NCBI RefSeq assembly: GCF_000364445.2
Contig: NZ_CP043538.1
Coordinates: 6,033,447 to 6,097,446, forward strand
DNA: 64,000 nucleotides
From: Methylobacterium mesophilicum SR1.6/6
GTDB lineage: Bacteria; Pseudomonadota; Alphaproteobacteria; Rhizobiales; Beijerinckiaceae
Reading direction: 5' to 3'
This document shows, piece by piece, positions 1-64,000 of the stretch (within the stretch, counting starts at the first letter, position 1; each line of letters starts with the position of its first letter). A program made the position numbers and the translations under genes. The notes beneath the pieces were generated by a model that was not told the origin of the DNA, ran no database searches, and worked only from the letters and a program-made list of their open reading frames with translations.

Positions 1-186
1 GCGACGTCCTTGTTCGGAGCCGCGGTGGGTTTCGCCAGCGGCGATCTCGTATGGTTCACGCTGGCCGTGATCGGCTGCGCCGCGGTGCTCTGTGTGGGCT
101 ACGGCCTGACCCGGCGACGGCTCGGGTGGAAACCGCTGAGCGCCGACTACCTGTTGGACCTCATGCGGGTGCTCGGTCCGTCCTGA
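1..186 (+). CDS. C-terminal end of a membrane protein (partial)
   Basis: An open frame runs in from the left edge and stops at TGA 184-186, leaving 61 residues. It has one clear hydrophobic segment (around LVWFTLAVIGCAAVLCVGYGL split over residues 17-37), then a basic stretch (TRRR) and a short cytoplasmic-type tail. This is the usual end of a multi-pass transporter or similar inner-membrane protein. The family cannot be told from this fragment. Confidence 0.6.
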   Translation, partial: ATSLFGAAVGFASGDLVWFTLAVIGCAAVLCVGYGLTRRRLGWKPLSADYLLDLMRVLGPS

Positions 187-303
187 GGCGACATCCGGCA
201 CGGCCCGCGCCGACGATCCGCGGGGCTCGCCGGACAGCCGTGCCCGCGGCTCGGCCAGGCTCCGATCCCGTTCCCGCTCTAGTGCCCCACCTTCGAGGCC
301 ACC

Positions 304-393
304 ATGACGCTCGCCTTGATCATCGCCGGCTGCTTCATCGTCAACGTCGCGATGGCCGGCTTCTTCGCCCTGGTGGCCCTCTGGGCCGACTGA
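304..393 (+). CDS. Small single-pass membrane protein (29 aa)
   Basis: ATG to TGA, 29 codons. Nearly the whole peptide is one hydrophobic helix (MTLALIIAGCFIVNVAMAGF and onward) ending in WAD. No good ribosome binding site stands out. The composition fits the tiny membrane peptides common in alphaproteobacteria, but a chance ORF is possible. It is convergent with the phosphodiesterase gene. Confidence 0.35.
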   Translation: MTLALIIAGCFIVNVAMAGFFALVALWAD

Positions 394-398
394 GCCCG

Positions 399-1625
399 CT
401 ACGGCGCGCCGACGCAGTTGGCGTAGAAGGTCGTGGTCGCCGGCCAGTCGGAGAAGACGCCCCGGACGCCGACCTGCCCGTGCAGCACGTCGAGGAGTCG
501 AAGGATGTCGCCGTCCCCGGTCACCACCGGCTTGATCGACTGATAATAGTAGCCCCCGCCATCCTTCAGCGGCCCCGACCGCTCCAGCGACCAAGCGATC
601 AGGTCGAGGCCCGCCTGCTTCGCTGCCCGCGCATAGGTGGAGGGCTCGATCGTATCGCCCGGTCCCGGGCGGACCAGCATCCACAGGGGCGGGGACAGGA
701 TCCGGACGCCCTTCTGCGCCAGCTCGGCCATGCCGGGCTGCCACGTGGCGGCCTTCTCCGGGTCGAAGCCCTGGGTGGTCTCGTCGCGGTTGTCGAGGAA
801 GATCGCCTGACGGCCGAAATCCGGGTCCTTGTCCAGCCAGTACAGGATGTCCTGGAGCTGGAAGCTCTGCGGGTAGACGTCCGCGGCCGGGATGCCGGCC
901 TGCCTGTACTCGTCGATCAGCTGCTGCGCGTACATGTCCTGGGTGTAGGTGCCGTCGAAGGGCATCGGGACCTGCGGCGCCTTCAGCTCGGGGGTGAACT
1001 TCCGGCCCATGCCCTTCACCAGGGCGATGTACTCCTTGTGGGACATGAGCGTGCCGGTGGTGGCGTACAGATCCGTGCGCCAGCGCGGCGTCGCGTTCAG
1101 GTAGGCGGCCACCGTCGTGGCCTCGGGGTCGGCCGCGTCCATCTTGCCGTTGAGCGACTTGAACTCGTCGAGGGTCAGGTCGCTGGTGCAGCACTTGGCC
1201 GAGGCCTTGCGGCCCGTGGCCGGATCGGCCGGCGTGAAGCCTTGGCTGCATTTCGCCGCGAACTGGGGCCGGGCCAGGATGTCGGTGGTGGTGTGCAGAT
1301 CGCACTGGCTGTGGCGGCAGACGAGCTGGCGGTCTTTGGTGAAGGCCACGTCGCACTCGATGATCCCGGCCCCCATCCGGTCGGCAGCGATCAGCCCCTC
1401 GCGGGTGTGCTCGGGGAACATGAGCGGTGCGCCCCGGTGCGAGATCGAGAAGGTCCTGGGCGTGTAGGTCCGGTCGACCCCGCAAGCGGCGAGCTTGTCC
1501 TTGAGGGGGCCGGGCTTGAGCTGGTCGACGAGGTAGAACGGCCGGGGGCCCAGTTGCGCGGCTTCGCCGGCTCGTGCCGGCCCGACCGCCAGGATCAGCG
1601 CCACCGCTGCCAGGATCGCACGCAT
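399..1625 (-). CDS. Glycerophosphodiester phosphodiesterase, secreted
   Basis: A 408-residue protein that should hydrolyse deacylated phospholipid diesters to glycerol-3-phosphate and an alcohol in the periplasm. It starts with a signal peptide cut after GPARA (about residue 19). The GDPD signature follows near residue 62: [13 protein letters not shown] holds the catalytic HRG and the P-E-x-T metal-site motif, and IIECDV follows with metal-binding E and D. A second HSQCDLH motif appears near residue 105. Length and the insert before the C-terminal barrel fit the longer bacterial GlpQ-type branch. The gene is monocistronic, convergent with the upstream fragment and divergent from the DMT exporter. 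Confidence 0.88.
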
Positions 1626-1724
1626 CGCAGATCTCCCCCGTTCCGAGCCGCCGGTAAAGAGCGGCGGTGACAGCCGGGTGACCCCGGCCTCGCCGACTCG
1701 GATGCCGCATGATAGCCGCGGGGC

Positions 1725-2636
1725 ATGAGCCGGTCCGCATCAATCTCCGCCGCCCGCACGCCGAACGCGTCCGCCACGATCGCGGGGTTCGGCGCGATCC
1801 TGCTGTGGTCGCTCCTCGCCCTGTTCACCGCCGCCTCCGGCACGGTGCCGCCGTTCCAACTCGCCGCCATGACTTTCCTGGTCGGCGGCCTGTGCGGCTG
1901 CGCCACCTGGATCGCCCGTCCGAGCCGCGCGCGGGTTCTGGTCCAGCCCTGGCCGGTCTGGCTGCTCGGCGTCGGCGGCCTGTTCGGCTACCACGCGCTC
2001 TACTTCAGCGCGCTCCGGCTCGCGCCGCCGGCCGAGGCCGGGCTGATCAACTATCTCTGGCCGCTGCTCATCGTGCTGTTCTCCGCCCGCCTGCCGGGCT
2101 CGGGGGGCTTGCGCCGGGGCCATCTCGCCGGCGCGGTTCTGGGTCTTGCCGGCGTCGCCGCCCTGTTCGCCGGCCGGGGCGACCTGGACTTCGCCGCGGG
2201 CGCGTTGCCGGGCTACGTCGCCTCCCTGGCGGCGGCCTTCGTCTGGGCGGGTTACTCGGTGCTCTCCGCCCGGGTCGGGCAGGTGCCGACCGACGCAGTG
2301 GCGGGCTTCTGCCTCGTCACGGCCGCGCTGAGCCTCGTCTGCCACCTGGCCTTCGAGACGACGGTCTGGCCGGCCGACGCCGTCCAGTGGGGCGCGGTGC
2401 TGCTCCTCGGCCTCGGGCCGGTGGGTGCCGCGTTCTATCTCTGGGACATCGGCTGCAAGCGCGGGGACGTCCGGTTGCTCGGGGTCACCGCCTATGCGGC
2501 GCCGGTCCTCTCGACGCTGATCCTGGTGGCGACGGGCTATGCCAGCCCGAGTCCCGTGCTGGCGCTCGCCTGCCTTCTTATCGTGGCCGGCGCGCTCACG
2601 GCGGTGCAGGCCTCGCGGGCGGTGCGGGGTGCGTAG
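1725..2636 (+). CDS. DMT-superfamily (EamA) exporter, YddG-like
   Basis: A 303-residue, very hydrophobic protein with about ten transmembrane segments arranged as two EamA repeats. The first helix ([15 protein letters not shown]) and the spacing resemble the aromatic amino-acid exporters of the YddG group. Substrate is inferred from family resemblance only. The ATG at 1725 gives a short polar N-terminus before helix 1. A longer overlapping frame in this stretch is Arg/Pro rich and is a shadow. Confidence 0.8.
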
Positions 2637-2762
2637 GAGAAGTGGCCCGCCGCCTCGACCGAAGGACGGCTACTTCCGAACGCCCGCTCGATCGCCCAGC
2701 GTTTCAGCTGCGCGGCCGGAGCGCGAACAGTCGTCCGCTCGTCTGCCGGCAGGCAGATCCGT

Positions 2763-2833
2763 TCACGGAGCCATCACGTCCAGGACCCACGTCACGCCGA
2801 ACCGATCCGTGAGCATTTCGTAGAGCGGCGACC
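2763..2833 (-). pseudogene. Remnant: C-terminal end of a VOC/PhnB-like protein
   Basis: The minus strand reads SPLYEMLTDRFGVTWVLDVM followed by A-P-stop. This is the typical last strand of PhnB-like VOC proteins (3-demethylubiquinone methyltransferase-like, glyoxalase fold). Nothing of the rest of the domain remains upstream, where a WYL regulator fragment begins. It is a gene scar, not a functional gene. Confidence 0.7.
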
Positions 2834-2878
2834 CTGCCGGGCGACCGCGAAGACCACCTGTTCCACGCTGTATCGAAG

Positions 2879-3199
2879 GTGTACCGCCCCGACGCGCGCT
2901 ACACGCCCCCGCCGAGCCTCGGAGCGATCCGGCGGGCGTGCTGGCGGGAGGAAGCCTTCACCATCGACTATACGGACGAACACGGGTCAGTCACGCAGCG
3001 GTCGATCCCGCCGCTGGCGATCGTCTACACGGAGGGGCGCTTGGTCGTCCTGGCGTGGTGCCGCCTGTGCGCGGCGTCCCGGATGTTTCGGATTGATCGC
3101 ATCGTCGAAGCGCGTCGCCAGAGCGGCAGCTTCCGGCCGGGACGGGCCTCCCTATTGCGGGCCTATCTGGAAGCCTTGGAGATCGCGGATGCGGCTTGA
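2879..3199 (+). pseudogene. Remnant: C-terminal WYL domain of a YafY-type regulator
   Basis: 106 codons from a GTG that match only the C-terminal half of DeoR/YafY-type WYL regulators. The pattern is F-x-I-x-Y-x-D-E-x-G, then a P-L-A-I-V block, then LVVLAWCRL and FRIDRI. The N-terminal winged helix and the first part of the WYL domain are missing, and the sequence abuts the VOC remnant. PhnB-like VOC genes and WYL regulators are often neighbours, so one deletion probably removed most of both. A short WYL-only protein could still be made, but no SD precedes the GTG. Confidence 0.65.
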
Positions 3200-3238
3200 G
3201 AGAGCGTGAGCCCGTCGTGAGACGGACCCAATCAGACC

Positions 3239-3667
3239 TTAACCCCGCGGCGTCGGCCGCCAGTCCGGCGGCGCCATCTCGAAACCTGAGAAGTCGAAGC
3301 CCGGCGAGACCGTGCAGCCGACGAGCGTCCAGGCCCCGAGGCTGGTGGCGGTCTGCCAATGGCCGGCCGGAACCACGCATTGCGGGCGCTGGCCGGCGGT
3401 GAGGTCAGGACCGAGATGCCGCGCTTCGGCGTCGTGCCCGTTCGGGCTCGTGGTGATCACCAGCGGCGCGCCCGCATGCCAGTGCCAGATCTCGGTGGCG
3501 TCGACCCGGTGCCAGGCGGAGACCTCGCCGAGATCCAGCAGGAAGTAGATCGCCGTGCCGACCGAGCGGCCTTCGACGGTGCGCGGATCGCGGAACGTCT
3601 CGCGGTAGTGGCCCCCCTCCGGGTGCGGCTTCAGTCCCAGGGTTGCGATCACCTCGGCCGCAGTCAT
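3239..3667 (-). CDS. Cupin-fold DUF985 protein
   Basis: A 142-residue protein of the DUF985/Cupin_5 family, function unknown. Visible hallmarks are LGLKPHPEGGHYRETFRD at the N-terminus, TAIYFLL, the histidine cluster WHRVDATEIWHWHAG and the C-terminal GCTVSPGFDF. I start it at MTAAEVIATLGL because all family similarity begins there. An in-frame extension to 3715 is possible but unlike the family. It is divergent from the RNase D gene with about 86 bp between starts. Confidence 0.85.
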   Translation of the reverse strand: MTAAEVIATLGLKPHPEGGHYRETFRDPRTVEGRSVGTAIYFLLDLGEVSAWHRVDATEIWHWHAGAPLVITTSPNGHDAEARHLGPDLTAGQRPQCVVPAGHWQTATSLGAWTLVGCTVSPGFDFSGFEMAPPDWRPTPRG

Positions 3668-3753
3668 GTACGCCTCCCTGCCGCGGACCGTCCGCGGCTT
3701 GCCGCCACTTGGCACCGATGCTACCGGCCGAAAACCCTCAAGGTCCTCACATC

Positions 3754-4377
3754 ATGCCGAGCCCGATTGTACGCCTCCACCGCGGCGACCTGCCCGCCGA
3801 CTACGACGCCGGCCGGGCGGTGGCCATCGACACCGAGACCCTGGGGCTGAACCCGCACCGCGACCGGCTCTGCGTGGTGCAGATCTCCACCGGCGATGGG
3901 ACCGCCGACGTGGTGCAGATCCCGCAGGCCGGCCCCGAGCCGGCCGTGCTCAAGCGCGTCCTGGCCGATCCCGGAATCCTGAAGATCTTCCACTTCGCCC
4001 GCTTCGACGTGGCGGTGCTGTTCAAGGCGTTCGGGGTGATGCCGCAGCCGGTCTACTGCACCAAGATCGCCTCGAAGCTCGCCCGCACCTATACCGACCG
4101 GCACGGGCTCAAGGACGTGGTCCGCGAACTCGTCGGCGTCGATTTGTCCAAGCAGCAGCAATCCTCCGACTGGGGCGCCGAGAGCCTGTCGCAGGCGCAG
4201 CTCGATTACGCCGCGTCCGACGTGCTCCACCTCCACGCCGCCCGCGAGCGGCTCGACGCCATGCTGGCCCGCGAGGGCCGCACCGACCTCGCCGCCGCCT
4301 GCTTCGCCTTCCTGCCGACCCGCGCCCGCCTCGACCTCGACGGCTGGCCCGAGACCGACATCTTCGCGCACACATGA
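3754..4377 (+). CDS. rnd: Ribonuclease D-type 3'-5' exonuclease (short form)
   Basis: 207 residues, essentially only the DEDD exonuclease domain. Motif I is AIDTETLGL (Asp and Glu), motif II is FHFARFDVAVL (Asp), and motif III is LDYAASDVLHL (Tyr and Asp, DEDDy type). The HRDC domains of full-length E. coli RNase D are absent, as is usual for the short alphaproteobacterial proteins. The expected role is trimming of tRNA and other structured RNA 3' ends. The ATG at 3754 begins the conserved region; the upstream in-frame extension overlaps the divergent cupin gene. Confidence 0.85.
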   Translation: MPSPIVRLHRGDLPADYDAGRAVAIDTETLGLNPHRDRLCVVQISTGDGTADVVQIPQAGPEPAVLKRVLADPGILKIFHFARFDVAVLFKAFGVMPQPVYCTKIASKLARTYTDRHGLKDVVRELVGVDLSKQQQSSDWGAESLSQAQLDYAASDVLHLHAARERLDAMLAREGRTDLAAACFAFLPTRARLDLDGWPETDIFAHT

Positions 4378-4490
4378 CCGTTTCGGCGGGATCCTGCGCG
4401 ATTCCCGTACCGGGTGAGCCTTTCCTGTCACCGCGCCGCGAAACGCCGCTGCTAGGTTGCCCATGCCGCGGCCTCCGAGTCCCGGCCAGG

Positions 4491-4533
4491 CCCTCCTCGC
4501 CGGTCACCATCCCGATCAGGCCGGCGAGGAGGG
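4491..4533. terminator. Bidirectional hairpin between convergent genes
   Basis: CCCTCCTCGCCGG (4491-4503) pairs perfectly with CCGGCGAGGAGGG (4521-4533) across a 17-nt loop. It sits between the converging rnd and VOC genes. There is no strong T run, so termination is inferred from position and stem strength. Confidence 0.6.
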
Positions 4534-4540
4534 TCCGTCG

Positions 4541-5179
4541 TCAAGTCAGCGTCCGGGTGCCGGAGGGCGTCGTGATCCGTGCGCTCCAGCGCGGGCCGGG
4601 GCCATCCACGATGGTCGGGGGATCGGCGAGGCCGAGCGCGGCGTGAAGCTGCGCCACCGCGTCCGGATCCGGATGCGTCAGGACGACGGCCTCAAGGCGG
4701 GCGCCGAGGTCCGGCATCGACGCGGCGGGGCTACCACGAGGACCCCAATCCATCACATACGGCGCGGCGCCGTCCGCCGGCCAAGCTCCGTCCGGGCGCA
4801 CGCCGAAGCGCCACGCCAGGGCGCCGCGGGTCATGGTGGCGGCCTGCCCGAGCAGGTCGCCATGGGCGGCGAGCACGCCGTCGAGGTCGTCCGTGCGGGC
4901 GACGAACCCGCGCAGCCGCCGGCCCAAATCCCAGTCCGCCCGCACCTGCGCGGCGTCGCCCAGGCCGAACCAGCGGGCGCGTGCCGGGACGGGTGTCTCC
5001 GGATCGACGGCGATCACCTCCAGGAACGTGGCCGCTCCGAGGCGCAGCAGGTGGTTGCGGGTGCCCATCTCCCGATGGCGGCCGCCCTCCGGCATGGAGA
5101 GGCCGAGGCAGTCGCGGACATGCGCGACGCCCTCGGCGAGGTTCGGGGCGACGACGGCGAGGTGGTCGAGGGTGAGCAT
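4541..5179 (-). CDS. VOC-superfamily (glyoxalase-like) protein
   Basis: 212 residues beginning MLTLDHLAVVAPNLAEGVAH, the first beta-alpha-beta unit of a VOC fold with its metal-site His in LDHLAV. A second half has HLLRLG and FLEVIAVDPE (Glu). This layout matches the Glyoxalase_3-like group of unknown substrate. It is monocistronic, with only 40 bp between its start and the immunity gene on the same strand upstream. Confidence 0.75.
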   Translation of the reverse strand: MLTLDHLAVVAPNLAEGVAHVRDCLGLSMPEGGRHREMGTRNHLLRLGAATFLEVIAVDPETPVPARARWFGLGDAAQVRADWDLGRRLRGFVARTDDLDGVLAAHGDLLGQAATMTRGALAWRFGVRPDGAWPADGAAPYVMDWGPRGSPAASMPDLGARLEAVVLTHPDPDAVAQLHAALGLADPPTIVDGPGPRWSARITTPSGTRTLT

Positions 5180-5219
5180 GCGCGCATACGCTGTCTTGGA
5201 TGATTGAGACGCTGCCGTG

Positions 5220-5558
5220 TCACAGGCCCTTCCGCAGGTCGAGATGGACCTGGGTCAGGAAGCGCCTGAGATCGTCCGGGCCGCGGAAACGCCAATCCGT
5301 GCAGGCTCTGGCCCAGAGTTTCATCTGTTCGTCCGGCGTCAGGTCGCTCGCCAGGATCGAGGCGACGAAATCGCGCAGGCGACGCCGATCCTCACCCTTG
5401 AAGCTGGTGAGAATCGCGGCAGTGGCTTCCTCCAACGACCCGTACAGATGGTCGATGCTCTGATTGAACCGCTCACCGAAGCGGATGAATTCGGGTGTCG
5501 CGGGCAAACGCCCCGACTTCCGCCGCGCCCGGTTGATCAGCTTGCTCCGCCGGCTCAC
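5220..5558 (-). CDS. Second paralogous immunity protein of the toxin locus
   Basis: 112 residues from a GTG at 5558. It is homologous to the protein encoded just upstream: both carry an acidic helix, then a pattern like RRRLRDFVASILASDLTPDE, then a K-L-W block, and end in LRRFLTQVHLDLRK versus LRTFLRKVRDRL. This pattern resembles the CdiI-type immunity proteins that neutralise RNase A-like CDI toxins. Two successive paralogs suggest immunity to two toxin variants or a duplication. The start is uncertain, since an ATG-initiated form would overlap the upstream gene by 65 bp. Confidence 0.6.
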   Translation of the reverse strand: MSRRSKLINRARRKSGRLPATPEFIRFGERFNQSIDHLYGSLEEATAAILTSFKGEDRRRLRDFVASILASDLTPDEQMKLWARACTDWRFRGPDDLRRFLTQVHLDLRKGL

Positions 5559-5571
5559 GAATGCTCTCGCG

Positions 5572-5850
5572 TCATAACCTGTCCCGCACCTTTCTGAGGA
5601 AGGTTCTGAGCGCGGCGCCATCGTGGAACACGACATCGGCAGATGACGACCACCACAGCTTTTTCAATTCTTCGTCAGAAATCTGATCGCTGGTGATCGT
5701 ATCCAAATATTTCCGCAAATTTATTCGCTTTCCCTCGTCTTTCAGGGGAGACAGCACCGTATCAATCATCTCGTCTTCGCTGGATACATCGTCCAAAATA
5801 TCTTGATAGAACTGCAAACTAAACTCAAGAAATTCAGTCGACAATTTCAT
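5572..5850 (-). CDS. Cognate immunity protein (CdiI-like)
   Basis: 92 residues, acidic in the N-terminal half. Its ATG lies one base after the toxin stop (TGA-g-ATG), so the two are translationally coupled. The sequence shows repeated acidic turns (DDVSSEDEMIDTV) and a C-terminal LRTFLRKVRDRL helix shared with the next gene. Position and paralogy point to an immunity protein that binds the RNase A-like toxin in the cytoplasm. Base composition is clearly more AT-rich than the flanking chromosome. Confidence 0.65.
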   Translation of the reverse strand: MKLSTEFLEFSLQFYQDILDDVSSEDEMIDTVLSPLKDEGKRINLRKYLDTITSDQISDEELKKLWWSSSADVVFHDGAALRTFLRKVRDRL

Positions 5851-5851
5851 C

Positions 5852-6502
5852 TCAGTCTCCCTCCGTTAAAGGATAGGCGGTTCGTATGCGGAATCCTCGC
5901 GGAGAGGTGGGGTCATGTCTTAATTCGACGCCGGCATTGCGTGTGTTGCGCATGTAGACGACGCCTTCGTCTGTGCTGTAAGCCTCCCTTCCAGTTTTAT
6001 GGTCGAACGACCTAGTAATAAATTTGCGATCATCTAAGCCGGATGCGACGCGATCAACGGCCTCTTGGTTGGACGCAAGTGTCTGATTCACCAGATCATT
6101 GGCTGATTCGATAGAATCAAAGCTCCCATTTCGCCGCATTCCTCCATGGGCAATCCAAGAGCGCCACTGAGATTTCCGCACGCGTTCGAACAATTCGTCG
6201 TCGGATTTGCCAACGTGCTTCCCGAGAGTGTGTCCGCCTCGACCTTCTTCAGCTTTCAGATCGACTCTATACTTCTAATCGTCATTGCCCACGAGGATGA
6301 AATGCGCATCATTGCCGGTTGCAACTTCTCCAATACCGCCCTCATGTGTCCACTGGCCACCGTCTGGCTGACCGGCCGGCACGCGTGGTTGGCTGGGATT
6401 GTAGGCGTGTAGTACTAGTCCGAGCCGAAGTAGCTTTACCCATACGCGAAGGGCTACAAGCTGCCATTGCGTCCGGGCGACGAAGGTCTCTTTCAAGCAC
6501 AT
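5852..6502 (-). pseudogene. RNase A-like polymorphic toxin with an in-frame amber codon
   Basis: ATG 6502 follows a good SD (gaGGGTGattc). The frame reads a short N-terminal part with NPSQPRVPAGQPDGGQWT (a motif seen at the start of many alphaproteobacterial polymorphic toxins). It meets a TAG at 6275-6277, then continues in the same frame without any other stop: KYRVDLKAEEG, HTLGKHVGKSDDELFERV, and finally VVYMRNTR and FRIRTAYPL. The later part is the bacterial RNase A-like toxin domain (CDI/polymorphic type), whose family hallmark is HVGKS near the start and a terminal TAYP. The frame is otherwise intact over 216 codons, so this is a recent nonsense mutation, a base-call error or a suppressible amber. 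The two immunity genes lie downstream. Confidence 0.7.
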
Positions 6503-6625
6503 GAATCACCCTCGCCAAAAGCGCAGGGCCTATGATAGGATAATTGTCTTGTAGGTCAAAAATGTTTTTGTTTTGTTCTCGGACTGGGGAGGGTGCGGGT
6601 GAGTGACACGGCCATCACCGGTCAC

Positions 6626-6658
6626 GAGCGGGGCCGGGCATCACGCCCGGCCCCGCTC
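6626..6658 (-). terminator. Terminator of glnA
   Basis: A perfect 14-bp stem GAGCGGGGCCGGGC / GCCCGGCCCCGCTC with a 5-nt loop, starting 6 bp past the glnA stop codon on the minus strand. It lacks a long U tract. Confidence 0.8.
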
Positions 6659-6663
6659 TCACC

Positions 6664-8073
6664 TCACAACGAGTAGTACTGCACGAACTCGATCGGGTGC
6701 GGGGTCATCTCGTAGCGCAGCACCTCGGTCATCTTTAGCTCGATGAACGAGTCGATCTGGTCGTCCGAGAACACGCCGCCCTCCTTGAGGAAGGCTCGGT
6801 CCCTGTCGAGGCTGGTGAGGGCCTCGCGGAGCGAACCGCACACGGTCGGGATCTTCTTCAGCTCCCGCGGGGGCAGCTCGTAGAGGTCCTTGTCCATGGC
6901 CGGGCCCGGGTCGATCTTGTTGCGGATGCCGTCGAGGCCGGCCATCAGCAGCGCCGAGAAGGCGAGGTAGGGATTCGCCATCGGGTCGGGGAAGCGGACC
7001 TCCACGCGCTTGGCCTTCGGGCTCTTGGTCCACGGTATGCGGCAGGAAGCCGAGCGGTTGCGCGCCGAGTAGGCCAGCAGCACCGGCGCCTCGTAGCCCG
7101 GCACCAGACGCTTGTACGAGTTGGTCGACGGGTTGGTGAAGGCGTTCAGCGCCTTGGCGTGCTTGATGATGCCGCCGATGTACCAGAGGCACTCTTGGGA
7201 CAGGCCGGCATACTTGTCGCCCGCGAAGACCGGCTTGCCGTCCTTCCAGATCGACTGGTGGACATGCATGCCGGAGCCGTTGTCGCCGTAGACGGGCTTG
7301 GGCATGAACGTCGCCGACTTGCCGTAGCTCTGCGCGACGTTGTGGATGCAGTACTTGTAGATCTGCATGTGGTCGGCGAGCAGGGTCAGCGTGTCGAACT
7401 TCATGCCGAGCTCGTGCTGGGCCGAGGCCACCTCGTGGTGGTGCTTCTCGACCTTCACGCCCATGGACTGCATGGCGGCCAGCATCTCGCCGCGCATGTC
7501 CTGGGCCGAATCCTGCGGCGGGACCGGGAAGTAGCCGCCCTTGGTCTGCACCCGGTGGCCGAGGTTGCCGCCCTCGTAATCGGTGAAGCCGTTGGTCGGC
7601 AGCTCGGTGGAATCGAGCTCGAAGCCGGTGCGGTACGGGTCGGCGCCGAACTTCACGTCGTCGAACACGAAGAACTCGGCCTCGGGGCCGACATAGATCG
7701 TGTCGCCGATGCCGGTCTGCTGCAGGTAGGCCTCAGCGCGCTTGGCGGTGCCGCGGGGGTCGCGCCCGTAGGGCTCGCCGGTGGCCGGCTCCAGCACGTC
7801 GCAGACGATCGACATCGTCGCGGCCGAGAAGAACGGATCCAGGGTGGCGGTCACCGGATCCGGCATCAGGAGCATGTCGGACTCGTTGATCGCCTTCCAG
7901 CCGGCGATCGAGGAGCCGTCGAACATGGTGCCCTCGTCGAAGATCTCCTCGTCGATGAGCGACACGTCGAACGTGACATGCTGCCACTTGCCGCGCGGGT
8001 CGGTGAACCGGAAGTCCACGTAGCGCACGTCGTTGTCCCGGATCGTCTTCAGCACCTCGGCCGCAGTGGTCAT
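6664..8073 (-). CDS. glnA: Glutamine synthetase type I
   Basis: 469 residues, the standard length of dodecameric GSI, which makes glutamine from glutamate, ammonia and ATP. Visible motifs are [10 protein letters not shown], the metal and glutamate site around [11 protein letters not shown], the ATP-site [30 protein letters not shown], and the adenylylation loop KDLYELPP with the regulatory Tyr. The start at 8073 is chosen because GGAGG ends 9 bases upstream; the in-frame ATG at 8082 abuts the SD directly. Transcription is divergent from glnII, and a strong hairpin follows the stop. GSI activity is expected to be controlled by GlnE adenylylation. Confidence 0.95.
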
Positions 8074-8301
8074 CGTGGGCATCCTCCAGGGATTTCTGAA
8101 CACTCTCTCGTCGCGCGTCCGAACCGGTTCGCCGCGCCGGCAAGCGGCGCTTGATATCTGGCGCGGGCGCCCCTTGCCACCCGGCGAGCGGCGGAATCGG
8201 CCTTTCGGGTGGGCTGATCGCGCCGCCTTGCCGCGCGCTCTCGGATCCGTGATCGAGAAATCACGTGTGTAGCGCGGGGCAGACCCGCGGCAAGAGCCGT
8301 C

Positions 8302-8317
8302 TGGCATGCTCCGTGCA
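8302..8317 (+). promoter_or_regulatory. Sigma-54 promoter of glnII
   Basis: TGGCATGCTCCGTGCA matches the -24/-12 consensus (TGGCACG-N4-TTGCA) with GG and GC at the exact required spacing. A start near 8327 would leave an 80-nt leader before the glnII ATG. I see no convincing NtrC palindrome upstream. Sigma-54/NtrC control of glnII is established in rhizobia, so this fits nitrogen-limitation induction. The rest of the 334-bp glnA-glnII gap shows no gene. Confidence 0.75.
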
Positions 8318-8407
8318 AAGGCGGCATCGGCCGTCGCCGAGGCGGCAAGCCGTTCGCGTTGTCCAGGGGTGCCCCGGTCGCGCATCGATACGGACGAGAG
8401 AACCGGA

Positions 8408-9442
8408 ATGACCAAATACAAGCTCGAGTACATATGGCTCGACGGGTACACGCCGACCCCGAATCTCCGCGGCAAGACGCAGATCAAGGATTTCGACAGC
8501 TTCCCGACCCTCGACCAGCTCCCCATGTGGGGCTTCGACGGCTCGTCCACGAAGCAGGCCGAGGGCGGCAGCTCCGACTGCATGCTGAAGCCCGTGCGCC
8601 ACTTCCCCGACCCGGCCCGTAAGAACGGCGTGCTGGTGATGTGCGAAGTGATGATGCCGGACGGCGTGACCCCGCACGAGTCCAACAAGCGCGCCACCAT
8701 CCTGGACGATGCCGGCGCATGGTTCGGGTTCGAGCAGGAGTACTTCCTGTACAAGGATGGCCGCCCGCTCGGCTTCCCGGCCTCCGGCTACCCGGCGCCG
8801 CAGGGCCCGTACTACACCGGCGTCGGCTACTCGAACGTCGGCGACGTCGCCCGCAAGATCGTCGAGGAGCACCTCGACTTCTGCCTCGATGCCGGTATCA
8901 ACCACGAGGGCATCAACGCCGAGGTGGCCAAGGGTCAGTGGGAATTCCAGATCTTCGGCAAGGGCTCCAAGAAGGCCGCCGACGAGATGTGGATGGCCCG
9001 CTACCTCCTGCAGCGCCTCTGCGAGAAGTACGGCATCGACGTCGAGTACCACTGCAAGCCGCTCGGCGACACCGACTGGAACGGGTCGGGCATGCATTGC
9101 AACTTCTCGACCGCGTTCATGCGCGAGCACGGCGGCAAGGCCTATTTCGAGAAGCTCATGGAGGCGTTCAAGAACGCCCGCGAGGAGCACATCGCGGTCT
9201 ACGGTCCGGACAACCACATGCGCCTGACCGGCAAGCACGAGACCGCCTCGATCCACGAGTTCTCGTACGGTGTGGCCGACCGCGGCGCCTCGATCCGCGT
9301 GCCGCACTCCTTCGTCAACAACGGCTACAAGGGCTACCTGGAGGACCGCCGTCCGAACTCGCAGGGCGACCCCTACCAGATCGCCTCGCAGGTGCTGAAG
9401 ACGATCGCGTCCGTGCCGACCGAGGCTGCTGCCGCCGCGTAA
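8408..9442 (+). CDS. glnII: Glutamine synthetase type II (eukaryotic-like)
   Basis: 344 residues, the usual GSII length. It begins [14 protein letters not shown] and shows the GSII blocks [51 protein letters not shown] and [10 protein letters not shown]. No adenylylation loop is present, so unlike GSI it escapes GlnE. The ATG at 8408 starts the conserved sequence; a longer in-frame start at 8306 lies inside the sigma-54 promoter and can be excluded. It is followed by a terminator and a DUF2735/GstI-like gene. Confidence 0.95.
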
Positions 9443-9467
9443 GACGCGAAGCTTCGACAGACGATAC

Positions 9468-9493
9468 GAAGCCGGGCCCTCGGGTCCGGCTTC
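9468..9493 (+). terminator. Terminator of glnII
   Basis: GAAGCCGGGCCC and GGGTCCGGCTTC form a 12-bp stem (one G-T pair) with a TC loop, 26 bases after the stop and followed by gccgttt. The 262 bp between here and the next gene hold nothing I can recognise. Confidence 0.8.
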
Positions 9494-9755
9494 GCCGTTT
9501 CGAGAACGCCTTCCAAAAGGTGGCTGCCGGCAGTACGGCCCGGACGTTTGGCTGCGAGCGCCGTACGACGTTGCCAATCGCCTGACGAGCCGCACGCCTT
9601 TCCCGGACGCAGTGGACGGTGGTCCGGGATCCGGTACAGGACGCGCCGCGCGAGCGGCGCAGCTTGTTACGCGCAGCCGCTTTGCGACGTTTTACGATGG
9701 ATCCCGGATCGCACTCCGCTGGCGCTGCATGCGCCCGGGGAAAAGGGCTTGCACT

Positions 9756-9935
9756 TCAGGACCGGCGCGGGCGCTCGTCTTCGCGGATCGCAGCGTCGTG
9801 ATACCACGCACCGCCGCCGAAACTCGGCGTCGGGGCGGGCTTCGCCTCCGTAATGGTCCTGGGCGTCGCGCGGGCGCGCCGGAACGCGGACAGATCGTAG
9901 ATCTTGGCCGTCTCGCGCGGGTCCGTACCGGCCAT
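9756..9935 (-). CDS. gstI: DUF2735 protein, GstI-like (GSII translation inhibitor family)
   Basis: 59 residues starting MAGTDPRETAKIYDLSAF. The short E-T-A-K-I-Y-D/Q-L/F-P-type N-terminus is the signature of DUF2735. GstI of Rhizobium leguminosarum, encoded beside glnII, represses GSII synthesis after transcription under nitrogen sufficiency. Here the gene also lies beside glnII, on the opposite strand. The start at 9935 is fixed by GGAGG seven to eight bases upstream (gcaggaggatgtgcg). A longer frame to 10100 has no support. The regulatory role is inferred from family and position. Confidence 0.65.
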   Translation of the reverse strand: MAGTDPRETAKIYDLSAFRRARATPRTITEAKPAPTPSFGGGAWYHDAAIREDERPRRS

Positions 9936-10107
9936 CGCACATCCTCCTGCATCAGGTCTCGGCGACCGATCGCGTCGGCCGTTCTCGATGATGTGGGGTG
10001 CGGAACGCGGCGCTCCATGGCGAAAAGCGCCGATGCCGGACATTCGTGCAGAGCGAAAACTTAGGCAGTCACCGAACCGTGCCGGCTGGCCCAAGCGCAA
10101 TCGCCGG

Positions 10108-10542
<435 letters not shown>

Positions 10543-10641
10543 TCAATGTGCGATTCCAGCACATCCTTAGGGCATTTCGAGTTTTTGTGGCGCGTCTTTA
10601 GCCAAGGCTTGATCGGCGCACGGGCAGGGTTGGAGGCGGAC

Positions 10642-12129
10642 ATGCGGTTGCTGACGGTCGCGGCAATGAGGCGGGTCGATGCCGCGGCGATCGATGGCGA
10701 GACCTCGGGCCTCACGCTGATGGAGGCGGCCGGCGCCGCGGTGGCGGCCCGCGCCCGAGCCCGGTTGCCCGCGGGCGGACGGATCGTGATCCTGTGCGGA
10801 CCCGGGAACAACGGCGGCGACGGCTTTGTCGCCGCGCGTCTGCTGGCGGAGGGCGGTGCCACCGTCGAGCTTCTCCTCCTGGGCGACCGCGCGACGCTGA
10901 AGGGCGACGCCGCCCGCGCCGCCGAGGCCTGGCGTGGCCCGGTCGGAAGGGCGAATCCGGAGGCGCTTCCTCCCTGTGATCTTGTGGTCGACGCCCTGTT
11001 CGGCGCCGGTCTCGCCCGCGACCTCGACGGTGTCGCCCGCGCGCTTGTGGAGGCGGTGAATACCAGCGGGACGCCGGTCCTCGCTGTGGACGTGCCGAGC
11101 GGCGTCGACGGCGACACCGGGGCGGTGCGCGGCGCCGGGATCCGCGCCGTCGAGACCGTGACCTTCGTGACCCTCAAGCCCGGCCACCTGCTCGAACCCG
11201 GCCGCAGCCTCTGCGGTCAGCTGAGCGTGGCCGATATCGGCACCGGGCCAGCCGCCTTTGAGGCCGGTCTCGCTGCCTGTGTGCCAACCTACCGGAACGG
11301 TCCGGATCTCTGGGCGCGGGAATTCCCCCGCCTGACCGGCACGAGCCACAAATACACCCGCGGCCACGCTCTCGTGCTGTCGGGACCGGCCACCAAGACC
11401 GGTGCCGCCCGGCTCGCGGCCCGCGGCGCTCTTCGGGTCGGCGCCGGACTAGTGACGGTCGTCTCGCCGGTCGCCGCGCTGCCCGAGAACGCCGCGCACC
11501 TCACGGCGATCATGCTGCGTCCGTGCGAGAGCGCCGACGACCTCGACGACATGCTCACCGACGAGCGTCTGAATGTGGTCCTAGCCGGACCGGGCCTCGG
11601 CACCGGCGAGCCCACTCGGGAGCGCGTCGCGGTGGCGGCGGCGGCCGGGCGGGGGCTCGTCCTCGACGCCGACGCGCTCACGAGCTTCGCCGGGCAGGCG
11701 CCGCTGCTGGCCGCGCATCTCGCCGACGGCGGCGCGCAGGCGGTGCTGACGCCGCATGCGGGCGAGTTCGCGCGGCTGTTCGACGGCACGGAGGCGACGG
11801 CGGAGGGCGCCGACAAGGTCGCCCGGACCCGGGCGGCTGCGCGCCTGACCGGCGCGGTCGTCGTCCTGAAGGGTTCCGATACCGTCATCGCAGCCCCGGA
11901 CGGACGCGCCGCCATCAACGATCACGGCAGCCCCTATCTCGGCACCGCCGGCTCGGGCGATGTGCTGGGCGGCCTGATCGCCGGGTTGCTCGCGCAGGGC
12001 ATGGAGCCCTTCGAAGCGGCGTCCGCCGGCGTCTGGCTCCACGGCGACGCCGGCCTGCGCCACGGCCCCGGCCTGATCGCCGAGGACATCCCCGAGCTGA
12101 TGCCCGCGGTGCTGCGGGGCTTCGCGTAA
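10642..12129 (+). CDS. nnr: Bifunctional NAD(P)H-hydrate epimerase/dehydratase
   Basis: 495 residues with two fused domains. Residues 1-210 are the YjeF_N epimerase (CGPGNNGGDGFVAARLL, DALFGAGL, AVDVPSGVDGDTG). Residues 225-490 are the ribokinase-like ADP-dependent dehydratase (VLAGPGLG, LTPHAGEFARLF, and GTAGSGDVLGGLIAGLLAQG at the nucleotide site). Together they repair hydrated NADH and NADPH. The start at 10642 follows GGAGG (ggaggcggacATG). It runs convergent with the copper-oxidase-like gene, only 7 bp apart. Confidence 0.93.
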   Translation: MRLLTVAAMRRVDAAAIDGETSGLTLMEAAGAAVAARARARLPAGGRIVILCGPGNNGGDGFVAARLLAEGGATVELLLLGDRATLKGDAARAAEAWRGPVGRANPEALPPCDLVVDALFGAGLARDLDGVARALVEAVNTSGTPVLAVDVPSGVDGDTGAVRGAGIRAVETVTFVTLKPGHLLEPGRSLCGQLSVADIGTGPAAFEAGLAACVPTYRNGPDLWAREFPRLTGTSHKYTRGHALVLSGPATKTGAARLAARGALRVGAGLVTVVSPVAALPENAAHLTAIMLRPCESADDLDDMLTDERLNVVLAGPGLGTGEPTRERVAVAAAAGRGLVLDADALTSFAGQAPLLAAHLADGGAQAVLTPHAGEFARLFDGTEATAEGADKVARTRAAARLTGAVVVLKGSDTVIAAPDGRAAINDHGSPYLGTAGSGDVLGGLIAGLLAQGMEPFEAASAGVWLHGDAGLRHGPGLIAEDIPELMPAVLRGFA

Positions 12130-12136
12130 GCCGCGA

Positions 12137-13618
12137 TCAGGTGACCTCGAACGCCGTCCAGAGTCCAGTATCGAACCGCTCCAGCACCGTGGCGCTGATC
12201 AGCCAGCGGCCGGGATTGTCGGCCAGGAAGCCGATCCGGGCAGTCCGGCCCTCCAGCAGCTGGAACGTGTCGAGCCAGTAGGGTTCCCAGCCGTCGTCCA
12301 GGGGGTGGAGCAGGCGGAAGCAGTGGCCGTGCAGGTGCAGGGCCTGCGGGAAGGCCGTCTCGTTCCGCAGCGCCAGGACCACGACCTGGCCGCGCTTGAC
12401 CGAGAAGATCGGCTGCAGGCCGGCAACGCCGCTGGTGCCGTTCACCGACCAGACCTTCTGCGGGTCGCCCGTGTAGACGGGCTCGGGCGCCGCCCCGTCC
12501 TTGACCTTCTCCTTGGCGTCTTTCGGCACGAAGGCGCCGCCGGTGATGACCACGTCGCGGCGCAGGGCGTTCTGGAGCTTGATCTCGGCCGGGAGGCGCT
12601 TGTTCTCGCCGATCGGCCCGATCGGCGGCCGCTTCTCGGTGATCCTGGGGCCCTTCGTGGTGACGCTGGCCAGGACGAGTCCCTTGCCGATCAGCGCGTG
12701 GATCTCGCAGGTGGCGCCCTCCTGCTCGGGTAGGTCGACCAGCAGGTCGTAGCGGGTGCCGGGCGGGAAGGGCAGGGTGGCCCGCAGGGGCTCGAACGTG
12801 TCGGTCGGCTGCCCGTCGACGGCCGCCACGTAGACCTTCACGCCCTCGAACTTGATCCGCGTCGCCCGGGCGTTGCAGGCATTGCCCAGCCGCAGGCGGA
12901 CCCGGGAGCCCGGGCGGGCCTCGAAGGCGCCCGGCACCGGCTTGCCGTTGACGGTCACGAGATTGCCGAGGCGCCCGTTCGCGGCGGCGAGCGCCGTCTG
13001 CCCGAACGGCATGAGGGTGCCGTCGTCCTGGATCCGCCAGTCCTGCAGGACGACGCTGACATCGGCGTCGACCGCGGGTGGGTTGGTCTCCTCGACGACC
13101 AGCATGCCCGCGAGGCCGCGGCCCGACGGCTCGCTCGCCCCACCGACGACCAGGGGCCGGATCAGGTAGGAGCCGGCATCCGGCGGCGTGAAGGCGTAGA
13201 GGAAGTCGCCGCCCGGCGGGATCGGCGCCTGGGTCACCCCGCCGACGCCGTCCATGGCGTTGACGTTCCTCACCCCGTGCCAGTGCAGCGACAGGGGCTT
13301 GTCGGTCTTATTCTCGACCTTCAGCCGCACCGGCTGGCCGAGCTTCACCCGGACGACCGGCGGCAGGGCCTTGCCGTCGAAGCACCAGACCGTCGTCTCC
13401 GGCGCGGGTTCCGGCCTGAACCGCGTCGTGCCGGGCGCCGCCGGTAGGGTCGCCGGCGCGGCCGCGGGCTCCGGCTGGGCGGGGGAGGGCGCCCCCGGCG
13501 CCTGGGCCCGCGCGACCTCCGGCCCGAGCCCGAAGGCCGCCGCGGCGGCGAGCAGGGTCCGGCGCGACGGCGTGCCGGCACGCGAATCGGTCGGCGGCAC
13601 GGTGCGGGATGGCGGCAT
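12137..13618 (-). CDS. Multicopper oxidase-fold protein with missing copper ligands
   Basis: 493 residues with a Tat signal (S-R-R-T-L-L-A near residue 18) and a Pro/Ala-rich linker, so it should be exported folded. Cupredoxin-type sequence follows. One copper motif is clear (LSLHWHGVRN near residue 110) and a second is partly kept (ALHLHGHCFRLLH). The first-domain H-x-H motif is replaced by GSYLIRPLV, and the C-terminal H-C-H-x3-H motif by PGRWLISATVLERF. The type 1 site and much of the trinuclear cluster therefore cannot form. Like FtsP/SufI it may be a structural or binding protein rather than an oxidase. Confidence 0.8.
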   Translation of the reverse strand: MPPSRTVPPTDSRAGTPSRRTLLAAAAAFGLGPEVARAQAPGAPSPAQPEPAAAPATLPAAPGTTRFRPEPAPETTVWCFDGKALPPVVRVKLGQPVRLKVENKTDKPLSLHWHGVRNVNAMDGVGGVTQAPIPPGGDFLYAFTPPDAGSYLIRPLVVGGASEPSGRGLAGMLVVEETNPPAVDADVSVVLQDWRIQDDGTLMPFGQTALAAANGRLGNLVTVNGKPVPGAFEARPGSRVRLRLGNACNARATRIKFEGVKVYVAAVDGQPTDTFEPLRATLPFPPGTRYDLLVDLPEQEGATCEIHALIGKGLVLASVTTKGPRITEKRPPIGPIGENKRLPAEIKLQNALRRDVVITGGAFVPKDAKEKVKDGAAPEPVYTGDPQKVWSVNGTSGVAGLQPIFSVKRGQVVVLALRNETAFPQALHLHGHCFRLLHPLDDGWEPYWLDTFQLLEGRTARIGFLADNPGRWLISATVLERFDTGLWTAFEVT

Positions 13619-13766
13619 GGGATCTCGGCTGCGGGTCGCGACGGGTCCGCTCCTTAGCGGCGCGCGGGCTCCCGCGCCACAGGGGCAAGTTTTTTGCTGC
13701 GGGCCCGCCGGCCCATGCTATAGGGCGCGCTTCCGGCGGCCGGCGATGCGCCGGATGTCGGCGCGC

Positions 13767-13851
13767 GCGGGCGTGGCGGAACTGGTAGACGCGCTGGATT
13801 TAGGTTCCAGTGTCGCAAGACGTGGGGGTTCGAGCCCCTCCGCCCGCACCA
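13767..13851 (+). tRNA. tRNA-Leu (UAG anticodon)
   Basis: An 85-nt cloverleaf with GCGGGCG/CGCCCGC acceptor stem, anticodon loop TTTAGGT (TAG), a long class-II variable arm, T-arm GGGGGTTCGAGCCCCTC and an encoded CCA end. Confidence 0.95.
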
Positions 13852-13982
13852 GGACCTCTGCTGAGGTTGCGGTCCCCTCGGGACCCTCCGCCCCGTACCC
13901 GACATCTCGGCATCCCGGTCCGCGCGAGCACGACGCCGGCCCGGCCGGCGACCCCAGGTTTCTTTGAAGAGCGACGACGACG

Positions 13983-15404
13983 ATGCAGGTGACCGAGATC
14001 AACGCCCAGGGGCTGAAGCGCGAGTTTCAGGTGCTGCTGGCCGCCCAGGAACTCGAGGAGCGCCTGACCAACGAGCTGTCCGGCATGAAGGACAAGGTGC
14101 AGCTCAAGGGCTTCCGCCCCGGCAAGGTGCCGGTCGCGCACCTGCGCAAGGTCTACGGCCGCTCCGTGATGGCCGAGGTGGTTCAGAACGCCGTCAACGA
14201 GGCCAACCGCCAGATCGTGACCGACAACGGCCTCAAGCTCGCCCTGGAGCCGCAGGTCGAGTTCCCGAGCGATCAGGCCGAGGTCGAGAAGGCGCTGGAC
14301 GCCAAGGGTGACCTCGCCTTCAAGGTCGCCCTCGAGGTGATGCCGAGCTTCGAACTCGCCGACCTCTCCGACGTCAGCCTGACCAAGCGCGTCGCCAAGC
14401 CCTCCGACGCGGAGGTGAACGAGGCCCTGGAGCGCATGGCCGGCCAGAGCCGCCCGTTCGCCGAGCGCGAGGAGGGCGCCGAGGCCCAGAGCGGCGACCG
14501 CGTCACCATCGACTTCGTCGGCCGCATTGGCGGCGAGGAGTTCCAGGGCGGCAAGGGCGAGGGCATCGATCTGGAGCTCGGCTCCGGCTCGTTCATCCCG
14601 GGCTTCGAGGAGCAGCTCGTCGGCGCCAAGGTTGGCGACAAGCGCCTCGTGAAGGTCACCTTCCCGGAGGCCTACGGGGCCGAGAACCTCGCCGGCAAGG
14701 ATGCCGAGTTCGACGTGACGGTCACGAAGATCCAGGCGGCGGGCGAGGCCAAGGTCGACGACGAACTCGCGAAGTCCATGGGCATGGAGTCGCTGGAGAA
14801 GCTCCGCGAGGCCGTGTCCGAGGCGATCGGCCGGGACTTCGAGGCCGCCTCGCGCCGCCTCCTGAAGAAGGACCTGCTCGACGCGCTGGACGGCAAGTAC
14901 GCCTTCGAGCTGCCCCCCTCCCTGGTGGCGCAGGAATTCGCCGCCGTGTGGGCGCAGGTCGAGCAGGACCTCAAGACCCGCGGTAAGACCTTCGAGGACG
15001 AGGACACCACCGAGGAGAAGGCCCAGGCCGAGTACCGGAAGATCGCCGAACGCCGCGTCCGCCTCGGTCTCGTGCTTGCGCAGGTCGGCGAGAGCGCCGA
15101 TATCAAGGTCTCGGATGACGAGGTGAACCAGGCCCTCATCGCCCGGGTCCGGCAGTTCCCGGGCCAGGAGCAGCAGGTCTGGGACTTCTACCGGAAGAAT
15201 GCGCAGGCGCTCGCGGAACTCCGCGCGCCCCTGTTCGAGGAAAAGGTGGTTGACCACGTTCTCGGGCAGGTCAAACTCGTCGAGGAGCCCGTCTCGAAAG
15301 AGGCGCTTTTCGCGGACGATGATGACGACGACACGACCGGCGGCAAGCCGGCAGACAAGGCCGAGGCCGAGGACGAGTCCAAGCCCGAGGCCAAGGCCGA
15401 CTGA
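13983..15404 (+). CDS. tig: Trigger factor, ribosome-bound chaperone/prolyl isomerase
   Basis: 473 residues. The N-terminal ribosome-binding domain carries [16 protein letters not shown] (the ribosome-docking signature). An FKBP-type PPIase domain follows ([20 protein letters not shown] near residues 165-185, then [18 protein letters not shown]). A helical chaperone domain ends in a poly-acidic tail (six Asp in a row, then Lys/Glu/Ala repeats) typical of this group. It heads the classical tig-clpP-clpX-lon order. Confidence 0.95.
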
Positions 15405-15406
15405 GT

Positions 15407-15430
15407 CCCGCCCTGTCCCAGGACGGCGGG
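15407..15430 (+). terminator. Possible terminator after tig
   Basis: CCCGCC-ct-GTCC / GGAC-GGCGGG forms an imperfect hairpin immediately after the tig stop, without a T run. It may only attenuate reading into clpP. Confidence 0.45.
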
Positions 15431-15530
15431 CAAGGGTTAGGCGATGGTTAAGCATCGCCGGTGTTCGCTGACATGTCCGGGGTTGCCCTGATTCGCGGCA
15501 ACCCTGGGCCTCACTCTGGGGCAGGACGAG

Positions 15531-16157
15531 ATGAGAGATCCGATCGACGTCTACAACAACGCGCTCGTGCCGATGGTCGTCGAGCAGTCGAGCCGCGGCG
15601 AGCGCGCCTTCGACATCTATTCCCGCCTGCTGCGTGAGCGCATCATCTTCCTCACCGGTCCCGTGGAGGATTACGGCGCGTCCCTGATCGTGGCGCAGCT
15701 GCTGTTCCTCGAGGCGGAGAACCCGAAGAAGGAAATCTCCTTCTACATCAACTCCCCCGGCGGCGTCGTCACCTCGGGCCTGTCGATCTACGACACGATG
15801 CAGTTCATCCGCTGCCCGGTGACGACCCTCTGCGTCGGCCAGGCCGCCTCGATGGGCTCGCTGCTGCTGACCGCCGGCGAGCCCGGCCATCGCTTCGCCC
15901 TCCCGAACGCCCGGATCATGGTCCATCAGCCCTCCGGCGGCTTCCAGGGCCAGGCGACCGACATCCTGATCCACGCCCGCGAGATCGAGGCGCTGAAGCG
16001 GCGCCTGAACGAGATCTACGTGAAGCACACGGGTCGCGACTACGACACGATCCATACGGCGCTGGAGCGCGACAACTTCATGACCGCCGACGCGGCCAAG
16101 GAGTTCGGTCTCATCGACGAGGTGATCGAGAAGCGTCCGGAGCCGGCCGCAACCTAA
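15531..16157 (+). CDS. clpP: ATP-dependent Clp protease proteolytic subunit
   Basis: 208 residues, the serine protease barrel subunit. The catalytic triad is visible as Ser107 (GQAASMGS), His132 ([11 protein letters not shown]) and Asp181 (ERDNFMTA). [18 protein letters not shown] is the conserved family block. It works with ClpX, encoded 184 bp downstream, and with ClpA elsewhere. Confidence 0.96.
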
Positions 16158-16341
16158 GCGGAATGCGTCGTCCGACCGCCGCGGCGCGGCCTTGATCCCG
16201 CCGCGGCAGCGTGTTTGCATCGAGGTTCGGGCCCTTCGGTCAAAGGCGCACAGCACACTGTTTCTTTAAACGGGCCCCCTACATTCATGCGATGCGCGTC
16301 CGCCCGTAGCCGGCTGCGGACGCGGGGAATCGGAGACCGAT

Positions 16342-17613
16342 ATGAGCAAGACTGGCGGCAACGACTCGAAGAGCACGCTGTATTGCTCGTTCTGCGGCAA
16401 GAGCCAGCACGAGGTCCGCAAGCTGATCGCCGGCCCGACCGTGTTCATCTGCGACGAGTGCGTCGAGCTGTGCATGGACATCATCCGCGAGGAGTCGAAA
16501 TCCTCGCTGGTGAAGAGCCGCGACGGGGTGCCGACGCCGAAGGAGATCCGCCGGGTCCTCGACGATTACGTCATCGGCCAGGACTTCGCCAAGAAGGTCC
16601 TCTCGGTCGCGGTGCACAACCACTACAAGCGGCTCGCCCACGCGACGAAGCACAACGACGTCGAGCTGGCCAAGTCCAACATCATGCTGATCGGGCCGAC
16701 CGGCTCGGGCAAGACACTGCTCGCGCAGACGCTGGCCCGGATCCTCGACGTGCCGTTCACCATGGCGGACGCCACGACGCTCACCGAGGCCGGCTACGTC
16801 GGTGAGGACGTCGAGAACATCATCCTGAAGCTGCTCCAGGCCTCGGACTACAACGTCGAGCGGGCGCAGCGCGGCATCGTCTACATCGACGAGATCGACA
16901 AGATCTCCCGCAAGTCCGACAACCCGTCGATCACCCGCGACGTGTCGGGCGAGGGCGTGCAGCAGGCGCTCCTGAAGATCATGGAGGGCACGGTCGCCTC
17001 CGTACCGCCCCAGGGCGGCCGGAAGCACCCGCAGCAGGAATTCCTGCAGGTCGACACCACCAACATCCTGTTCATCTGCGGCGGCGCCTTCGCGGGGCTG
17101 GAGCGGATCATCTCCCAGCGCGGCAAGGGCACCTCGATCGGCTTCGGCGCGACCGTGCAGGCCCCGGATGACCGCCGCACCGGCGAGATCTTCCGCTCGG
17201 TCGAGCCGGAGGACCTGCTGAAGTTCGGCCTCATCCCCGAGTTCGTTGGCCGCCTGCCGGTCCTGGCGACGCTGGAGGACCTCGACGAGGCCGCGCTGAA
17301 GAAGATTCTTCAGGAGCCGAAGAACGCCCTGGTCAAGCAGTACCAGCGGCTGTTCGAGATGGAGAACGTCGATCTGACCTTCCAGGACGAGGCGCTCTCG
17401 CTCGTGGCCCGTAAGGCGATCGAGCGCAAGACCGGCGCCCGCGGCCTGCGCTCCATCCTGGAGACGATCCTGCTCGACACGATGTACGACCTGCCGGGTC
17501 TCGAGTCCGTGGAGCAGGTGGTCATCGGTCCGGAGGTGGTGGAGGGCAAGTCGCGCCCCCTCTACATCCACGGCGATCGCAACAAGGACGCGCCCGCCAG
17601 CGTCAGCGCGTAG
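16342..17613 (+). CDS. clpX: ClpX AAA+ unfoldase
   Basis: 423 residues. The N-terminal C4 zinc finger ([13 protein letters not shown] and [10 protein letters not shown]) binds adaptors and substrates. Then come Walker A GPTGSGKT, Walker [10 protein letters not shown], the pore loop around EAGYVGEDV and the sensor/arginine-finger region. The C-terminal small domain is present and the length is standard. It forms the ClpXP protease, which in alphaproteobacteria controls cell-cycle and stress regulators. Confidence 0.97.
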
Positions 17614-17635
17614 GCGCCCGGTAGGGTTGCATTGA

Positions 17636-17657
17636 GCGCCCGGCTCCGGCCGGGCGC
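17636..17657 (+). terminator. Terminator after clpX
   Basis: GCGCCCGGC (17636-17644) and GCCGGGCGC (17649-17657) form a 9-bp perfect stem with a 4-nt loop, 22 bases after the clpX stop. Confidence 0.65.
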
Positions 17658-17695
17658 GCTGCGGGGATCGGCTTGAAAATGTTGCTCCCCGCAGC
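17658..17695. repeat. Inverted repeat upstream of lon
   Basis: GCTGCGGGGA and TCCCCGCAGC flank an 18-nt loop containing cttgaaaatg. It abuts the clpX terminator hairpin. It could be a second terminator or part of the lon promoter region. No clear sigma-32 spacing could be fitted to the CTTGAAA in its loop. Confidence 0.4.
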
Positions 17696-17859
17696 CACCT
17701 CAGGCTCAGCGCGGTGGCCGCACGCTCCTTCGAGGTCCGGTCCGCGTCGCCAGCCGCAAAGTTAGCGAAATCCGACCCTCGCGGCCCGGTCGGCCCCTGG
17801 CTGTAGGCGCGCTCCGTGCATGGGGGCGCCGAACCCGGGCGTCCTGAGAGGAAGTCAGC

Positions 17860-20286
17860 ATGTCACAGTCGAAATCGCGCCAGCCGGTGGTCCCGGGTTC
17901 GACGGGCACCTACGCCGTCCTCCCCCTGCGCGACATCGTCGTCTTCCCGCACATGATCGTGCCCCTGTTCGTGGGCCGCGAGAAGTCGATCCGCGCCCTT
18001 GAGGAGGCCGTGCGCACGGACCGCCATATCCTGCTCGCCACGCAGATCAACGCGGGCGACGACGATCCGGCGACCGACGCCATCTACAAGATCGGAACCC
18101 TCGCCTCCGTGCTCCAGCTGCTGAAGCTGCCTGACGGCACCGTGAAGGTGCTGGTCGAGGGCGTCGGTCGCGCGAAGGTCGTGGACTTCACCCGCTCAGA
18201 CGAGTTCTACGAGGCCACTGCCGAGGCGTTGCACGACGAACTCGGCGACCGCGTCGAGGCCGAGGCGCTCGCGCGCTCCGTGCTCTCGGAGTTCGAGAAC
18301 TACGTCAAGCTGAACAAGAAGATCTCCCCCGAGGTCGTCTCCGCCGTGACCCAGATCGACGAGCCGTCCAAGCTCGCCGACACGATTGGCTCGCACCTGC
18401 TCGTCAAGATCTCCGACAAGCAGGGCATCCTGGAGACACCTACGGTGGCGCAGCGCCTCGAGCGCGTGCTGTCGCTGATGGAGAGCGAGATCTCCGTGCT
18501 CCAGGTGGAGAAGCGCATCCGGACCCGCGTCAAGCGGCAGATGGAGAAGACCCAGCGCGAGTACTACCTGAACGAGCAAATGAAGGCGATCCAGAAGGAG
18601 CTGGGCGACTCCGAGGATGGCCGCGACGAGTTGGCCGAGCTGGAAGAGAAGATCGAGAAGACCAAGCTCTCCAAGGAGGCCCGCGACAAGGCCACCGCCG
18701 AGCTGAAGAAGCTCCGGCAGATGTCGCCGATGTCGGCCGAGGCGACCGTCGTGCGCAACTATCTCGACTGGATGCTCGGCATCCCGTGGGGCAAGCGCTC
18801 GAAGATCAAGAAGGACCTGCTCGGTGCCCAGGCGCTGCTCGACGAGGACCATTTCGGCCTCGACAAGGTCAAGGAGCGGATCGTCGAGTACCTCGCCGTG
18901 CAGCAGCGGGCGAACAAGCTCACCGGTCCGATCCTGTGCCTCGTCGGTCCCCCGGGCGTCGGCAAGACCTCGCTCGGTAAGTCCATCGCCAAGGCGACGG
19001 GTCGCGAGTTCGTCCGGATGTCGCTCGGCGGCGTCCGCGACGAGGCCGAGATCCGCGGTCACCGCCGGACCTATATCGGCTCGATGCCCGGCAAGATCGT
19101 GCAGTCGATGCGCAAGGCCAAGACCTCGAACCCGCTCATCCTGCTCGACGAGATCGACAAGATGGGCATGGATTTCCGCGGCGATCCGTCGGCGGCCCTC
19201 CTCGAGGTGCTCGACCCTGAGCAGAACAGCACCTTCAACGACCACTACCTGGAGGTGGATTACGACCTCTCGAACGTGATGTTCGTGACCACGGCCAACA
19301 CCCTCAACATTCCGGGCCCGCTCATGGACCGGATGGAGGTGATCCGCATCGCCGGCTACACCGAGGAGGAGAAGGTCGAGATCGCGCGCAAGCACCTGAT
19401 CCCGAACGCCCTGAAGAAGCACGGCCTCGGGACGCATGAGTGGTCGATCGACGATGATGGGCTGATGATGCTGGTCCGCCGCTACACGCGGGAGGCCGGC
19501 GTCCGCAACCTGGAGCGCGAGCTGTCCAACCTGATCCGCAAGGCGGTGAAGGAGATCCTGATCACCAAGACCAAGTCCGTCGCGGTGACGCCGGAGAACC
19601 TGCCCGTCTTCCTCGGCCCGCCGAAGTTCCGTTACGGCGAGATCGACGCGGACGATCAGGTCGGCGTGGTAACGGGTCTGGCCTGGACCGAGGTCGGCGG
19701 CGAGCTGCTGACGATCGAGGGCGTCATGATGCCTGGTAAGGGCAAGATGACGGTCACCGGCAACCTGAAGGACGTGATGAAGGAATCGATCTCGGCGGCG
19801 GCGAGCTACGTCCGCTCCCGAGCCCTGGATTTCGGCATCGAGCCGCCGCTCTTCGAGCGCCGCGACATCCACGTCCACGTTCCGGAGGGGGCGACCCCGA
19901 AGGACGGCCCGTCGGCCGGCATCGCCATGGCGACTGCGATCATCTCGACGCTCACCGGGATCCCGGTCCGTCGCGACGTCGCGATGACCGGCGAGGTGAC
20001 GCTCCGCGGCCGGGTCCTGCCGATCGGTGGCCTGAAGGAGAAGCTGCTCGCCGCGCTCCGCGGCGGCATCAAGACGGTGCTGATCCCCGAGGAGAACGCC
20101 AAGGACATCGCTGAGGTGCCCGACAGCGTGAAGAACGGTTTGGAGATCATCCCGGTCTCGCGGATGGATCAGGTGCTGGAGAAGGCGCTGGTCCGCCAGC
20201 CCGAGGCGATCGAGTGGGAAGAGCCGCTGCCCGTGGCCAAGCCCGCCCGGACCGAGGAGGACGGTGCCGCCTTCGTGGCGCACTGA
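17860..20286 (+). CDS. lon: Lon ATP-dependent protease
   Basis: 808 residues. An N-terminal substrate-binding LAN domain comes first ([20 protein letters not shown]), then a coiled coil and the AAA+ module with Walker [10 protein letters not shown] and Walker [11 protein letters not shown]. The C-terminal protease domain has the Ser-Lys dyad ([11 protein letters not shown] with the catalytic Ser, and the Lys in the block around [10 protein letters not shown]). A good SD (gagaggaag) precedes the ATG. It degrades misfolded and regulatory proteins. Confidence 0.97.
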
Positions 20287-20307
20287 GCCACTTGAGCGTG
20301 TGAGACG

Positions 20308-20338
20308 AGCCCCCGGTGCCCGGCGCCGGGGGCTTTTT
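20308..20338 (+). terminator. Rho-independent terminator of lon
   Basis: AGCCCCCGG / CCGGGGGCT stem followed directly by five T. It is the clearest intrinsic terminator in the window and closes the proteostasis run. Confidence 0.95.
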
Positions 20339-20549
20339 GATGCCCTGACGCCCGGACGCCTACTGCTTGCCCCATGATGCAAGCGCGGCCCCGAGCTTGC
20401 GGATCGGCCCAACGGATCGTTATGGGCATCCTATTTACGGGGCACGTGTCCCGGCTCGGCGGTGGAGGCTATGCAGCGCCGCCCTTAGGCGCAACCGAAC
20501 GCGCGGAGCCTTGCACCAAACCGGTGCCATGCCGTAACGGTGGGCCGCG

Positions 20550-20625
20550 GGGCGGTTAGCTCAGTTGGTAGAGCGTCTCCTTTACACGGAGAGGGTCGGG
20601 GGTTCGAGTCCCTCACCGCCCACCA
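20550..20625 (+). tRNA. tRNA-Val (UAC anticodon)
   Basis: A 76-nt cloverleaf including CCA: acceptor GGGCGGT/ACCGCCC, anticodon loop TTTACAC (TAC), T-arm GGGGGTTCGAGTCCCTC. Phage-like genes start 80 bp downstream, so its 3' end is a natural candidate for the prophage attachment site. I did not find a second copy of the 3' end in the window. Confidence 0.96.
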
Positions 20626-20704
20626 GATACTTCAGTGACTTAGCTCTCGTTTTCACTCATCACGCTTACCAGAGCATTCGTTGGGTAAGCGTATAGTAAG
20701 CATC

Positions 20705-20962
20705 ATGGCCAACAACCCCACCGTCTCCGAGTTGCGCAAGGCCGCCGAGATCTCCGATCAGGAGGTCGATGCCGCGGTCGACGCCGTGCTGGCCGACCTC
20801 GCCGCCGAGGCCTACCCACTCGCGAAGGGCTGGACCCTCGACCTCGTCGAAATGCTGCGGACGAACGAGCGCGCGGCCGAGGCGCTGAAGACCGACAAGG
20901 CGGCGTGGAAGCGCAACATGATCCGGACTGCGGTGCTTCTGGCGCACCCGGTGAAGGGGTGA
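20705..20962 (+). CDS. Small phage-region protein
   Basis: 85 residues, MANNPTVSELRKAAEISDQE and onward: acidic, helical, no recognised domain. The ATG at 20705 is preferred over a TTG at 20681; no strong SD is present. It is the first of five short co-directional genes (20705-21779) spaced or overlapping by a few bases, which act as one transcription unit right after tRNA-Val. Confidence 0.55.
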   Translation: MANNPTVSELRKAAEISDQEVDAAVDAVLADLAAEAYPLAKGWTLDLVEMLRTNERAAEALKTDKAAWKRNMIRTAVLLAHPVKG

Positions 20963-20965
20963 GCG

Positions 20966-21148
20966 ATGGCCGACGAACCCGCTCCGCTGATGGATCCATA
21001 CGAAGCCCTCAGGCTCATCGAGCTGTTCGTCAACGTCGCAGGAGAGGTCGATAACCCTGGCGCCTCCGACTTGATCCTGCGCGAAATCCGGAACGTACTG
21101 GCCAAGGCGCTTCCGGCGAAGCCTAGGCGCAGGCGGCGGAGAGGATGA
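20966..21148 (+). CDS. Small protein with a basic tail
   Basis: 60 residues, acidic to neutral and helical, ending in a cluster of arginines (PRRRRRRG) that could bind nucleic acid or a membrane surface. It starts 3 bp after the previous gene and shares ATGA with the next one. No family recognised. Confidence 0.5.
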   Translation: MADEPAPLMDPYEALRLIELFVNVAGEVDNPGASDLILREIRNVLAKALPAKPRRRRRRG

Positions 21149-21339
21149 GCGACAACGCAAGACGCGAACTTGTGGCCAGCCGTCTGATGGGGCGGCTCAG
21201 TGGGTTCATCCAAGGTATCGGGATGAGCGGCGTGGACGCCCGGGAGATCGTGAACCGCGCCATCGCCGACGACCCATCGGCCGACGAGCACGACATCGAG
21301 GCGAAGGCGCGCGCCTGGATGCTGATCGCACTGACGTAA
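21145..21339 (+). CDS. Small protein, unknown
   Basis: 64 residues with amphipathic helices (LMGRLSGFIQGIGMSGVDAR). The ATGA overlap with the upstream stop indicates translational coupling. No recognised domain. Confidence 0.5.
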   Translation: MSDNARRELVASRLMGRLSGFIQGIGMSGVDAREIVNRAIADDPSADEHDIEAKARAWMLIALT

Positions 21340-21341
21340 AG

Positions 21342-21524
21342 ATGGGCGACATCGATCCGATCCTAGAGGCCGTTGAAGCGCTGCGGCTGCTCGGCAAAAC
21401 GGTCGAGCCCTGGAGCGACGACTTCGCGCTCTGGCTGGTCGACGGCGAGACGCTGACCGACAGCGACCTTTTGGCTTTGGCTATCCGTCTGGGCGTCATG
21501 GACTCGCCCGGGACGCTGCAATAG
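21342..21524 (+). CDS. Small acidic protein, unknown
   Basis: 60 residues, strongly acidic (DDFALWLVDGETLTDSD), beginning 2 bp after the previous stop. Its size, charge and place in a cluster of tiny genes would fit a phage modulator, but nothing identifies it. Confidence 0.5.
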   Translation: MGDIDPILEAVEALRLLGKTVEPWSDDFALWLVDGETLTDSDLLALAIRLGVMDSPGTLQ

Positions 21525-21533
21525 CCCGCCGGC

Positions 21534-21779
21534 ATGCCTACCGAACCGCACGCCCCGGTCCGCGGCCTCGCGCTGAAGGCCCTGCGCGCCGTCGCGGCCA
21601 ACCCCGGCGGCCTCCGGATGCAGGTGCACCCGTCCGTCATGCCGATGCTGGTCGAGATGGGACTGGTCGAGTCGCGCGTCACTCGCGGCCCAGGGCGCAC
21701 GCGGTCGGCGTGGTACCTGACAGCGGCTGGGCGCTATGTGCTTTCTCAGCTGGGCCGGAGCGAGGTGCGGGCGGACTAG
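21534..21779 (+). CDS. Small winged-helix-like protein
   Basis: 81 residues. LALKALRAVAANPGG, a central helix and W-Y-L-T-A-A-G-R-Y-V-L near the end look like the helix-turn-helix plus wing of MarR/ArsR-type small DNA-binding proteins (the ending T-x-x-G-R-x-x-L is typical). It is the last gene of the small cluster. Regulatory function is inferred. Confidence 0.5.
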   Translation: MPTEPHAPVRGLALKALRAVAANPGGLRMQVHPSVMPMLVEMGLVESRVTRGPGRTRSAWYLTAAGRYVLSQLGRSEVRAD

Positions 21780-21839
21780 CTGTGACCGACGAGCAGATGA
21801 GTCAGCTTCAGATGCTTTCCGATCAGGAGAAATTATACG

Positions 21840-22418
21840 GTGGATCTGTTTCAGTTCATCTCAAGCATCGTAGGCTCGCTCGCATGGCCGGCCGTGATCG
21901 CGTATCTTTTGTATTTATTGAGACACCAACTAAGCGCACTAGCAAAGCGACTTCAGGAGATTTCACTCCCTGGTGGCGGCGGCGCTAAGTTTCGCGACGA
22001 AGTCCGTGAGGCTCAGAATAAATTAGAAGTTATTGTCGAAAATGATGAAGTAATTACGATCTCTAATGAGTCGAAATCGAGAGGAGTTTTGCCTCGGGAC
22101 AAAATCCGCAGTCGATATGTAGACCTTGAAAATAAAATGTCAGTTTCAATCAGCAAATTACCGCTTAGCAAAAGGAAGATACCTGCAGATTTCATATTTG
22201 TCGACCTGAGGCCCTATCAAGGATCTTATCCGCTCTATGATGTATATTCAAAAATACGCGACCTGAGTTTTATGGCTGTCCATGCCGATGAAAAGGCTCT
22301 CAGCAACCAAGATGCAAAAGATTTCGATGAACTGTGCGAGACATTTTTCGAAGCCTTTGAGTTACAGATGCAGGAATACAAAAAACAACAGATCGAGCCC
22401 TCGGGCATCGACAGATGA
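21840..22418 (+). CDS. Membrane-anchored protein of AT-rich composition
   Basis: 192 residues from a GTG preceded by AGGAG ten bases upstream. One N-terminal transmembrane helix (SLAWPAVIAYLLYLL) is followed by a charged coiled-coil-like cytoplasmic part (LGKRL-type helix, EVREAQNKLEVIVEND). Codon use is far more AT-rich than its neighbours, which suggests acquisition from another source. No recognised family. It faces the prophage lysis genes across a shared hairpin. Confidence 0.6.
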   Translation: MDLFQFISSIVGSLAWPAVIAYLLYLLRHQLSALAKRLQEISLPGGGGAKFRDEVREAQNKLEVIVENDEVITISNESKSRGVLPRDKIRSRYVDLENKMSVSISKLPLSKRKIPADFIFVDLRPYQGSYPLYDVYSKIRDLSFMAVHADEKALSNQDAKDFDELCETFFEAFELQMQEYKKQQIEPSGIDR

Positions 22419-22447
22419 TTTCTTTATAGTGCTTTAGAACGACAAAA

Positions 22448-22473
22448 GGCGCCCTGGCCGAAGCCAGGGCGCC
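22448..22473. terminator. Bidirectional terminator
   Basis: GGCGCCCTGGC-CGAA-GCCAGGGCGCC is a perfect 11-bp stem with a CGAA loop between converging genes. The preceding aaaa gives U residues for the minus-strand transcript. Confidence 0.85.
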
Positions 22474-22505
22474 CGAAGCGGTGTGACGTAGGCTGTGAAG
22501 CAGCG

Positions 22506-23141
22506 CTACCGACGCGGAGTGTTCTCCAGCGCATCAATCCTTCGCTGCTGCCGCTCGTTGAACGCGCGGATGTGCTCGTCGACTTCGCCGCGCAGCATGC
22601 TAGTCACTCGGTCCTGCGCCTCGTTGCGGGCGAGTACCTCGCTGCGGGAGACGACGCGATCCTCAAGTCGGTCCATGCGCGCTTTCATCTCGTCGATCCC
22701 CTTCACGGCCCGGTTCTCTACCCGGCCGATCCGGTCGCGCATGAAGTCGTAGTCCCGGTCCTGAGAGCGCCAGTGGACCTCGTGCTCAGCGCGCGTGACC
22801 TGGTTGGCCGCCAGCGCCTCGATGCGCTTGTCGGCCTTGTCTTGGATCAGCAGCAACGAGCTCTTGAGGTCGGCCTGCCCGTCCTTCAGTGGATAGAACG
22901 CGAGGCCACCGATCAGGGCGGCGACGGTCACGCACGTGCCCATCGCGCCCCAAATCACCGCCCAGGGCGTGGCGCTGCGCCGATCGAGCTTATCGCTCAG
23001 CGCACCGAGGCTCTTCACGACATTGTCGAGGATCGAGCCGAAGCCGTCGAGGCGGGTCTCTTGGCGTTCCAGCCGAGCCTCCAGGTTGCCGATCAGCGGC
23101 GGCGACTGCATCTGCTGCGTCTGCTGGAGGTTCTGGGTCAT
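22506..23141 (-). CDS. Membrane-anchored coiled-coil phage protein
   Basis: 211 residues. A Gln-rich polar N-terminus (MTQNLQQTQQMQSPPLIGN) is followed by a heptad-like region, one transmembrane helix (WAVIWGAMGTCVTVAALIGG) and a long charged coiled coil (RMDRLEDRVVSRSEVLARN). It is the last gene of the lysis/late operon and could be a late membrane or tail-associated protein; no known family. Start ATG 23141 versus GTG 23156 is undecided. Confidence 0.6.
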   Translation of the reverse strand: MTQNLQQTQQMQSPPLIGNLEARLERQETRLDGFGSILDNVVKSLGALSDKLDRRSATPWAVIWGAMGTCVTVAALIGGLAFYPLKDGQADLKSSLLLIQDKADKRIEALAANQVTRAEHEVHWRSQDRDYDFMRDRIGRVENRAVKGIDEMKARMDRLEDRVVSRSEVLARNEAQDRVTSMLRGEVDEHIRAFNERQQRRIDALENTPRR

Positions 23142-23261
23142 GGTCGCGGCCCCCACGGCCGGAGAGGCGTCGCGCCGGTATTCCGGTCGCGCGCGGGTGC
23201 CCCTCCACCGCGTGGGAGAGGGGTAGAAGGCTCGCGAAACTTTCGCAGGCCTTGGTGTCGG

Positions 23262-23585
23262 TCAGGGCTTGGCGAAATCGCGCCGCACGGCCGTGATCCA
23301 GGCCACAGCCCGTTCCCCGCAGGCCGCCTTCGACCGGTCCAGCACCTTGGCCCGGCCGATGATGCGCACGACGTCGGCCCGGGTCAGCGATCGATCCGGG
23401 ATATCCGGGAAGGTCTCACGCAGGCACGCGGCCACGCCCTGGGGCGGCTCGGGCAGGGTGACCCGGATATCGGCTGGCGCGAGCGGATCGATCGCGGGCG
23501 GCTCGTTCCTAAAGCTGGCGCAGCCGCCGACTGAGAGGCCGAGGAACGCACACGCCGTCGCGGCGCGGATCACGGGCGAGCGCAT
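23262..23585 (-). CDS. Rz1-like outer-membrane spanin lipoprotein
   Basis: 107 residues with a lipobox (FLGLSVGGC then ASFRNEPP), so it should be lipidated at Cys22 and sit in the outer membrane. Its start lies inside the preceding i-spanin-type gene in another frame (77 bp overlap), the classic Rz/Rz1 arrangement. It probably bridges to the inner-membrane partner to disrupt the outer membrane at lysis. It is longer than the usual Rz1 and less Pro-rich, so a generic lipoprotein is the alternative. Confidence 0.6.
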   Translation of the reverse strand: MRSPVIRAATACAFLGLSVGGCASFRNEPPAIDPLAPADIRVTLPEPPQGVAACLRETFPDIPDRSLTRADVVRIIGRAKVLDRSKAACGERAVAWITAVRRDFAKP

Positions 23586-23958
23586 CGGTCAGTTCCTTGA
23601 TCTTGGAGAGGTCGGCGTCGTGAGCGGCCTGGTCGCGGGCGCGCAGTTCCAGCGCCTCGTGGGTGATCGCCTCCGCCTTCTCGGCGCGCAGCTGCTCCGC
23701 CTGCAGCGCCACGGCGTGATCGTGGGCGAGCATGCGCTGCGCCCCATCGGTCACCGCGACCTGCCAGCAGAAGGCGAAGGCCGCGACGCCGGCGGCGGCC
23801 GTGACGGCGACAATGCGCAGGCGCGCGGGCAGCACGATCCGCCCGATCACCAGGACGGCGAGGGCCGCGGCCAGGATCTTGAGCGCCACCGGCGAGATCG
23901 CGGCCCATAGGAGGGGCGCGACCGCCAAGAGGATGGCGGTCCAGGAGAAGTCGAACAT
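23509..23958 (-). CDS. Rz-like inner-membrane spanin
   Basis: 149 residues: hydrophobic N-terminal helices (ILLAVAPLLWAAISPVALKI, then LRIVAVTAAAGVAAFAFCW), then a periplasmic coiled coil rich in Ala/Glu/Arg (ALQAEQLRAEKAEAITHEAL). This is the i-spanin layout, though with extra hydrophobic segments. It shares a stop/start overlap with the endolysin gene and encloses the beginning of the lipoprotein gene, completing a lysis cassette. Confidence 0.6.
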   Translation of the reverse strand: MFDFSWTAILLAVAPLLWAAISPVALKILAAALAVLVIGRIVLPARLRIVAVTAAAGVAAFAFCWQVAVTDGAQRMLAHDHAVALQAEQLRAEKAEAITHEALELRARDQAAHDADLSKIKELTDALARDPRRDGVCVPRPLSRRLRQL

Positions 23959-25013
23959 CAGCGGCGCGCTCCGGTGAGCTTGGGGAAGCGGCGCGCGAGG
24001 AAGCCCGGCACGGGCCGGCCGGCATCGTCCCAGCGCGCGTAGAGGGCGTAGAGCGCGCCGGCGACGATCAGCGCGCCCATGATGAAGCCGAAGACGGTGC
24101 CGGCCGAGATCTGGGCCTGCGCGCTCTCGGCCTGGTCCTTCAGTTCGCTGACGCTCTGGGCGACCTCGGCGAAGCCGAAGGACCCGGCCACACCCGCGCC
24201 CTGGACCGTGCGGCTGCGGGCGAGGTTCGCGTCCTTGGCCGCGACGGGCAGGGCCTCAGCGGTGTCGAGCGCGGCGAGCGTGTCATCGTCGAGCTCGCCT
24301 GTGACGGGCAAGCCGGCCTTCTTCTGCAGGAGCTGCACGGAGGCCGTGGTGCGGTCGCCGTGATCGCCGTCGACCTTGCCGACGGGGTAGCGCAGCGCCT
24401 TGAGCCTCGCCTGGGCCGGGATCACCCGCAGCGCCGCCTTCGCCTTGGCGAGGTAGGCGCGGCACTCGGAGAGCCCGATCGTCCCGCCGTTCACCCGCCG
24501 GCGCAGGGCCTCGACGTCGTCGGCATCGGCGAGCGCGTTGCAGTCGTTGTCGGTCCAGTAGGTGAGCGCGGCCGCGATCGCGCCGGCGGGGGCTCGGAGC
24601 TTGTCCGGATTGGCCTCGAACCCGGCGGCGCGGTAGTTCGCGCGGCCCGTGGTCTGGAGCGCGCCGCCGCCGCGGTATCGCCACCCGTCGCCGGGCTGCA
24701 CGTTGCCGAGGCGACCGCCGTAGACCTTCTCGGCCAGCGCCTTCGGGTTGCCGGCGTAGGGCCTGGCCGCGGCCAGGCTCGGGAACCGCTTCGGCCAGAC
24801 CGCGCACAGCCGCTCGGCCGTGTAGAACAGGCTCTCCTCGAGCTTGGTCAGGCCGCCGGTCTCCGTGGCGACCTGGGCGACGAAGTGGGCGATGCGCAGC
24901 GGCGTGGTGATCTCGGCGGCCGCGATCCGGTCGTCGGCCGCCACGAACGCCGCCACGATGTCGGCGCGCGCGTGCGGCGCGACTGCGGGCAGGATCCGCT
25001 TTAAGTCGGTCAT
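23958..25013 (-). CDS. GH19 endolysin with peptidoglycan-binding domain and membrane tail
   Basis: 351 residues. Residues 1-195 are a GH19 chitinase/lysozyme-type domain: FVAQVATETGG with the catalytic Glu, GDGWRYRGGGALQTTGRANY, and W-T-D-N-D-C. A peptidoglycan-binding unit follows (YPVGKVDGDHGDRTTASVQ, then LPVTGELDDDTLAAL). The C-terminus carries one transmembrane helix (VFGFIMGALIVAGALYALY). It cuts host peptidoglycan during phage lysis. The C-terminal anchor is unusual for an endolysin. ATG 25013 is preferred to an in-frame GTG 9 bp upstream. Confidence 0.85.
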   Translation of the reverse strand: MTDLKRILPAVAPHARADIVAAFVAADDRIAAAEITTPLRIAHFVAQVATETGGLTKLEESLFYTAERLCAVWPKRFPSLAAARPYAGNPKALAEKVYGGRLGNVQPGDGWRYRGGGALQTTGRANYRAAGFEANPDKLRAPAGAIAAALTYWTDNDCNALADADDVEALRRRVNGGTIGLSECRAYLAKAKAALRVIPAQARLKALRYPVGKVDGDHGDRTTASVQLLQKKAGLPVTGELDDDTLAALDTAEALPVAAKDANLARSRTVQGAGVAGSFGFAEVAQSVSELKDQAESAQAQISAGTVFGFIMGALIVAGALYALYARWDDAGRPVPGFLARRFPKLTGARR

Positions 25014-25028
25014 GACGGGCACCAGGGT

Positions 25029-25253
25029 TCAGAAGGGGATGGTGAAGCGCAGGCGCAGCGGCGCGAGCTCGTCGAGCTCCAGCGTGCGCAGGCGTTCCCC
25101 GTCGCGGATGAGCGTGCCGTTCGGCGCGATCGGCGCGGCCGCCAGGAGGCTCGCGGTGCTGGGCCGGGGCGGCAGATGGGGGCGCGAAGATGCGGTGGCC
25201 GGCGCGGCGATCGCCAACGTGGCTGCCAGTGCCACCAGGATCCGGATCGGCAT
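25029..25253 (-). CDS. Small exported protein
   Basis: 74 residues with a signal peptide (MPIRILVALAATLAIAAPATA, split about residue 21) and a short mature part containing LELDELAPLRLRFTIPF. Its ATG overlaps the stop of the RlpA-like gene (ATGA). No known domain; probably periplasmic and part of the late operon. Confidence 0.55.
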   Translation of the reverse strand: MPIRILVALAATLAIAAPATASSRPHLPPRPSTASLLAAAPIAPNGTLIRDGERLRTLELDELAPLRLRFTIPF

Positions 25254-25684
25254 CAGCGCGAGGCCGCCAGACGCAGACGGCCAGCGCCGGGCGTGCCGAT
25301 GATGGCGAGTCGCGCGTGGATCACGCCGCGGTGGACGATCCCCAGCCGCTCGGCCGCGCCCTGCGCGAGATCGAGGGTGCGGTGCAGGCGCGGATGCGGC
25401 CCCCGATCGTTGACGGTGACCTCGACGCTGCGGCCGGTCGCGAGGTCGGTCACCTGCACCCGGGTCCCGCACGGCAGCGTCCAGTGCGCCGCCGTCATGC
25501 CCTGCGGGTTGTAGCGGCCGGCGAGGTGACCGACGGTCCGGCGGCTGCAGGCGACGTCGTTCTTCGCCTGTCCGTGCTCGGAGCCATACCAGGAGACGCG
25601 GCCCTCCCAGGCGCGAGCGGACACGGGGGCGAGCAGCAGCGCGCAAGCGACCACTGCCCGCAGCGCGAGGCGCTGCAGGAGCAT
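25253..25684 (-). CDS. RlpA-like double-psi beta-barrel protein
   Basis: 143 residues. A signal peptide cleaves after ARA near residue 25, followed by EGRVSWYGSEHGQAKN, and the DPBB core with PCGTRVQVTDLATGRSVEV and VNDRGPHPRLHRTLDLAQGA. RlpA proteins bind or cleave denuded septal peptidoglycan. Here, heading the lysis genes of a prophage, it may help wall degradation or virion release. It lacks a SPOR domain. Confidence 0.82.
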   Translation of the reverse strand: MLLQRLALRAVVACALLLAPVSARAWEGRVSWYGSEHGQAKNDVACSRRTVGHLAGRYNPQGMTAAHWTLPCGTRVQVTDLATGRSVEVTVNDRGPHPRLHRTLDLAQGAAERLGIVHRGVIHARLAIIGTPGAGRLRLAASR

Positions 25685-25763
25685 GATGGATCTCCGAAGG
25701 TGTCAGGATCGGGCGCGGCGCGTTAGGTGCTCAGACCTGCCGCTCGCCTCGAAGGAGAAGACC

Positions 25764-25979
25764 GTGACCGCACCCGCACTGGCCAAGGAGTGGTACAGTC
25801 CGCAGGAGCTCGCCCTGCACTGCGGCTGCAGCGTCGAGCACATCGAGGCGCTGACGCGGCGTCATCACTGGCCGCGCGTGCACGGCGAAAACGGTGGCAA
25901 GATCGGCGTCGATCTTGAGACTGTACAGCGCGCAGTCGGGAGCTCGCCGACGGCCGTGCACGGCTCCATTTCAGACTGA
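25764..25979 (+). CDS. Small helix-turn-helix protein, lone plus-strand gene
   Basis: 71 residues from a GTG with a strong SD (gaaggagaagacc). YSPQELALHCGCSVEHIEAL, then RRHHWPRV, resembles the MerR/excisionase-type HTH in which a helix pair is followed by a W-P-R recognition segment. It is the only plus-strand gene inside the late phage operon and overlaps the end of the next minus-strand gene by 9 bp. It may be an antisense-placed control gene. Confidence 0.55.
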   Translation: MTAPALAKEWYSPQELALHCGCSVEHIEALTRRHHWPRVHGENGGKIGVDLETVQRAVGSSPTAVHGSISD

Positions 25980-26390
25980 GGTGGCCGCGCCCTTGACGGT
26001 GCCGTGGATCACGAACGGGCCGATGGTCGCCGGATAGGGATCCTTGCCGACCTCGGTGATCCAGATCTCGTGCTGGTAGGAGCCGAGCGGCGAGAAGCCG
26101 GCGTAGTCGGTCGGCGCGATGGCGAGGACCACCATGAACGCGCCGGGCACGGCCGGGTCGGCCACGATCGGCAGAGGCTTCGTGAAGGACTCAGGCGCGT
26201 CCGCGACGTAGAACTGCGGGCCCTGCGACCGCCCGACCGGCATCGCGCCGAGATACCAGGCGGCCGTTGCGCCGGTCAGATCCGGGCGGGTGCCGTCCGG
26301 ATCGCTCATCGGCACCGTGTACTGGACCCCGGCGCCCTGGAAGACGCTGATGGTCTGATCGCGGGCCGGGCCGTTTCGGGGGGCGGCCAT
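25971..26390 (-). CDS. Phage structural-type protein (tail/baseplate-like)
   Basis: 139 residues: TISVFQGAGVQYTVPMSDPD, then DLTGATAAWYLG, has the look of phage proteins whose N-terminus reads Q-G-x-T-F-x-x-x-x-x-x-x-D-P-D-G-x-P-x-D-L-T-G (BppU-like beta sandwich). It belongs to the structural block downstream of the Ala-rich protein. Confidence 0.6.
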   Translation of the reverse strand: MAAPRNGPARDQTISVFQGAGVQYTVPMSDPDGTRPDLTGATAAWYLGAMPVGRSQGPQFYVADAPESFTKPLPIVADPAVPGAFMVVLAIAPTDYAGFSPLGSYQHEIWITEVGKDPYPATIGPFVIHGTVKGAATSV

Positions 26391-26392
26391 GG

Positions 26393-26704
26393 TCAGGCAG
26401 TCGGCGCGGCGACGGGGACGGCCTCAGCGACCGGAGCCGGCTCCACAACCGGAGCCGCGACCGGGTCGGCCGCCAGCTCGGCGTAGCCCAGCAGGATCAG
26501 CTTGGCCGCACACTTCTCCGGCACGCTCATCTCGGCGCCCTCAAGCACCTTCCAGACGGAGGCGAGCATGTCGAGATCGGGGACGTCGGCCTGCGCGATC
26601 ATCCGTGCGCCGAGGGCGGCGACGTCGTTGAGGGCGGAGACCACCTCGTCCTTCTCATGGACGAAGCGGTGCTCGACGGTGGTGAGGAAGCGGACGGCCT
26701 TCAT
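26393..26704 (-). CDS. Small phage protein with an Ala/Pro/Val tail
   Basis: 103 residues. A helical N-terminal domain (MKAVRFLTTVEHRFVHEKDE) is followed by a low-complexity tail of alternating P-V-A-E-A-V-P-V-A. It lies 2 bp from the next gene, so they are coupled. Unknown role in the late operon. Confidence 0.6.
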   Translation of the reverse strand: MKAVRFLTTVEHRFVHEKDEVVSALNDVAALGARMIAQADVPDLDMLASVWKVLEGAEMSVPEKCAAKLILLGYAELAADPVAAPVVEPAPVAEAVPVAAPTA

Positions 26705-26759
26705 GGGCGCGGATCTCCGATCTGAGCGAGCGGCAGGGCAGACGGCGGAGCGGTTGCGC

Positions 26760-27323
26760 TCAGCCGCTGGTGTTGGTGAAGGAAGTGGTGAGGTTGAGCG
26801 TGTCGCCGGCCCCCATCGAGCGCGGGGTGGCGAAGTCGGACGCGCCGATTAGGATGCCGGCGGTGCCGCCCTTGGTGCTATCGGTGGTGATGAAGGCGCC
26901 GGCCACGGTGACGGTGGCGTTGATGCTGTAGCTCGCCACCGAGGCCGAGTTGTCGAGCGAGGCGGTGGTCGTGCCGGTGACCGAGCCCAGCACCAGCGCC
27001 GGGCGTGCGGCCTGCGAGTAGCCCTGCACCTCGGTCCAGCCGGCGTGACTCGCCATGGTGTCGGTGGCCGCGATCGTGCCGGTGCCCTTGAGGCCGGCGT
27101 AGAACGCGCCCGTGTAGTTCGAGCCCTTCCAGTACTTGGAGAGCATGTCGGCCAGACCAGTGTTGACCGTCAGGTTCTCGATGGTCTCCTCCCACTTCAC
27201 CTGCCCGTCGGGGCCGATGCACTGGAGGGTGTGGAAGGTGCGCGGCATGACGGCACCGCCGAGCAGCGCGCGCGCGATCGCCCCGCCCACGGCCGCGAGG
27301 CCGGCGCCCAAACGTCCCTGCAT
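26760..27323 (-). CDS. Phage structural protein
   Basis: 187 residues. The part W-E-E-T-I-E-N-L-T-V-N-T-G-L-A-D-M-L followed by YWKGSNYTGAFYAGLKGTG and WTEVQGYSQAARPAL is the form of a widespread family of small phage virion or tail proteins. The end (TLNLTTSFTNTSG) looks like a beta-rich stretch. ATG 27323 has AGGA eight bases upstream; family similarity begins near the second Met (27248). Confidence 0.65.
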   Translation of the reverse strand: MQGRLGAGLAAVGGAIARALLGGAVMPRTFHTLQCIGPDGQVKWEETIENLTVNTGLADMLSKYWKGSNYTGAFYAGLKGTGTIAATDTMASHAGWTEVQGYSQAARPALVLGSVTGTTTASLDNSASVASYSINATVTVAGAFITTDSTKGGTAGILIGASDFATPRSMGAGDTLNLTTSFTNTSG

Positions 27324-27334
27324 GTCGTGAGTCC

Positions 27335-28384
27335 TTAGTGGCGCGTGAGCCCCTGCAGGGTCAGCGTGACCTGCATGGTGCCGGCGAGGGTGCGCGTGCC
27401 CTGCCGCCGGCCTTCGAGGGTGAGGGTGACGGTGCGCAGCCCCTGCAGCCGCGGGAGATCCGCGTAGGGGTCGCCCACCTGGAGGAGGGCCTGCAGCGCG
27501 GCCTGGGCGGCGAGCTGCGCCGCGGCCGCGCCGCTGATGGTCGAGGCCGCGGTCTGGTCGAGCCGGGCCGTGAAGGCGAGGCTCGGTCCGACCGCGGTGG
27601 TGGACTGTCCGGCGAGCCCGGGGGCCGCCGGCAGGGTGAGCGTGCCGGTGACGACGAGGCCGCCGGTCGCCAGCGCCCGGGTCGCGGCCTGGAACGTCGT
27701 CGAGGCCGCGATGGTGAGCGCCGCCTGCGCCGAGACGCTCGCGCCCGCCGCCAGGGCGGCGGCGGCGTTGGCGCCGAGGGTGCCGGCGTGGGTCGAGCCC
27801 GCGACCGCGGCGAGCCCGGCGGATGCGCTCGCCGTAGCGGAGCCCGCCACACCCGCGCCGGCCGCGGCGGCGAGCGCGGCGAGGGCGGCCGTCCCGGTCC
27901 GGGCGGTGGCGGCCTGGAGGACGGATGCCGCGAGCGCCACGGTCGCCGTGTAGGCCTGCGCCCCGTCGGTGCGCAGGTCGGTGCCCAGCACCGCGGCGAG
28001 CGCCGCCGCGGCGACCGCCACGGCCTGCGCCTGCGCGCCCTGGCCCTCCGCCTGCGCCAGCGCCACCGCGCCCGCGTAGAGCCCGGCCGCGGCCCCGGAG
28101 AGGCCGAGGGACGCCGGCAGCGAAGCGGAGACCGCGACCGAACCGGAACCCGAGGCCTGCGCCAGCGCCTGCGCCGCGAGGCTCACCGCCGCGCTGTAGG
28201 CCTGCGCGCCGCCCGTGGAGGCCTGCGCGCCCACCGCATCGAGGAGCGCCGCGGCGCTGGCGAGGATCGCCGAGGAAGCGGCCGCCGCGCCCGGGAGCTG
28301 GGCGAGGCCGGCCGACCCGACCGCGGCGAGCTGCGCGGCCCCGGCGTACGCCGGCGACGCCGGGAGCGAGGCCGCCCCAGTCAA
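27335..28384 (-). CDS. Ala-rich repetitive structural-type protein, probably 5'-truncated
   Basis: 349 residues from TTG 28384 (TTGA overlap with the terminase stop), about half of them alanine. It is a long series of quasi-repeats such as AQAYSAAVSLAAQALAQASG and GAQAYTATVALAASVLQAAT, ending in a Thr/Leu strand-rich tail (VTLTLEGRRQGT, MQVTLTLQGLTR). This looks like the distal part of a tail fibre or adhesin. A normal start and N-terminal domain are absent, and the frame stays open upstream into terminase. It is therefore read as the 3' part of a larger gene brought next to terminase by a deletion. Confidence 0.5.
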   Translation of the reverse strand: MTGAASLPASPAYAGAAQLAAVGSAGLAQLPGAAAASSAILASAAALLDAVGAQASTGGAQAYSAAVSLAAQALAQASGSGSVAVSASLPASLGLSGAAAGLYAGAVALAQAEGQGAQAQAVAVAAAALAAVLGTDLRTDGAQAYTATVALAASVLQAATARTGTAALAALAAAAGAGVAGSATASASAGLAAVAGSTHAGTLGANAAAALAAGASVSAQAALTIAASTTFQAATRALATGGLVVTGTLTLPAAPGLAGQSTTAVGPSLAFTARLDQTAASTISGAAAAQLAAQAALQALLQVGDPYADLPRLQGLRTVTLTLEGRRQGTRTLAGTMQVTLTLQGLTRH

Positions 28385-29778
28385 TGAGCCCTGGCCGGCC
28401 GCATCAGGATCGGCGCGAACCCGCGCAGCAGCAGCCGGTCGAGGTTCTGCCAGACCTCGGGCTTCGCCGGGTCGCCTGGTAGGACGAAGTGGCCGATGAG
28501 CGCGCATTCGAGACCCGCGCCCCAGCCCCAGACCGCGCCCTCGACGCGGGCGTTGGCGCCGGATTGGACGTCGCCGCCGAGCGTGAGCGTGCGGACCCAA
28601 TCCGGGATCTCGGCACCGTAGGCCTCCCGGCGCTCCAGGAAGGTGTCCGGCCGGATCTCCTGGCCGTAGCTCTGCCGATGCACCCGGCCGAGCACGTTGT
28701 TGTTGAACGTCTGGACCTTGCCGGCGGGGTCGTCGCAGGCTTCCAGCCACTCCTGTACGATCACGGGCCAGGCCGCGTTCGCGTTCAGCGACATGCCGGT
28801 CCAGAGATGGAAGCCGGCGTGGGGCGTCTTCGGGACCGCGGTCGGCCGCCAGATACCGTTCTCGTCCATCCAGGCCTTGCGGCCCTCGTCGACCGTGTGG
28901 CCGCAGGTGCCCTGGTACCAGACGTCCTTGAGCGATCCGTCCGGGCCGAGGTCCCACTTCATCCCGTGCGGCAGATCCTTTCCGCCCCAGTCGAGGTACT
29001 GGAACACGCCGCAGCGCGGGCAGGGCACGAAGTACCGGCGCTGGTCCGAGGCCAGCCAGCGCTTCCAGATCCGGCTCGTGCTCTCCAGGAGCGGCGTCGA
29101 GCCGAAGATCTGCTTGCGGTTGTAGAAGGTCTCCCCGCGCGTCCAGAACAGCTTGGCCTTGTCGCCTTGGCTGCCGGCGCCCGGGGTCCAGCCGTCCGCG
29201 TCGTACTCGTCGCCGACCTGGAAACGGGCCGAGTAGCGCCGGAAGGCGTCGTCCGAGGCGGCGCCGGGCACCCGCACGATCGCGCCGTTCGACAGCTGGA
29301 AGAAGGTGTTGCTGTCCTGTTTATGGCCCTTTCGGACCGGCCGCAGCATCTCGGCCAGCACCGGGGTCTCGCGCAGCATCGGCGCGATCTCGGTGGCGCC
29401 GAACTCCTCTGCATCCTTCGCCACCGGCTGCGCGAACGCGCACAGCGTCGGTTCCTGGTGGAGGTGGTAGCCCAGCGCCAGCAGCGCGCAGCGGGTGTAG
29501 CCGACGCGCGCCGCCTTCAGCACCGACACCAGCGGGATCGTCGGGTCGCAGAAGGCGTCAACGAGCCCGCGCTGGTACCCGTAGAGGGTCACCTCGCCGC
29601 TCTCCGCCCCCGTGCTCTTCGGGATGCGCCCGAACTTTTCGGCCCAGGCCGAGCCGCTCATCTCCACCTTGAAGGCCAGCGCCTCATCGAACAGCGCGTC
29701 GATCGACCCGCGCAGGGCTTCGCGCCCGGCCGGGTACTCACCCCTCCGGTGGGTGTTGATCCGCTCCGTGAGGCTCAT
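28381..29778 (-). pseudogene. Terminase large subunit (GpA family), C-terminally truncated
   Basis: 465 residues against roughly 600-700 for GpA-family terminases. The N-terminal ATPase is present (VSVLKAARVGYTRCALLALG, FQVGDEYDADG, and the cysteine pairs CPRCG and GTCGH). The protein then stops shortly after WQNLDRLLLRG, where the family normally continues into the endonuclease domain. The final residues (FAPILMRPARAH) look like unrelated sequence. Packaging nuclease activity should be lost. The start at 29778 overlaps the small-subunit gene by 41 bp. Confidence 0.78.
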
Positions 29779-30304
29779 CGTCAGCGTCGCTCTCCGGGAG
29801 CCAGCGGCGGCCGAGCTCCAGCCTGGCGGCCGCGAAGGCTCGATTGGTCTCTTTGCGGGCCAGCGCCTCGATCTCGGGAGCGCTGTCCATCGTCGTGGCG
29901 CGGGCAGCGATCTTGGCCGCCATGTTCGACAGGCCGGTCCGGAGGACCTGGCAGAACGTCGCCAGGTCGGCGATCGCATCGTGCCGTGAGACGACGGACT
30001 TCAGCGCCTCGTCCGCGCCGATCTCGGCCACGACCGCGTTGGCCACCGCGCGACGGCAGTCGGCGTCCTCCCGCCGAGATTTGCTGCTGTCGTCGCCGGC
30101 GCTCATCGCCACGTTCTCGACGGCGCGCTGGATCTTCCAGTCGATCACGGCCGCCGAGTCGAACTGGTACTCGACGCCGTTGCTGCCGCGCTCGACGTAC
30201 GGGCAGCCCTTCTCGACCCATGTCGAGATGGTGTTGGTGCTGACGGCGAAGATCTTGGCGAGCTCGATGCGGTTGAGCAGCCGACCGTCGATCGCGCCGG
30301 ACAT
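29738..30304 (-). CDS. Terminase small subunit-like DNA-binding protein
   Basis: 188 residues beginning MSGAIDGRLLNRIELAKIFA. The N-terminal helix-turn-helix of the Nu1/DUF1441 type is clear (VSTNTISTWVEKGCPYVERG, then FDSAAVIDW). A helical C-terminal oligomerisation region follows. It should recognise the phage packaging site and recruit the large subunit encoded next. ATG 30304 is chosen over a TTG 9 bp upstream. Confidence 0.75.
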   Translation of the reverse strand: MSGAIDGRLLNRIELAKIFAVSTNTISTWVEKGCPYVERGSNGVEYQFDSAAVIDWKIQRAVENVAMSAGDDSSKSRREDADCRRAVANAVVAEIGADEALKSVVSRHDAIADLATFCQVLRTGLSNMAAKIAARATTMDSAPEIEALARKETNRAFAAARLELGRRWLPESDADDEPHGADQHPPEG

Positions 30305-30532
30305 CAACAACAACCCCGGTTCTCAAAATTTCAGAGACGGTGAACCACTGGGGTCCGAATTTCCCTCACCGGCCCCCCCTCCCGGGAAGGACCCTGGGAT
30401 TGGACGGGGGCGCCCTCCGAAGGGCTTTCCCGCGCCGTTCCCGGTAACCATCCCTGCAAGCAGAGATCGAGAGCCGGAACGGCCAACTCTGAGCTCCGTT
30501 CGGATAGATACTCATGTCTACAGGGTGCTGAA

Positions 30533-30772
30533 ATGCGTCAAACGCTGATTTCAACTGCCGGCTGGCTGTTGCTCTTTGGAGTGGCAGTCGCTCAAGCGCA
30601 ATCGATTACCGTTCAAAGGGACGACCCTGCTCCCATCGTGGTCCAACATCCGACAGATGAAGACAAGACACTCACGAGGCACGATTACGGCGATGGCTGC
30701 ACCACTGTGGCCGAGAACAGAGAGGATGCCACGGGCGACCGCACCGCGGTCCGCAGAGAGACCTGCAATTGA
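30533..30772 (+). CDS. Small secreted protein
   Basis: 79 residues with a signal peptide (MRQTLISTAGWLLLFGVAVA, cut after AQAQ) and a mature part with a single Cys pair (DGCTTV and RRETC). Orientation is opposite to all neighbours, so it may be a lysogeny-expressed accessory gene. The 228 bp before it hold no other gene. Confidence 0.5.
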   Translation: MRQTLISTAGWLLLFGVAVAQAQSITVQRDDPAPIVVQHPTDEDKTLTRHDYGDGCTTVAENREDATGDRTAVRRETCN

Positions 30773-30793
30773 GCGTCATCAGCCTCTACGCGA

Positions 30794-31522
30794 TCAGCCC
30801 TTCCGCCGCACGTCGTTGACGACGAAGCGCTCCCAGGCCGCCCGGAAGTGCTTCCGGTACGCGGCCGGCACCACGGCGCCCGCCTTCTCGTAGTAGGGGA
30901 AGCGCTTCTTGTAGCTAACGCCCTTCACGAACAGGAAGATCGGGACCGCGAACTTGTCCTTCTGCAGGTAGATCCCGTCCGGCGCCTTCCCGTGGTTGCG
31001 GAAGACGATGTACTCGACGTTGCGCCCTGCGTTCCGGCGCTTCGAACGCGGCGTGCTGTTCTGGTAGCGGTCGGACTGGGCGCCGAGCGCAGAGAGCATG
31101 CGGGTGATGAAGGCGCCCGACACGTTGCCGTTGCCGTCCTTCGGGCAGCGCGTGCTCGGCACCGCGAACTCGCCCGCGAGCATCAGGCCCTTGCGGATCA
31201 GCAAGACCTCGAACCGCTTGTGGCGGCGCGTGCCGCCGGCGACCTGAGGGCCGAGATACTTCCAAGCCGGGATCGAGCCGTTGCCTTCCTTGAACCCGAG
31301 CTCGGCCGAGAGCCGCTGCTTCGTGGCCGGCCGCACCATCAGGCTGTTGAGCGTGAAGTTCGACGGCTGGTCGAACACGGACCGCATGGTCTCGCGCTCG
31401 GCCTCGCGGGCATCCTTCATCGCGCTGGTCAGCGCGAAGGCGGCGACGAACGGGACCTGCTTGGCGGCGCGCCCGACGGCCTCGGCCTTCAAGCCGAACT
31501 CGCTGGCGTCGAGCTTCAGCAT
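30794..31522 (-). CDS. Phage minor tail/head-completion protein (gpZ-like)
   Basis: 242 residues with an N-terminal helical region (VAAFALTSAMKDAREAERET), then VRPATKQRLSAELGFKEGN and a basic C-terminal half. The A-x-R-L-x-A-x-L-G-F-K-E/D pattern recalls the lambda gpZ-type minor tail family. The assignment is by pattern only. Confidence 0.5.
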   Translation of the reverse strand: MLKLDASEFGLKAEAVGRAAKQVPFVAAFALTSAMKDAREAERETMRSVFDQPSNFTLNSLMVRPATKQRLSAELGFKEGNGSIPAWKYLGPQVAGGTRRHKRFEVLLIRKGLMLAGEFAVPSTRCPKDGNGNVSGAFITRMLSALGAQSDRYQNSTPRSKRRNAGRNVEYIVFRNHGKAPDGIYLQKDKFAVPIFLFVKGVSYKKRFPYYEKAGAVVPAAYRKHFRAAWERFVVNDVRRKG

Positions 31523-31535
31523 GGGGCCGCCGTAT

Positions 31536-31613
31536 TCAGCGCGTGCCCTTCGCTGGCACCGGGATCGCGACCACCTTGCCGGTGCGCGGGTCGAGGATGC
31601 GGATGAATTTCAT
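31536..31613 (-). CDS. Micro-ORF (25 aa)
   Basis: MKFIRILDPRTGKVVAIPVP followed by AKGTR, a basic peptide whose ATG overlaps the upstream stop (ATGA). The clean coupling and protein-like composition support translation; no function known. Confidence 0.4.
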   Translation of the reverse strand: MKFIRILDPRTGKVVAIPVPAKGTR

Positions 31614-31846
31614 CCGAGCACTCCACCTGCCGCGGCCTCCGGCTTGGCCTCCGCGAGCGCACCCCGCATGGCATCTTCCATCCAGCTCACCGCGTCCGAA
31701 AGGCGGGTGAAGGCCGCCAGCAACTCCACCTCGTGGTGGAAATGCGGGAAGGCGGTGACGACGTACCCGCCGTGACGTAGCTCTTGGATGCAGAGGGCCT
31801 GCGGGCGATCGGCAGGTGATTGGCGCTGATGCATCTGAGGCCTCAT
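31610..31846 (-). CDS. Small phage protein
   Basis: 78 residues (HFHHEVELLAAFTRLSDAVS in the middle), start and stop both coupled by ATGA to its neighbours. Probably a phage accessory protein; no family recognised. Confidence 0.5.
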   Translation of the reverse strand: MRPQMHQRQSPADRPQALCIQELRHGGYVVTAFPHFHHEVELLAAFTRLSDAVSWMEDAMRGALAEAKPEAAAGGVLG

Positions 31847-32049
31847 GCGGCAGTGCGGTCGACGAGCGCCAGAAAACGCGTGTGCAACCGGATGGCGAGG
31901 CGCTCGGCGGCCCAGACGTCAAGCTCTCGGGCGCGGACGGCGCGATGGGCGTCGCTCAGCTGCTCGATGGCGGCGCGATGCGCCTTGCGGGCGGCCTGCA
32001 GGTCGCGGCCGAGGTCGGCGATCTGCTCGTTCGTGACCTGGTCTACCAT
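31843..32049 (-). CDS. Small coiled-coil phage protein
   Basis: 68 residues, MVDQVTNEQIADLGRDLQAA and onward: one long charged helix. ATG 32049 has AGGGA about eight bases upstream, which favours it over the ATG at 32058. Confidence 0.5.
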   Translation of the reverse strand: MVDQVTNEQIADLGRDLQAARKAHRAAIEQLSDAHRAVRARELDVWAAERLAIRLHTRFLALVDRTAA

Positions 32050-32051
32050 GA

Positions 32052-32321
32052 TCAGCATCCCTGCATCAGCTGAGGCACGTCCCGGTGCTGCTGCACCAGG
32101 CGCGTCGCGGGCCGCTCGACCGAGAGCTCAGTCGCGTTGTCGAGGACGAGGACGGTGACGTCGCGGACGCCGGCGTCGCGGCACATGCGGATCAGGTCGT
32201 CCTGCCACTTCGCGGCCGTCTCCAGCTGCAGCTTCTGGCGGGTGCGCAGCACCAGGATGTCGCCGTGCCGGACTTCGAGGCGGTCCAGCTGGCGGTCGAT
32301 CTCTTGGGCCAAGGTGCTCAC
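32052..32321 (-). CDS. Small phage protein coupled to the recombinase
   Basis: 89 residues from a GTG inside the recombinase stop (GTGA). Contains ILVLRTRQKLQLETAAKW, then DVTVLVLDNATEL: an alpha/beta arrangement typical of small Methylobacterium phage proteins of unknown role. The overlap explains the non-ATG start. Confidence 0.5.
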   Translation of the reverse strand: MSTLAQEIDRQLDRLEVRHGDILVLRTRQKLQLETAAKWQDDLIRMCRDAGVRDVTVLVLDNATELSVERPATRLVQQHRDVPQLMQGC

Positions 32322-33172
32322 CGGACGATGCGGGCGTGCGCGCCCTTTCGATTGACGTGTGTGACCGCGCCGCCAGTCACGAAGACCACTTCGGTGCGGC
32401 CCGCGTAGACCTGGTTGTTGAGGACGTAGCTGACCGTGCCCGGCCACCACCTCCCGCCCTTCGGCGAGACGATACCGTCGCGGTTCAGATCATCGGCAAT
32501 CGCCCGGACCGTGCGGCCGGCGCCGTTCTGTTCGAAGATCCGGAGCACCACGGGGGCTCGGTCCGGATCGACGACGAGGCCGCCCTTGCCGTCGGACAGA
32601 TAGCCGAACGGAATGCGGCCGCAGCTGAAGCCGCCCTGGCCGGCCTTCTGGACCCGGCCGCCCTTGGTGCGCTCGACGATCGCGTCGCGCTCGTTCTCCG
32701 CCATGGCCGAGAACACCGAGAAGATGAGCTTGCCCGAAGGCGAGCCCGTGTCGATCGCCTCCGTGACCGAGCGGATCGTCACGCCGTGCGCTGTGTCGAG
32801 CTCGGCGGACGTGGTGACCGCGAGTGCGATGTTGCGCGCCAGCCGATCAAACCGCTTCACCAAAAGCACGCTGAAGCGGCGCTCCGTTGCCAGCTCGACC
32901 ACACGGCTGAACCCAGGGCGTTCAGCCGGCTTGGTCGTGCCGGAGATCCCGGGGTCGGCGATGACGTCGATCAGCTCAAGGCCGGTCGCGTCGGCGAACT
33001 TGCGGACCGCGTCTTCCTGGGCGTCGAGGCCGAAGCCCGACTGCGCCTGCTCCTCGGTCGACACCCGCAGGTAGCCGACAGCCTTAGTGCGGACGGTCTC
33101 GCGCTCGGCCGCCTGGACCGCATTCCTACGGATCGCGCGGCGGGCGCGGGCGCTACTTGTAGCCACCCGCAA
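32318..33172 (-). CDS. Serine recombinase (resolvase/invertase family)
   Basis: 284 residues. The catalytic resolvase domain has VGYLRVSTEEQAQSG with the nucleophile Ser, ADPGISGTTKPAERPGF and LLVKRFDRLARN. A shortened recombinase domain follows (GGRIPFGYL-like block and SPKGGRWWPGTVSYVLNN). It is shorter than large serine integrases (about 450-600 residues), so it is more likely a resolvase or small transposon/phage recombinase than the prophage integrase. It sits as one gene of a coupled small-gene operon, which is an odd place for one. The basic N-terminal extension suggests a later start. Confidence 0.82.
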   Translation of the reverse strand: MRVATSSARARRAIRRNAVQAAERETVRTKAVGYLRVSTEEQAQSGFGLDAQEDAVRKFADATGLELIDVIADPGISGTTKPAERPGFSRVVELATERRFSVLLVKRFDRLARNIALAVTTSAELDTAHGVTIRSVTEAIDTGSPSGKLIFSVFSAMAENERDAIVERTKGGRVQKAGQGGFSCGRIPFGYLSDGKGGLVVDPDRAPVVLRIFEQNGAGRTVRAIADDLNRDGIVSPKGGRWWPGTVSYVLNNQVYAGRTEVVFVTGGAVTHVNRKGAHARIVR

Positions 33173-33261
33173 ACCTCTGTGATTGTTAATGTTTTGGACG
33201 CGGCGCGGGCCGCTGTCTGATTATTCAAGAATACTCAGACGTGGCGTGTTTTCGGCGGTCG

Positions 33262-33467
33262 TTACGAGGCCGCGAAGGCCTTCACGCACCCCAGCGCGAA
33301 CCGGCGGTACCAAGCCCGAAACATGGTCAGGCCCGCATCAGCGTCAGCCACGCGTCCGCGATTGCGAACGGCAGCTGGGTGTTGGCTTCGATCCAGATCT
33401 CCGCCGTGCAGCGGTAGACGTCGAGGAGCGACCAGAGGTCGAGGCGGTGGCGCAGCTCAGAGCGCAT
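33262..33467 (-). CDS. Two coupled micro-genes (46 and 20 aa)
   Basis: 33327-33467 encodes MRSELRHRLDLWSLLDVYRC and onward to LTLMRA (46 aa); it starts inside the end of the upstream gene. A 20-residue frame, 33262-33324 (MFRAWYRRFALGCVKAFAAS), begins two bases after its stop. Both have protein-like composition (Trp, Arg, Leu, Ala) and fit the coupled micro-gene style of this operon. Confidence 0.4.
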
Positions 33468-33861
33468 CGTCACTTACCAGGTCCTCGACGATGCGATCGC
33501 GCTCCTCGTCCGACTCGGCGAGCTGGTAGAGGTGCAGTTCGTTGGCGCGATCTGACCGGGCCCAGTCCAGGGCCTCCCACATCGCGCCGCGATGTCCGGC
33601 GCCGACGATGCGGGCGAGGCCGTCATCACCGCGGCGGACCGCCAGGAACACGGCGCCGGGCGCGTCGGATGAGACGGCCTGGTCGAGCGTGAAGACGGCG
33701 ACGACGTAGCGGCGTCCGGAGACACCACGCCACGCGGACAGGGCGACAGCCGACGAGCGGGTCGCGCGAAGGCGCTCCTCACGGACCTCGGGGCGGGTCG
33801 AGCGATCGGACCGGATCCGGCTGAGTTCGTTCGACCATGCGAGGCGGCGACGCGAGCTCAT
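33457..33861 (-). CDS. Phage accessory protein
   Basis: 134 residues. A basic N-terminus (MSSRRRLAWSNELSR) is followed by a beta-rich centre (RRYVVAVFTLDQAV, GAVFLAVRRGDDGLARIVG) and an acidic helical tail (AESDEERDRIVEDLVSDD). ATGA-coupled to the gene upstream. Unknown function. Confidence 0.55.
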   Translation of the reverse strand: MSSRRRLAWSNELSRIRSDRSTRPEVREERLRATRSSAVALSAWRGVSGRRYVVAVFTLDQAVSSDAPGAVFLAVRRGDDGLARIVGAGHRGAMWEALDWARSDRANELHLYQLAESDEERDRIVEDLVSDDAL

Positions 33862-34061
33862 GGCCGTCCGCCGCACTCCACCTTGGTGTAGCGGCCATCG
33901 CCGAGCAGCTCTTCACGGGCGACCGTCGTCTGGCCGGTCATCAGGCAGGCGAAGACGGACGGCACCTTGATGGTGGCGACGTTGAGCGCGGTCTCGCGCG
34001 TGCACTCGGGCTGCGCGGTCGAGGCAGCGCACACCAGGATTAGGGCGAAGACCGTGTTCAT
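33858..34061 (-). CDS. Small exported protein with cysteines
   Basis: 67 residues, a short hydrophobic leader (MNTVFALILVCAASTAQ) and four Cys in total (PECTRE, FACLMTG, VECGG). Probably periplasmic and disulfide-bonded. ATGA-coupled on both sides. Confidence 0.5.
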   Translation of the reverse strand: MNTVFALILVCAASTAQPECTRETALNVATIKVPSVFACLMTGQTTVAREELLGDGRYTKVECGGRP

Positions 34062-34351
34062 GCGCCGGGCATCCCTTCGACGGGCAGGCAGCGGGCGGTG
34101 ATCCGCGCTCCGGCCGGCAGCAGCTTGGTGAGGTCGGCGAACTCGGCGATGCGGCCGGCGCGCGTCATGCAGACGTACTTGCTCTCGGTCCGCTCGCGGC
34201 CGAGCATCACCCGGCAGGCCTTGGTGCAGGCCTGGACTTCGATGCGCCAGCCGAGGACGGCGGCGTGGCCCGGGCCCATGGCGCCGAGCAGGATCGCGGT
34301 CGCCAGCGCCATCTCCAGGATGAGGAGCGCCAGCAGGCCGCGAATGGTCAT
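34058..34351 (-). CDS. Small membrane/exported protein
   Basis: 97 residues starting MTIRGLLALLILEMALATAI, a hydrophobic signal or anchor, with a Cys-containing mature region (ACTKACRVMLGRERTESKYVC). The start is fixed by ATGA coupling with the gene before it. Confidence 0.5.
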   Translation of the reverse strand: MTIRGLLALLILEMALATAILLGAMGPGHAAVLGWRIEVQACTKACRVMLGRERTESKYVCMTRAGRIAEFADLTKLLPAGARITARCLPVEGMPGA

Positions 34352-34518
34352 CGGCGTGAGCTCTTGGTCGGCAGAAGCACGACAGTCAGGCTGATCAGGA
34401 TCAGCGCGACGATGGCCCAGGCGATCATCGGCGCGACCGCGCTGGATGCGATCGGCCACTCGGCGGTGCGCGTGACGACATCAGCCGCGGGCACGTAGTC
34501 GAAGAAGGGGCCGTCCAT
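34348..34518 (-). CDS. Small single-pass membrane protein (56 aa)
   Basis: MDGPFFDYVPAADVVTRTAE leads into a transmembrane helix (MIAWAIVALILISLTVVLL) and a basic end (TKSSRR). Both ends are coupled to neighbours. It could be a holin-like or regulatory membrane peptide; no family recognised. Confidence 0.5.
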   Translation of the reverse strand: MDGPFFDYVPAADVVTRTAEWPIASSAVAPMIAWAIVALILISLTVVLLPTKSSRR

Positions 34519-34519
34519 G

Positions 34520-34666
34520 TCAGGGGGCTTCGCCGACGGACAGGGCGCGGCCGGCGTGCACTGGACGCCCGATGCACAGCGCCGGGGCCGGATCGCGCCA
34601 GGAGCGGATCGGCGCGGCGCGGCGCAAGCCGATCATCAGAGCCAAGCGCGCGACGAGCCGGGGCAT
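34520..34666 (-). CDS. Small basic protein (48 aa)
   Basis: MPRLVARLALMIGLRRAAPI then RSWRDPAP and a short tail. Short amphipathic N-terminus. Start adjoins the stop of the upstream gene. Unknown. Confidence 0.4.
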   Translation of the reverse strand: MPRLVARLALMIGLRRAAPIRSWRDPAPALCIGRPVHAGRALSVGEAP

Positions 34667-35046
34667 CACTGCCTCCAGGCGTGCAGGACGCCGCGGGCGT
34701 GCTCGCGCTGCTCCTCGACGAAGTGGTCGCGGAACACCGGCAGGCTGAGACCGCGCACCACGGCGAGTTCGTCGAGGACGGTGGGAGCCGCCACGACGCG
34801 CGTGACGTTCGCGACGTCGTCGCCGCGCACCGCGCGGATGAGGTCGCGGAAGAGGCCGATCACGGAAGGCGAGTGGACGATCACCACCGCGCCGCTCTTC
34901 GGCAGGTCCATGATCATGCGACGCGTGCGGCCGGACCGGCGCTTCTCGGCCGGGGTCGGCTTGCCTGCGTCCAGGCGCTCGGAGGCGGAGTAACCCCGCA
35001 CATCCGCGGAGACGCCGACGCGCAGTGGGGTATCCTGCAACTGCAC
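34666..35046 (-). CDS. Phage accessory protein
   Basis: 126 residues from a GTG placed immediately after the upstream TGA. Contains RRMIMDLPKSGAVVIVHSPS and VIGLFRDLIRAVRGDD: an alpha/beta domain with a nucleotide-binding look but no definite Walker motif. Unknown function. Confidence 0.55.
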   Translation of the reverse strand: MQLQDTPLRVGVSADVRGYSASERLDAGKPTPAEKRRSGRTRRMIMDLPKSGAVVIVHSPSVIGLFRDLIRAVRGDDVANVTRVVAAPTVLDELAVVRGLSLPVFRDHFVEEQREHARGVLHAWRQ

Positions 35047-35211
35047 TCAGATCACCACGATGACGAGGGTGCCGAAGCTCACCCGGGAGCAGTCTCCGGA
35101 GACGCGGGCGCGCAGGCGCTCGGCGCGGCGCCGGAGATCCGGCGTGCACGCCTGGCAGGCAAGCACCGCGTCGCACATCGCGACGGTGGCTTGGCGCTGG
35201 CGGAGCGGCAT
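35047..35211 (-). CDS. Small phage protein (54 aa)
   Basis: MPLRQRQATVAMCDAVLACQ, then ACTPDLRRRAE and a hydrophobic C-terminus (FGTLVIVVI). Directly abuts the next GTG start. First gene after an intrinsic terminator, so a promoter for the small-gene operon probably lies in 35212-35225 or reads through. Confidence 0.45.
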   Translation of the reverse strand: MPLRQRQATVAMCDAVLACQACTPDLRRRAERLRARVSGDCSRVSFGTLVIVVI

Positions 35212-35225
35212 GGGCAGTCCAAATG

Positions 35226-35250
35226 GAAAAACCCCGCGCGAGGGCGGGGT
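35226..35250 (-). terminator. Intrinsic terminator inside the early operon
   Basis: On the minus strand ACCCCGC-cctcgc-GCGGGGT is followed by TTTTT. It lies between two co-directional phage genes, so it may act as an antitermination-controlled checkpoint. Confidence 0.8.
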
Positions 35251-35274
35251 CGGGATCGGTGTGTGGGCAGACCG

Positions 35275-35550
35275 TCAGGCGCGGGCGGCGCGGGCGGCCT
35301 TGGTGCGCTCACGGTGGCGCAGGACAGCGGTCGGGACCGCCGGGCGTGCGCGGCGCTCGGGTCCAGCGGCATCGGCCTCGTGGCCCGGCCAGTTGCCCGT
35401 CAGGTCCCGATAGAAGCGACGGGCGTGATCGCGGATCTCGTCGCGGTCGGCGACGTAGTCTTCCTGGGTGTGACGGTGACTCGGAGCGCGCAGGCGATCC
35501 GCCAGAAGGCAGAGGCCGTGCAGGCGCTCGACGATGTCGCGTTCGGTCAC
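35275..35550 (-). CDS. Small phage protein
   Basis: 91 residues from GTG 35550, helical N-terminus (TERDIVERLHGLCLLADRLR) and a basic Ala/Arg-rich tail (RHRERTKAARAARA). A terminator follows. No family recognised. The 287 bp upstream hold no convincing gene. Confidence 0.45.
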   Translation of the reverse strand: MTERDIVERLHGLCLLADRLRAPSHRHTQEDYVADRDEIRDHARRFYRDLTGNWPGHEADAAGPERRARPAVPTAVLRHRERTKAARAARA

Positions 35551-35763
35551 GGCCGCGGATCCGTCATGGGAGCGAGCCTACCAAGGATTGATCCGCTTTG
35601 GGAGCGGATGGGGAAGGTGCGGGCCGGGGCTACAGCTTCAACCCCTGCCTCACGGCAGCTGTGGGTCTTTCGGGCGTCCTGGCTGGCCGGCTTACTGCGA
35701 TGCCTTTTTCACGTGCGATGCACGCCGCACCATCTCGCACGGGCCGCGCGGCCCGAAACGACG

Positions 35764-35793
35764 AAGGCCCCGGCGGGTCTCCGCCAGAGCCTT
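35764..35793 (-). terminator. Hairpin after the 315-aa gene
   Basis: AAGGC-ccc-GGCGG-gtct-CCGCC-aga-GCCTT, a two-part stem with an internal loop, 45 bp past the stop of the upstream minus-strand gene. Confidence 0.55.
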
Positions 35794-35837
35794 CCTAAAT
35801 TTCTGCGCATCCGAACTACCGCAAGCCTCAGACCCGG

Positions 35838-36785
35838 TCAAGCTGTCCTTTGGGTCGGCGGCGTCCAATCTCGCAGGTCGATCTTCCGGACCGGCGAGGC
35901 CCGCAGCGGTGCCGCACGACGACCAGCCACTCGGCGATCCCTCTCGACGTGACGGCGCGGGCGCAGGTTCGGCAGCGGTGCTCGCTCTTCTTCCTCCGGC
36001 TCCAGCCACGGCGCGATCGGCGCCTTGGGCGGCAGAACCTCGATGCTAGTCAGGAACTGCAGCGCCGGCACGAGGTAGACGAGTGCCGCGTGCCAGTAGG
36101 CGTAGCGCAGCTGCTCCTCGAGGACCTCGACGCCAGTACGGGTGTAGTTCAGTTTGCAGAACAGGCCGGTGTCACGGCTGTCGCCCTTCACGGTCGCGAC
36201 TTCGTCGTGGCCGGTGAACCACTGTTTGCCGTCCGGGCCTTCGCCGCAGGTCGTGTGCACGGTCCGCCAGATGGCGACCTTGTTGTTCTTGGCCATCACC
36301 GGCTCGACCTCGATGCCGCCGGCGATCTCAGGAGGCCTGCGGATCGCGCCGGTCACGAGCCAGGAGGGCGTGGCGTCCATCGCGGCGGAGCTCATCACCT
36401 CAAGGCTGGCCTTGCCGCGCAGCGCGACCTGGATGGGATAGGGCGAGAGATCGAGCGGGCAGACCGCGGATCCGACGGCCGCCCGCTTCAGCGTCTCGCT
36501 GAGCACCTGGAGGTGCGCCTCGATCGTTATGGCGTCCGGGTGAGGATCGCCCATGGCCGGCGGCATGCCCGGCTCACGGGACCAGTTGTCGACCGGGCCG
36601 CCCATCGCGACCATGCGCCAGACCGGGTCCGACGCGCACTGCGGCCCGCGGATCGGGGCGTCCTGGCGGCGCTTCGGCAGTTCGTCGCGGATCGCCCAGC
36701 GCAGGGCGTCCTCAATCGTCATCTTACGGCGCTTCGGTGCGCTCTGGGTGGTGCTCTGCGTCGATGCCGGCACGGTGGTCCCCAA
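35838..36785 (-). CDS. Conserved-looking phage protein, unknown
   Basis: 315 residues. Pieces worth noting: an early helical block (MTIEDALRWAIRDELPKRRQ), a central CPLDLSPYPIQVALRGKASL, the cysteine-bearing TVHTTCGEGPDGKQWFTGHD, and a basic Arg-rich tail. The size and operon position between a DUF6362-like gene and small genes fit a middle-phase DNA-metabolism protein. I do not recognise the family. Confidence 0.55.
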   Translation of the reverse strand: MGTTVPASTQSTTQSAPKRRKMTIEDALRWAIRDELPKRRQDAPIRGPQCASDPVWRMVAMGGPVDNWSREPGMPPAMGDPHPDAITIEAHLQVLSETLKRAAVGSAVCPLDLSPYPIQVALRGKASLEVMSSAAMDATPSWLVTGAIRRPPEIAGGIEVEPVMAKNNKVAIWRTVHTTCGEGPDGKQWFTGHDEVATVKGDSRDTGLFCKLNYTRTGVEVLEEQLRYAYWHAALVYLVPALQFLTSIEVLPPKAPIAPWLEPEEEERAPLPNLRPRRHVERDRRVAGRRAAPLRASPVRKIDLRDWTPPTQRTA

Positions 36786-36854
36786 TGTTGTGCCGGTTCA
36801 AAAACGAAGCAGCAACGCATGGTTGATCCGGTGCCAGTTTTCTCAGTGTCAAGC

Positions 36855-37229
36855 TCAATTCTTCTCAGTTAGGCTGCGCACGATCGCCGCGTTGATCCCA
36901 TCAGCGATCTGTTCGGCGGCTTCGTCACGAAGCCGGTAGATCGTCGCCGCCGAACCCCAGCCGCGTCCGCGGATGAACTCCTGAAAGCTTTCCTTCGCGG
37001 CCCGGCATCTGGCCCAGGCCAGCAGAATGTCCCGTTTGCGCGCCCAGAGCGGGTCGAGGATGTCGAGGTAGTCGTTCGGCCACATGACGGGCCGGATCTC
37101 CGCTGGACCGCGCACGCGCGGATCCGTGTGCATCGACCGCTTCATCCAGAGCAACACGTCTCCGCTCGTCCAGCTGGGTGTGTGGCCGAGGGCGGGGTGG
37201 AGCGGCGGGCCTTCCTGGCGAAGCGGCAT
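36855..37229 (-). CDS. DUF6362-like phage protein
   Basis: Up to 124 residues; the true start is probably internal (MKRSMHTD or MWPNDYLD), since the first 30 residues overlap the dispersed repeat. The core WPNDYLDILDPLWARKRDIL, then ARCRAAKESF, then RGWGSAATIYRLRDEA, follows the pattern of DUF6362 (W-P, W-x-x-L-L-x-W-A-R, C-R, G-W-x-x-x-T-x-x-R-R). This family sits just upstream of terminase in related prophages. It is the last phage gene before the cargo island. Confidence 0.45.
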   Translation of the reverse strand: MPLRQEGPPLHPALGHTPSWTSGDVLLWMKRSMHTDPRVRGPAEIRPVMWPNDYLDILDPLWARKRDILLAWARCRAAKESFQEFIRGRGWGSAATIYRLRDEAAEQIADGINAAIVRSLTEKN

Positions 37230-37280
37230 CGATCGCGGAGACGCGGCCCAAACTGCCGCACTCAGTTCCTACCATGTTCC
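37205..37280 (+). repeat. Dispersed repeat copy 1 (left edge of cargo island)
   Basis: Shares with four other copies the string ccttcctggcg..gcggcatcgatcgcgg, then gcggcccaa, then ttcctaccatgttcc. It is the most diverged copy. The 419 bp from 37230 to the PAS gene contain only this repeat and no gene I can support. Confidence 0.6.
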
Positions 37281-37648
37281 AGGCGGGCTGACCGTTGCCG
37301 GGATGCCGCCGGGTAGAGGGTTTGAAGCAAGCCTCCAGCGAGGTGGCTTCAGCGCCGCGAGAGATCCGTAACTAACCTCGCCCCACAGATTAATGGCACG
37401 CCGGGGCCGCTTGCGACCTGAGGCGGACATGCTGATGATCGTCAGGGCTTCCCGAAGGCGGTCACACGCCGGCCGTTGGCGTGGGCGCCTGAGCTCTGAC
37501 CTGAGCTCTGATTGGCTATGAAAGTCGCGATACCACCCGGGCGATTTGCGAAGCGTCGCGCCTGCGTTGAGATCAGCGCGCATTCTGCTCAACGGCTATG
37601 CGTGCGATGGATGTAATACGGCTAGCACGGCTGTAGCGTTATGGCGTC

Positions 37649-38128
37649 ATGACAGCCCTCGAACTCATCCGCGCCCTGGCACAAGATGCCGATATCGGCG
37701 TCCTCGTCACTGACGCGGTGGTCGACGCTCCCGGTCCGACCATCCTCTACGCCAATTCCGCCTTCGGGCGCCTAGTTGGTCGCGATCTGCCCGACGTCAT
37801 CGGCCGCAGCCCGCGCTTCATGCAGGGCAGAGACACACGTCGCGCGACGCTCGATGCCTTTCACCGCGCCCTGGCGTCGGGTGAGCGCTTCCATGGCTAT
37901 CTGACCAATTACCGCGCCGACGGTGCCAAGTATCGCGCCGAGATCGATTGCCGGCCCCTGCGCGCGGCCGACGGGCGCATCGAGAACTTCGTCTCGTTCG
38001 AGCGCGAGGTGCTCCGCCGGATCGGTCGTCCCGCCGTCAACGGCGCTGGCCGCTACGAGCCCGCCATTGTAAGCAAGACTCTATTAACAGGGTCGTTCCG
38101 CGCGCTCGCCGTATTCGAGCACGCATGA
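37649..38128 (+). CDS. Orphan PAS (LOV-like) protein without the photoactive Cys
   Basis: 159 residues forming essentially one PAS domain (residues 10-125): DIGVLVTDAVVDAPGPTILY, A-N-S-A-F, GRDLPDVIGRSPRFMQGRDT, then FHGYLTNYRADGAKYRAEID. The arrangement, especially R-F-M-Q-G with the D-T-R-R helix and N-Y-R-x-D-G, is that of LOV domains. But the G-x-N-C-R-F-L-Q signature is GRSPRFMQ here, so the flavin-adduct Cys is replaced. No output domain is present. It may be a redox or non-photochemical flavin sensor that acts on the neighbouring chemoreceptor. Confidence 0.75.
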   Translation: MTALELIRALAQDADIGVLVTDAVVDAPGPTILYANSAFGRLVGRDLPDVIGRSPRFMQGRDTRRATLDAFHRALASGERFHGYLTNYRADGAKYRAEIDCRPLRAADGRIENFVSFEREVLRRIGRPAVNGAGRYEPAIVSKTLLTGSFRALAVFEHA

Positions 38129-38361
38129 GCCCTATCGATAGCCGCTGAGAACTTGGTAATAGCAGTGTCTGAAATGTAACCTGCGTTACATTCGTGATTT
38201 TAGATGCGGCTTCGTGCTGTGATTAAGCAGCAAGTAACGCTTATCGCGCAGCGTGAGATCAAGAGCTTCTGTGGCAACGCGGCCCGCAGGCGTAATGCCT
38301 TTCGGTCGTGTAAGCTCGATCCGTCGTCCAGCGATCTCAGCGCGTCCGAGAGAGAAAAGCC

Positions 38362-39846
38362 ATGTTGGGTGGGACGGGAAAGCATGCCGACACCGCGGCC
38401 AAGTTCGAGGCGCTGGAGCGATCGCAGGCCATTGTCGAGTTCCTGACCGACGGCACCATCCTTACCGCCAACGCCAACTTCCTGACCGCGATGGGCTACA
38501 CCCTGCCCGAGGTGCGGGGGCAGAACCACGCAATGCTCGTCGAGGCGGAGCAGCGCGCCAGCGCCGAGTACCGCGCCTTCTGGGACGCTCTGCGGCAAGG
38601 CACGTTTCAAACCGCCGAGTTCAAGCGCGTCGCCAAAGGCGGGCGGACCGTGTGGCTTCAGGCGAGCTACAACCCGGTGCGCGATCGTGCCGGCCATGTC
38701 GTGAAACTGGTCATGTTCGCCACTGACGTCACCGCGCAGAAACTGCGGGCGCTGGACAGCGACGGCCAGATCGCAGCCCTGCACCGCTCGCAGGCGGTGA
38801 TCGCCTTCGATCCGACCGGCACGATCCTCGACGCCAACCAGAACTTCCTCGGCGCCGTCGGCTACCGCCTCGACGAGATCCGCGGCCGGCATCACAGCCT
38901 GTTCGTGGACGGCGCTGAACAGGCTGGTGCGGAGTATCGTGGGTTCTGGGCCGATCTCGCGCGGGGTCAGTTCGCGGCCGGCGAGTTCCGGCGCATCGCC
39001 CGGGGCGGCCGCGAGGTCTGGATCCAGGCCACCTACAACCCCATCACCGACGCGGACGGAAGGGTGTTCAAGGTGGTGAAGTTCGCCGCCGACATCACCG
39101 CGCAAGTGCACGAGCGCCAGCGCCGGGTCGATGCGCAACGATCGATCGGCGCCGATCTCGACGCGATCGGTACCGCGGTCGAGGATGTCACACGGCAGAC
39201 GGCCGAGGCCGTCGGCACGGTGGGCCAAGTCTCGAACGACATCCAGTCTGTGGCCTCGGGCGCGGAGGAGCTGTCGGCCTCGGTCGGCGAGATCAGTCAG
39301 CAGGTCAGTCACGCCGCGCGCATGGCCGGCGAGGCCGTGGAACAGGCCCGGCACACGAGCAGCATCGTCGAAGGCCTGAGCGGGCAGGCGGCGCAGATCG
39401 GCGAAGTGGTGACGATGATCCAGGGGATCGCCTCTCAAACCAATCTGCTGGCGCTCAATGCCACCATCGAGGCGGCCCGCGCGGGCGCCGCCGGCAAGGG
39501 TTTCGCGGTGGTGGCTTCCGAGGTGAAGGCCCTGGCCGAGCAGACGGCCAAAGCGACGGACCAGATCCGGGTGCAAATCACGGCGACGCAGGGGGCCACG
39601 CGCGAGGCTGTCGGCGCGATCGGCTCGATCCAGGGCACGATCCGAGCGCTGGACGAGGTCTCGGCCGCGATCGCGGCGGCGGTCGAGGAGCAGTCGGCCG
39701 TCACGCGCGAGATGTCGGGCAGCATGCACACGGCCGCGCACGGGGTGGCGACGATCGCCGGCGGTATGGAGGCGATCGCCAGGGCGAGCGAGCAGGTCGA
39801 TGTCGCGACGCGCCAAGTTCGCGAAGCGGCCCGCGCGGTCGGTTGA
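38362..39846 (+). CDS. Soluble methyl-accepting chemotaxis protein with two PAS domains
   Basis: 494 residues, no transmembrane helices. Two tandem PAS/PAC units (about 20-130 and 140-252) share the same strings: [20 protein letters not shown] versus [20 protein letters not shown], each ending A-T-D-V-T-A-Q or A-A-D-I-T-A-Q. The C-terminal signalling domain has the conserved hairpin [20 protein letters not shown], then [16 protein letters not shown]. This layout is that of cytoplasmic, Aer-like energy or oxygen sensors that drive CheA. It follows the orphan PAS gene and precedes an HD-GYP gene on the same strand. Confidence 0.92.
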
Positions 39847-39915
39847 GCACACGCCGACACTATCGGACTGGGACTATCGCAAGGGGGCTCGCGGGGAGAC
39901 GATCACGTTCGCGCC

Positions 39916-40980
39916 ATGAGTGAGTTACTGCTGATCAGCGACGACCTGAGCCGAACGGAGCGGCTCGCCCGTCATCTCGGCGCCTTCCGGGCCTGCCGCA
40001 TCCACGACCTCTACGACGACGCGCCGCCGCCGAGAGCCGAACTGATCGTCAGCGACGTGAAGGATCTCACGTCCGAGGCGATCCTGCGCCTGCGCGGCGT
40101 GCTCCCCCACGTCCGCGGCTCCGGCACGCCCTTTCTCTTCCTGTTGCACGACAACTCGGCCCGCACGCACATCCAAGCCGATCTGCTCGGCGCGTCAGGG
40201 ACCTTGAGCGCCGCGGCCGCCATGCGTCTGCTCGATGAGGCGCTGGCCTGCCTGCAGGAGCAAACCGAGGCTACGCCGTCGAAGACGAGGCGGCAGGCCG
40301 ATCAAGCGCGGCAGTTCCTGCGCGAGACGTTCGTGCCCGGCCGGGATCTGTCCTCGGCGATCATCGACACCGGCACAGAGATCGTGTCGGGAGCGGTGCG
40401 CGAGAGCGGGATCCGGAATTGGATCCGTGCGGTCCGGCGCTTCGACGACGCCACGCACCAGCACTGCCTGCTCGTCGCTGGCCTCGCCGTCGCGTTCGCC
40501 GGGTCACTGGGCCTGGGCGCGCCGGACCGCCACAGCTTGGCGAAAGCCGCGCTGCTCCACGACGTCGGCAAGATCGCCGTCCCGCCCGCGATCCTGAACA
40601 AGCCCGGTCCTTTGAATGCGGCCGAGATGCGGATCATGCGGACGCATCCCGGCTACAGCCACGCGATGCTCGTCGGCCGGGGCTTCGAGGAAACGATGCT
40701 GACGGTGGTGCGCTCTCACCATGAGATGCTCGACGGCACCGGCTACCCGGATCGTCTCAAAGGCTGCGAGATCCCCGACCTCGTACGGTTGGTCACGGTC
40801 TGCGACGTCTACGGTGCGCTGATCGAGCGCCGTCCCTACCGCGCTCCGCTGGCCGGCGCGAAGGCCTTCAGTATCCTAAGCGGCATGACAGATCGTCTCG
40901 ACGGCGACCTCGTGCGGGCGTTCCAGCCGGTGGCGACGGCCTACGATCCATCGCTGCCCCCAGCGACGTTGCCGAGCTGA
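39916..40980 (+). CDS. HD-GYP cyclic-di-GMP phosphodiesterase with degenerate receiver
   Basis: 354 residues. The first 120 residues look like a receiver domain (MSELLLISDDLSRTERLARH, then AELIVSDVKDL, then GTPFLFLLHDNSA), but the acidic pocket is incomplete. The HD-GYP domain is intact: LLHDVGKIAVPPAILNKPG, MRTHPGYSHAML, and SHHEMLDGTGYPDRLKG with the GYP triad. It should hydrolyse c-di-GMP to GMP. It lies 70 bp after the chemoreceptor, so they are probably co-expressed. Confidence 0.88.
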   Translation: MSELLLISDDLSRTERLARHLGAFRACRIHDLYDDAPPPRAELIVSDVKDLTSEAILRLRGVLPHVRGSGTPFLFLLHDNSARTHIQADLLGASGTLSAAAAMRLLDEALACLQEQTEATPSKTRRQADQARQFLRETFVPGRDLSSAIIDTGTEIVSGAVRESGIRNWIRAVRRFDDATHQHCLLVAGLAVAFAGSLGLGAPDRHSLAKAALLHDVGKIAVPPAILNKPGPLNAAEMRIMRTHPGYSHAMLVGRGFEETMLTVVRSHHEMLDGTGYPDRLKGCEIPDLVRLVTVCDVYGALIERRPYRAPLAGAKAFSILSGMTDRLDGDLVRAFQPVATAYDPSLPPATLPS

Positions 40981-41085
40981 CGGCGCGCCGAGAAGATCCG
41001 TACCGCGGCTTGGACTGGAGCTACGGATGTTCGTTCAGAAGCCTCAGCTGCTCTGGAGCGGACCGACTGAAATTGCTCACTGCGA

Positions 41086-41190
41086 ACTCCAGCACAGGGC
41101 TCACGAATAGGATCGAGTCCTTCTGCTCGGACGAGCATCGGACGCGGTGGCGCGGCCCAATGCGCCACTTGTTGTTCCCAGCAAGTTCCA
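41086..41190 (+). repeat. Dispersed repeat copy 2
   Basis: agggctcacgaataggatcg..tccttctgctcggacgagcatcg..gcggtggcgcggcccaatgcgccac..gttcccagcaagttcc. It contains a perfect hairpin GTGGCGC/GCGCCAC (41147-41168) and the palindrome TGCTCG-GA-CGAGCA. It lies between the HD-GYP and the MHYT genes; the 497-bp gap has no gene apart from it. Confidence 0.7.
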
Positions 41191-41477
41191 AGGAGGTCTG
41201 CCGTCGCTCCGCGGCCACGTTGATCGAGGCAGTCACCTCCGATCGGGCGAGTCGTGGGGCCCGACCGACTGCGAAGCAAATGTCATGACGCTTATGCTGT
41301 GTGATCTTCTCCACCTGCTTAGCGCCGCTCGTCAGCGGTGAACTGGCATTTTATAGACTAACATATGCTGCTTTACCCCGATCACTGGGCCTTCGTTTGT
41401 CCATTGGCAGACATTAAAACGCTTCTTTGGCTTATATTAACGCCCGTTGCTTCTATTGGGACGGAAGCGAGGCCGAT

Positions 41478-43838
41478 ATGCATACGATATTAACATGCAT
41501 TACAGAGCGTCACGATGAAGCATTATTGTTCCTTGCGGCTTCCGTCTGCGCCATCGGCATCTACGCGGCCTCCGCCATAGCGGCACATGCAGCTCGTTCT
41601 GAGGGCTCGGTACGGCGCAAATGGGCGGTCGCCAGCATCGTCGCTTCCGGATGTACGGCCTGGGCGACACATATGATTGCCCTCCTCGCCTTCAGACCTG
41701 GCATGGACGCCGGTTTCGAACCCACCCTCACGGCGCTCTCCCTCCTGATCGTAGTCGCTGGCATCGGTGCAGGGGTCGGCCTTGTCATCGGCCGACGCAG
41801 CCGGACACGTCGCGCCGCTGCCGGCGCGATCCTGGGTCTCGGAGTCACGGGGCTCCACTATGTCGGACAGGTGTCCTACCGCGTAACCGGGTACGCCACA
41901 TGGAACATGGACCTCGTGATTGGATCCATCGTCATCAGCCTCGCCCTGTCATCTCTAGCGATGATCGTCGCCGGCGAACGCAGCCGCATGTTGCGCCACT
42001 GCGCTGTGGCACTTCTGCTCGGCTCGATCGTGATCCTGCACCTCGGCGGCATGACCGCGCTGGTCCTGACCTACGATCCACAGGTTACGCTGCCGAACTC
42101 CGCTATATCGCCATCGACCATCGCGCCGATCATCGCGGCTGTCTCGTTGGGCCTCCTGGTCTTGGCGTTCGTCGGCCTACGCATGACCCTCAATGCGAAG
42201 GCCCAACTCCGCCGGGATCGCGAGAGATTGCGCGAACTGGCCAGCCTCGCCCTGGAAGGGCTCGCGGTTTGCGACGCGGCCGTGATCACGACCGCCAACC
42301 GGAGCCTTGAGCAGCTCTCGGGTATGACACAGGCGGACCTGATCGGTTGCAGCATCGCGCGCCTTTTGCCAGGCCTCGTTCTTGACGACCTCCCGGAGCA
42401 AGTTGAACGCGACGCTGAACTCGTCGGTGCAGACGGCGAGGGCGTGCCAGTCCGAGTCCTACGCAAGGAAATCTCCCTCGGCCACAAGCGTCAGACGGTC
42501 ATCGCCTTCCGCGATCAACGGGAGCGCCTCCAATCCGAAGCTCGCCTGCGCACCCTCGCGTTCACCGACGCCGTGACAGGCCTGTCGAACCGCGCTCGGT
42601 TCGACGATCTTCTGGTCCATCATATCGCGGCTCTGCGTGAGCAGGACGGTGGTCTCGCGGTGTTGATGCTGGATCTCGATCGCTTCAAGACCGTCAACGA
42701 TACGCTTGGCCATGCCATGGGGGATGAGCTACTGCGCAAGGTCTCCGCGCGTCTGCAGGGCATCATCGGCGAAGGAAACGTTCTCGCGCGCCTAGGCGGC
42801 GATGAATTTGGCGTCCTGCTCATGCGTGTCGCGGATGACCAGGAGCCGCAAAGCGTCGCAGCGCGCATCGTGGAGACGATCAACCGTGTCTTTCTGCTCG
42901 ATACCCACCTCGTCCATGTGGGCGTGAGCGTTGGCATCGCGCTCGCATTGACCAGTGAAAGCAGGTTGGAGGATCTGCTGCGGAACGCCGACCTCGCCTT
43001 GTACAAGGCCAAGGCGGCGGGAAGGGCGACCTTCCGGGTGTTCGAGCCGGCGATGGCCGAGCGGATCCAGGTTCGCAGCCGGATGGAAGTCGATATGCGC
43101 CGCGCTCTCAGCGACGGTGAGTTCGAACTGCACTTCCAGCCCCTCGTCGACGTGCAGACCGGGTTTGTGACTGCGGCGGAAGCGCTGATCCGCTGGCGTC
43201 ATCCTAAGAATGGACTAATCCCCCCGGCGGACTTCATCCCGCTCGCCGAGGAAACCGGGCTCATCATGCAGATGGGGGCTTGGGTGCTGCACGCAGCATG
43301 CTCGCAAGCTGTTTCATGGCCCCAAGCGATCAAAATCGCCGTCAACCTCTCGCCGGTGCAATTTCGCGACGACAAGCTTCCGGAGACCGTCCTTGCCGTC
43401 CTGAAGGCGACAGGTTTGGAGGCCGAAAGGCTCGAACTCGAGATTACGGAGGGTGTCCTCCTCGACGACGAGGAACGTACCCTCGGGATGCTGACACGGC
43501 TCAGGTCGATCGGCGTCGGTCTCGCGATGGACGATTTTGGAACGGGATACTCATCACTCAGCTATCTGCGCCGCTTTCCCTTCTCCAAAATCAAGATCGA
43601 CCGTTCTTTCGTTCGCATGCTGCCAGGCGATGCCGAAAGTGCAGCAATCGTCCGGGCTATCATCACCATGGGCGCGGGCCTAGGCATGTCGACGACGGTG
43701 GAGGGCGTGGAGACGGCCGAGCAGTACGCATTTGTCGCTGCGGAACACTGCGGCCAAGTTCAAGGCTATCACGTTAGCCGGCCGCTACCCGCCGCGGCAT
43801 TCCAGCTGTTCTTGAACGAGATGAAGCAGGCAGCCTGA
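41478..43838 (+). CDS. MHYT-PAS-GGDEF-EAL cyclic-di-GMP protein
   Basis: 786 residues. An N-terminal MHYT sensor with about seven membrane helices comes first (motif variants THMIAL, LHYVGQ, LHLGGM, the His/Met residues proposed to bind metal or diatomic gas). A PAS-like segment (about 250-360) follows, then GGDEF with LARLGGDEFGVLL, then EAL with AEALIRWRHP, NLSPVQFRD, LELEITEG and MDDFGTGYSSLSYLRR. Both catalytic motifs look intact, so either activity is possible. The ATG at 41478 begins just before the first helix. Confidence 0.9.
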   Translation: MHTILTCITERHDEALLFLAASVCAIGIYAASAIAAHAARSEGSVRRKWAVASIVASGCTAWATHMIALLAFRPGMDAGFEPTLTALSLLIVVAGIGAGVGLVIGRRSRTRRAAAGAILGLGVTGLHYVGQVSYRVTGYATWNMDLVIGSIVISLALSSLAMIVAGERSRMLRHCAVALLLGSIVILHLGGMTALVLTYDPQVTLPNSAISPSTIAPIIAAVSLGLLVLAFVGLRMTLNAKAQLRRDRERLRELASLALEGLAVCDAAVITTANRSLEQLSGMTQADLIGCSIARLLPGLVLDDLPEQVERDAELVGADGEGVPVRVLRKEISLGHKRQTVIAFRDQRERLQSEARLRTLAFTDAVTGLSNRARFDDLLVHHIAALREQDGGLAVLMLDLDRFKTVNDTLGHAMGDELLRKVSARLQGIIGEGNVLARLGGDEFGVLLMRVADDQEPQSVAARIVETINRVFLLDTHLVHVGVSVGIALALTSESRLEDLLRNADLALYKAKAAGRATFRVFEPAMAERIQVRSRMEVDMRRALSDGEFELHFQPLVDVQTGFVTAAEALIRWRHPKNGLIPPADFIPLAEETGLIMQMGAWVLHAACSQAVSWPQAIKIAVNLSPVQFRDDKLPETVLAVLKATGLEAERLELEITEGVLLDDEERTLGMLTRLRSIGVGLAMDDFGTGYSSLSYLRRFPFSKIKIDRSFVRMLPGDAESAAIVRAIITMGAGLGMSTTVEGVETAEQYAFVAAEHCGQVQGYHVSRPLPAAAFQLFLNEMKQAA

Positions 43839-43911
43839 AGCGCTCTCAGAATAGCTCACTGCATCGAAGTTTGGATCAAGCACTCGACACAATGCCGGTG
43901 AGGGCCACGAT

Positions 43912-43962
43912 ATCGAAAGTGGCGCGGCCCAAAGCGCCATTTGTCGTTCCTAGCAAGTTCTG
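43912..43962 (+). repeat. Dispersed repeat copy 3 (partial)
   Basis: Only the right half is recognisable: atatcgaaagtggcgcggcccaaagcgccatttgtcgttcctagcaagttctgg, with the hairpin GGCGC/GCGCC retained. It lies in the 456-bp gene-free gap before the first methyltransferase. The rest of that gap is AT-rich and without recognisable signals. Confidence 0.65.
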
Positions 43963-44294
43963 GACGACGTGACCCTTGCAGGTGAGCTTCCGGAGGTTGG
44001 GTTCAAGGCTGCCTCGGCTGCACTGGCCGCGGAGCGGCATGTGTGAACGTATCTGCGTTCGATAGGAACAAGAAAATCTTGGTTCTTGCTCCTGAAGCGG
44101 ATAAGACGTCTCGGGATCATTGCGGTTATTGCGCATCAATCCTGAATTGACGCCGATGCAGGTTGCTTAGTCATAAACGTCTGCAGCCGTCCCATTGTCG
44201 CTGCATGTGACTGAATTCTGAATTACAAACGGCTTGCCGAATGACGCTCTTCATGTGACTTACGGCTAAAGCTGTGGTGAGTCGAGCATGGTTC

Positions 44295-45248
44295 ATGGAC
44301 GAATTAGCGCATCATAGTTTGGGCAAAACCAATAATTTCGAATTAATTACACTTCTTGACGAAGTGTACGATGCAATAAATGGATTAGATGGCAATCGAC
44401 TTTATTTACTACTTGATAAGATGAATGATTTTAGACCAAGCCTTGAAAGCAATAAAGATATCTCCGACATACAAGATATTGTCAGAGCGCACAAATCATT
44501 TGCGCTGCTAATGCAAGACCCGTATTCATATCACGCCTTCAACAAGCCGCGTGGTTTTCCCGGCGATGCATCGCTAATCGACTTGTTCTATGGCCACGGA
44601 GCTGGCCGCCAGACAATCACTGAACAAGGCCGCTTCATTTTCGAAACATTTATGCGATCGCCCAGTTGTGATGCTATCCGCTTCCGAAGAGGGTACTACG
44701 GAGCATTCCTAGATCGGATCGCTTCTGAGCGGAGTGGGCGTGCGCAGGCTCTGGCGCTTGCCTGCGGGCATTTGCGAGAAGCGTTGTTCTCTCGTGCGGT
44801 TACCGAGGATACAATCAGAATTGTTGGCGCGGACAGTGACGTGTTAGCTGTTAATGAGGCAACAAGGTCACTGATTGGCAGAAATGTGGAAATCCGGCAC
44901 AGATCAATTATAGATTTCATACGCAATAGATCATGGCGTGAGACTTATGATTTCATATATGCGGCAGGTCTTTTCGATTATCTCGATGATCGCGTTGCCA
45001 GAAAGGTCATCTCCGTAGCTTTTGAAGCTCTTAATCCCGGGGGATCGATATCATTCGCGAATTTCCTTCCGAGCATCAGGGAAAGGGGCTACATGGATAT
45101 CGTCATGGATTGGAGGCTAATATATCGGACAAAGAATGATATGTTAGCACTTACATCTAAGCTTCCTCAGGAAAGCATAGCGAGCATCGACGTCTGGATC
45201 GATCCGCTAGATACGGTGGTCTATCTCACGGCGACAAAGCGCGGCTGA
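44295..45248 (+). CDS. PhcB-like SAM-dependent methyltransferase (copy 1)
   Basis: 317 residues (an upstream GTG at 44274 is also possible). A helical N-terminal region is followed by YSYHAFNKPRGFPGDASLID, which is the signature of the family annotated as extracellular factor 3-hydroxypalmitic acid methyl ester biosynthesis proteins (PhcB type). The methyltransferase core has LALACGHLREAL, VGADSDVLAVNEA, and YAAGLFDYLDDRVARKVISV, then NPGGSISFANFLP and MDWRLIYR. In Ralstonia such an enzyme makes the volatile quorum signal; the substrate here is not known. Base composition is AT-rich compared with neighbours. A close paralog follows. Confidence 0.75.
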   Translation: MDELAHHSLGKTNNFELITLLDEVYDAINGLDGNRLYLLLDKMNDFRPSLESNKDISDIQDIVRAHKSFALLMQDPYSYHAFNKPRGFPGDASLIDLFYGHGAGRQTITEQGRFIFETFMRSPSCDAIRFRRGYYGAFLDRIASERSGRAQALALACGHLREALFSRAVTEDTIRIVGADSDVLAVNEATRSLIGRNVEIRHRSIIDFIRNRSWRETYDFIYAAGLFDYLDDRVARKVISVAFEALNPGGSISFANFLPSIRERGYMDIVMDWRLIYRTKNDMLALTSKLPQESIASIDVWIDPLDTVVYLTATKRG

Positions 45249-45594
45249 CTGGAGAATATGCAAGCCTCGCAGACTGCTTTCACTCAGATTTGATTGTAGG
45301 CTGACGGTTCGTTGACGGCCGAGAGGCTGACCTGCTCAGAGCCTATTATTGGCCGGGGCGGATTTTGACGCTGCGATCGAGACCTGATCTTTCGCCATCA
45401 ATTGAGTTCTGGTGCGGAAGACCGGCAGGGCTTCGCAATAAGCCACAGTCAATCTTACAGCAAATGGCACTTTTGCCCGTCAAAAAGGCCAATTCGGCTA
45501 ATCCTCCGCAGGCAAATTAACCATGCTTTCGAATATGGGTTGGTATCCCGACAGCAACCATTGTGGTTAACAAAACCTTTATGATACCCACTAT

Positions 45595-45621
45595 CCGAGG
45601 TTAACAAGCGTTAACCTTCGG
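45595..45621 (+). promoter_or_regulatory. GGTTAAC palindrome in front of the second methyltransferase
   Basis: CCGAGGTTAAC-aag-C-GTTAACCTTCGG is an inverted repeat with a single A bulge that ends where the SD (cggagcgggat) begins, 9 bases before the ATG. A further GGTTAAC occurs at about 45565. It could be a repressor operator or an RNA hairpin controlling translation. The rest of the 381-bp gap between the two methyltransferases (45249-45629) is AT-rich and shows no gene. Confidence 0.5.
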
Positions 45622-45629
45622 AGCGGGAT

Positions 45630-46538
45630 ATGGATCGCTTGAAGAGCATTCTGAATGAGGCTCATACAAGCCTGTCGACCGAGCCGAGGCTCGCAGCCAT
45701 AGATTGGCTCGCGACAGAACTCGGGACATCGTTCGATGAGGCGATCGCTGATGGATGTCTCAAGACTTTCCAATCATCCTGCCTCGACCATCCGCTGTCA
45801 GAACTTCTGTTGACGGATCCATATTCGCGGCGCGCATTCGAGAAGCCGCGTGGTTATGCCGGCGACGCCGTAATGTTGGATTATATCTATAGGCCGGCTC
45901 GATCGTCGCTGGACGGCTTAGCAGGGTTGATACATGAGGCGACGACAACGTTGCCTAATGCAAAAAGCATCTTATGGCGCAGGGACTATCTGGCCACTCT
46001 TTTAGGAAGCCTTATGCGTTCTCGCGAAATCGCAGAGGTTCTGTCGGTAGCCTCAGGCCACATGCGGGAACTCGACCGATTGAGAGAGATAACTTCTGAT
46101 ACAAACATCATATTTACAGCGCTCGACCAAGATTTATCTTCAATTTCAGAAGCTCGAGCGACATACAAGGAATATAATATCTTCGGAGAAAACAAGAATT
46201 TTACCTCCCTTCTGAAAGGTCGATCAATTCACAAAAATTACGACCTCGTGTATTCTGCTGGGCTATTTGATTATCTCCAAGATACGACGGCAGTCGCGCT
46301 CATGAAAGCGATGTTCAGTCGGCTCAAGCCGGGGGGTGTGCTTTCGGTTGCGAATTTCACTCGAGACAGTCATGGTCGCGGGTTTATGGCCGGTTTCATG
46401 GATTGGTGCTTGATCTATCGCAACGAGCAAGACCTGCAAACACTTGCTGATGCCGCTTTCCCAAAGGCTTCATATAGGATCTTCCGCGATCAGCCACGCA
46501 ACGTCGTTTATTTAGAGGTGTTTGCAGATCGCAATTAG
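45630..46538 (+). CDS. PhcB-like SAM-dependent methyltransferase (copy 2)
   Basis: 302 residues, paralogous to the gene upstream: YSRRAFEKPRGYAGDAVMLD versus the first copy, LSVASGHMRELD, DLVYSAGLFDYLQDTTAV, LKPGGVLSVANFT and FMDWCLIYRNEQDL. The shared blocks lie in the same order and spacing, but identity between the copies is modest, so they diverged before being placed in tandem or were acquired separately. A likely role is methyl ester formation on a 3-hydroxy fatty acid or similar signal. The ATG follows GGAG. Confidence 0.78.
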   Translation: MDRLKSILNEAHTSLSTEPRLAAIDWLATELGTSFDEAIADGCLKTFQSSCLDHPLSELLLTDPYSRRAFEKPRGYAGDAVMLDYIYRPARSSLDGLAGLIHEATTTLPNAKSILWRRDYLATLLGSLMRSREIAEVLSVASGHMRELDRLREITSDTNIIFTALDQDLSSISEARATYKEYNIFGENKNFTSLLKGRSIHKNYDLVYSAGLFDYLQDTTAVALMKAMFSRLKPGGVLSVANFTRDSHGRGFMAGFMDWCLIYRNEQDLQTLADAAFPKASYRIFRDQPRNVVYLEVFADRN

Positions 46539-46653
46539 CGGCAGCTATACGCTGCGTCATAGGCAACTGACGATACGTGCCCGGCGGTGGTCAGCGCCCT
46601 GCACGTCGAGGTCGACGCTGTGGCGAGGTAAATGTTCAGGTACGTCGCGATGA

Positions 46654-47583
46654 TCACTTCCCCACGTTCATCATCGGCATCGTGGCGCCCGGCACCATCG
46701 TGGTCGGCAACTTGCCGTCCCAGCGCTCGGCCTGCGTGAGCGCGACCAGGCCCGGGTTCGAACCGAGCGCCTCGGCTCGGGCCCGGATTGCACTGGCCTC
46801 CGCGTCGCCCCGGAGTTTGGTCGCGTCAGCCTCGGCCTGCGCACGCTGGCGGATCGCGTTCGCTTCCGCACCGGCCTTGGTGCCGACGATCTCGGCCTGG
46901 ACCTTCTCGCGCAGCGCGTTCTGCTTGAGCCGGTCGACCTCGACGGAGGCTTGCATCCGCTGCTCGATCGAACGCATGTACTCCGGCGAGAACTGGATGT
47001 CCTCGATCTGCACGGCCTCGATCACGATCGGCGCGTTCATACCGCCGATCGCCTCGTGGATGGCGCCGGCCATCTGGGCGTTGAGGCGCACGCGCTCCTG
47101 GACGGCTGTGACCGCATCGAACTGGCCGAACACGTTCTTGGACTGCTCCAGCACCTTGGGCTCGACCACGCGGTCCTCAAGGTTCGCGGTCGATGTGAAC
47201 CGACTGTAGACCTCGGACACCCGATCGGTCGGGACGTGGTAGAGCACGGACAGCTTCATCACCGCTGGCTGCTGGTCGCGGGAGTAGGCCTCCATCTTGT
47301 CGAACTCGACCCGATGGGACTCGACGCTGATCGACACGGCCGACTGCACGAACGGCAGTTTCCAGTGCAGGCCTGGGTCGGCCTCACCAACTACTGCGCC
47401 GTTGGTGAGCAGCACCACGCGCTTGCGCTGGTCGACCGTGTAGAACGAGCCTCCGACGACGGAGAGGGCGACGAGGCCTGCGATGCCGATGAGGCCCAGC
47501 CTGACGTAGTTCACCTTCTTTGCTCCCTTCTGCGCAGGACCGCGATCACCCATCTGTCGTTCCAGTTGTGTGCCCTTGGCCAT
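46654..47583 (-). CDS. SPFH/prohibitin-family membrane protein
   Basis: 309 residues. One N-terminal transmembrane helix (VRLGLIGIAGLVALSVVGGS) is followed by the SPFH domain (YTVDQRKRVVLLTNGAVVGE, DPGLHWKLPFVQSAVSISVE). A long Ala/Glu/Arg coiled coil (QRAQAEADATKLRGDAEASA) and a Met/Pro-rich end follow. It resembles HflK/HflC-type or prohibitin proteins that scaffold membrane proteases. Whether it is a phage moron or a cargo gene is unknown. Confidence 0.85.
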   Translation of the reverse strand: MAKGTQLERQMGDRGPAQKGAKKVNYVRLGLIGIAGLVALSVVGGSFYTVDQRKRVVLLTNGAVVGEADPGLHWKLPFVQSAVSISVESHRVEFDKMEAYSRDQQPAVMKLSVLYHVPTDRVSEVYSRFTSTANLEDRVVEPKVLEQSKNVFGQFDAVTAVQERVRLNAQMAGAIHEAIGGMNAPIVIEAVQIEDIQFSPEYMRSIEQRMQASVEVDRLKQNALREKVQAEIVGTKAGAEANAIRQRAQAEADATKLRGDAEASAIRARAEALGSNPGLVALTQAERWDGKLPTTMVPGATMPMMNVGK

Positions 47584-47732
47584 CGCCCCTCATCGCATCC
47601 GCACGACGCTGTCGTCCGCGTCTACTGTATAGCGCGACTGGCGGCATTCGATGTCGTTTGAGGGCCCAACCGCGCGGCGCCTAGATTGCGATGCACGGCA
47701 TCGCCCGGAACGCCGTTATCAGCCGGCGCCCG

Positions 47733-47846
47733 ACGTCGGCGCAGGACGCGGGCTCACGAAAGGGCTCGAGACCTTCTGGGCGGACGAGCATCAATCGCGG
47801 TGGAGCAGCCGAAAGCGCCGCCTGTCGTTCCTCGCATGTTCTTGGA
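47733..47846 (+). repeat. Dispersed repeat copy 4
   Basis: cgacgtcggcgcaggacgcgggctcacg, then ctcgagaccttctgggcggacgagcatcaatcgcggtgg, then gaaagcgccgcctgtcgttcctcgcatgttcttgg. Nearly full length and, with copy 5, sharing the extended left end cgacgtc-gcgcagg. The surrounding 429-bp gap (47584-48012) has no other feature. Confidence 0.7.
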
Positions 47847-48012
47847 TCAAGCGCGGTTGCCAGGATACCGCTCATGCGCGTTCAGTGTTGCCGCACGGCT
47901 CAATCGAAGCTCGAACACAATGCCAGAATAATCGCTGCAGCACGCGTCGATTGAGACAAGAAGATGGATACTTGAAGCTCGATCTGCATCATTTTGGGCA
48001 TCGCAAGTTGGA

Positions 48013-48657
48013 TCAGGAGCACGCCTTGCCATTGGGTAAAACGATTTCATTGTAGGTGGATTTTACCGCTTGACCGCCGCGGGTCGGCCATGGGACGCTG
48101 GCTTTGAATGTGAACTGGTTATTGGCGCCACCCACAAGCCGCATAATATTGCTTCCGAATAAAGCTGGATACGGCACGCTCACTTCGGCCAAGACGTAGC
48201 GCATTCCGGCAAGTTGAAAGCCTTCCGGCACCTTCAAATCGGCTGCCGTGCCGACAGCTCGTGCTGTGCCATTGCCCGTCGCGTAACTGGAGCACACCCG
48301 CGGTAGCTGTCCTACACCGTCCGCTGCAACGCCGAGCGCGCTGATCACGATCTGAGCTGTGTTGTTCGGATAGGGCGTCAGAACAAGTTTGGCTGACGCG
48401 AAGATGTCGCTCAACGTCGCCGCTGCCATCGGTGTCTGCGTGTCTCCCTGGGATGCGATATCCGCTAAAGTACGCGCCAGAAGTGTTACCTTACGGTAGT
48501 GATCGAACGCGCGGCCAAATTCTGTGATGCCAAACAACAGCATCAGCATTATGGGCAAGATTAGCGCGAACTCGATGGCTGAGACACCGCGGGTGTCGTC
48601 ACACAGGTCGGACAAGCTGCGGATGCGACGGATCCCGTCGTGCATTGACCATTTCAT
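48013..48657 (-). CDS. TadE/TadG-like pilus assembly protein
   Basis: 214 residues. RGVSAIEFALILPIMLMLLF, then GITEFGRAFD, is the TadE-like signature: a pre-pilin-like glycine before a Glu-containing hydrophobic helix. The rest is beta-rich with one Cys and ends KACS. It is the last of three consecutive Tad-type genes. These minor pseudopilins assemble Flp/Tad pili, but no Tad ATPase, secretin or prepilin peptidase is encoded in the window. Confidence 0.78.
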   Translation of the reverse strand: MKWSMHDGIRRIRSLSDLCDDTRGVSAIEFALILPIMLMLLFGITEFGRAFDHYRKVTLLARTLADIASQGDTQTPMAAATLSDIFASAKLVLTPYPNNTAQIVISALGVAADGVGQLPRVCSSYATGNGTARAVGTAADLKVPEGFQLAGMRYVLAEVSVPYPALFGSNIMRLVGGANNQFTFKASVPWPTRGGQAVKSTYNEIVLPNGKACS

Positions 48658-48660
48658 GGG

Positions 48661-49284
48661 TCAGCAGCCCTGTCCCGAAGAGGTGTCATAGGGTTCGGTA
48701 CGAAAAACGGCCGTCGATTGAAGTAGACGCGCCCCATCACCGAAGCCGGGCAGGCCGGCATAGAGGAAGCTAAAAGCGACGCGGTATTTGACTGCGGCGG
48801 TGAAGACAACGATCGCTCCCGGCTGCGCGCAAGCGTAGCTGTTCCCGAAACCGGAGGACCAATCTTTCGTCATCGTATCGAGCGGTGTCGGCACGCTGCC
48901 AGCCGCGAAGGAAGTGCTCAACGCGATGTTGAGCTTGAGTGAACTGCAATCGAATGCCGTCGCGACCTGTGCAGTGTTGGTACCGCACATGGACGCTTTC
49001 ATTGCGGAGAGCAGTTTGCTGCTGTCCGTCTGGCCTGTATTCGCCTTCTGGAATTGACCCGTGTAGATCTTTCGGCCGGCGCGCTGGAGTGCATCGTCGA
49101 GGTTCCGCGCCGTCCAGACCAGCAGGGCGGTTTGCAGGATCACGGCAAGCAGACTCAGGAACGGTGTTGCGATCAGGGCAAACTCGACGGCGGCCGCACC
49201 ATCTTCCTTCCGGATGAGGTGGTTTGCTGCCAAACGCAATCGCGCTCGGATCGAGTGAAGCTGATTTCTGCAGCGGGACGGCAT
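48661..49284 (-). CDS. TadE-like minor pilin
   Basis: 207 residues with DGAAAVEFALIATPFLSLLA then VILQTALLVWTARNLDDALQ, the typical TadE N-terminal helix. An extracytoplasmic domain has Cys pairs (MCGTNTAQ, DCSSL, ACAQPG and a terminal Cys). Three bases separate it from the next gene, so they are coupled. Confidence 0.8.
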   Translation of the reverse strand: MPSRCRNQLHSIRARLRLAANHLIRKEDGAAAVEFALIATPFLSLLAVILQTALLVWTARNLDDALQRAGRKIYTGQFQKANTGQTDSSKLLSAMKASMCGTNTAQVATAFDCSSLKLNIALSTSFAAGSVPTPLDTMTKDWSSGFGNSYACAQPGAIVVFTAAVKYRVAFSFLYAGLPGFGDGARLLQSTAVFRTEPYDTSSGQGC

Positions 49285-49333
49285 TTACAGCCCCAGAATG
49301 ATACTGTTGATGAGATAAACGATCGAACTCGGA

Positions 49334-50425
49334 TTACTCAACAATCCTGAGCTTCTTATCAGCTACCTTGATCAAGGTCGGGCATGAGACGATAACGCGG
49401 ATGTCGTCGTAATCCCGATCACTGCCAGCGTTGGGTGGGCGGTCCTCCCAACCGTAATACATGTACTTGCCATCGCTGCAGCTTGCGGTCGACGTCGCTG
49501 GATCGTGGGTCGTGTGGCTGTTCGGCAGGATCCCACCGTCGGATTTGCTCTTACAGGCGCTGAGGCTATCGCAGACGATCGTCTCCAAGATCGGGTTCGA
49601 GACCATGTTCACAGTCGTCAGGCTGCCGTTCGTGTTAACGCGATAGCCCTTCATGCTCATTGACTGAACCCGCAGTCCGGTATCGATAGTCGTGTCAGTG
49701 TAGTATTCATAAGTTTCCTGGCTTGGATCGTTCCAGATTGATTTGTTGCTTCGGGCGTTGCGCACGTTGTGCAGCATGTAGCTCGGAGCCTCGTTGGCGC
49801 CGCAGGTGGGCAGAGCGGCCTTCGAGTAGTCGGTCGGAGGCGTGCCGTTGTCGGCGATCGCGACCAAGCCGCGTCGGCCCTTATCGGCTTCTGCCTGACG
49901 CTTGGGATCGGACGAATAGCAGTACATGTAGATGCGGTTGTAATCCGCTGCTTCGGGCGACAGCTGGCTGAAAGTCGGCGGACTGGTCTGGTAGACCGGC
50001 GCGACTCGGTTGACGGTGGTCGCGGTGCCGACGACGAGTTGTCGGGGCATACCCGGCAGGAGATGGAGCAAGTTCGTCTTGAGCGTCGTCGAGATCGTCA
50101 CCCGGTAGTTCGCGCCATCAATCCAGCTTCCATTCACCTGATACCCGCCGGTCGTGCCAGCGGTGCCCAAGCGAGAGGTGAGCTGAGCACTTGCGAGACG
50201 TAGCCCCTCGGTGGCTGCTGCGACTGTGTCCGCGTTGGCGACGAGCAGCGCGGTTGCATCGGCGATGCTGGACTCGACCGCCCGGATGCGCACGGCATTG
50301 CCGTAGTCGATAACGAGGCCGCCCGCGCCCAGGAGCAGCGGCAGGCTGAGCCCGAAGATCATCACGACGTTGCCGCTCTGATCATCAGCGAAGGGACGAA
50401 GCCGGCGCGACAGGCTTCCACGCAT
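49334..50425 (-). CDS. TadG-like pilus protein
   Basis: 363 residues from ATG 50425, which has GGGAG eight bases upstream; the longer frame to 50485 has none. Tad_N motif DQSGNVVMIFGLSLPLLLGA, then GLVIDYGNAVRIRAVESSIA, followed by a large exported domain (many Asp/Tyr, CGANEAPSYMLHNV, YYGWEDRPPNAGSDRDYDD), which is probably a surface or von Willebrand-like module. It heads the three-gene Tad set. Confidence 0.82.
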   Translation of the reverse strand: MRGSLSRRLRPFADDQSGNVVMIFGLSLPLLLGAGGLVIDYGNAVRIRAVESSIADATALLVANADTVAAATEGLRLASAQLTSRLGTAGTTGGYQVNGSWIDGANYRVTISTTLKTNLLHLLPGMPRQLVVGTATTVNRVAPVYQTSPPTFSQLSPEAADYNRIYMYCYSSDPKRQAEADKGRRGLVAIADNGTPPTDYSKAALPTCGANEAPSYMLHNVRNARSNKSIWNDPSQETYEYYTDTTIDTGLRVQSMSMKGYRVNTNGSLTTVNMVSNPILETIVCDSLSACKSKSDGGILPNSHTTHDPATSTASCSDGKYMYYGWEDRPPNAGSDRDYDDIRVIVSCPTLIKVADKKLRIVE

Positions 50426-50685
50426 GTGAGATCTCCCAACGCGCGTCCCACCATTCACCAGAGAGCGCAGACGGTGCGAGATCACGTTGGCGTTACAATA
50501 TTAATTCCAGGTTTTTGCCGTTATTTAGACGATCATATTTAAGCGTTAGGTGCGCTTCCCAGTTTTGGTATGGTTAATGAAAGCTAAATGTCGGTCTGCT
50601 GTCAGCTTATCTGGGTTCCTGCAATGCGGGCGGCATACGGCCTGACGTTCTTTGGAACTCTGAGGCCAAGACGTCAGCCCGCCCC

Positions 50686-50880
50686 CACCGCCGCCTGCCG
50701 CTTCGCTTGCGCCCCCGGCACGCCCAGTCCGATCGCGTTCGCGAACGCCGAGCGGGTGCGGCTTAGCCAGGAGCCGCCACGGGATCGCTGGCGGGCATGC
50801 CATAGCGTGTGCGATATGTGTCCGGCGTCAGGCGGTGCCCCACCAAAGCCGCCCAGGATCTTGTACGACCGGTCGGGTGC
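50686..50880 (-). pseudogene. Degraded copy of a MucR/Ros-type regulator gene
   Basis: The minus strand gives, with one frameshift and one in-frame TAA, GRSYK, then LTPDTYRTRYGMPASDPVAA, then RSAFANAIGLGVPGAQAKRQ. This matches the C-terminal half of the intact MucR-like protein encoded at 52753-53196 (LTPATYCERYGLPADYPMIA; IAKAIGLGVPGAHAKRQ). It lies next to dispersed repeat copy 5. The rest of the 762-bp gap (50486-51247) is gene-free. Confidence 0.75.
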
Positions 50881-50882
50881 TC

Positions 50883-50997
50883 GACGTCAGCGCAGGTCCA
50901 GGGCTCACGAGGGGGATCAGGACCTTCCTGGCGGAGCGGCATCGAACGCGGTGGCGCGGCCGAATGCGTCGCTCGACGTTCCTAGCATATTCTTGGG
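50883..50997 (+). repeat. Dispersed repeat copy 5
   Basis: cgacgtcagcgcaggtccagggctcacg, then ggaccttcctggcggagcggcatcg..cgcggtggcgcggcc, then gacgttcctagcatattcttggg. Full-length copy between the MucR pseudogene and the FkbM-type gene. Confidence 0.7.
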
Positions 50998-51247
50998 TCG
51001 ACCACCGCGTTTGCTAAGCCATATCTCGGCTATGCTTTCTCAACCAAGCTACTGGATCCCGATGCTGAAGCGGCGATCTCGTCGGTTATTGCATCGATGC
51101 TCTTCCACCTCCCGCTCAATTTAGGCGGATGTCTCCAATCTGGACGGTACGGGAGTCCCTTAGTATGACAGCGGTCGACCGCTATGCGCTGCTATCCTGC
51201 AAGTCCTCCAACGCTTGGCATGAGTAGACAATCCTAAGGATGTCCCT

Positions 51248-52660
51248 GTGACCGTAAAAACCTTCTGCGGCATCGACTACGATGCTAAATCAAATGACAT
51301 TTCAAGTCATGACTATATATTAAAGCTAAATGAAGTGTTGAAATTCATCCGGCCTAAACCTTCGCCGTATCCGCTAATCAGAATTGGCAACGGAGATGAT
51401 GGATCTTATCTAGTGCCGGATGCAATAGGCGGGATCGCAGCTTGCTTCTCTCCTGGCGTTGACAATTTCAAAAATTTTGAAGATCATTTAAGTAAAACAT
51501 ATGAAATTAGAACTCATATGTGTGATTTCTCGAGCGATTTAAATAAATTCAAAACACCCTTGATTGAGGGAATGCAGACATTCGATAAGCTTTGGCTTGA
51601 GCCCGAGGCTGGCGAGCATGCAATCTCTTTGCGCGATCTTATCCAAAAATACGATCGGTCCAAGAATGATCTGATGTTGCAGATGGACATTGAGGGTGCC
51701 GAATACCGAAATATTATCGCTCTAGACGATGATAGCTTGCAACGTTTCAGGATAATAGTTATAGAATTACATGATTTGGACAAAATTGCCGATAAATCTA
51801 TCTTTATCAATATTCTCCAACCGTTTTTCGAAAAGATCAGCCGCTACTTTACCTGCGTTCATGCCCATCCGAATAACTGCTGCCCTGATTTTCTGCTTCC
51901 CGAGCTTGGCGTCCGTGTGCCGGTATTCCTTGAACTCACCTTAATCAGAAACGATTATTGTCGCGAGGGCGCCGCCAAACTCCAACCCATAATCCCCCAT
52001 CCGCTGGATATTGGGCGAAATGTTCGTAGACAGCCGCCGCTATTCCTTGACGAAAACTGGCTTGAGCAACCGCGCCCGTTGGAGGCGCGCCATAAGATGC
52101 TGTCGGATAAAATCGAGTATGTATCCGATCGCATGGAGAATGAAGTTCTTGGTCGACTTGATGGGATTGAGCGCGCGTTGAAGTTCATTGCCCTCTCCAG
52201 TCGGAAGCGCAACTTTAGTGCCCCAGCAGGTCTAGAAGAGATTGCTGTTGGCAAGTCATACAGGTTAAGTTCGGCTTACGATGAAGGCAGTATTGAGGGC
52301 ACTGTCCCGGAAGGTGGTCAAAGGTTCTTTTTCCATACGGATTATGGCGTTGCGCAATCGATAACCATAGATCTCCAATGCGATAGATCGATATCTCTTA
52401 TAGAAATTGAAAATCGGCGAGATATGTGCTTCGATCGAGCAAAATTACTATTCTTGATGTTAATGCCAGAAAACAACGACGCCTTTGACAAAAATTTTAT
52501 ACCTATAGATACATCCGATGAATTCTTGACGGGACTTCAGAAGGCGGTCGAGATTAGCATCCCGGTCACGTCAGCTCGGTACGTAACCATCATCTCTCCG
52601 TTGCTGACTTACTTTCATTTGTCTGCAATACGTGTCTTTGCGGAGCGGGCCGCTCACTGA
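51248..52660 (+). CDS. FkbM-type methyltransferase with C-terminal binding domain
   Basis: 470 residues from GTG 51248. Residues 40-225 form a class I methyltransferase of the FkbM/Methyltransf_21 kind: LIRIGNGDDGSYLVPDAIGG, D-I-E-G-A-E in LMLQMDIEGAEYRNIIAL, and IIVIELHDLDKI. A linker helix and a C-terminal beta-rich region (330-470), which may be a discoidin- or carbohydrate-binding-like domain, follow. AT-rich codon use sets it apart from its neighbours, which points to recent acquisition. Such enzymes often O-methylate polysaccharides or glycans. It is the last gene of the cargo island. Confidence 0.7.
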   Translation: MTVKTFCGIDYDAKSNDISSHDYILKLNEVLKFIRPKPSPYPLIRIGNGDDGSYLVPDAIGGIAACFSPGVDNFKNFEDHLSKTYEIRTHMCDFSSDLNKFKTPLIEGMQTFDKLWLEPEAGEHAISLRDLIQKYDRSKNDLMLQMDIEGAEYRNIIALDDDSLQRFRIIVIELHDLDKIADKSIFINILQPFFEKISRYFTCVHAHPNNCCPDFLLPELGVRVPVFLELTLIRNDYCREGAAKLQPIIPHPLDIGRNVRRQPPLFLDENWLEQPRPLEARHKMLSDKIEYVSDRMENEVLGRLDGIERALKFIALSSRKRNFSAPAGLEEIAVGKSYRLSSAYDEGSIEGTVPEGGQRFFFHTDYGVAQSITIDLQCDRSISLIEIENRRDMCFDRAKLLFLMLMPENNDAFDKNFIPIDTSDEFLTGLQKAVEISIPVTSARYVTIISPLLTYFHLSAIRVFAERAAH

Positions 52661-52752
52661 TGGAGCGTGGACCGCGTTGCTGGGGCGTGATCCCAACGCC
52701 GCAGATCTCACCGCCGTAGGTCACGGCGGTGAGCGTGAAGATCGGCACCGCG

Positions 52753-53196
52753 CTACTCCGTCGCCTGCCGCTTCGCGTGCGCACCCGGCACGCCCAGCCC
52801 GATCGCCTTCGCGATCTTCGACCGCTGCGCGGCGTAGCTCGGCGCGATCATCGGGTAGTCGGCCGGCAGGCCGTAGCGCTCGCAGTACGTCGCCGGCGTG
52901 AGCCCGTGGGCCGTGAGGTGGCGGCGGATCGTCTTGTACGACCGGCCGTCGATGAAGCTGACGATGCCGTCCTGCTGGACCGACTTGCGGATCTGGGCGG
53001 GCGTCGGGCGCTCGATCGCCGACTCGGGTGGGGTCGGCAGCGCGACCTTCTCAGCCGGCCCCTGCAGCGCCAGCAGCCCGTCGCGGACCGTGCGCATCAG
53101 CCCAGGTAGCGTTTCGGGTGCCACGGCCTGGCGGCCGACATAGGCCGCCACGATGCCGGCGGTGAGGTCGAGGATCGGGTCGAGGGTCTCAGGCAT
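52753..53196 (-). CDS. MucR/Ros-type transcriptional regulator
   Basis: 147 residues. The N-terminal half has LTAGIVAAYVGRQAVAPETL and LMRTVRDGLLAL. The DNA-binding half reads SVQQDGIVSFIDGRSYKTIR, RHLTAHGLTPATYCERYGLP, IAPSYAAQRSKIAKAIGLGV. In canonical Ros/MucR zinc fingers the position before F/L-E-D-G is Cys; here it is Ser (IVSFIDG), so zinc binding is doubtful, as in zinc-free Ros homologs. A good SD (AGGAGAGcatcc) fixes the ATG at 53196. It probably regulates prophage or surface genes. Confidence 0.85.
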   Translation of the reverse strand: MPETLDPILDLTAGIVAAYVGRQAVAPETLPGLMRTVRDGLLALQGPAEKVALPTPPESAIERPTPAQIRKSVQQDGIVSFIDGRSYKTIRRHLTAHGLTPATYCERYGLPADYPMIAPSYAAQRSKIAKAIGLGVPGAHAKRQATE

Positions 53197-53254
53197 GGAT
53201 GCTCTCCTGGGGTGATGAGGCCGGCGGCTGCGCGCGCCGGCGAGGCGCGTTGGC

Positions 53255-54073
53255 TCAGTGCACGTCCTCCTCGTGTTCGGCGGGGACCGGGACCCGCAGG
53301 CCGATCTTGCGGGCGAGCTCGTCGCTGATCGGGATCCGGCCCCACATGGCCTGGCCGCGGCCCTGCGCCTCGGCTTCGCGCCGGGCGCGTTCGCGGAAGC
53401 GATCGTTCGCCCGGGCCATGGATGCGCGCTCGGCGGAGATCTCACCTTCCGTCTGCTCGGTGATCGCGGACTCGCCGCGCATGTCGGCCTTCACCGTCTC
53501 CCAGTGGGCGACGGCGATGGCGCGGTCGTCGTCGGTGGCGCCGGTGTCGTAGAGCTCGGCGCCGAGGATGGCCTCGACCTTCGCGAGCTCGGTCTCGATC
53601 GGAAGGGTCTCGTACCGACATTCGGCCACGACGTCGGCGTCCGAGGGGCAGCCCTTGCCGTCCCAGAGACAGCGCCAGCCCGGCTGGCGAAACCGGATGC
53701 GGGCCCGCTCGATCGCCCAGGTCGGCTCGCCGGCGAGCGCCTGGGCGTAGAAGCCGACCTTGGTCGCGAGCTCCCGCGGGTCGGCGCCGTAGCCCGCCTT
53801 GCTGGACACGAGCAGCATGATCTCCCGGTTCGCGTCCGGGCCCGGTGAGGCGGTGAGCGCGCGCCGCAGCTCGTCACGGCGCCGCTCCAGCCAGTCCTGC
53901 TGCGCCGGGTTAGGCGCCGAAGCGACGGGCAGCCGCTTGCGGCGGAAGGAGCCCGGCGCATCCTCCAGCCGGTTCGTGAACTGCGCGATGAACAGATCCG
54001 TCTCCCGCGTGGCGAGCGGCGGCGTCACGGCCCGGCTCAAGGCCGAGGACGTTGAGGAGGTCGGCAGGGTCAT
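53255..54073 (-). CDS. Phage replication-region protein, unknown
   Basis: 272 residues from ATG 54073 (54085 possible). Basic helices (FRRKRLPVASAPNPAQQDWL, ERRRDELRRALT) are followed by WRCLWDGKGCPSDADVVAEC and an acidic, Arg-rich C-terminal half (RANDRFRERARREAEAQGRG). It follows the frameshifted HTH gene and may be a helicase-loader-like partner, but no motif proves this. Confidence 0.6.
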   Translation of the reverse strand: MTLPTSSTSSALSRAVTPPLATRETDLFIAQFTNRLEDAPGSFRRKRLPVASAPNPAQQDWLERRRDELRRALTASPGPDANREIMLLVSSKAGYGADPRELATKVGFYAQALAGEPTWAIERARIRFRQPGWRCLWDGKGCPSDADVVAECRYETLPIETELAKVEAILGAELYDTGATDDDRAIAVAHWETVKADMRGESAITEQTEGEISAERASMARANDRFRERARREAEAQGRGQAMWGRIPISDELARKIGLRVPVPAEHEEDVH

Positions 54074-54937
54074 GGGGCAATCCAATCATCTCAGCGACGA
54101 GGGCGAGGCCGCCGTTCGTGGAGCGGCGGGGCGGGGCGGATGCGGGGGAGCGGCGGGCCTCGCGGGCGGCGCGGTCGGCGGCTTCGCGGAGCGCGGTGTC
54201 GAGGATCCCGTCGAAGGCAAGCGCCCAGTCGGCCTTCCGGGCGATCGGGCGGTGCGCGTTGGCGTGGGACCAGCGGTGCATGCTGGCCGCGGTCTGCCGG
54301 ACGAAGGCGGCGTCGAAGCCAGCCGCCTCGGCCGCCGCGTAGTGGTGCCCCTCCGGCGCGAATCCATCGGGACACAAAACAGCCCGGGGAGAGGGAGCCC
54401 CCTTGGGGGCCGTGGCCGCGTCAGCGGACGCGGGGGGAGCGCCGAGTCCCGAGTCTCTCTCCTGGGGGATTCCCTTCTGGTGGATTCCTTCTGGGGGATT
54501 CCTCTAGGGGTGACAGCGGTGTCACCCTCGGGGGTGACTGGGCTGACACCCCCGAGGGTGACTGGATCGGGCGGCGGTATGGGTGACTGTGTGTCACCCT
54601 CCCCACGCTTCGGCCGGGCCTCCGGACGCGGGGATGTCGGGTCGTTCGCCGCCGGGCGCGGGACCCCCGGCAGGTAGAGGACGAACAGGTTCTCCCGCTG
54701 TCGGCCGGTCTCCGCGTGGCGCTGCTCGACCCGCAGGATGCCAAGCTCCTCCAGGACGCGGATCTTGCGCTGGACGGTGCGGACCGACTGCGAGCACTTG
54801 CGCGCCAGCGTCTCGATCTTCGGCCAGGCCTGCCCGGTCTCGGCGTGGGCGTAGTCGGCGATCACGAAGGCGACGAGCTTGGCGATCCCGTCCGGGATCT
54901 CCGTCTTCATGATGAAATGGATGGCCTCGATACTCAT
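53910..54937 (-). pseudogene. HTH replication-type protein, frameshifted in a 15-bp repeat
   Basis: From ATG 54937 the N-terminal helix-turn-helix domain is normal: MSIEAIHFIMKTEIPDGIAK, then WPKIETLARKCSQSVRTVQR and KIRVLEELGILRVEQ. After about residue 150 the frame enters tandem 15-bp units encoding G-I-P-Q-K-type pentapeptides. The first unit has GG at 54487-54488 where the next has GGG (54472-54474). Inserting one G restores a frame that continues A-P-K-G-A-P-S-P-R-A-V then LCPDGFAPEGHHYAAAEAAG and HANAHRPIARKADWALAFDG, the usual C-terminus of this family. That frame runs to 53910, though its last part overlaps the next gene. Confidence 0.65.
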
Positions 54938-55281
54938 GGCGGTTGGCCTTCGTGCAGGCAAAGCTGGAGCGTCCGGCCGCGAAACCTGTCCGGCTCCGGG
55001 CACGCGAAGACCCGTCGGCTGAATCGCTGGTCGCGAAGCCAATCGGGCCGGTGTGACGGGTGGAAGCTCGCAGCGCGGGCCGAGCCTCAGGCCTCCGCCA
55101 ATGAGAGGCGTCTGGAGGCGGGGGCTCAGGACCTGCGGAAGGCCGGTATCTCGTCCGGGCCGGGCGGCATCAGCCGGGCACGAGGCGGGGTCCGTCAGCA
55201 GGGCGCGCGAGGATCTGATGGGCCGGGCGCGGGGGACCGCGGGGCAAGGGCCAGAGCATGATGATCATGATGGTGCGGGCC
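54938..55281. other. 344-bp gap with at most one micro-ORF
   Basis: No convincing gene. One 32-codon minus-strand frame (55170-55268) starts MIIMLWPLPRGPPRPAHQIL eight bases after the preceding stop, but it lacks a clear SD. The stretch also holds the control region for the HTH gene. Confidence 0.3.
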
Positions 55282-55665
55282 TCAGGCTGAGGTGGTCGAC
55301 AGGGCGTCGCCGGCGGGCACGGAGGCCTGCGGCGCAGCCGGAGCGGCGATCGCCGACGCGGGATCGACCGGGGCAGGCGTGACGACAGCACCGGCGCCGA
55401 TTCGCGGCGGCCCGCCCGGGCCTGGATCGGGGCGCAGCGCGTCGAGGCGCGCGAGCGTGTCCCGCTGCCGGCCCTCGATCACGCTGAGCAGGTCGATGAT
55501 GCCGAGGTTGTTGGCCTGGACCATCCTGGCGGTCGGCGAGGCGTCGCCGGCGATCCGGTCGTTCTTGGCGTGGAGCTCCAGGCGCAGCTGCGCGAGCAGC
55601 TCCTCGAACTTCCAGCCGTCCGGATTGTCAGCCGACATCAGCACCGGAGTGGTGGGTGTGCTCAT
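55282..55665 (-). CDS. Small phage protein with Pro/Ala-rich tail
   Basis: 127 residues. MSADNPDGWKFEELLAQLRL, then ARMVQANNLGIIDLLSVIEG, forms a helical domain. The end is an Ala/Pro/Val low-complexity tail (VVTPAPVDPASAIAAPAAPQ). No family recognised; probably an early-region accessory protein. Confidence 0.5.
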   Translation of the reverse strand: MSTPTTPVLMSADNPDGWKFEELLAQLRLELHAKNDRIAGDASPTARMVQANNLGIIDLLSVIEGRQRDTLARLDALRPDPGPGGPPRIGAGAVVTPAPVDPASAIAAPAAPQASVPAGDALSTTSA

Positions 55666-55893
55666 CGATGACCTCGGGAGGTTTGCTGCGTGTAGGCGGA
55701 GTGGCAGCTTGGGAGGGCCGGGAATCCGGATGGAGTCCGAGTCTTTCGGGAGTCGGGGCCGCTCTGCGGCCTGCTCCCGGGCGCCACGCTAGGCGTCCGG
55801 TCCGGGTGACGCCGGTGGCGTCGGGGGCGGTGGGAGCGCGGCGCGATGAACCTTCCGAGCCTGCGCGCGATTCGTACCGTAGGAGGAAGCGTC

Positions 55894-56070
55894 ATGACGG
55901 ACGATAAGAAGAGCGCGAGCGAACGGCCGGGCGAGGACTTGGACGATCTCTCGATCGACCGGCCGCGGCTGACCCCGCAGGGGCGGACGGCGCCGGAAGC
56001 CGCCGGCGAGGACGCCACCGACCCGAAAGGTGGGGCCAAGCAGGGGCAGGCCGACAAGGCCGAAGGGTAG
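55894..56070 (+). CDS. Small charged, probably disordered protein
   Basis: 58 residues: MTDDKKSASERPGEDLDDLS, IDRPRLTPQGRTAPEAAG, ending with K-Q-G-Q-A-D-K-A-E-G. A strong SD (AGGAGG, seven bases before ATG) shows it is expressed. Its composition suggests intrinsic disorder. Convergent with the methyltransferase fragment. Confidence 0.6.
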   Translation: MTDDKKSASERPGEDLDDLSIDRPRLTPQGRTAPEAAGEDATDPKGGAKQGQADKAEG

Positions 56071-56081
56071 CTGCGCGGCAC

Positions 56082-56605
56082 TCATTCGGCCGCCTCGCGC
56101 GCGGCCGCCGGCGCCTGATAGAGGTTGCAGAAGTCCGGCCGGGCCAGCCGCTGGAAGGCCTCACCGTAGGGGGGGTAGCTGCAGGCGCGCACCAGGTCGT
56201 AGAAGCCCTCGGGCTTCACCGAGTTGGCGCCCACCGGCCAGTCGTGATCGGTCCGAACGGAGCGAGCAGGCCGCAGCGTCCGCAGCTCGCCGCGCACGGC
56301 GAAGAGCACGTGCTCCGTGCTGTTGCGGAAGTAGCGGCCCAGCCCAATCGTCGATTTCGTCCAAGTGTGGACGGTCTTGTAGGCGAAGCCCCATCCCGCG
56401 ATCAGCTCGAAGGCGAGCCCGAGAGTGTTGTTCGTCGCCCACAGGTAGAGGTGGCAGTTCTCCTCGGCCCAATCCGCGATCGGCATCCCGCGAATCTCGT
56501 CGAGCGGCATCGTCGCGTAGTCGTGCCCGGCCGCGCGGGAGATGTTGTCCTCCGCCCAAGGCGGATCGACCACGAGTGTGCGGAATCGGCCGTCCACCGG
56601 CACTA
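56082..56605 (-). pseudogene. MT-A70 adenine methyltransferase, 3' part (split by IS630)
   Basis: 173 codons from GTG 56603 contain the catalytic half: RFRTLVVDPPWAEDNISRAA with the DPPW motif, then HYATMP-like DYATMPLDEIRGMPIADWA, then HLYLWATNNTLGLAFELI and EHVLFAVRGELRTLRPARSV. This is an N6-adenine DNA or RNA methyltransferase of the MT-A70 phage type. The sequence is cut at the TA (56604-56605) where the IS630 element inserts; the other half lies at 57655-58053. A shortened protein from GTG 56603 is conceivable. Confidence 0.85.
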
Positions 56606-57654
56606 GAGCGTTTTCGGTTTGGGCTGAGTCGGCTTGGTGGGGTTCACGCGGCGCTGGGAGGCTGATTCACTCGGCCGGTCGACAGCCGGAGTGATGCATG
56701 GGCCGCCCCTACAGCTTGGACCTGCGCGAGCGGGTGGTGACCGCGGCTGCGGCGACCTCGCGCCGTCAGGCGGCCGCCCGCTTCGGGGTCGGCCAAGCAA
56801 CCGCGATCCGCTGGATGGCGGCGCTCGCCGCGACTGGGACGGTGGCCGCCCGGCCGCAGGGGCGTGCCCGCCGCTCCAAGCTCGACCCGTACGAGACGTT
56901 CCTGCGTACGCTGATCGACGAGAAGGTTGACATCACCCTGGAGGAGATGCGCGCCCGGTTGCAGGACGAGCATGGCCTCACCGTCGGGCTCGGCACGCTG
57001 TGGGCCTTCCTCGACGCGCGCGACCTGACGTACAAAAAAAGACGGCCCACGCCGCAGAGCAGGATCGGCCGGACGTGAAGGCCGCCCGGGAAGCGTGGTT
57101 CGAGAGCCAGCCCGATCTCGACCCGGACCGGCTGGTGTTCCTCGACGAGACGTGGACCGCCACCAACATGGCCCGCACCCGCGGGCGCTGTCCCCGCGGC
57201 CAGCGGCTGCGCTCCCCCGTCCCGCACGGTCATTGGAAGACCACCACCCTGGTGGCGGGCCTGCGCCTGTCCGGGATCGCCGCGCCGTTCGTGCTCGACG
57301 GGCCGATCAACCGCGACGCCTTCCAAGTCTACGTCGATCAGGTCCTGGTGCCCGAACTCGCACCCGGGGACATCGTGATCATGGACAATCTCGGCAGCCA
57401 CAAAGGCCTGGCCGTGCGCGCGGCGATCGAGGCGGCGGGCGCGCGGCTCCTGTTCCTCCCGCCCTACTCGCCGGATTTCAATCCGATCGAGATGGCATTC
57501 TCGAAGTTGAAGGCGCGGCTGCGTAAGGCCGCCGAGCGCACGCGCGAAGGGCTCTGGACCACAATCGGGCGGCTCGTCGATGCCGTCACGCCCGACGAGG
57601 CCGCAAACTTCTTCGTCGCGGCAGGATACGACCCCGATTAAACCGAAACCGCTC
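56606..57654 (+). mobile_element. IS630-family insertion sequence (complete, 1049 bp)
   Basis: Terminal inverted repeats GAGCGTTTTCGGTTT (56606-56620) and AAACCGAAACCGCTC (57640-57654) differ at one base and are flanked by a TA duplication (56604-56605, 57655-57656), the hallmark of IS630/mariner. It contains one two-part transposase. Removing the element plus one TA rejoins the MT-A70 gene in frame. Confidence 0.93.
56698..57641 (+). CDS. IS630 transposase made by programmed -1 frameshift
   Basis: Frame A (56698-57078) has the N-terminal HTH (MGRPYSLDLRERVVTAAAAT, then RQAAARFGVGQATAIRWM). At a run of seven A (57034-57040) a -1 slip moves L-T-Y-K-K into K-T-A-H-A-A-E-Q-D-R-P-D-V and on to frame B, which carries the DDE catalytic domain: VFLDETWTATNMAR, IVIMDNLGSHKG and PPYSPDFNPIEMAFSKLK. 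All three acidic residues are present, so the transposase should be active. Coordinates cover both frames. Confidence 0.92.
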
Positions 57655-58053
57655 TAGTGACAGTACGCGCTGCTCGTCCAGGATCCGGTTCAGTTCCTTG
57701 CGGGCCGAATCCGGGCCGCCGGCCTTGTCCATCATCGCCACGAGGTGGCCGAAACGCTCGGGGTCAGCCTCCGCGGCCTCGGCGACATCGAAAATCTTGC
57801 GCAGGGTCCGGCCGGTGATCCCGTAGCGATCCGCGGCCCGATCCATCGCGAGCGAAGGCCGTGAAATTTTCACGCCCTTACCGCCCAAAGAAATACGCGC
57901 GCGGGCGGCTTCCTGCTCGCGCTCCAGTAGGGGGCGCGCCGACACTGCAATGTCGCTCGGCTTCCACCGCGACAGCTCACGCATGAACGAGCCCTGGTCC
58001 GGATTGGGATTACGAGTGGGGATGGCGCGCGGCATGGCGCGCCCGGGAATCAT
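57655..58053 (-). pseudogene. MT-A70 adenine methyltransferase, 5' part
   Basis: Reads from ATG 58053 (or 58035/57984) through MRELSRWKPSDIAVSARPLL and AMDRAADRYGITGRTLRKIF to KELNRILDEQRVLS, then the IS. Rejoined, the product continues DEQRVLS-L-V-P-V-D-G-R-F-R-T into the catalytic half. The N-terminal region has the ParB-like/HTH look of this phage family. The IS supplies the stop codon after the junction. Confidence 0.8.
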
Positions 58054-58090
58054 GCCGACGCGAGACCGGGCATGGAGAGGATCGCGGCCA

Positions 58091-58291
58091 TCAGACGAAC
58101 CCCCGGCGCAGCGGCACGCGGATCGCCCGCTCCTCCTGACGCCCCTCGCGCCGTGCCTGCCAGCGCAGGGCGACGAGCAGGCCGAGCTCGATCGGCGCGG
58201 TGAACAGCGCGGCGAAGCTCGGATGCACCATGATCGCGGTGACCACGACCGCGGCGATCAGGATCCAGAACGAGGGGGATCGGGCGGCCAT
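58091..58291 (-). CDS. Small membrane protein
   Basis: 66 residues, with one or two hydrophobic segments (FWILIAAVVVTAIMVH, LFTAPIELGLLVALRW) and a basic Arg-rich C-terminus. Begins at MAARSPSF two bases from the upstream gene's stop, so coupled. Unknown role. Confidence 0.5.
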   Translation of the reverse strand: MAARSPSFWILIAAVVVTAIMVHPSFAALFTAPIELGLLVALRWQARREGRQEERAIRVPLRRGFV

Positions 58292-58292
58292 G

Positions 58293-58493
58293 TCAGTGCT
58301 CCCCCGCCGCGTTGCCGATCCGCAAGCAGTGGAAGTCGCCATTCATCCCTGGGGTGATGACGGAGCCGCCGGCCTTGATGCAGGCCTCGCGTAGATCCCG
58401 GTCCTGTTGCGAGCAGGACGTCGCACCCCAGGCGATCAGGGCGACGATGCTGACGGCGGCCGCGGCGGCGCAGAGGGTGTGTAGGACCTCCAT
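58293..58493 (-). CDS. Small lipoprotein-like protein
   Basis: 66 residues, hydrophobic leader (TLCAAAAAVSIVALIAWG) followed by ATSC, a possible lipobox, then a mature part with CIKAGGSVITPGMNGDFHC. The paired Cys suggest an export-dependent disulfide. Starts 4 bp after the TAXI-type gene. Confidence 0.5.
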   Translation of the reverse strand: MEVLHTLCAAAAAVSIVALIAWGATSCSQQDRDLREACIKAGGSVITPGMNGDFHCLRIGNAAGEH

Positions 58494-58497
58494 CGCC

Positions 58498-59385
58498 CTA
58501 GTCCTGCGGCTGCGCGATGGCCTGGATCTGCGGCTTGGCGGCCGTGAAAGCCCGCAGCAGACCGTCGTAGGCGCGCTCGTTAGCGTTCACCCACGGGATC
58601 GCGGTGACGAACAGGGCGTCGACCGCGATCGTGTCGAGCGCCTTGGTCCCGTAGAGCGCGCCGGACGGCTGGATTCGGGGGTACGTGCCGGCCGGGATCT
58701 CGCCGTAGCCGTAGACCGGCTGGCCGCGGGCGTCCTTCGCGGAGCCCACCATCTCGCCGTCGTCCGAGCGCACCAGCACCACGCGGTCGCCCTGGCCCTG
58801 CGCGTCGTTCTTGATGAAGGACGCGTTGAGCGCGCCAACCCAGAGCGCGCACTGCACCTGGCTGCCGTCGGCGGCGGCCGAAAGCGCGCGGACGCCGGAG
58901 CGGGTGTCGACGTTCACCGGGCCGAAGCGCTTCTTGTCGGCGAGCACGAAGGCGTCCCAGGTGGTGCGGCCGCCCGAGCCGTCCGGGCCCACCGCCACCG
59001 TGTTGGCCTTGCCCAGGTCCGTGATCCGGGAGACCCCCGCCTGCCGGTTGCACAGCAGGTGGACCTGCTCCTGGTAGAGCACGCCGGCGCGCTCGATGGT
59101 CGAGAGCGCGGCCGCGTTTTTTGAGCTGTAGACCAGCAGCGCGTCGGACTGGACGAAGGCGCCGTCGCACTGGCCGCCGGTGAGCTTGTCCAGGTTGTCG
59201 AGCGAGCCTTGCGTCGGCACGACCTCCACCTTCAGGCTGCCGGCCTTGCTCTTCAGGATGTGGCCGGCGCGGAAGTAGTTGCCGGATTCGGAGCCGGTGC
59301 AGAGGCGAAAGGCCGGGGGCTCGGCGGCAAGGGCGGCCGTGCTGGACAGGAGACAGGCGGAGAGGGCGAGGAGAGCGGTGCGCAC
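58498..59385 (-). CDS. TAXI-type periplasmic solute-binding protein
   Basis: 295 residues with a signal peptide (MRTALLALSACLLSSTAALA). The start of the mature protein (FRLCTGSESGNYFRAGHIL) is the TAXI/NMT1-like SBP signature (T-G-x-x-x-G-x-Y-x-x-x-G). The two lobes are recognisable (GGQCDGAFVQSDALLVYSSK; LGKANTVAVGPDGSGGRTTW). These proteins feed TRAP transporters or sense ligands, but no TRAP permease is nearby. Inside a prophage it is an orphan, perhaps a lysogenic-conversion gene that captures a nutrient. Confidence 0.78.
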   Translation of the reverse strand: MRTALLALSACLLSSTAALAAEPPAFRLCTGSESGNYFRAGHILKSKAGSLKVEVVPTQGSLDNLDKLTGGQCDGAFVQSDALLVYSSKNAAALSTIERAGVLYQEQVHLLCNRQAGVSRITDLGKANTVAVGPDGSGGRTTWDAFVLADKKRFGPVNVDTRSGVRALSAAADGSQVQCALWVGALNASFIKNDAQGQGDRVVLVRSDDGEMVGSAKDARGQPVYGYGEIPAGTYPRIQPSGALYGTKALDTIAVDALFVTAIPWVNANERAYDGLLRAFTAAKPQIQAIAQPQD

Positions 59386-59393
59386 GAAGGGCC

Positions 59394-59615
59394 TCAGGGC
59401 TCAGGATGGCCGGACGCGGCGTCCGGGGTGACGGGGGCGGAGACAGGCAAGATGCGCCAGGCCCACGCGCGTGGGCGGCGGATCGATTCCGGGCGGGAGG
59501 GGTCTGCGACATCGGCCGCGACCGCAGTTAGGGCCACGAGCCAAAGGGCGCCGAGGCTGCACGCGCGGATGCCTTCAGCGAGATAGGCGCGGAGCGCGAT
59601 GACGGCGCCGGGCAT
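59394..59615 (-). CDS. Small protein with hydrophobic N-terminus
   Basis: 73 residues, MPGAVIALRAYLAEGIRACS, then LGALWLVALTAVAADVADPS, then a Pro/Arg-rich tail. ATG 59615 overlaps the stop of the preceding gene. Unknown. Confidence 0.45.
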   Translation of the reverse strand: MPGAVIALRAYLAEGIRACSLGALWLVALTAVAADVADPSRPESIRRPRAWAWRILPVSAPVTPDAASGHPEP

Positions 59616-59815
59616 CACGAGTCCTCCGGCGGCGGGTTAAGGTCGGTGCGGCCTCCACGGGACCACAGCCGGCGGTCCCACTGGCGGGCGACTTCCTGCA
59701 GGTAGCCGGACGTCGACAGGATCGGCGTCGCCACCCAGCCGATCGCAAGGAACGGCACGGCCAAAGCCTGGAGGAGCGCGGCCAGCCCGCGCAGGAGATA
59801 GGCGACTGCGATCAT
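59615..59815 (-). CDS. Small membrane protein
   Basis: 66 residues: MIAVAYLLRGLAALLQALAV, PFLAIGWVATPILSTSGYLQ, then a basic/polar tail with two Trp. A single long hydrophobic stretch. Coupled on both sides by short overlaps. Confidence 0.5.
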   Translation of the reverse strand: MIAVAYLLRGLAALLQALAVPFLAIGWVATPILSTSGYLQEVARQWDRRLWSRGGRTDLNPPPEDS

Positions 59816-60195
59816 CGCCCGCTCCAGACATCGGCGAGCTGCTGCCGGATCTTGGCCGCCTGTCGCTCCAGCCGCGCCTGTCGGCAGATGCGGGCCGCCT
59901 CCTGCAGGGAGGCCGGCGACGCGTCCGGGTTCACGAACACGAACAGCTCGGGCCCGTAGACCTCGATCAGCCGGTGGTACGTGTTGCCGGACGGCGATGA
60001 GGTCCCGGACAGCCATTTCTCGACCGTCTTGGCCGAGATCTGCGTGTCCACCTCGATGCAAGCGGCCGTCTTCTGCGGGTGGATTGTCCGCAGAAACTCG
60101 GCGATACGCGCGCCGAAAATCTGGGGTTCGAGTACCCCAAGGTTTCGGAAGACTCCCTCAGATCTTCGCACGGATTTCCTCGATGCTGTGGGCAT
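59812..60195 (-). CDS. Phage helix-rich protein with HTH-like centre
   Basis: 127 residues from ATG 60195. IFGARIAEFLRTIHPQKTAA, then IEVDTQISAKTVEKWLSGTS, resembles phage proteins in which a terminal-cysteine region precedes a Cro-like HTH (T-V-E-K-W-L-S-G). The C-terminal half is a charged helix. Likely a minor regulator. Confidence 0.5.
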   Translation of the reverse strand: MPTASRKSVRRSEGVFRNLGVLEPQIFGARIAEFLRTIHPQKTAACIEVDTQISAKTVEKWLSGTSSPSGNTYHRLIEVYGPELFVFVNPDASPASLQEAARICRQARLERQAAKIRQQLADVWSGR

Positions 60196-60239
60196 CGAGG
60201 TGGATCGGGCGATCGGTCCGGTCGGAAAGAGCGAGGCGG

Positions 60240-60350
60240 TCATCGATCGGACCTCGCCGGGAGGTCGAGCAGACGATGGGCAAGATCACGCGCCAGCGCT
60301 TGCAGGCAGATGGGCGCGTGAAGGAGGGCGAAGAGGGCGGTGCGCATCAT
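60240..60350 (-). CDS. Micro-ORF (36 aa)
   Basis: MMRTALFALLHAPICLQALA, then RDLAHRLLDLPARSDR. The stop overlaps the start region of the next gene's long frame (60243), as in the other coupled tiny genes. Confidence 0.35.
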   Translation of the reverse strand: MMRTALFALLHAPICLQALARDLAHRLLDLPARSDR

Positions 60351-60865
60351 GCGGCCGCCCTTCTGCTGTGTGGCACCGCTGGGAGGAGTCGAACCCCCGG
60401 GGCTTGGTTTTGGAGACCAGCCCGCGCCCACGCGCTCAGCGATGGGGTGCCGTCTCTCCGGCTGTCACCGCCTGCAGGTTGCTTCGGCTGCGGTTGCCAG
60501 CAGTGGGACCTGCTCCCACTCTCGGACGCCCCATCGGGCGAATTACTGCCCGGCACGATGCCGGGACCGGAGGCCGAGATTGGGCCGTCGCCCGCACCCG
60601 TCGCTTCCGGCACGACCTTCTCAACGGACTGGCTCGATGGGGCCGTCGCCACCATCCCACCGTCGCCCTGGTCGCCTCGGGCCGCTTTGTCCGCGCCATC
60701 GCGCGTAACTCGTGTGACATCTCCCGGAAGGGGCCGGAGCCCGAAGGCCCCGGCCAAGTCACGGGAGGAAACGCCCAGGAAGGGCTGTCCCCGGTCGACG
60801 GACGCCAAACCGCCGGCCGGAGCTGGTGCGGCCGAGGACGGCCGGATGGGAAAGCGGGGCGCCAT
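60347..60865 (-). CDS. Possible Gly/Ser/Pro-rich protein, doubtful
   Basis: An open frame of 172 codons (start just past the previous gene) with a low-complexity composition (GAGDGPISASGPGIVPGSNS). Its 3' end overlaps the tRNA-like sequence. Kept as a weak call. The 423 bp from 60444 to 60866 otherwise hold nothing I recognise. Confidence 0.3.
   Translation of the reverse strand: MAPRFPIRPSSAAPAPAGGLASVDRGQPFLGVSSRDLAGAFGLRPLPGDVTRVTRDGADKAARGDQGDGGMVATAPSSQSVEKVVPEATGAGDGPISASGPGIVPGSNSPDGASESGSRSHCWQPQPKQPAGGDSRRDGTPSLSAWARAGLQNQAPGVRLLPAVPHSRRAAA
60371..60443 (-). tRNA. tRNA-Trp-like gene (CCA anticodon), degenerate
   Basis: On the minus strand a 73-nt cloverleaf can be drawn: acceptor ATCGCTG/CAGCGGT (one G-U pair), D-arm CGCG/CGCG with an unusually short loop, anticodon loop CTCCAAA (CCA, Trp), T-arm GGGGG-TTCGACT-CCTCC and a terminal CCA. 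One mismatch closes the anticodon stem. It could be a phage-carried tRNA or an attachment-site relic. Base pairing in the acceptor and T arms argues against chance. Confidence 0.45.
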
Positions 60866-60866
60866 G

Positions 60867-61085
60867 TCAGCGCTCCCGCTCGATCTCAGTGAGCAGCTCG
60901 GCGACCGCCAGGCCGAGCCGCCCAGACAGGCTCGCGGCGAGTGCTGGCGTCAGTTGAATCGACGGCAGGCTGAAACCGTCGCCGAGCAGGCGCAGCAGGA
61001 CGACCCCTCGTCCAGCTGCATCTCGTGTCTTCTCGACGGACCAGCTGCGAGCGATCACTCGCGATGTGCCCTGATGGTCGGCCAT
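60867..61085 (-). CDS. Small phage protein, unknown
   Basis: 72 residues: MADHQGTSRVIARSWSVEKT, DAAGRGVVLLRLLGDGFSLP, then a helical end (SGRLGLAVAELLTEIERER). Well-balanced composition and tight coupling to the next gene support it as real. No family recognised. Confidence 0.55.
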   Translation of the reverse strand: MADHQGTSRVIARSWSVEKTRDAAGRGVVLLRLLGDGFSLPSIQLTPALAASLSGRLGLAVAELLTEIERER

Positions 61086-61586
61086 CTACGCGGCCTCCGG
61101 ATCGTGGACTGCAGGGATCGGCTTGGCGCCGTAGGGCAGCAGGCCGGACCTCACAGTCTGGCCGCGGGGCGTGATAGCGACCACGCCCTCACGGGTAGGC
61201 AACGAGACTCCCATGGCCTCGCCGAGGTCGAGCGTCAGGCGCTCGGCCGATGGGATCGCCTCGCCGTCCTTCCGCAGAACCTTCCGCCACAGCGTGATCA
61301 GGAAGCCGGCGCCGCGCACGAGCTGCTCGGCGTCGAGCGCCGGGCGGCCGATCGCGCCGGCCTCAGCGTGGATGTCGATGCCCTCGACGCGAACGGCCCG
61401 GACGTGGTCGTTCAGCGTGCCGAGCTGATCGCCGATCCGCCGAAGCTGGTGCGACGCGTCCGCCAGGATGGCGACGATCAGGACGCCGACCACCAGGATC
61501 GCGGCACTGATGCCGGCGGCGCTGAAGGCGACGATCGCCACGAGGTCTGCGGTGGCCTCGGCGAGGGGGGTGGTACCGGGCGTCAT
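61086..61586 (-). CDS. Membrane-anchored phage protein
   Basis: 166 residues from ATG 61586. Hydrophobic N-terminus (VAIVAFSAAGISAAILVVGV, then LIVAILADASHQLRRIG), then a coiled-coil and a C-terminal domain with LTLDLGEAMGVSLPTREGVV. Probably a membrane protein of early genes; unknown. Confidence 0.5.
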   Translation of the reverse strand: MTPGTTPLAEATADLVAIVAFSAAGISAAILVVGVLIVAILADASHQLRRIGDQLGTLNDHVRAVRVEGIDIHAEAGAIGRPALDAEQLVRGAGFLITLWRKVLRKDGEAIPSAERLTLDLGEAMGVSLPTREGVVAITPRGQTVRSGLLPYGAKPIPAVHDPEAA

Positions 61587-61825
61587 GCGGCGGCTCCTGA
61601 AGCGGGAGCCAGCAGCCGCGCGAGGTGCGCCGCGTGATCCGCATCGAGCTTGAACCGGAAGCGCTCCACCCCGTCCTCGCGCACGACCAAGTGGCGGGCG
61701 TTGTGGTCCGAAGCCACTCCGTGCACGCTCAAGGTCGTCAGGACGGGCCGCCACGAGGCGATTCCCCGGTCATCCCTGACCAACGTGTGAGGCGGTGCCG
61801 TGATCGGAGTATCGGTATCGGACAT
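61583..61825 (-). CDS. Small protein, unknown
   Basis: 80 residues, MSDTDTPITAPPHTLVRDDR, then a strand-rich centre (ARHLVVREDGVERFRFKLDA) and a helix (DHAAHLARLLAPA). ATGA coupling to the next gene. Its 5' end overlaps the divergent zinc-ribbon gene by 26 bp. Confidence 0.5.
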   Translation of the reverse strand: MSDTDTPITAPPHTLVRDDRGIASWRPVLTTLSVHGVASDHNARHLVVREDGVERFRFKLDADHAAHLARLLAPASGAAA

Positions 61826-62102
61826 CCTGAAGGTCCTCGATCAGGTGCCCGGCTGGAAGGCCGTCATGGGCCTTCCGAAGCGGGTGAAGGAGTTGGAGGA
61901 GCGGGTCGCCGCCCTGGAAGGCCGACCGAAGGCTCCTGCGGCAGATGCCTGTCCGCTCTGCGGGGAGCCGATGAAGGTCACGGCTTCGGGGGCGGATCCG
62001 CTCTGGGGGACCTTCGGCGTGCAGCAGCGGACGCTGACCTGCACCAACGCCGAGTGCGGCCACACCGAGAAACGAGAGTTCGACCCGAACAAGCAGGCCT
62101 GA
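61800..62102 (+). CDS. Small zinc-ribbon protein
   Basis: 100 residues from GTG 61800 with GAGG upstream. A coiled coil (PKRVKELEERVAALEGRP) is followed by a C4 zinc ribbon (CPLCGEPMKV and CTNAECGH). Divergent and overlapping its neighbour. Zinc ribbons of this style occur in small phage DNA-binding or adaptor proteins. Confidence 0.65.
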   Translation: MIGVSVSDILKVLDQVPGWKAVMGLPKRVKELEERVAALEGRPKAPAADACPLCGEPMKVTASGADPLWGTFGVQQRTLTCTNAECGHTEKREFDPNKQA

Positions 62103-62118
62103 GGCGAGGCGGAGCGCA

Positions 62119-62823
62119 TCAGGCGGCAACTCCCTCGGTAGGGGCGGCGACAGGCCAAGCGCCAGCGAGGCTGGGAGCATGACGCTCGACAGCCTCGCCG
62201 GGCCGGCTACCATGGAAGTGTCGAGCCACCATGGAGCTGAGAATGGACGAACTCGATCCCGCATTGCGGGCGCTTGGCCAGCAACGTGCAGTCGAAGCGA
62301 TCTTGCGAACGCTGCTCGACATGCATCTCAACAGAACTGCCGACGAAGACTTGAGAGAGAAGACAAAACTCGCGGTACGCCGCGCTGCGGAGAAATCAGC
62401 CTTCGAAACACTCTCGTTCGACGCAGAGGGCGCCTCAAAATCTGCGCGCAACGGAGCGGAGGACGTGATGTCGGAGGTGTTCGGCTCATCGCCCGGGACC
62501 TGAGGCGGTGGCGGGACGCTGGGCCCGCCTTGAGACGCGAGGTGGATCAGGCGAACCCCGATGGCGTGCGCCTCCTCGCGCGTCATCGGAATACTGGTCG
62601 AGCGAACGTGCATCGCCTCACCGCTGAGGCGCGAGGTCCCAACGTATTTGTCCTTCCGCAGAACGATGCGGCCGGAGGCTACGTCGAGCGTGACGGAGAC
62701 GCGGGTTTCCGTGTCCTCGGTCTGAACGCGGCGGTTGATCCGGCGGAAGCCGTCTGCCGTCACCTCGGCCAGCTGAACGACCACGGCCTCTTCATCGAGA
62801 AGGCCCGGGAGCTTGTCCGACAT
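62119..62823 (-). CDS. Early phage protein; 3' half antisense to another ORF
   Basis: The first 107 residues (to about 62502) look like real protein: MSDKLPGLLDEEAVVVQLAE, VTLDVASGRIVLRKDKYVGT, IPMTREEAHAIGVRLIHLAS. The remaining 127 residues are Ser/Arg/Ala-rich and lie exactly opposite the plus-strand ORF 62243-62503, so the C-terminal half is probably a shadow or a recently extended tail. It could end earlier by mutation in relatives. Start overlaps the HTH gene's stop. Confidence 0.45.
   Translation of the reverse strand: MSDKLPGLLDEEAVVVQLAEVTADGFRRINRRVQTEDTETRVSVTLDVASGRIVLRKDKYVGTSRLSGEAMHVRSTSIPMTREEAHAIGVRLIHLASQGGPSVPPPPQVPGDEPNTSDITSSAPLRADFEAPSASNESVSKADFSAARRTASFVFSLKSSSAVLLRCMSSSVRKIASTARCWPSARNAGSSSSILSSMVARHFHGSRPGEAVERHAPSLAGAWPVAAPTEGVAA
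62243..62503 (+). CDS. Small helical protein antisense to the previous gene
   Basis: 86 residues, MDELDPALRALGQQRAVEAI, then LRTLLDMHLNRTADEDLREK and TKLAVRRAAEKSAFETLS. Leu/Glu/Ala-rich like a real helical protein, with GGAG upstream of ATG 62243. It lies wholly inside the minus-strand frame. Confidence 0.5.
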   Translation: MDELDPALRALGQQRAVEAILRTLLDMHLNRTADEDLREKTKLAVRRAAEKSAFETLSFDAEGASKSARNGAEDVMSEVFGSSPGT

Positions 62824-63065
62824 CAGGCGGCCCTTTCGGGCTGGGAATTAAGAGCCGACGGCGGCAGCGACTTCCAAATGCACGGATTGGCGCGCAAGCC
62901 GACTTCGTTCAGCGCTCTACTTATCGGCTCGTACGCTGCGGCGGTGAAGAGGCCGCGTTCTCTCCAGTTCGAAACAGCCTGCATCGTCCTGCCCGTAAGG
63001 CGCGCGACCGCGGCCGTGCCCCCTAGGGCATCGATCACCTCGGACGTGCTCGCAAGCGGCTCCAT
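62823..63065 (-). CDS. Cro/CI-type HTH regulator (carph-isopro-like)
   Basis: 80 residues: MEPLASTSEVIDALGGTAAV, then ARLTGRTMQAVSNWRERGLF, the helix-turn-helix of the short phage Cro-like proteins (G-G-x-x-x-V-A-x-x-T-G-x-x-x-x-x-V-x-x-W). The stop overlaps the next gene's ATG, so it heads the leftward early operon. A -10-like TATATT ends about 8 bases before the ATG, so its transcript could be leaderless, as for lambda cI. Confidence 0.75.
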   Translation of the reverse strand: MEPLASTSEVIDALGGTAAVARLTGRTMQAVSNWRERGLFTAAAYEPISRALNEVGLRANPCIWKSLPPSALNSQPERAA

Positions 63066-63101
63066 ACCCCTTGAATATACACAGTTTGGGTATGCGGCAA
63101 G
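63063..63101. promoter_or_regulatory. Divergent switch region with CATACCC operator
   Basis: CATACCC (63063-63069) and GGGTATG (63088-63094) form an inverted repeat spanning the 36 bp between the two HTH genes. On the minus strand a promoter-like TTGCCG, 15-bp spacer and TATATT lie inside it. Repressor binding here would control both directions, like a lysogeny switch. Function inferred. Confidence 0.6.
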
Positions 63102-63464
63102 ATGCAGATGATGTTCATGGATACACAGACTGTGAATGGCGAGAATGGGGACATGCCCCAGGTCTCGTATCCGTCTGGCTATCTTGATGAGGTCGCTGCC
63201 CGCGTTCGCCTATTTCGGTCGGTCGTGGCATCGACACAGGTCGAGCTATGCCACCGAATTGGGATCTCGACGAACGCCTGGAGCCACTACGAGAAGGGTC
63301 GCAGTCCGCCCAGTGAGCTGGTGTGCGCCAAGCTGAAGCGGCTGCACGGCGTGACCCGTGATTGGTTCATGGATGGCAGCTTGGCAGGCATGCCGGTCGA
63401 CCTAGTGCAGAAGCTCGAAGCGGCAGCTCCGGTCCCGACTAGAACCAACAAGCAGCGCGCGTAG
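63102..63464 (+). CDS. XRE-family HTH regulator
   Basis: 120 residues; start 63102, 63108, 63111 or 63117. The HTH domain is GYLDEVAARVRLFRSVVAST, then QVELCHRIGISTNAWSHYEK and RSPPSELVCAKLKRLHGVTR, typical of XRE/Cro-CI proteins. The C-terminal tail is short, with no peptidase or oligomerisation domain seen. Divergent partner of the Cro-like gene, probably the rightward switch regulator. Confidence 0.8.
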   Translation: MQMMFMDTQTVNGENGDMPQVSYPSGYLDEVAARVRLFRSVVASTQVELCHRIGISTNAWSHYEKGRSPPSELVCAKLKRLHGVTRDWFMDGSLAGMPVDLVQKLEAAAPVPTRTNKQRA

Positions 63465-63475
63465 CGGAGCTTGCC

Positions 63476-63733
63476 ATGACCGATCCCAAACCCTTCCGCC
63501 CCGACAAAGCCGCCCATGTCAAGTTCGGCGACCTCCACACCGACTTCATCCTGCCGATCTGCCTCCCGGATCCCGAGCTAATGGTCGGGGACGCATTGGC
63601 CGTCCTGGTGGTGACCACCGTGGAAGGACAGCGGGTGGGGGTGCCGATCGGGGTGAATGCGCTGGAGCACCTAAGGGGGATCGTGGAGGCGGGGCTGCGG
63701 ATGGTACAGATCGGCAATAAGACAAGCGAATGA
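63476..63733 (+). CDS. Small protein downstream of the XRE gene
   Basis: 85 residues: MTDPKPFRPDKAAHVKFGDL, then LPDPELMVGDALAVLVVTTV and GVPIGVNALEHLRGIVEAGL. The ATG has GGAG six bases upstream and lies 11 bp after the regulator, so they form an operon. No known family. Confidence 0.55.
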   Translation: MTDPKPFRPDKAAHVKFGDLHTDFILPICLPDPELMVGDALAVLVVTTVEGQRVGVPIGVNALEHLRGIVEAGLRMVQIGNKTSE

Positions 63734-64000
63734 TTGACGGCGACACGGCTATACCGTCAGTGCAAAAGATCGATTTAATAGGGGGACTTAAGAGATTTCG
63801 AGGGATTGTTGCCCACGGATCTATCTACTTCTTATATTCAATCAGCGCCCAGATAAGTATAATGGCTAAAGCACAGGCTGAAAACCCGGAAATCATCGCC
63901 AATCCTGAAAATAGAGCATCCACGTTGTTGCTCGGTTATGGAGGGGAAGATTGGGATCGCTGGCTGATCTTAGCGGTCATGTTCGCGGCTGTTGCCGCCA
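63730..64000 (+). CDS. Membrane protein, 5' part (runs off the right edge)
   Basis: Open from ATG 63730 (ATGA overlap with the previous stop) to the edge, 90 codons. Polar N-terminus, an aromatic segment (VAHGSIYFLYSISAQISIMA) and the start of a second hydrophobic helix (WLILAVMFAAVAA). AT-rich compared with its neighbours. No family identifiable from this part. Confidence 0.5.
   Translation, partial: MIDGDTAIPSVQKIDLIGGLKRFRGIVAHGSIYFLYSISAQISIMAKAQAENPEIIANPENRASTLLLGYGGEDWDRWLILAVMFAAVAA

Follow-up and report, generated by a model that had tools for sequence, protein, structure and literature searches.

Phage genomes are usually regarded as finished mosaics. Short conserved boundary sequences have been described that serve as recombination joints in phages, and in phage LRRHood 29-bp direct repeats flank 1.35 kb (PMC3029335), while relaxed homologous recombination with defective prophages is the subject of a further account (PMC3945230). 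The accessory-gene hotspots of prophages, as described in PMC9122126, are small intervals between two conserved phage genes with a rapid turnover of content. The locus analysed here, in a window of 64,000 nucleotides (the whole stretch of DNA studied) from Methylobacterium mesophilicum SR1.6/6, shares features with both.

It resembles these hotspots in its position between two conserved phage genes, in its turnover and in some cargo that is defence-like by family matches, but differs in its size of 15.5 kb, in the decayed copies of a border gene that are kept between its modules and in the many cargo matches to host signalling (c-di-GMP, chemotaxis, quorum sensing, stress sigma). With the boundary sequences and LRRHood, as characterized in PMC3029335, it has in common a short conserved stretch, non-homologous flanks and the same sequence on both sides of acquired DNA; here, however, the boundary is the leader of a gene, and several copies lie in one prophage as an ordered fossil series.

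The repeat copies are starts of a prophage gene

Using nhmmer, five copies of the repeat (c1–c5, Table 1) were found within 37.1–51.0 kb of the window, in a single orientation and with gene groups between them, as a preliminary description had claimed, and they were also recovered as direct-repeat families D1–D3. A 16-bp core (at most 3 mismatches) occurs in the window at exactly these five sites, where 0.35 are expected, and five sites were reached in 0 of 100 shuffles. The 15-mer that had been proposed as common to the copies is exact in two of them (41143 and 50947) but in none of the others, and by itself, with 3 mismatches, it barely rises over chance (36 sites versus 26.2 expected; 5 of 100 shuffles reach 36). 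The supposed regular spacing did not hold, the start-to-start distances of 3909, 2772, 3881 and 3151 bp following the lengths of the cargo. When the whole genome (6.56 Mb) was searched with c2, this returned c4, c5 and c3 at E 3e-16 to 2e-9 and one extra clear copy at 1.87 Mb (E 9e-4; locus L062, none of whose genes joined a shared family), with no other match at E <0.01; c1 was recovered with c5 as the query. Rather than being spread evenly over the genome, the copies cluster locally, with one clear copy elsewhere. Plasmid records gave three weak partial matches, none of which reached 80% coverage. An RNA family was rejected as the identity of the repeat, the sole Rfam match in a scan of 34–54 kb being at chance level and away from all copies.

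Each copy consists of the leader (the ~50 nt that precede the start codon) plus the first codons (in c3 an internal piece) of a small prophage gene on the minus strand, gene A, which is intact at c1 and decayed at c2–c5. In a search set of 39 sequences (the window and 38 loci, two near-duplicates among them), 25 leader matches were obtained at E <0.05, 24 joined to the gene A start region and that of c3 to the internal piece. An ordinary dispersed repeat unrelated to the cargo, such as a MITE or an insertion-sequence remnant, would fit copies that are short, multiple and partly intergenic, but this is extremely improbable with a gene A piece attached to all 25 leader matches and the clear copies of the genome in one cluster except for one; the copies are thus not a repeat element of their own. 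The window's subtype of gene A has a long stop-free match (E <1e-50) in 6 of 111 Methylobacterium genomes, its own included. Annotated phage records contained nothing for gene A or the adjoining gene F3 at E 0.01, and DUF6362 (PF19889), a family that gene A had been presumed to resemble, was discarded because a match was obtained for 1 of 32 members, at E 0.17.

Table 1. Features of the prophage and its cargo interval (window coordinates unless stated)
Feature	Position	Strand	Remarks
attL, 47-bp repeat	20581..20627	+	overlaps 3′ part of tRNA-Val (20550-20625)
Endolysin	23958..25013	-	phrog_181, E 4e-64
Terminase large subunit (GpA type), apparently shortened	28381..29979	-	PF05876/PF20454, phrog_15
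Minor tail protein	30794..31522	-	phrog_1924, E 2e-56
Serine recombinase, conserved in prophage family	32318..33172	-	PF00239/PF07508, phrog_95
Gene F3, next after gene A	35838..36785	-	phrog_9306, unknown function
Gene A, intact, 124 aa	36855..37229	-	first gene of leftward phage operon
c1	37142-37306	+	leader part 37231-37279 on minus strand; belongs to intact gene A
Cargo 1: PAS protein, PAS-MCP, HD-GYP-like HD_5 protein	37649..40980	+	
c2	41065-41214	+	leader + decayed start of gene A
Cargo 2: MHYT-GGDEF-EAL protein	41427..43838	+	
c3	43918-43987	+	leader fused to internal gene A piece (FDIVALTGIV, identified by eye)
Cargo 3a: two related methyltransferase-like proteins	44274..46538	+	Pfam matches under cut-off
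Cargo 3b: SPFH/Band 7 protein	46654..47583	-	
c4	47701-47868	+	leader + codons 1-45 of gene A, decayed
Cargo 4: two TadE-like proteins + Tad-domain protein	48013..50485	-	
MucR fragment, codons 102-127 + 133-154	50689..50846	-	follows the c5 gene A fragment
c5	50874-51019	+	leader + ~22 codons of gene A
Cargo 5: FkbM-domain protein	51248..52660	+	
ROS/MucR-type regulator (F11), right border of cargo	52753..53196	-	PF05443, E 1e-36
attR, identical to attL	79226-79272, outside window (genome 6112672-6112718)		adjoins tyrosine-type integrase (PF00589)

The conservation of the leader was followed by pairwise identities, all computed ungapped. In the 13 intact copies (78 pairs) the mean is 78% in the leader; upstream of it the mean drops to 34% over 11 nt and 44% over 40 nt, and in the 60 nt that follow the leader it is 63% (78, 33, 43 and 63% without the pair L058/L067). 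Over 20 copies, leader identity is at least 88% in 15 of 190 pairs; 14 of these show <55% identity across 40 nt upstream and 7 show at most 55% downstream, i.e., they join different gene A subtypes, and in three pairs sharing 0.90 leader identity the downstream value is 0.47–0.52. In many pairs the leader is therefore a short conserved stretch flanked by unrelated modules, as phage boundary sequences are. Not every joint coincides with the leader, since the upstream 40 nt keep at least 60% identity in 11 of the 190 pairs and are in some of them better kept than the leader itself (e.g. L061/L136, 90% vs 82%; L060/L061, 70% vs 68%). In the profile comparison of the gene A subtypes the probability is not independent, because the profile already contained three members of the second subtype.

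A direct repeat, GAAC-N7-GAAC, is conserved in the leader (in an alignment that excludes c3) and is a putative binding site. Of the hairpins in the preliminary description, a 5-pair leader hairpin forms in 95.8% of cells of 19 copies (c3 omitted), but it is without covariation support because two-sided change is absent from all 5 pairs. That the leader copies were retained as phage-controlled promoters of the cargo is very unlikely: a spaced motif, TGGC-N6-GCMACGG-N12-GAACATGCTAGGAACG, is conserved over 20 copies, c4 and c5 aim into the SPFH and Tad genes, and the c2 leader is better kept than its coding part (86% vs 58%), but c2 and c3 aim at the 3′ ends of cargo genes that run the opposite way, and leader and coding part have decayed about equally, relative to the nearest intact copy, in c4 (80%/78%) and c5 (86%/82%).

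A prophage interval filled with cargo

The window carries a 58.7 kb prophage, the ends of which are 47-bp repeats of tRNA-Val, and the location of the cargo interval in this prophage was confirmed by the att repeats, the integrase, the terminase and the endolysin. The "island" of the preliminary description is the cargo interval of a prophage whose ends can be recognised. The five modules are the cargo between the ROS/MucR-type gene and gene A. The second protein of cargo 3a shares 77% identity with cargo of L066, and the SPFH protein of cargo 3b is 93% identical to cargo in the prophage L160.

Matches to signalling or regulator families were found in 15 of 28 cargo proteins from related loci, a share that is not an enrichment test because the proteins were chosen by us and a background rate was not computed. 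The families matched are GGDEF-EAL, HD-GYP-like, PilZ, MCP, BLUF, histidine kinase, LuxI, LuxR, NepR-sigma and LysR, with one of the two PilZ matches and the NepR part falling under the Pfam cut-off. Family matches also point to putative defence-like cargo, AIPR/AbiU-like in L058 and IetA-like in L051; cargo of L057 has a Pfam AbiU2 match, without a PADLOC match.

Exchange of cargo among related loci

The same interval is found in related Methylobacterium loci, mostly on draft contigs, where it is empty or filled with different cargo while the border genes MucR (F11) and gene A (F2/F75) keep the same order. The repeat copies lie at the edges of the cargo in the window, and in other strains they adjoin the cargo of related loci. 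Two pairs of otherwise related phages differ in content. In L159 and L160 a clean cargo swap extends from the MucR stop codon to the gene A leader: the MucR genes are 85% identical up to the stop, no match follows (plus strand, E 1e-5), and from the leader edge onward the two are 92% identical over 1578 bp. In the L067/L068 swap, the joint lies ~160 bp upstream of the leader edge. Such natural junctions may reflect recombination.

Distances between MucR and gene A, computed by hand, are 1.0–15.5 kb in 9 of 9 intact copies that have a leader and share their stretch with MucR, and at most 0.26 kb in 6 of 7 leaderless copies, where some starts (L141 and L142 among others) are estimates; L058/L068 and L063/L158 were taken once each, and the count omits L055, L059, L060, L066 and L157 (stretch without MucR) as well as L140 and L143 (no MucR match). 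Two loci do not fit: L158/L063 has a leaderless gene A and a 1.6 kb gap after a degenerate MucR-like piece, and in L054 a gene A that is decayed but still has its leader comes 68 bp after MucR, with no cargo between. The idea that the leader had been copied from the 3′ end of MucR was rejected, a leader-only profile giving no credible match at the MucR–gene A junctions of leaderless loci.

At c5 a gene A fragment is followed by a MucR fragment (A′::MucR′), and a similar fusion is present in L053, a signature that is expected if [MucR-cargo-A] units stack; a MucR fragment was sought beside c2, c3 and c4 and was not found. Rearrangement junctions of the kind suspected earlier are thus seen both in the L159/L160 swap and in these fusions. 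The c5 fusion would also fit a deletion from the gene A of one prophage to the MucR of the next. In that case several related prophages would once have stood in tandem at the tRNA, and deletions would have removed all but their cargo and one gene A start for each. The terminase points the same way, as it looks shortened (its relative in L055 has 700 aa), so that a deletion probably happened in this prophage. Such a series of prophages is unlikely, though still credible: intermediate att sites were not seen, because the 28-base att pattern (at most 2 mismatches) is present only twice in the whole genome, and in relatives cargo has been swapped directly, with matching flanks on either side.

Instead, a recombinase such as the serine recombinase of Table 1 might act on the leader and insert cargo blocks singly, as in integrons. 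Integron cassette arrays, as generally pictured, likewise have direct repeats of one orientation between their cargo, and the shared direction of the five copies, the end of the similarity, which in many pairs varies by no more than a few nucleotides, and the seven members of the serine recombinase family (F10, the window's included; L058 and L068 are identical in sequence there) would all suit such cassettes. Nevertheless, this is quite improbable. The repeat here is the start of a gene, the modules have several genes in both orientations, and a gene-independent recombination site at each cassette border was not found: all 25 leader matches come with a gene A piece, and the MucR border showed no counterpart of the leader, the sequences after the stop differing between cargo-bearing prophages with nothing in common. 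Moreover, the L067/L068 joint lies well upstream of the leader, related upstream DNA is kept in some pairs, and the gene A side is likewise exchanged between subtypes.

Phage mosaicism around a short shared sequence, leaving fossil gene A starts, has probably built the array, and the mechanism is likely mosaicism and not a dedicated repeat element. The earlier idea of assembly joints survives as far as cargo borders, junctions and the lack of genome-wide spread are concerned, but without a free-standing element. Gene A closes a cargo interval that is opened, in transcription order, by the MucR-type gene, and related temperate phages and prophages swap cargo, presumably by recombination that has one joint in or near the gene A leader and the opposite one at the MucR stop codon. 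In an unequal exchange, the gene A of one unit would meet the MucR of another, both cargoes would be retained, and the older gene A, now internal, would be free to decay. Repeated rounds could give MucR-cargo5-A′::MucR′-cargo4-A′-cargo3-A′-cargo2-A′-cargo1-A. What the repeats are, their setting in a prophage, the cargo swaps in relatives and two A′::MucR′ fusions are established; we infer the order of these events, homologous recombination as their enzymology and the decay path of c2–c4.

A possible role of gene A and the meaning of the array

The predicted fold of gene A may weakly resemble the Q antiterminator of phage 21, with fold-match scores in the range that the tool calls common. Gene A has no Pfam or PHROG match, no Q was among its PDB sequence matches, and a viral structure library gave nothing at E ≤0.001. 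The sequences of Q proteins are reported to differ widely from phage to phage (PMC9371919). Gene A differs from the Q/AlpA antiterminators as presented in PMC6606751 and PMC9371919 in having no sequence match to them, and, while the 21Q site sits between -35 and -10, the stretch from the -35-like motif to the leader is not conserved here. A far-reaching reading, of low probability, makes gene A a Q-like antiterminator and the leader its promoter and loading site. Cargo blocks would then travel with their own copy of the late switch, so that the prophage would hold several such sites in series. After induction the product of the intact gene might also work on the fossil leaders, switch on the captured genes for chemotaxis, c-di-GMP and surface structures and so alter how the host behaves while phage is being produced.

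The copies seem to preserve a record of the assembly of this prophage's cargo. Decayed border-gene copies persist between the cargo blocks, so that one genome is enough to read the assembly joints, and the proposed route can be tested across strains. Among the articles listed for Methylobacterium prophages and c-di-GMP and for prophage-borne signalling cargo, none dealt with this interval in its title or the beginning of its abstract. The cargo is unusual for its many signalling and regulator family matches and, if this reading is true, phages would carry behaviour-controlling genes in the genus Methylobacterium.

Identity of the dispersed repeat

The preliminary description held that repeats in one orientation separate the cargo modules, and suggested that they are points used to assemble the island. 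These modules lie between a ROS/MucR-type regulator gene (MucR) and a small prophage gene (gene A). The pattern itself is real and far above chance, with five copies (c1–c5) in a single orientation: a 16-bp core, at up to 3 mismatches, occurred 5 times against 0.35 expected, a number reached in 0 of 100 shuffles. The 15-mer quoted as common to the copies was exact in only two. Nearly all copies on the 6.56 Mb chromosome lie in the window cluster, with a single further clear copy at 1.87 Mb. The latter (G000:C1:1871614-1871697, locus L062) is a solitary decayed gene A start, distant from the prophage and possibly the trace of another one.

Positions of the repeat copies, gene A and the tRNA-Val repeat (window coordinates unless stated)
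Feature	Position	Strand or orientation	Remark
Copy c1	37142-37306	same as c2-c5	
Copy c2	41065-41214	same as c1, c3-c5	
Copy c3	43918-43987	same as other four	
Copy c4	47701-47868	same as other four	
Copy c5	50874-51019	same as c1-c4	
Gene A at c1	36855-37229	minus	intact, 124 aa
Direct repeat, copy 1	20581-20627		47 bp, tRNA-Val 3′ part
Direct repeat, copy 2	genome 6112672-6112718		47 bp, tRNA-Val 3′ part

On the minus strand, every copy holds a conserved leader (the ~50 nt before the gene A start codon) that begins with GAACATGCTAGGAACG or a close variant of it. Four copies continue directly from the leader into the start of a single protein, start codon and first codons, which reads MPLRQEGPPLHPALGHTPSWTSGDVLLWMKR at c1 and MLVR/MPLR..EG..P.REP at c2, c4 and c5; in c3 the leader is fused to an apparent internal piece of the gene A protein. 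Gene A exists as two subtypes with 30–35% identity between them; c4 and c5 match the subtype other than that of c1 by tblastn, and c2 and c3 resemble this other subtype by eye. The window and 38 loci, 39 sequences in all, were searched with a leader-only profile, which gave 25 matches at E <0.05. Every match is joined to part of gene A: in 24 cases this is the start region, including one without a recognisable start codon (L053, 11692), and the remaining case is c3. Searches for exact matches only, with the window's own records possibly excluded, found the leader pattern in six stretches of a species-level genome collection, all Methylobacterium (strains J-048, J-030, E-066, J-070 and E-005), and in one stretch of IMG/VR. 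The copies represent fossil starts of a phage gene, lying within the cargo interval.

The prophage and its cargo interval

Leftward of gene A lies a phage operon encoding a serine recombinase, a minor tail protein, a GpA-type terminase and an endolysin. The prophage measures 58.7 kb and runs past the window, a phage integrase gene (PF00589) adjoining the second tRNA-Val repeat copy. It may be defective, because the terminase appears shortened and few structural genes were recognised. It also contains a DDE-type transposase fragment (PF13358, 57000-57641), a tRNA-Trp gene (60371-60443, minus) and a substrate-binding-like protein (PF16868, phrog_6856; 58498-59385) that prophages of this kind retain in their early region.

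Related Methylobacterium prophages keep the order phage genes, MucR (PF05443), variable interval, gene A, the following gene F3, second variable interval and further phage genes, and the window's modules occupy the first interval. In three loci (L137, L138, L139) gene A starts 18–19 bp past the MucR stop. By distances worked out by hand, with some starts estimated, the MucR–gene A gap was 1.0–15.5 kb in 9/9 intact leader-bearing copies whose stretch also includes MucR (window, L051, L057, L058, L061, L067, L136, L159, L160) and at most 0.26 kb in six of seven leaderless ones. The leaderless exception is L158/L063, where the MucR-like piece is degenerate; in L054, another exception, a decayed leader-bearing copy lies only 68 bp behind MucR.

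The window SPFH gene is 93% identical to L160 cargo and one methyltransferase-like gene 77% identical to L066 cargo, and among the loci compared the MCP and GGDEF-EAL genes find their closest matches in other Methylobacterium contigs. For the MCP gene, such matches lie on plasmids as well. PAS, MCP and EAL-type genes move on plasmids too, since Methylobacterium plasmid pNMS14P2 (L162) carries all three, one of its genes being 82% identical (DNA) to the window MCP. From related loci, 28 cargo proteins were hand-chosen, encoded in the variable intervals or next to gene A fragments. Of these, 15 had matches to families of signalling proteins or regulators, among them LuxI, LuxR, NepR-sigma and BLUF (a raw count, not an enrichment figure), and a few resembled defence genes. 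A Methylobacterium sp. J-048 contig carries LuxR- and LuxI-type genes in its prophage cargo region (L051:16191-17728; G086:C30), with PilZ-like and MHYT-GGDEF-EAL-family genes nearby; according to PMC13345283, quorum-sensing genes occur in Phaeobacter prophages. A single L160 cargo protein (7182-7868) joins a NepR-like stretch, below the Pfam cut-off, to ECF-like sigma factor domains, and L136 (10673-13384) encodes a BLUF light sensor and a GGDEF-EAL protein between MucR and gene A.

Joints and probable stacking of modules

Two IMG/VR prophages, L159 and L160, are 85% identical across MucR as far as the stop codon, have no match over the 3.2 and 6.7 kb that follow, and match again from the leader edge (92% over 1578 bp). 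The cargo of L067 and L068 is swapped as well, here at a joint that precedes the leader edge by ~160 bp. When the intact copies were compared in all 78 pairings, identity averaged 78% in the leader and 63% in the 60 nt that follow it, against 34% in the 11 nt adjoining it and 44% in the 40 nt upstream. Fossils included, 15 of 190 pairs reached at least 88% leader identity; 14 of these had less than 55% in the 40 nt upstream, and in 7 the coding side was the other subtype. The leader thus forms a brief shared segment with interchangeable modules on either side; earlier authors use the term "boundary sequences" (PMC3029335). In E. coli phages, mosaicism through homology to defective prophages has been demonstrated (PMC3945230). 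The leader is not the sole joint, since 11/190 pairs keep 60% or more upstream identity, some exceeding that of the leader itself; among them, the L051 fossil at 10116 and the live L159 copy share similar upstream DNA and differ in gene A subtype.

At c5, ~22 gene A codons are followed, in order, by MucR codons 102–127 and 133–154, and in L053 gene A codons 1–42 by MucR codons 98–123. As MucR usually lies ahead of gene A, the reversed order implies that one [MucR-cargo-A] unit has become fused to the next; a MucR piece was looked for beside c2, c3 and c4 and none was found. Elsewhere, arrays combine an intact gene A copy with a decayed one (L051, L055) or consist solely of decayed copies (L053, L054). 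The suspicion that the repeats mark assembly joints was thus right, given the cargo swap at the leader edge and the A–MucR fusions. The fossil gene A starts most likely arose as related prophages exchanged and stacked modules through homology.
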